Of a stretch of DNA of 16,509 bases, positions 1 to 16,509 are shown one piece after another. The DNA lies in NCBI GenBank assembly GCA_021785115.1, contig JAJYGO010000337.1, positions 1 to 16,509 of the forward strand, given 5' to 3'. The notes below the pieces were generated by a model, which saw only the letters and a list, made by a program, of their open reading frames with translations, was not told the DNA's origin and ran no database searches. Made by a program: the position numbers and the translations under genes. Origin of the DNA: Chloroflexota bacterium (GTDB taxonomy: Bacteria > Chloroflexota > Limnocylindria > Limnocylindrales > CSP1-4). Within the stretch, counting starts at the first letter, position 1. The number at the start of each line of letters is the position of its first letter.

Positions 1-17
1 CGCGCAGGGCTGGAAGC

Positions 18-1664
18 TCAAGGCAGGTCCTCCGCGACGCGCCGCCCGACGAACGCCACCTCGACGCCGTTGATCTCGGCGCCGTGGAGCTTGTTCGCCG
101 CGACGATGTACGCCTCGAGGGACGCCTCGATGATGTTCGTCGACAGGCCGTGGCCGGTGACCACCAGGGCGCCCGGGCCCTCGTCCGAGGAGCGTCGCGC
201 CCGGAGCAGGACCTGGCCCTGCGCGTCGCCGTCGCCCGAGACGGCCTTGATCTCGTACTCGGTGAGCACGGGGTTCCAGCCCAGCACGGGGCGGATCGCC
301 TCGTCCACGGACTTGAACAGCGCGTTCACCGGGCCGTTGCCGGTGCTGTTGCCGGCCTTCGCGCTGCCGGCGACGACCAGGCTGGCCGAGCCGACGGAGT
401 GGCCGCCCGACGACGAGGTGATGCTCCAGCCGAGCAGCTCGATGGAGCGCGGCACGTCGGCCTTGCGCTGCTCGACGAGGGCGAGCAGGTCGGCGTCGGT
501 GACCTCCTTCTTGGAGTCCGCGAGCTGGATCGCGGCGCGGTAGACCGCGTCGAGCTCCTCGCCCTCGACCTCGACGCCCAGCTCGCGGAGCTTGCCCTGG
601 AGGCCCCGCCGGCCGGACAGCTTGCCGATCGACAGGGTGCTGCCGGACAGGCCCACCGACTGCGGGGTCATGATCTCGTAGGTGAGCGGGTTCTTGAGGA
701 CGCCGTCCTGGTGGATCCCCGACTCGTGGGCGAACGCGTTGGAGCCCACGATGGCCTTGTTGGGCTGGATCGTGAAGCCGGTGAGGTAGCTGACCAGGCG
801 CGAGGCCGCGGTGATCTGCTCGGTGGCCACGGACGCCGCGAGGTCCGGGAACTGGGCCGGCCGCGTGCGGAGCGCCATCACCACCTCCTCGAGCGAGGCG
901 TTGCCCGCCCGCTCGCCGAGGCCGTTGATGGTGACCTCCACCTGGCGAGCGCCCGCCTGGACGGCGGCGAGCGTGTTCGCGGTGGCGAGGCCCAGGTCGT
1001 TGTGGCAGTGGACGCTGATCGTGGCGGCGTCGCCGACGCGGCCCTTGACCGCGCCGACCAGCCGGCCGAACTCCGACGGGATCGCGTAGCCGACGGTGTC
1101 CGGGATGTTGAGGGTCGAGGCGCCGGCCTCGGTGACGGCCTCGTACACGTCGAGCAGGTAGTCCAGCTCGGTGCGCGAGGCGTCCTCGCCCGAGAACTCG
1201 ATCTCGGCGTCGCGGCCCAGCGTCTGGCGGGCCCACTTCACCCAGCGCACGGACTCGGCGAGGGCCTGCTCGCGGGTCATGCGCAGCTTGTGCACCAGGT
1301 GGATGTCGCTGGTCGCGATGAACAGGTGGAGGTGCGGCCGCTCGGCGACGCGGATCGCCTCGACCGCCCGCTGCGGGTCCCCGTCGCGGCAGCGGGCGAG
1401 CGCCGCCACGGCGATCCCGCCCCTGGTCTCCTGGGCGATCCGCCGGACCGCCTCGAAGTCGCCGGGCGAGGCGGCCGGGAAGCCCGCCTCGATGACGTCC
1501 ACCTTGAGCCGGGCCAGCTGGCGGGCGACCTCGAGCTTCTCCGCGGCGGTCAGGCCGGCGCCGGGCGCCTGCTCGCCGTCGCGGAGCGTGGTGTCGAAGA
1601 TCCGGACCGCCCCGGCCGGGACGCCCGCCCCGAAGCGCGGGTTGGTTGACTCGAACGAGGTCAC
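18..1664 (-). CDS. leuA: 2-isopropylmalate synthase
   Basis: LeuA condenses acetyl-CoA with 2-ketoisovalerate, the first committed step of leucine synthesis, in the cytoplasm. The 548-residue product has the family layout. An HMGL-like TIM barrel opens with [13 protein letters not shown] near residue 23, carries the metal-binding HCHNDLG (His219/His221) and has the [13 protein letters not shown] motif. A C-terminal LeuA dimer/allosteric domain ends in [17 protein letters not shown] and is the usual site of leucine feedback. Length is normal for a bacterial type-1 enzyme with its regulatory domain. The GTG start at 1664 overlaps the ilvC stop in a GTGA tetranucleotide, with a purine-rich GGTAGGGAG stretch just upstream, so translation is probably coupled to ilvC. 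It is the last gene of the ilvB-ilvN-ilvC-leuA operon. Homocitrate or citramalate synthase is the main alternative within the family, but the domain set and partners favour LeuA. Confidence 0.96.
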
Positions 1665-2710
1665 TTCTTGCTCCCTACCGAACTGGTCGAGGCCTGGGCG
1701 GCGCCCGCCTCGACCACCACCGGGTTGAGGAACGGCATCTTGCCGCGCAGGTCGGCGCCGACCTGCTCGATCTGGTGGTGGCGGTCGCGGGCGCGCAGCT
1801 CCTCGAACTCGCCGCCGCCGGCGTCCTGGACCGCGATCCAGCGGGCCGCGAAGGAGCCCGACTGGATGTCCGAGAGGACGTCCTTCATCGCCGCCTTGGC
1901 GCCCTCGGTCACCCGCGGCCCGGAGACGTAGTCGCCGAACTCGGCCGTGTCGCTGACGCTGAAGCGCATGTAGTTGAGGCCGCCGCGGTACATGAGGTCC
2001 ACGATCAGCTTCAGCTCGTGCATGGTCTCGAAGTAGGCGAGCTCAGGCTGGTAGCCGGCCTCGACCAGCGTCTCGAACGCGGCCTTGATCAGGGCCGACA
2101 CGCCGCCGCAGAGGAGCGCCTGCTCCCCGAACAGGTCGGTCTCGGTCTCCTCCTTGAACGTGGTCTCGAGCACGCCGGCGCGGGTGTTGCCGTTGCCCTT
2201 CGCGTAGGCGAGGGTGCGGGCGCGCCCGGTGCCGGTGGCGTCCTGCTCCACCGCGAACAGCGCCGGCACGCCGCCGCCCTGCTCGTAGACCGAGCGGACC
2301 AGGTGTCCCGGGCCCTTGGGCGCCACCATGCCCACGTCCACGCCCGCCGGCGGCTGGATCCGGCCGAACCGGATGTTGAACCCGTGGGCGAACATCAGCA
2401 GCTGGCCGTCGCGCAGGTTCGGCCCGATCTCGGCGTCGTAGACCGCCTTCTGGACCGTGTCGGGCAGGGCGACCATGATCACGTCGGCCGCCCTGACGGC
2501 CTCCGCGACGGTCATGACCTCGAAGCCGGCGGCCTCGGCGTGGGGCCGGCTCTTGCTCCCCTCGGCCAGGCCGACGATCACCCGCAGGCCGCTGTCGCGC
2601 AGGTTGGCGGCGTGGGCGTGGCCCTGCGAGCCGTAGCCGAGGACCGCGATGGTCTGCCCCTCGAGCGCCGACAGGTCGGCATCGGCGTCGTAGTACATCT
2701 TCGCGGTCAC
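1661..2710 (-). CDS. ilvC: Ketol-acid reductoisomerase, class I
   Basis: IlvC isomerises and reduces 2-acetolactate or 2-aceto-2-hydroxybutyrate to the dihydroxy acids of the Val/Leu and Ile pathways. The 349-residue product starts with the KARI signature [14 protein letters not shown] and a Rossmann [10 protein letters not shown] loop (residues 25-34). The cofactor loop GLAEGSKSR contains serines typical of phosphate recognition, suggesting NADPH use. PKGPGHLVR and the Mg-binding [11 protein letters not shown] and [17 protein letters not shown] segments of the KARI C-terminal domain follow. Length fits the short class I form. The GTG start at 2710 gives a GTGA overlap with the ilvN stop. An in-frame ATG four codons later (MYYDAD) is a plausible alternative. 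The stop overlaps the leuA start in the same way. Product identity is secure; the exact start is less so. Confidence 0.97.
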
Positions 2711-3276
2711 AGCTTGAGCGCCTCCTCGATGGACCCGGCGCCGCGCAGCATGACGATCGCGCCGGTCCGGACCAGTTCCTTGATTCCATAGCTGCGCATG
2801 AGCGCGACCAGCGCGTCGATCTCGCTCTCCGAGCCGGTCGCCTCGACGATGACGGACTCGGGGGCGATGTCGACGACGCGGCCCTTGTACAGCTCGACGA
2901 TCTTGATGACCTCGCCCCGGTTGGCGTCGGACGCGCGGACCTTGATCAGCGCGAGCTCGTGCTCGACGACCTGGTCGGCGGTCACGTCCTGGACCTTGAG
3001 CACGTCGACGAGCTTGTACAGCTGCTTGGCCGCCTGCTCGACCGCGACGTCGTCGCCGTGGAGCGTGATGGTCATGCGGCTGATGTGCTCGCGGTCGGTG
3101 CGCGACACGGCCAGCGAGTCGATGTTGAAGTTGCGCGCCCGCATCAGGCTCGCGACGCGGTTCAGGACGCCGGGCCGGTCCATGACCAGCACGATCAGCG
3201 CGTGGCGGTGCGCCTCGCCCGAGCCGGGGATCGCGCGCGGCGGCGGCGCCGCGTGGGCGGCGGTGTCGGGGGTCAT
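2707..3276 (-). CDS. ilvN: Acetolactate synthase small (regulatory) subunit
   Basis: IlvN binds the catalytic subunit IlvB, raises its activity and usually confers valine feedback inhibition. The 189-residue protein has a Pro/Ala-rich N-terminal tail of about 20 residues. An ACT domain follows ([20 protein letters not shown], then [13 protein letters not shown]), and then the C-terminal ALS_ss_C domain ([17 protein letters not shown], ending GSIEEALKL). The ATG at 3276 overlaps the ilvB stop as ATGA. The open frame extends further upstream inside ilvB, but that part is antisense-like arginine/proline-rich text without family similarity, so this start is chosen. The gene is expected to be translated only with ilvB through the overlap. 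The family name ilvH is sometimes used for the same subunit. Confidence 0.95.
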
Positions 3277-5144
3277 TCCTCGGGGCCTCCCCAGGTCTCG
3301 ATCAGGTCGGACAGGCCCTTGCCGGCGGTCATGAACGGGAAGACGTTCTGCTCCTGCTCGATCTCGAACCAGATGAGCGCGGGGCCGTCCACGGCCTGCG
3401 CCGCCTTGATCGCCGTGTCCACGTCCTCGGGCCGGCTCGCCTTCCAGGACGGCATGCCGTAGGCGTCGGCGAGCTTGCAGAAGTCGGGGCCGGGCAGGTG
3501 GGAGCTGTGGTAGTTCCCCGCGTACACGATCTCCTGCCACTGGCGGATCATGCCCAGCTTCTTGTTGTCGAGGACCGCGATCTTGACCGGGATGTTGTCG
3601 GCGACGAGCGTCATCAACTCCTGGCTGGTCATCTGGAAGCCGCCGTCGCCGACCAGCGCCCAGGTCTCCGCGCTCGGGTTGCCGAGCGCGGCGCCCATCG
3701 CCGCCGGGACGCCGTAGCCCATGGTGCCGAGCCCGCCGGAGCTGATGTGGCTGTTCGGGCGCTTGAACCTCGTGTAGCGCGCGGTCCACATCTGGTTCTG
3801 GCCGACGTCGGCGACGTAGGTGCCCACGTGGTCGGTCAGCTCGCCGATCCGCGCGACGACGAAGTCCGCCGTCATCACGCCCTCGCGCCAGCCGCCCGAG
3901 CCGTGCCAGCTGGCGGCCTGGGACTCGGCGCGCCACTCGTCCAGCTGGTCGAGGTACTCGGCGCGGGCCTCTCGGGCCACCGGGTGCACCGCCTTGGCCA
4001 GCGCCGCGAGGACGCGCTTGGCGTCGCCCACGATCGGGACCTCGACCGCGACGTTCTTGCCGATCTCGGCGGGGTCGATGTCGGCGTGGATGATCCGCGC
4101 GTACGGGGCGTACGTGGCGACGCTGCCGGTGACCCGGTCGTCGAAGCGCATGCCGATGGCGATCAGGAGGTCGGCGGCCTGGATCGCCCGGTTTACGTGC
4201 TTCCAGCCGTGCATGCCCATGTAGCCGTAGGCGAGCGGGTGGTCCTCGTCGAGCGCGCCGATGCCCAGCAGCGACCAAGCCACGGGGATCTGCGCCTTCT
4301 CGGCGAAGGCCCTGAGCTCCTCCTCGGCGTTGGCGATCAGCACGCCGTGCCCGGCCAGGATGAGCGGCCGCTTGGCGTTGGCGATCTCCCTCGCCGCCGT
4401 CTTGATCTGCTTGGGGTGCCCCTCGATCGTCGGGCGGAAGCCCGGCAGGCCGGCCACGACCTCCTCCTCGGTCGGGTGCTCGGCCCGGGTCTCCTGCTGG
4501 AGCGCGTCCTTGGTGAAGTCAACGTGGACGGGCCCGGGGCGACCGTGGCTCGCGAGGTAGAAGGCCTCGGCGACGACCCGCGGGATGTCGTCGGCGTGGC
4601 GGACGAGGTAGTTGTGCTTGGTCATCGGCAGGGTGATGCCGGTGATGTCGATCTCCTGGAAGGCGTCCTTGCCCAGGAGCGGGCTGGCGACGTTGCCCGT
4701 GAGCGCGACCATCGGGACCGAGTCCAGCATCGCCGTGCCGATGCCGGTGACCAGGTTGGTGGCGCCGGGGCCGCTGGTGCCCATGCACACCCCGACCTTG
4801 CCGCTTGCCCGCGCGTAGCCGTCGGCGGCGTGGGCGCCGCCCTGCTCGTGCCGGACGAGGATGTGCCGGACCTCGGGGTAGTCGGCCAGGATGTCGTAGA
4901 TCGGGAGGATGACGCCGCCCGGATAGCTGAACAGCGTGTCCACGCCCTGGCGGACGAGCGCCTCCATGAGCGCGTCGGCGCCGATCCTGGTGCGCTTCTT
5001 GACGCGCGAGTCGTGCAGCATTGCGCGGCGCGCCTCGTCGATCGCCGCGGCGGCCGGCGTGCCGGCGCCGGGCACGTGGCTGCGACGCTGGGGCGCGCTC
5101 GCGGCGGTACCGCCTGCCGGCGGTTCGCCTTTGGTCACGGTCAT
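3273..5144 (-). CDS. ilvB: Acetolactate synthase large (catalytic) subunit
   Basis: IlvB is the TPP- and FAD-dependent enzyme that makes acetolactate or acetohydroxybutyrate from pyruvate, the first shared step of BCAA synthesis. The 623-residue product has the three TPP-enzyme domains. The N-terminal PYR domain holds the catalytic Glu ([20 protein letters not shown], Glu100). The central FAD/regulatory domain includes [12 protein letters not shown] near 330-341. The C-terminal PP domain has the Mg/TPP motif GDGGFQM (499-505) through Asn527. About 50 N-terminal residues before RTRIGADAL are low complexity and unlike the core, and an in-frame ATG at residue 42 is an alternative start. The upstream AAGGGA lies about 10 bases before ATG 5144. 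It is the first structural gene of the operon, about 50 bases beyond the attenuator hairpin, so it is likely controlled by transcription attenuation. Confidence 0.97.
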
Positions 5145-5194
5145 CGCTGTTCGGTCCCTTTCGCCCGGTCGGTCCCGCGACCTGCCCGGACATG

Positions 5195-5222
5195 CAAAGA
5201 CCCTCGCCTCCCGGCGAGGGTC
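5195..5222 (-). terminator. Attenuator terminator hairpin of the ilv operon
   Basis: On the minus strand GACCCTCGCC (5222-5213), loop GGGA (5212-5209) and GGCGAGGGTC (5208-5199) form a perfect 10-bp GC-rich stem, followed by TTTG. The U run is only three long, so termination may be leaky or factor-assisted. Its place between the leader ORF stop (5248) and the ilvB start (5144) is that of a BCAA-operon attenuator, not of a terminator for an upstream gene. Confidence 0.8.
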
Positions 5223-5293
5223 CCTTCGGTTCTAGGTGGCTCCGGCGCTATCGGCGCCCGATCCTCCGCGATCCTCCGTTCTCCCGCCGGGAG
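5208..5293 (-). promoter_or_regulatory. Predicted antiterminator pairing
   Basis: The leader RNA segment CTCCCGGCGGG (5293-5283) is complementary to CTCGCCGGGAG (5218-5208): nine consecutive Watson-Crick pairs, then a G-U and a G-C. This pairing uses the 5' arm and loop of the terminator, so the two structures exclude each other. The same upstream segment can fold on itself as CTCCC-GGC-GGGAG (5293-5281), which would hide it and favour the terminator. A further GGCGC-N5-GCGCC hairpin at 5258-5244 encloses the leader stop codon. The pairing is read from sequence; function is inferred. Confidence 0.6.
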
Positions 5294-5463
5294 CCGGTAA
5301 TGAGGAGGCCAAGAAGGCCCTCAAGGCCCAGGAGGAGCGAGCGAAGAAGGTCGAGGGGGGATACGCCGAGCTGGAGGTCGCGGGTGGGCACGGTCACGCG
5401 GCGGCCGTCCGTCGTCACGACGACGGCGACAGCTCGGCGGTCCCGGTTCTCGAAGAAGCCCAC
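5248..5463 (-). CDS. Leucine-rich leader ORF upstream of ilvB (putative attenuation peptide)
   Basis: A 71-codon frame starts at GTG 5463 with AGGAG six bases upstream (GCAGGAGTTCCAGTG), and stops 25 bases before the attenuator stem. The product begins VGFFENRDRRAVAVVVTTDG. Residues 37-55 hold eleven Leu and one Ile (LDLLRSLLLGLEGLLGLLI), and it ends in an Arg/Gly-rich tail. Valine is clustered at 12-16. Leu codons include five CTT, the Ile is ATT, and one Val is GTA, all scarce in neighbouring genes by eye. Translation stalling on these codons when Leu/Ile is short would leave the antiterminator segment just downstream exposed. It is longer than classic leader peptides, so an independent small protein with a hydrophobic helix is the alternative. 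An in-frame ATG at 5514 lacks a spaced Shine-Dalgarno and overlaps the promoter. Confidence 0.6.
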   Translation of the reverse strand: MGFFENRDRRAVAVVVTTDGRRVTVPTRDLQLGVSPLDLLRSLLLGLEGLLGLLITGSRRENGGSRRIGRR

Positions 5464-5501
5464 TGGAACTCCTGCACGCCCGCTACGCGGCGGGTGCCGG
5501 G

Positions 5502-5531
5502 AGTGTAACGGCATCCTCGCCAAGGGCGCAA
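5502..5531 (-). promoter_or_regulatory. Candidate promoter of the ilv leader/operon
   Basis: On the minus strand TTGCGC (5531-5526) and TACACT (5507-5502) are 18 bases apart, resembling -35 and -10 boxes. The start of transcription would fall near 5495, about 30 bases before the leader GTG. The -10 is the better match; the -35 matches only its first three bases. Confidence 0.5.
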
Positions 5532-5631
5532 CCACCCCAACCGCAACCTTCGGGTGCGCGGCGGGCGGGCGGCGCGAGGGGCTCGGCGCGGCCGAGCTGG
5601 GGTGGCCGCGCTCCCCGAGCAGCGCGGGCGG

Positions 5632-5648
5632 CTGGACCGCCAGTCCAT
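5632..5648. repeat. Dyad copy 1 (TGGAC-N5-GTCCA)
   Basis: CTGGACCGCCAGTCCAT contains TGGAC (5633-5637) and GTCCA (5643-5647) around a five-base spacer, centre 5640. It is a perfect 5-bp half-site dyad and the first of four in this divergent intergenic region. Possible operator; function inferred only from placement. Confidence 0.6.
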
Positions 5649-5673
5649 GCGATCGGGGCCAATCGGAGCCGCG

Positions 5674-5690
5674 ATGGACTCGGGGTCCAG
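5674..5690. repeat. Dyad copy 2 (TGGAC-N5-GTCCA)
   Basis: ATGGACTCGGGGTCCAG has perfect TGGAC (5675-5679) and GTCCA (5685-5689) half-sites, centre 5682. That is 42 bases (about four helical turns) from copy 1. It is followed by CCG, as in copy 4. Confidence 0.6.
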
Positions 5691-5735
5691 CCGTCGACCG
5701 CCAGGAGCCGTGACGAGCGTCTGCCGAGGCCGGCT

Positions 5736-5752
5736 CTGGACCCGGGGGCCAG
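5736..5752. repeat. Dyad copy 3 (one mismatch)
   Basis: CTGGACCCGGGGGCCAG has TGGAC (5737-5741) and GGCCA (5747-5751), one base off the consensus right half. Its centre at 5744 is 62 bases (about six turns) from copy 2. Confidence 0.55.
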
Positions 5753-5777
5753 TCGCGGACAGCGGACCGCCTGAAGT

Positions 5778-5794
5778 CTGGACTCCGGGTCCAG
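5778..5794. repeat. Dyad copy 4 (TGGAC-N5-GTCCA)
   Basis: CTGGACTCCGGGTCCAG is the longest match, with 6-bp half-sites CTGGAC/GTCCAG, centre 5786. It lies 42 bases from copy 3, repeating the copy 1-2 spacing. A lone GTCCAGCCG half-site with the same right flank recurs at 5834-5842. Confidence 0.6.
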
Positions 5795-5935
5795 CCGGGC
5801 GAGTCGGGGGCGGGCCGAGGCGGGCCGGGGCAGGTCCAGCCGAGCGAGTCGAGAGGTCGGCCTGGGCGAGACCAGCCAAGCCCAATGCACCCGCGCGATG
5901 AGCCGCCGATAAGCCGAGGCGGGTTCAATGGCCCC

Positions 5936-6667
5936 ATGCCCAGCCGCAACTTCGACGCCGCGATCCGACGCGTGGTTGTCGCGCGCCACCGCTCCCTCGC
6001 CGAGGACATCCAGAGGTTCCGGGAGGACGCCGGCCTGAGCAGGGCCGCACTCGCCGGGGCGGCGGGCGTGGACGCGGCGTTCCTCGGCCGGATCGAGCGC
6101 GGCGACGAGCGCCCGAGCCTCGAAACGTACGAGCGGCTCGCGGCGGTCCTCGGCGCCGACCTGAGCGTGCGCCTGTACCCCAACTCCGGACCGGCCATCC
6201 GCGACCGCCTGAGCGCCCCGATGCTCGAGGCCCTGCTGGGGATCCTCCACCCGCGCTGGCGCACGTTCACCGAAGTCCCGGTCCGGAGGCCCTCGCGCGG
6301 TTGGATCGACCTCGTGCTGCACGACGCCCAGGAGCGCGCCCTCCTCGCCGCCGAGCTCCAGTCCGAGCTCCGTCGGCTGGAGCAGCTGATCCGCTGGCAC
6401 GCGGAGAAGGCGGCCTCCCTGCCGAGCTGGGAGGGCTGGTCGCAGCTGGGCGCCGCACCCGACGTCAGCCAGATCCTGCTCGTGCAACGCACGCGCGCGA
6501 CGCGGGCCGTCGCCACGGCGTTCGCGCGACAGCTTCGGGCCGCCTACCCGGCCCACCCGGACGACGCACTCGCCGCGCTCACGACGCCACGCTCGCCGTG
6601 GCCGGGGCCCGCCCTGCTGTGGGCGGAGGTCACCGGCTCCAAGGCGCGGGTCCTGGGCGGCCGATGA
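5936..6667 (+). CDS. XRE-family HTH protein with PD-(D/E)XK-like C-terminal domain
   Basis: The 243-residue product has an XRE/Cro-type helix-turn-helix at about 21-80: [20 protein letters not shown], then a recognition region ending [20 protein letters not shown]. Residues about 85-220 begin [20 protein letters not shown] and include EVPV (Glu113), GWIDLVLHD (Asp125) and [19 protein letters not shown] (Glu140-Leu-Gln142). That E...D...ExQ order along alternating beta/helix text resembles a PD-(D/E)XK nuclease core with Gln replacing the usual Lys. Similar HTH-plus-tail proteins are common uncharacterised proteins in high-GC bacteria, to my recollection. ATG 5936 is preferred because it directly precedes the domain text; the in-frame ATG at 5885 adds 17 unlike residues. 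Neither has a good ribosome site. It is divergent from the ilv operon, with dyads between, so it may bind there. Whether it regulates or cleaves DNA is unknown. Confidence 0.75.
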
Positions 6668-6689
6668 CCGCCCCGCGCGCTATTCGCGG

Positions 6690-6695
6690 TACGCT
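6690..6695 (+). promoter_or_regulatory. Candidate -10 element of leuCD
   Basis: TACGCT fits the TANNNT pattern, 33 bases before the leuC ATG. It predicts a leader of about 27 bases that includes the AGGA at 6718-6721. No clear -35 is seen. The same hexamer precedes the zinc-ribbon gene at 16298. Confidence 0.4.
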
Positions 6696-6728
6696 TGTCC
6701 GCCCGCCCACGCACCACAGGACCGCACG

Positions 6729-8171
6729 ATGACCGCACCGCGAACGCTCGTCGAGAAGATCTGGGACGACCACGTCGTCGCCCAGGACGAAGGCGCCCCC
6801 GCCCTGCTCGCGATCGACCTGCACCTCATCCACGAGGTCACCAGCCCCCAGGCCTTCACCGGCATCCGCCAGCGCGGCATCCCGGTGCGCCGCCCGGACA
6901 AGACGGTGGCCACGGCCGACCACAGCACGCCGACCACGCCCCGGGGCCTGCCGATCCTGGACCAGATGGGCGCGGCGCAGATCAAGCAGCTCGAGACCAA
7001 CTGCGCCGAGTACGGCATCCCGATCCACGCCTACGGCAGCGACACGCAGGGCATCGTCCACGTCATCGGCCCCGAGCTCGGGCTGACCCAGCCGGGCATG
7101 ACGATCGTCTGCGGCGACTCGCACACGGCCACCCACGGCGCGTTCGGGGCCCTCGCCTTCGGCATCGGCACCAGCGAGGTCGAGATGGTCCTCGCCACCC
7201 AGACGCTGCTCCAGCGCAAGCCCAAGACGTACGAGGTCCGCGTGGACGGCCGGCTGGGCCCCGGCGTCTCGGCCAAGGACATCATCCTCGCGCTCATCGC
7301 GAAGATCGGCACCGGCGGCGGGACGGGCCACGTCTTCGAGTACACCGGCGAGGCCATCCGCGCGCTCAACATGGAGCAGCGGATGACGATCTGCAACATG
7401 TCCATCGAGGGCGGGGCCCGGGCGGGCCTGGTCGCCCCCGACGAGGTCACCTACGAGTACCTCCAGGGCCGGCGCCACGCCCCGCAGGGGAGGGCCTGGG
7501 ACGAGGCCGTCGAGCGCTGGCGCCAGCTGCCGAGCGACGAGGGCGCGGTCTACGACAAGTCGGTCACCCTCGACGCCTCGACACTCGAGCCGATGGTCAC
7601 CTACGGCACCAACCCGGGCATGGGGATCCCGATCACCGGGCGCGTCCCCACGCTCGACGAGATGCCCGACGAGGCCGCCCGACGCGGCCTCGCGCACAGC
7701 CTCGAGTACATGAACCTCACCCCCGGCCAGCCGATCGCGGGCCAGCCGGTGGACGTGGTGTTCATCGGCTCCTGCACCAATAGCCGGATCAGCGACCTGC
7801 GCCTCGCGGCCAGCGTGCTCAAGGGCCGCACGGTGCACGCAGGGACCCGCGTGCTGGTCGTGCCGGGGAGCCAGCAGGTGAAGGCGCAGGCCGAGCGCGA
7901 GGGGCTGGACCAGGTCTTCAAGGCGGCCGGCGCCGAGTGGCGCGAGGCGGGCTGCTCGATGTGCCTCGCGATGAACGGCGACCAGCTCTCGCCGGGCCAG
8001 TACGCGGTCAGCACCTCCAACCGCAACTTCGAGGGGCGCCAGGGCAAGGGCGGCCGGACGCTCCTCGCCAGCCCGCTGACCGCGGCGGCGTCCGCGATCA
8101 AGGGCGCCGTCACCGATCCCCGGACCATCCCCGGCGTCGAGGACCTCGTGACCGTGGGCGGAGGGTACTGA
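6729..8171 (+). CDS. leuC: 3-isopropylmalate dehydratase large subunit
   Basis: LeuC, with LeuD, isomerises 2- to 3-isopropylmalate, the second leucine-specific step, using a [4Fe-4S] cluster. The 480-residue product begins [17 protein letters not shown] and has the aconitase-superfamily motifs DHSTPTTP and [13 protein letters not shown]. The three cluster cysteines are visible in IGSCTNSR (Cys349) and CSMC (Cys409, Cys412). Length is typical of the bacterial LeuC of the LeuCD heterodimer. The ATG at 6729 follows an AGGA eight bases upstream, and the first residues match the family N-terminus, fixing the start. Its TGA is three bases before the leuD start, so the two are co-transcribed. No attenuator-like structure was seen in front of it, unlike the ilvB operon. 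Confidence 0.97.
8160..8165 (+). promoter_or_regulatory. Ribosome binding site of leuD
   Basis: GGAGGG lies nine bases before the GTG at 8175, inside the last codons of leuC. It supports the GTG as the leuD start. Confidence 0.6.
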
Positions 8172-8174
8172 GCC

Positions 8175-8807
8175 GTGGCCGAGCCGTTCCGCGCCTTCTC
8201 CAGCAAGGTCGTCCCGATCCGGGCCGAGAACATCGACACCGACCAGATCGTGCCGGCGCGCTACCTCAAGGTCACCAACAAGGACGGCCTCGCGGACGCC
8301 CTGTTCCACGACTGGCGCTACAACGAGGACGGGTCGCAGCGGGAGCCGCGCTTCATCCTCGACGAGCCCCGCTACGCGGGCGCCAAGATCCTGGTCGCGG
8401 GCGACAACTTCGGCAGCGGCTCCTCGCGCGAGCACGCGCCGTGGGCCCTGCGCGCCTGGGGGATCCAGGCCGTCTTCTCCACCGGCTTCGCCGACATCTT
8501 CCGCAGCAACAGCCTCAAGAACGGCGTGCTGCCGATCGTCGTGGACAGGGCCACCCACGAGCGCCTGTTCGAGATGGCCGAGGCGAACCCCGACGGCGAA
8601 GTGCGCGTCGACCTCGCCGAGCAGGGCGTCCTGCTGCCGGACGGCTCCACCCTGGACTTCGAGATCGATCCGTTCGCCAAGATGATGCTGCTGGCCGGCC
8701 AGGACGAGGTCGGCTACGTGCTGGCCAAGGACGCCGACATCTCGGCCTGGGAGGCGGGCCATCCCGCCCGTGTGGACACCCGGCTCGGGACGGCCCTCGC
8801 GCGCTGA
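8175..8807 (+). CDS. leuD: 3-isopropylmalate dehydratase small subunit
   Basis: LeuD is the swivel-domain partner of LeuC in isopropylmalate isomerase. The 210-residue product has the N-terminal VVPIRAENIDTDQIVPARYL. The hallmark GDNFGSGSSREHAPWALRAWG follows, and then STGFADIFRSNSLKNGVLPI, all standard for the family. Length is normal for a LeuD of the roughly 200-residue type. The GTG at 8175 is three bases after the leuC stop and is preceded by GGAGGG, so the pair form one transcript. leuB, often the third partner, does not follow; instead there is a repeat-bearing gap and an unrelated gene. Confidence 0.97.
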   Translation: MAEPFRAFSSKVVPIRAENIDTDQIVPARYLKVTNKDGLADALFHDWRYNEDGSQREPRFILDEPRYAGAKILVAGDNFGSGSSREHAPWALRAWGIQAVFSTGFADIFRSNSLKNGVLPIVVDRATHERLFEMAEANPDGEVRVDLAEQGVLLPDGSTLDFEIDPFAKMMLLAGQDEVGYVLAKDADISAWEAGHPARVDTRLGTALAR

Positions 8808-8838
8808 GCCGGGCCGCAGACCGGCCACGGCGGGTGGC

Positions 8839-8923
8839 GACGCCGTGCGGCGCACGACGCCGGGCGGCGCGCGGCGCCGTGCGGCCCATGTGGTCCAGCA
8901 GACCATGACGCCCGGCAGCGCAT
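8839..8923 (+). repeat. Imperfect 17-bp tandem repeat before the HEWLH gene
   Basis: Three 17-base units start at 8839, 8856 and 8873, close to GACGCCGTGCGGCGCAC with a few substitutions each. After one strongly diverged unit, a fifth in-register unit (8907-8923) matches about 13 of 17 bases and runs into the ATG at 8922. Each unit contains small GC inverted repeats. There is no T run to suggest an intrinsic terminator for leuCD. Confidence 0.55.
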
Positions 8924-9698
8924 GACCTCGCCCGCCAGCGGGGACGCCTCCCGGCCCCCGTCCTCGAGGTGGCGCCTGCTCGGGGTCGTGGCGCCGGCCC
9001 TCGACGCTCGGACCGGCGTGTTCGGCATGCGCCACCGGCGGACGATGGCAGGGGCCGAGGTGGACGCCTGCACCGGGATGCTGCGCGCCCTGCCCGGGGC
9101 GGTGGCGGCGTGGAGCGACGGGAACGTCGAGATCGATGCCGAGGTGGTCGTGGCCGAGCGGCCGCTGGCCAGGCTGGCGCGGGACGGCGGCGGCTGGTGG
9201 GCCGACCCTGGCGCCGCGGCGGACCTGCTCGAGCCCCACCTCGCCTCGCCGCGCGACTCGATCCTGCTGCTCTACCCCTCGGACGGCGACCCGGCCCTCC
9301 GCGGCGCCTGGGGCTACACGTGGGGCGAGGTCGCGTTCCTGGGCGGGGCCGGCTTCTCGGCCATCGTGTCCGATCCGTGGCCCGGCTGGGCGACCATCGA
9401 GGACCCGGCCCACGGCTTCGTCCACGAGTGGCTGCACCAGGTGGAGGCGGTGTACCGCCGGCTGGGCGTCCCCGAGGACGACCTGCCGGGACTCCACGAC
9501 GTGGCCGACCGGCGGACGACGCGCGCCGACGCCCCCGACCGCGACGAGACGTACGCCGAGCACGAGCGCCGCACGGGCTCCTGGCGGCCCTGGTATCGCG
9601 ACTACATGACCGGTACGGTCGGGCCCAAGTCTGGCGAGGCGCCCCGCCTGCGGGGCCTGACCCGCGAGCGCTGGCTCCTGCGGCCGAACCCGGCATGA
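8922..9698 (+). CDS. Uncharacterised protein with HExxH metallopeptidase-like motif
   Basis: I do not recognise this 258-residue protein as a named family. It has no signal peptide or membrane segment. The N-terminal half has RLLGVVAPALDARTGVFG and SDGNVEIDAEVVVAERPLAR. The middle has ILLLYPSDGD and GAWGYTWGEVAF. The most telling part is GFVHEWLHQVEAVYRRLG with His168-Glu169-x-x-His172, a zincin-type metal site on a helix. GLHD (His192/Asp193) and Glu175 are candidate third ligands. A late aromatic RPWYRDYMTGTVGP follows. A zinc hydrolase-like role is inferred from the motif alone. ATG 8922 has no clear ribosome site. An in-frame ATG at residue 36 is an alternative start, but upstream residues look coherent. 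It is not obviously related to leucine synthesis. Confidence 0.72.
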   Translation: MTSPASGDASRPPSSRWRLLGVVAPALDARTGVFGMRHRRTMAGAEVDACTGMLRALPGAVAAWSDGNVEIDAEVVVAERPLARLARDGGGWWADPGAAADLLEPHLASPRDSILLLYPSDGDPALRGAWGYTWGEVAFLGGAGFSAIVSDPWPGWATIEDPAHGFVHEWLHQVEAVYRRLGVPEDDLPGLHDVADRRTTRADAPDRDETYAEHERRTGSWRPWYRDYMTGTVGPKSGEAPRLRGLTRERWLLRPNPA

Positions 9699-9738
9699 CG
9701 CCCGGGAACCGATCCTGCGCAGCCGCCGTCTGGCGCCC

Positions 9739-10425
9739 ATGAACCGCCGTCCCCGCACTCTTCCCCTGCTCGCCGCCACCGTGACGGCGCTCGCCCTGGC
9801 GGCCTGCACCGCCAACCCCGGTCCTCCCCCCGCGTCCGTCCCCGCATCACCGGCACCACCCGGCGTCGAGACGGCGAGCCCCGCGGCATCGCCGAACCCG
9901 GTCGCCACGGCCAGCCCCGCGGCCCCGGCGAGCGCCTCCCCGACCGAGGCGCCCGGCGCCCCGTCGAGCGGGGCCCCCGGCACACCGCCGGTCCCGGGCG
10001 GCAGCGGCGGCAGCACGCCGGGCATCACGCCGATCCCCATCGACCCGGGCGGCCCCGGCTTCTCGATCGGCCCGATCCAGGTCCAGCCGCCGACCCTCGT
10101 CCGGCCGGTCGCGAGTCTGCTGAACGTCCACGACGTCCGCGCCGAGTCCGTCGCGGCCACGGTGTCGGCCGGCCACGTCATCGCGACCGTGGTCTGGTGG
10201 AGCGGCCCGGCGCCGTGCAGCGAGCTGTCGGAGGTCAGCGTCGCCCGGAGCGGCAGCGCCTTCACCCTGACCGTGCGCGAGGGCACCCGGGAGCTCGGCA
10301 TCGCCTGCCCGGCCATCGCCGTCCACAAGGAGGCCTCGGTCGACCTCGGGGTGCTGGCGGCCGGCAGCTACACCGTCGCGGCCACCGGCGTGGACGCCCC
10401 GGTCACGGTGACCGTCCCGGGATGA
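9739..10425 (+). CDS. Secreted lipoprotein with Pro/Ser/Ala-rich linker
   Basis: The 228-residue product starts with a lipoprotein signal: NRRPR, a hydrophobic stretch TLPLLAATVTALA, then lipobox LAAC with Cys23 as the acylation site. Residues about 24-115 are a low-complexity Pro/Ala/Ser/Gly linker, likely extended and spanning the outer cell layer. The C-terminal domain of about 110 residues (VASLLNVHDVRAESVAATVS onward) is predicted beta-rich from its alternating hydrophobic pattern. It has a Cys pair (GPAPCSEL and LGIACPAI) that could form a disulfide. No enzyme motif is seen. It lies upstream of the MarP-like membrane protease, so a cell-envelope role is plausible but not shown. The start is set by the signal peptide; no strong ribosome site is visible. 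Confidence 0.8.
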   Translation: MNRRPRTLPLLAATVTALALAACTANPGPPPASVPASPAPPGVETASPAASPNPVATASPAAPASASPTEAPGAPSSGAPGTPPVPGGSGGSTPGITPIPIDPGGPGFSIGPIQVQPPTLVRPVASLLNVHDVRAESVAATVSAGHVIATVVWWSGPAPCSELSEVSVARSGSAFTLTVREGTRELGIACPAIAVHKEASVDLGVLAAGSYTVAATGVDAPVTVTVPG

Positions 10426-10447
10426 GGCGGATCCGGTCAACCTCGCC

Positions 10448-10453
10448 CATACT
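10448..10453 (+). promoter_or_regulatory. Candidate -10 for leaderless marP-like gene
   Basis: CATACT ends six bases before the GTG at 10460, so transcription would begin at or next to the start codon, giving a leaderless mRNA. The same hexamer precedes ilvD at 13409. No convincing -35. Confidence 0.45.
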
Positions 10454-10459
10454 CGCCGG

Positions 10460-11635
10460 GTGAACCTGTTCGACCTCCTGGCCGCCGTCGTCCTGGTGGC
10501 GGCCGTCATCGCCGGCACGCGCACCGGTGCCCTCCCCCAGATCGGCGGCATCGCCGGCGCGGTGGGAGGCCTCCTGCTCAGCCTCAACCTGGCCCCGTGG
10601 ATGGTCAGCGTGACCTCCGGCTTCCAGCCCGTCCCGAGGGTGCTGGCGGTCCTGGGGGCGATCATCGCGGCAGTGCTGATCGGCGAGGCGATCGGCTCCG
10701 GCCTGGGCCGGGCGCTCGCCGACCGCCTCGGCCAGGGCGTCCTGTCCGGCGTGGACCGGGCCGCCGGGGCGGTGCTCGGCGCGGCGCAGGCGATCCTGAT
10801 CATCTGGCTTGCGGGCGGCCTGCTGGCCGTCGGGCCGCTGCCGACCGTGGGCCGCACGGCGTCCGAGTCGTTCACGATGCAGGTCATCGAGGCCTACCTG
10901 CCTCCCCCGACCAAGGTCGTCGGCCAGATCGCCGGGGCGCTCGACGCGTCCGGCCTGCCGGCAGTCTTCGTGGGCCTCGAACCCGCGCCGCTCGCCCCCG
11001 TGGACCTGCCGGGCTCGGCCCAGGCCCGCCGGATCGCGGCCGGGGCGATCGACGGGACCGCTCGCGTCGTCACGCTCGCCTGCGCCACGCAGGTCACCGG
11101 CACGGCCGAGCTCATCGCCCCCAACTACCTGGTCACCAACGCGCACGTGGTGGCGGGCGCCCAGGCCATCAACGTCGAGCTCGGCTCCGAGGACGTCGCG
11201 GCGAGGGCGGTCGCGTTCGACCCGGAGCTCGACGTCGCCGTGCTCTACGCGCCCGGCTTCAAGGGCACGGTGCTGCGGTTCGCCACCGCCATCCCGGATC
11301 GCGGCGTCCAGGGCGCGGCGATCGGCTACCCGGGCGGCGGCCCCATGGTCGTGATCCCGGCCGGCGTTACGGGCTCCTATCCGGCCACGGGCCGCGACAT
11401 CTACAACAAGACGGTCATCGACCGCACGATCATCGAGCTCCGCGCCGCGATCCAGCCCGGCGACTCGGGCGGCCCGCTGGTCCTGCCCGACGGGACGATC
11501 GGCGGGCTGGTGTTCGCCGAGTCCCGCGACGTCGCCGGGGTGGGCTACGCGCTGACGCCGACCTCGGTCGCCGCGGCCGTGCAGCCGGCCATCGGCCGGA
11601 CGCGCGCGGTCGACCTCGGCCCGTGCATCCACTAG
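10460..11635 (+). CDS. MarP-like membrane serine protease (CvpA domain + trypsin-like domain)
   Basis: The 391-residue product has an N-terminal CvpA-type membrane domain (about 1-125). Its four hydrophobic segments start with LFDLLAAVVLVAAVIAG and include VLAVLGAIIAAVLIGEAIGS and AAQAILIIWLAGGLLAV. An extracytoplasmic chymotrypsin-fold protease domain follows. The catalytic triad is readable: TNAHVVAG (His229), ELDVAVL (Asp258) and QPGDSGGPL (Ser336). Cys208 and the near-terminal Cys389 occupy positions like the regulatory disulfide of mycobacterial MarP (Rv3671c), which is needed for acid and oxidative stress resistance. GTG 10460 is chosen because the membrane domain begins there and a -10-like CATACT lies six bases upstream, implying leaderless translation. 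It is followed after 13 bases by the DUF885 gene. Substrate here is unknown. Confidence 0.9.
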   Translation: MNLFDLLAAVVLVAAVIAGTRTGALPQIGGIAGAVGGLLLSLNLAPWMVSVTSGFQPVPRVLAVLGAIIAAVLIGEAIGSGLGRALADRLGQGVLSGVDRAAGAVLGAAQAILIIWLAGGLLAVGPLPTVGRTASESFTMQVIEAYLPPPTKVVGQIAGALDASGLPAVFVGLEPAPLAPVDLPGSAQARRIAAGAIDGTARVVTLACATQVTGTAELIAPNYLVTNAHVVAGAQAINVELGSEDVAARAVAFDPELDVAVLYAPGFKGTVLRFATAIPDRGVQGAAIGYPGGGPMVVIPAGVTGSYPATGRDIYNKTVIDRTIIELRAAIQPGDSGGPLVLPDGTIGGLVFAESRDVAGVGYALTPTSVAAAVQPAIGRTRAVDLGPCIH

Positions 11636-11648
11636 CGGCGGACCGACC

Positions 11649-13394
11649 ATGACCTCCGGCAGCCCAGGCGAGGCGGGCGCGAGCGACCCCCGCGTGTCCC
11701 GGCTGGCGGACGCCTACTGGGAGGCCACGCTCGCCTTCGCGCCCACGCTGGCCACCGCGATCGGGGACCGCCGGTTCGACGACCGCATGCCGGACCCGAC
11801 GCCCGAGGCGGCCGCCGCCCAGCGCGCCCGCCTGGCCGCGCTGCTCGCCGAGCTCGACGCGATCGGTCCGGCCGACCCGCCCTCCGAGGCCGATCGCCTG
11901 ACGCGCTCCGCGCTCCGCGCCGGGCTCGAGGGGAACATCGCCGAGCTCGACTCCGGGCTCCGCGACTGGAACGTGGACTCGCTCGAGGGGGTGCCCGCGG
12001 ACCTGCTGGTGATCCCCGACTTCCAGCGCGTGGACGGGCCCGCCGCGGGCGATGCCATGGTGGCGCGCTGGCGGGCGCTGGCCCGGTTCGTGGACGCGCA
12101 CGCGGCGACCCTGCGGTCGTCGCTGGCGGACGGCCGCGTCGCGGCGACGCCGACCGTGGACCGCAACATCGCGCTCCTCGACGGCCTGCTGGCCGAGCCG
12201 GTGGAGCGGTGGCCCCTGGTCCAGACGCCGCTCGCCGGCGCCGAGGCGGCCGGGCCGGTCTTCCCCGACGCCGAGCGCGACCGGTTCGCCGCGGCGCTGC
12301 GGGACGTCACCGAGGTGGAGATCCGGCCGTCGCTCGCGCGGCTCCGCGCGCTCCTCGCCGACGAGATCCGGCCGGTCGCCCGGCCCGCCTCCGCGCCCGG
12401 CATGGGCCACGTGCCCGGCGGGCTGGAGGGCTACCGCGGGCTCATCCGCGCGCACACCTCACTCGACCTCGCGCCCGAGGCCCTCCACCAGCTGGGCCTC
12501 GACGAGATCGCGCGCATCGACGCCGAGCTCGAGGCCCTGGCCGGCCGGGTGCTCGGCGCGCGCGGCCTCGCGGCGGCGGTCGAGCGGCTGCGGTCCGATC
12601 CATCGCTGGGCTTCTCGAGCCGCGAGGAGGTCCTCGCCAGCGGCGTCGAGGCGCTGGCGCGCGCGAACGCGGCCGTGCCGGAATGGTTCGGCCGCCTGCC
12701 CAAGGCCCCCTGCGTCGTGGTGGCCATGGGGCCGCACGAGGAGGAGCACGGCACCATCGCCTACTACCGCGAGCCCGCCGCCGACGGCTCCCGGCCCGGC
12801 CAGTTCTACCTCAACCTCGCCCGGCCGGAGACGCGCCGCCGGTACCAGGCCGAGGCGCTCGCCTACCACGAGTCGGTGCCCGGCCACCACCTCCAGCTCG
12901 CCATCATGCAGGAGCTGTCCGGGCTGCCGGCGTTCCGGCGCCACCTGGGCGTCACGGCGTTCGTGGAGGGCTGGGGCCTGTACGCGGAGCGCCTCGCCGA
13001 CGAGATGGGCCTCTACTCGGACGACCTGTCGCGGCTGGGGGTCCTCTCGTTCGACGCCTGGCGCGCGTCCCGGCTGGTGGTGGACACGGGCATGCACGCG
13101 CTGGGCTGGCCGCGCGACCGGGCGATCACGTTCATGTCCGAGCACACCGCGCTCGCGGTCAACAACATCGCCAACGAGATCGACCGCTACATCGGCATGC
13201 CGGCGCAGGCACTCGCCTACAAGACCGGCCAGCTGGAGATGCTCAGGGCGAGGACGTCCGTGGAACGCCGGCTCGGCGCGCGCTTCGACATCCGGGCCTT
13301 CCACGACGTCCTGCTGGGCTCGGGCGCGGTGCCCCTCACGACGATGGCCGAGGTCGTGGACGCGTGGGTGGCGGCGCGGCTCCGGGGCTCCTGA
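11649..13394 (+). CDS. DUF885 family protein, putative zinc metallopeptidase
   Basis: The 581-residue product is a full-length DUF885 member. The N-terminal helical part begins DPRVSRLADAYWEATLAFAP. The family core follows: YHESVPGHHLQ (His407, Glu408, His413), EGWGLYAERLADEMG (Glu440), VVDTGMHALGW and YIGMPAQALAYKTG. The HExxxGH arrangement plus the downstream Glu gives a gluzincin-like metal site, and members are regarded as predicted metallopeptidases. No signal peptide is seen, so it is probably cytoplasmic, unlike some secreted relatives. It starts 13 bases after the MarP-like gene, likely on the same transcript, so the two hydrolases may serve related peptide turnover. That link is inference. 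Substrate unknown. Confidence 0.9.
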   Translation: MTSGSPGEAGASDPRVSRLADAYWEATLAFAPTLATAIGDRRFDDRMPDPTPEAAAAQRARLAALLAELDAIGPADPPSEADRLTRSALRAGLEGNIAELDSGLRDWNVDSLEGVPADLLVIPDFQRVDGPAAGDAMVARWRALARFVDAHAATLRSSLADGRVAATPTVDRNIALLDGLLAEPVERWPLVQTPLAGAEAAGPVFPDAERDRFAAALRDVTEVEIRPSLARLRALLADEIRPVARPASAPGMGHVPGGLEGYRGLIRAHTSLDLAPEALHQLGLDEIARIDAELEALAGRVLGARGLAAAVERLRSDPSLGFSSREEVLASGVEALARANAAVPEWFGRLPKAPCVVVAMGPHEEEHGTIAYYREPAADGSRPGQFYLNLARPETRRRYQAEALAYHESVPGHHLQLAIMQELSGLPAFRRHLGVTAFVEGWGLYAERLADEMGLYSDDLSRLGVLSFDAWRASRLVVDTGMHALGWPRDRAITFMSEHTALAVNNIANEIDRYIGMPAQALAYKTGQLEMLRARTSVERRLGARFDIRAFHDVLLGSGAVPLTTMAEVVDAWVAARLRGS

Positions 13395-13408
13395 CCCGCC
13401 GCGCGGGG

Positions 13409-13414
13409 CATACT
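13409..13414 (+). promoter_or_regulatory. Candidate -10 element of ilvD
   Basis: CATACT lies 40 bases before the ATG at 13455, which has GAGGA (13446-13450) four bases upstream. Promoter and ribosome site both point to 13455, not 13558, as the original ilvD start. Confidence 0.4.
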
Positions 13415-13454
13415 GGGGGGCGCAGACCCGCCGCACCCACGCCCCGAGGAAGAC

Positions 13455-13557
13455 ATGGCCGCAGACCGCCCGCTCCCCTACGACCGCCCCGTCGACCCCG
13501 GCAAGCGCCACAGCCACGCGCTGACCGACGGTCCCGACCGCGCGGCGGCGCGGGGCG
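13455..13557 (+). other. ilvD: N-terminal part of ilvD in another frame (frameshift)
   Basis: From ATG 13455 the frame reads MAADRPLPYDRP, then [17 protein letters not shown], which is the usual DHAD N-terminal sequence (cf. [19 protein letters not shown]). It loses the family after CGG at 13551. The rest of the enzyme continues in the +1 frame from MLKAVGF at 13558. Dropping one G from GGGG (13552-13555) would give ...AAARAMLKAVG and a continuous 582-residue protein. A sequencing or assembly indel is the simplest explanation; a true mutation is possible. Confidence 0.8.
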
Positions 13558-15204
13558 ATGCTCAAGGCCGTCGGCTTCAGCGACGACGACCTCGCCCAGC
13601 CGATCATCGGCGTCGCGACGACCTGGATCGAGACGATGCCCTGCAACATCAACCAGCGTCGGCTGGCCGAGTTCGTCAAGCAGGGCATCCGGGCCGCCGG
13701 CGGCACGCCGATGGAGTTCAACACGGTCGCGGTGAGCGACGGCGTGTCGATGGGCACCGAGGGCATGAAGGCCTCGCTCATCAGCCGCGAGGTGATCGCG
13801 GACTCGATCGAGCTGGTCGCCCGCGGCCACCTGTTCGACGGGATCGTGATCCTGGTCGGCTGCGACAAGACCATCCCGGCCGGCGCCATGGCCCTCGGCC
13901 GCCTCGACATCCCGGGCCTCGTCCTCTACAACGGCACGATCCTGCCGGGCACCTACAAGGGCCAGCCCGCCGACGTGGTCACCGTGTTCGAGGCCATCGG
14001 CGCCTACCGGGCCGGCACGATCACCCTCGACGAGCTGTACGAGGCGGAGAACGGCGCCTGCCCCGGCGCCGGGGCCTGCGGCGGCCAGTTCACCGCCAAC
14101 ACCATGTCGATGGTCCTCGAGTTCCTGGGCCTGTCGCCTGCGGGCCTCAACGGCATCCCGGCCGAGGACCCGGCGAAGGACGAGGCCGCGCGCCGCTGCG
14201 GCGAGCTGGTGATGACGCTCGTCCACCACGACGTCCGCCCGTCGTCGATCGTCACCAAGCGCTCGCTCGAGAACGCGGTCGCGGCCGTGGCGGCGACCGG
14301 CGGCTCCACCAACGCGGTGCTGCACCTGCCGGCGATCGCCGCGGAGTACGGGCTCTCGCTGTCCCTCGACGAGTTCACCGCCGTCGCCGACCGCACGCCG
14401 CTGATCGCGGACATGCGCCCCGGCGGCCGCTACCTCGCCGCGGACATGTACCAGGCCGGCGGCGTGGGCATCGTGATGAAGGAGCTGCTCAAGCGGGACC
14501 TCCTCCACGGCGGCGAGAAGACGATCGACGGGCGGACGATCGCCAGGATCGCCGAGGACGCGGTGGCCACCGAGGGCCAGCGGGTGGTCCACCCCATCGA
14601 GACGCCCATCAAGCCCTTCGGCGGCCTGACCATCCTGCGGGGCTCCCTCGCCCCCGAGGGCTGCGTCGTCAAGCTGGCCGGCCACGAGCGCAAGACGCAC
14701 CGCGGCCCGGCCCGCGTGTTCAACAACGAGAACGAGTGCTACGCGGCCGTCCGCGACCGCAAGATCAACAAGGGCGACGTCCTGGTGATCCGCTACGAGG
14801 GGCCCGTGGGCGGGCCCGGCATGCAGGAGATGCTCTCGGTCACGGCCGCGATCCAGGGCCAGGGCCTGGGCGGCGACATCCTGCTGCTCACCGACGGCCG
14901 GTTCTCCGGCGGCACGCACGGGCTGATGATCGGCCACGTGGCCCCCGAGGCGGCCGTCGGCGGCCCGATCGCGCTGGTCGAGGAGGGCGACATCATCAGC
15001 GTGGACGTGGACGCCAAGGCGCTCAACCTCGAGGTGGACGAGGCCGTGCTTGCGGAGCGGCGCGCGCGCTGGGCGCCGCCGGCGCCGCGCTACACGACCG
15101 GGGTCATGGCCAAGTACGCCGCGCTGGTGTCGTCCGCCTCGCTGGGCGCCGTCACCAACGGCGCGGCCCTGCAGCGGGCGCTCGACGCCCGGATGAACGG
15201 CTAG
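13558..15204 (+). CDS. ilvD: Dihydroxy-acid dehydratase (N-terminus displaced by frameshift)
   Basis: IlvD dehydrates the dihydroxy acids to the keto acids of Val/Leu and Ile, using an Fe-S cluster. From ATG 13558 the 548-residue frame shows the three cluster cysteines in PCN (Cys29), GCDK (Cys102) and [12 protein letters not shown] (Cys174), a set associated with [2Fe-2S] DHADs. The C-terminal family motifs [33 protein letters not shown] and [17 protein letters not shown] are intact. About 34 family residues lie upstream in another frame (13455-13557), so translation from 13558 would give a truncated start, and ATG 13558 has only GGGG in front of it. If the shift is an assembly error the gene is normal. 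It is separate from the ilvBNC-leuA operon and on the opposite strand. Confidence 0.93.
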
Positions 15205-15262
15205 CAGCCGGAGGGGGCCGGGGCCGGGAGCAGCAGCCGGGGGCACGCCCGAGGCGGGGCGG

Positions 15263-15270
15263 AAGGAGGA
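15263..15270 (+). promoter_or_regulatory. Strong ribosome binding site of the LLM gene
   Basis: AAGGAGGA ends four bases before ATG 15275. It is the best Shine-Dalgarno match seen in the window and fixes this start. Confidence 0.75.
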
Positions 15271-15274
15271 CGAG

Positions 15275-16222
15275 ATGCCGTCGCACCCGACGCCGGGACT
15301 TGCACCCCGGCCCGGCGCCGCGCTGCCGCCGGCCCTGCCCGGGCTGGTCGGCGTCCGCCTGTCCGCGACCGAGCAGGCGGGCCTGGACTGGCACCGCCTC
15401 GACGAGACCTGGGGCGCCGCGGGCGAGGAGCACGCGGTCTCGGCCTGCTGGCTGTCGGACCACCTCTCGGACGCCTCGCTCGAGCGCAACGGGCCCGCCT
15501 TCGAGACGATGTCGCTCGCGGCGGCGCTGTCGCGGCGGGTGCCCGGCAAGTGGGTGGGGATCGCGGTGGCGTCGGCGACCTTCCGCCACCCGGCGGTCCT
15601 GGCCAAGGCGGCGACCGTCCTCGACAACGTCACCGGCGGCCGGTTCATCCTCGGGGTCGGCGCGGGCTGGCACGCCGGCGAGCACGAGGCGTTCGGCATC
15701 CCGCTGCCGCCGCCCCGCGAGCGGTTCGACCGGTTCGAGAGCCAGCTCCGGGTCCTGCGGGCGCTGTTCAGCGACCGGGCGCGGCACCGCCCGGGCGTCA
15801 CGCTCGACGACCCCTTCTACCCCCTCCTCGGCGCCACCAACGAGCCGCCGCCGGTCCGGCCCGGCGGGCCGCTGCTGTGGGTGGGGGCCACCAGGCCACG
15901 CGGCCTCCGGCTGCTGGCGGAGTACGCCGCGGGCTGGCCGATGCCGGGCAACCGGCCGGGCGACGTCGAGTACTTCTCGGCGGCGCGGTCGGACATCCTG
16001 CGGGCGCTCGAGGCCGCGGGCCGCGACCCGGCGGGGTTCTCCTTCGCGGCGCAGCTCTCGTGCGGGACGACGCCCGCCCACCGGCGGACGGCCCTGGCCA
16101 CGGCGCGGCGGTTCCTCGCCGCCGGCGCCACCCACGTGATCCTGGGCCTGCCGGCCAGCATCGCCCCGGACGGAATGACCGCGTTGGCCGACGAGGTCGC
16201 GGAGCCGCTGCTGGGCGAGTGA
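15275..16222 (+). CDS. LLM-class flavin (F420/FMN)-dependent oxidoreductase
   Basis: The 315-residue product belongs to the bacterial luciferase-like TIM-barrel family, which uses reduced FMN or F420H2 as cofactor. Family text includes [11 protein letters not shown] near the second strand and [38 protein letters not shown]. The diagnostic [24 protein letters not shown] follows, with [18 protein letters not shown] after it. A C-terminal [17 protein letters not shown] closes the barrel. Pro-rich residues 1-25 precede the barrel. A strong AAGGAGGA supports the start. It lies 70 bases after ilvD with no visible terminator, so read-through from ilvD is possible. There is no reason to assign it to BCAA synthesis. 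Substrate and cofactor cannot be told from sequence alone; F420 use is likely if the host makes F420. Confidence 0.88.
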
Positions 16223-16231
16223 CGGGCGCGG

Positions 16232-16259
16232 CCCGTGGGCGCGGTCCCGTGGGCGCGGT
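16232..16259 (+). repeat. 14-bp perfect tandem duplication
   Basis: CCCGTGGGCGCGGT occurs twice head to tail (16232-16245 and 16246-16259), with a GGGCGCGG remnant just upstream at 16225. It fills part of the gap after the LLM gene. No hairpin plus T run is present, so it is not called a terminator. Confidence 0.6.
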
Positions 16260-16297
16260 CCCCGATCCGGGGGCTCGATCCCGCGGCCCGGGTGCAG

Positions 16298-16303
16298 TAC
16301 GCT
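16298..16303 (+). promoter_or_regulatory. Candidate -10 for the zinc-ribbon gene
   Basis: TACGCT lies ten bases before GTG 16314, so the transcript would have a leader of only a few bases. Same hexamer as upstream of leuC. Confidence 0.4.
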
Positions 16304-16313
16304 CCGCCCCACT

Positions 16314-16509
16314 GTGATCTGCCCGAGCTGCGGAACCGTCAACCCGCAAGAAGGTCGCTTCTGCCTGGAGTGCGGCACGCCGCTGGGCGGCTGCCCGTCG
16401 TGCGGGACCGCGAACCCGCCGGGGGCCAAGTTCTGCGGCAGCTGCGGCACGCGGCTGGCGTCCGCCGGGGCGCCCGCCCTGCGCGGAGCCGCCGCCGGCG
16501 CGCCCGGAG
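16314..16509 (+). CDS. Double zinc-ribbon protein, N-terminal fragment cut by the window edge
   Basis: From GTG 16314 the frame stays open to the end of the window (65 codons). It encodes two tandem zinc ribbons with four CxxC pairs: CPSC (3-6), CLEC (17-20), CPSC (27-30) and CGSC (41-44). An Ala/Gly/Pro-rich stretch follows. This N-terminus is typical of large proteins that join a zinc-ribbon pair to an adenylate/guanylate cyclase domain and an AAA-type ATPase/TPR region in high-GC bacteria, but only the ribbons are visible here. Other zinc-ribbon membrane or FHA proteins begin the same way. The start is supported by the family beginning right at the first CxxC, and by the TACGCT -10 ten bases upstream with no Shine-Dalgarno (near-leaderless). 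Confidence 0.75.

Follow-up and report, generated by a model that had tools for sequence, protein, structure and literature searches.

The minus-strand leader upstream of ilvB in a 16,509-nt stretch of Chloroflexota DNA (contig JAJYGO010000337.1, positions 1 to 16,509; hereafter the window) very probably acts as a ribosome-mediated transcription attenuator of ilvBNC-leuA that senses leucine, isoleucine and valine. An attenuator at this place had been proposed from the sequence-only reading of the window, and the proposal is now supported by a conserved Leu/Ile/Val run, by two pairings kept in relatives and by frozen synonymous sites in the tail of the leader open-reading frame (ORF). Comparison with relatives points to a conserved ORF with position-specific rare codons, a terminator, an exclusive pairing and a fixed place before ilvB, and the steps that would connect these elements are transcription, translation, stalling of the ribosome and read-through on starvation.

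The leader lies directly before ilvB (3273..5144; TIGR00118 of NCBIfam, 705 bits), ilvN (2707..3276, start approximate; TIGR00119, 189 bits), ilvC (1661..2710; TIGR00465, 425 bits) and leuA, the gene for 2-isopropylmalate synthase (18..1664; NF002086, 637 bits), all on the minus strand and together the biosynthetic operon of the amino acids that would be sensed. The genes leuC, leuD and ilvD are also found nearby in the window, on the opposite strand (6729-8807 and 13558-15204). The promoter-like pair, AGGAG and GTG that had been pointed out upstream of ilvB are present as stated, in the form of a −35-like TTGCGC (5526..5531, minus strand), an 18-nt spacer, a −10-like TACACT (5502..5507, minus strand) and a Shine-Dalgarno-like AGGAG (5469..5473, minus strand). 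TTGCGC or TTGAC boxes were seen in many relatives (uncounted), 69 of 80 loci have a TA[CG]ACT box no more than 70 nt before the leader start, and a loose Shine-Dalgarno-like purine motif is found in 68 of the 80. At ten of these loci (e.g. L045, L048, L051, L053, L095), the −10 box ends 9-10 nt before the start codon, which suggests leaderless translation there. Within 5000-6800, generic scans for promoters and terminators found neither element at their thresholds.

Relatives were gathered by an IlvB search of 61 genomes, 47 of which gave a match, and of a genome contig collection from which 80 loci were kept. The 110 ilvB loci reduced to 96 distinct ones; the twin of the window, L001, is included in the locus counts, and the nearest genome, G001, shares all sampled words with the window. 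The leader motif was matched in 46 of the 96 loci, and the other 50 comprise seven with 206 nt or less upstream, seven with more diverged leaders (L021, L024, L041, L047, L049, L055, L062), one (L073) that keeps the terminator and complementary tail with an indistinct leader, eight of a sister family assigned by title, handle or leader sequence, two of another type, and 25, with IlvB identity of 51-55%, that carry no such leader. Upstream of ilvB in L080 and L081 is another leader type rich in branched-chain amino acids (BCAA), with a different sequence (LGLLLVLAILRLVILLGWRDGG in L081), and in the 206 nt available upstream at L057, GTA, CTT and ATT codons belong to what may be the end of a diverged leader, with a terminator of similar type after it. 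The sister-family locus L069 was misplaced by the motif finder in one comparison. Later counts use an HMM over 188 loci, 137 of which have a leader, 82 of them distinct; dropping L185 and L186, which are without a terminator, gives 80, and dropping one duplicate segment gives the 79 used for pair counts. Downstream of the 82 distinct leaders, ilvB follows within 26-494 nt in 77, three lie at contig ends, and two have no ilvB within 732-754 nt. Of 177 genomes in the class, 81 gave a match to a profile of the 46 leaders; every one of these belongs to the family of the window, and 79 hold a single copy. In G005 there are two copies, each of which precedes a copy of ilvB, and G119 has a second, weak match. 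By record titles and protein names, the leader-bearing group belongs to Chloroflexota, Candidatus Limnocylindrales, with one leader record (L078) titled Deltaproteobacteria. The class name Limnocylindria and the family name of the group we take to be those of GTDB.

The leader ORF (5248..5463, minus strand; 82 distinct homologous leaders) runs for 71 codons from a GTG start at 5463 to a TAG stop at 5250-5248 and is predicted to be translated, given a conserved start position, the Shine-Dalgarno-like motif and coding-type divergence of its N-terminal part. The start codon lies 16-18 codons before a DGR motif in all 46 motif-matched leaders (TTG 25, GTG 18, ATG 3); among the 80 leaders, TTG is used in 42, GTG in 31 and ATG in 7. 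What had been singled out as odd, a leader of 71 codons with the antiterminator strand inside the ORF, we agree to be so, and the arrangement is kept across leaders of 60-76 codons. A protein search with the leader gave 1217 relatives at E ≤0.01 among 7978 candidates scored, and every named relative among the 120 matches listed is a hypothetical protein. The window leader hit no Pfam or NCBIfam family at E up to 1, and the 46 leader members gave scattered weak matches, the best at 0.0042 (Pfam, two members) and 0.011 (NCBIfam, one member). A Glu/Lys-rich ORF on the reverse strand (5236-5508) was set aside as a presumed mirror image of the Leu codons.

The putative control region extends from codon 34 (GTA) to codon 55 (ATT) (5299..5364, minus strand) and is rich in Leu, Ile and Val, with the rare codons CTT, ATT and GTA. 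Within it, codons 37-55 (LDLLRSLLLGLEGLLGLLI) hold 11 Leu and one Ile in 19 codons, just as had been counted; Leu clustering this tight occurs in 1 of 20000 shuffles of the peptide, and the Leu/Ile/Val run is conserved in relatives. Across 80 ORFs, codons ending in A or T are far more frequent in the control region than in the N-terminal part for Leu (253/621 vs 13/196), Ile (113/182 vs 5/72) and Val (118/198 vs 33/375), mainly as CTT, ATT and GTA, with no rise for the other amino acids (95/838 vs 341/1725). In nine genes of the window these codons are rare (CTT 3/380, GTA 2/332, ATT 0/195), and in the window leader all five CTT, the sole GTA and the sole ATT fall in the control region. Individual columns can switch amino acid and still keep a rare codon: at column 54, Leu is CTT in 17/25 and Ile is ATT in 8/9, and at column 57, Leu is CTT in 24/32 and Val is GTA in 8/12. 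Val is GTA in 32/37 at column 41, and Ile is ATT in 41/43 at column 62. When the whole leader is compared with ilvB, codons for Gly, Asp, Ala, Pro and Thr also end in A or T more often, so that the specific feature is the concentration in the control region. The control codons are rare synonyms of all three branched-chain amino acids, beyond Leu alone. In G001, a genome 91% complete, 30 tRNA gene matches (L189-L218) were found, and Leu(GAG), Val(TAC) and Ile(GAT) are absent from them, whereas Ile(TAT) is present; we take this set as incomplete and give it no weight as evidence.

Downstream of the ORF, the 10-bp terminator hairpin that had been placed at 5222-5199 is indeed found and forms the stem of a predicted intrinsic terminator (5197..5224, minus strand; 13 pairs with flanking pairs) that is conserved in 80 of 82 loci, where it follows the stop codon by 19-34 nt. 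Its positions are paired in 99.4% of 947 cells with 29 double-changed cells, figures matched by none of 500 shuffles, and three of its pairs are changed on both sides among 79 distinct sequences; for double-changed pairs and pair types, 45 and 438 of 500 shuffles, respectively, reach the observed number. In the best 8 nt after the stem there are 5-7 T in 68 of 80 loci and 4 in the other 12, including the window, where the tail (TCTTTGCA) is a weak U-tract missed by the generic scan. RNA folding, which had been put forward as a check, gave a divided answer: the 106-nt segment 5300-5195 folds better than its shuffles (z −4.31, 1 of 200 as good), whereas the 356-nt whole leader is uninformative, its stability not exceeding that of shuffles (z −0.83, 19 of 100 as good).

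The candidate antiterminator joins CTCCCGGCGGG, inside the ORF (5283..5293, minus strand), to CTCGCCGGGAG, which is part of the terminator 5′ arm and loop (5208..5218, minus strand), both strands being assigned by pairing and conservation. The 11 pairs, one of them G-U, that had been described as exclusive with the terminator are present, and taken alone the match in the window is weak, as 69 in 1000 codon-shuffled ORFs do at least as well. Over the 80 loci, an average of 31% of codon shuffles reach the observed antiterminator length, and when energy is the measure, 95% of the shuffles are surpassed at 29 of 80 loci. Since, in the window, the Leu cluster and the hairpin region stand above chance but the antiterminator is marginal and the scans were negative, the comparison with relatives had to decide. 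With the structure drawn from the window's own sequence, the antiterminator core is paired in 98.3% of 629 cells, four of them double-changed (C-G to U-A), which none of 500 shuffles match; G-U, A-U and G-C alternate at another pair, and slid versions of the antiterminator pair in 37-61%. The covariation score beats all 500 shuffles for terminator and antiterminator alike. For the antiterminator, which excludes the terminator, covariation is modest and rests on one pair, double-changed pairs and pair types being equalled by 166 and 126 of 500 shuffles, and 7 of 79 sequences break one pair. The conservation in relatives that had been called for is nonetheless there, as both exclusive pairings are kept and the synonymous sites of the antiterminator strand hardly change. 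What lifts the attenuator above chance is the conservation of the −10 box, the terminator and the antiterminator core.

In the ORF stretch ATT ACC GGC TCC CGG CGG GAG AAC GGA (5275..5301, minus strand; columns 62-70), synonymous divergence is 0.00-0.19 per column, and in columns 63-68 (ACC to GAG) pS is 0.075 vs 0.440 in ilvB (1033/1035 pairs), indicating that the RNA is under selection in the core of the tail. A possible protector hairpin, CUCCC-GGC-GGGAG (5281..5293, minus strand), is paired in 92.4% of cells, which is no better than shuffles and lends it no support. From the end of the antiterminator strand to the end of the stop codon is 20-36 nt across loci (35 in the window), so that a terminating ribosome would leave the strand mostly uncovered.

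In the mechanism that we propose, translation of the 71-codon ORF by a ribosome would accompany transcription of the leader by RNA polymerase. A shortage of charged Leu-, Ile- or Val-tRNA would make the ribosome linger on the rare control codons (34-55), leaving the ORF tail CCCGGCGGG free to pair with CTCGCCGGG in the terminator 5′ arm and loop and allowing read-through into ilvB; with a good supply, the ribosome would cover the tail, the terminator would fold and transcription would stop. When the window leader was folded statically as far as the terminator loop, with 30 nt masked for the ribosome and pairs across it permitted, the antiterminator formed with the P site at 17 of the 20 codons 34-53 and at none of the 15 codons 54-68. 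Nine or ten antiterminator pairs formed at codons 34-36 and 40-53, and none at 37-39 or 54-68, so the structure is lost at codons 37-39 and from 54 on even though these lie inside the control region; a mask shortened by 3 nt in front shifts the limits by one or two codons. As modelled, slow translation through most of the control region would thus favour read-through, and passage of the ribosome across the tail would favour termination. Ten antiterminator pairs form again at codons 69 and 71, owing to the 20-36 nt that separate the 5′ strand from the last base of the stop codon, and the structure also forms without a ribosome. These two modelled states, no ribosome and a ribosome at the stop codon, do not fit the simple scheme; the candidate protector hairpin, which could have solved the second, does no better than shuffles. 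At the stop codon the pairing would have to be blocked by the ribosome between the strands or by tight coupling to the polymerase.

The first 33 codons of the ORF (5365..5463, minus strand) form an N-terminal module that is conserved within the family of the window. Residues R9, A13, D19, G20, R21 and R22 are at least 90% conserved. Over 1033/1035 pairs, pS is 0.473 in the N-terminal part (columns 1-40), 0.482 in the helix part and 0.440 in ilvB, and dN/dS is 0.59, 0.46 and 0.27, respectively. In 14 closer, non-overlapping pairs, synonymous and non-synonymous codon differences number 96/114 in the N-terminal part, 54/63 in the helix part and 1784/887 in ilvB, and taken together these figures indicate a constraint on the peptide that is real but moderate. 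AlphaFold2 predicts a beta hairpin and a long helix for the leader with low confidence (mean pLDDT 63, pTM 0.27). A candidate GCCRTC/GAYGGC hairpin in this part did not covary (GTC with GAC 22 and GAT 10; ATC with GAT 7 and GAC 5), so the N-terminal part looks conserved as a protein. In the window's family, the first 34 residues have a mean identity of 0.62 in 33 pairs with IlvB identity 0.80-0.90 and retain 0.50 in 64 pairs with 0.60-0.70, out of a sample of 300 pairs, whereas the N-terminal parts of sister-family leaders, taken as all but the last 17 residues and hence different in length, share 0.18-0.45 in 22 pairs at IlvB identity 0.80-0.86. The sister family (Candidatus Limnocylindrus, Aquidulcis) shares the Leu/Ile control codons, a C-rich tail complementary to the 5′ arm of a terminator, and ilvB downstream, and differs in leaders of 37-39 aa that end in LLGLLIQPRRG or similar, in a tail that abuts the stop codon and in N-termini that are not conserved. 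Such drift appears to be as expected of an ordinary leader peptide, and the persistence of the module in the window's family therefore sets its attenuator apart. Homologues of the N-terminal part without a terminator were also noted: L185 (G035, ORF frame 222-447) lies before a gene that by eye resembles prephenate dehydratase, and L186 (G108, minus strand) is a stand-alone 52-codon ORF related to the module. The latter has three database matches, one of them 98% identical and likely itself, and gave no match in four other genomes of the same genus.

A constrained N-terminal part, a low-confidence model with a beta hairpin and long helix and the stand-alone relative L186 are what one would also see if the ORF were an ordinary small membrane protein gene cotranscribed with ilvB, its Leu run a transmembrane helix and the hairpin an intercistronic terminator. 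We regard this as very unlikely, as such a helix does not require its Leu/Ile/Val positions to be enriched in rare codons or the synonymous sites of a terminator-complementary tail to be frozen, as the leader is single-copy in nearly all genomes with a match (79/81) and mostly precedes ilvB (77/82), and as an unrelated N-terminus accompanies the same RNA layout in the sister family. Conservation of the N-terminal part also exceeds what control codons need, which would suit an arrest peptide whose nascent chain stalls the ribosome on free leucine or another ligand and works the same RNA switch. This too we consider highly improbable: many columns of the part expected in the tunnel during stalling vary (for example, column 51 has L, G, E, V and column 58 has L, F, I, V), with some fixed, and that part shows selection on codon choice, an argument for tRNA charging. 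A further possibility, which we hold at decidedly less than even, is that the gene has a dual use, the C-terminal half being the attenuator sensor and the conserved N-terminal beta-hairpin module working as a peptide, either on the nascent chain, where it would establish or maintain the stall, or as a small protein acting in trans. One 71-codon frame would then carry three layers of selection, for peptide, codon choice and RNA pairing.

Constitutive attenuation, with a hairpin that merely lowers basal expression and an incidental ORF, would agree with a whole leader that is not unusually stable, and is more improbable still, since the ORF, its start position, the control codons and the antiterminator strand are all conserved. 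A T-box or riboswitch is the least credible reading of all: T-boxes are reported in Chloroflexi, for ileS and trp genes of two Dehalococcoides genomes (PMC2494555, as excerpted), but the window holds no Rfam family at gathering score, the six matches in 5100-5800 lie far below gathering and include no T-box (best E-value RsmY, 16.9 bits vs 57), and there is a conserved coding frame instead.

The attenuator has counterparts in other phyla, described here from excerpts of the cited papers. The Corynebacterium ilvB-II motif, the ilvBNC uORF attenuator, shares the BCAA-rich uORF, the exclusive terminator and antiterminator, ilvB downstream, one copy per genome and AUG, GUG or UUG starts; it differs in phylum and in a uORF usually of 15-17 codons (10-24 overall), as against 60-76 codons and a conserved N-terminal module in the Chloroflexota leader, which has no Rfam match (PMC10272879). 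In Mycobacterium tuberculosis, the ilvB1 attenuator also has a short BCAA-rich uORF and a terminator opposed to an antiterminator, with four control codons (LVVI), and there the ribosome that reaches the stop is said to mask the antiterminator, whereas here the strand ends 20-36 nt before the stop end (PMC13236596). The Staphylococcus aureus ilv-leu attenuator shares a Leu/Ile-rich leader ORF, a BCAA operon and conserved codons and terminator; its peptide has 26 aa and is encoded upstream of ilvD, the U tail of the terminator is the partner of a predicted antiterminator, and the operon is also under CodY (PMC5794164). Attenuators of ilvB with short BCAA uORFs occur in other Actinobacteria as well, and changes to the control codons upstream of Streptomyces ilvB are reported to have been without effect, a warning that sequence evidence is no proof (PMC1262725, in the portion available). 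No ilvB attenuator in Chloroflexota was described among the matches listed in the open-licence literature, and the excerpts of PMC4833913 and PMC2494555 are not about one. The Chloroflexota attenuator is set apart from the known ilvB attenuators by its 60-76 codon leader with a conserved N-terminal part and by an antiterminator strand that ends before the stop, so that the long conserved leader and the tail geometry would be what is new.

Because rare synonyms serve as control codons for all three amino acids together, and the N-terminal part of each frame offers an internal control, about 80 natural variants could test how control-codon choice tunes an attenuator. Theory ties control-codon sensitivity to tRNA charging, which means that rare codons are not predicted without knowing the tRNAs (PMC1183508, as excerpted). 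The tail geometry poses the question of how termination is ensured if a terminating ribosome leaves the antiterminator strand uncovered. Finally, the conserved N-terminal module raises the question of whether attenuator leaders can carry a peptide function. Sinorhizobium peTrpL, a trp attenuator leader peptide with a second function in trans, is a precedent, experimental in that organism according to the excerpted account (PMC7298713) and only guessed here, where the leader of the ilvBNC-leuA attenuator may likewise do more than sense its amino acids.
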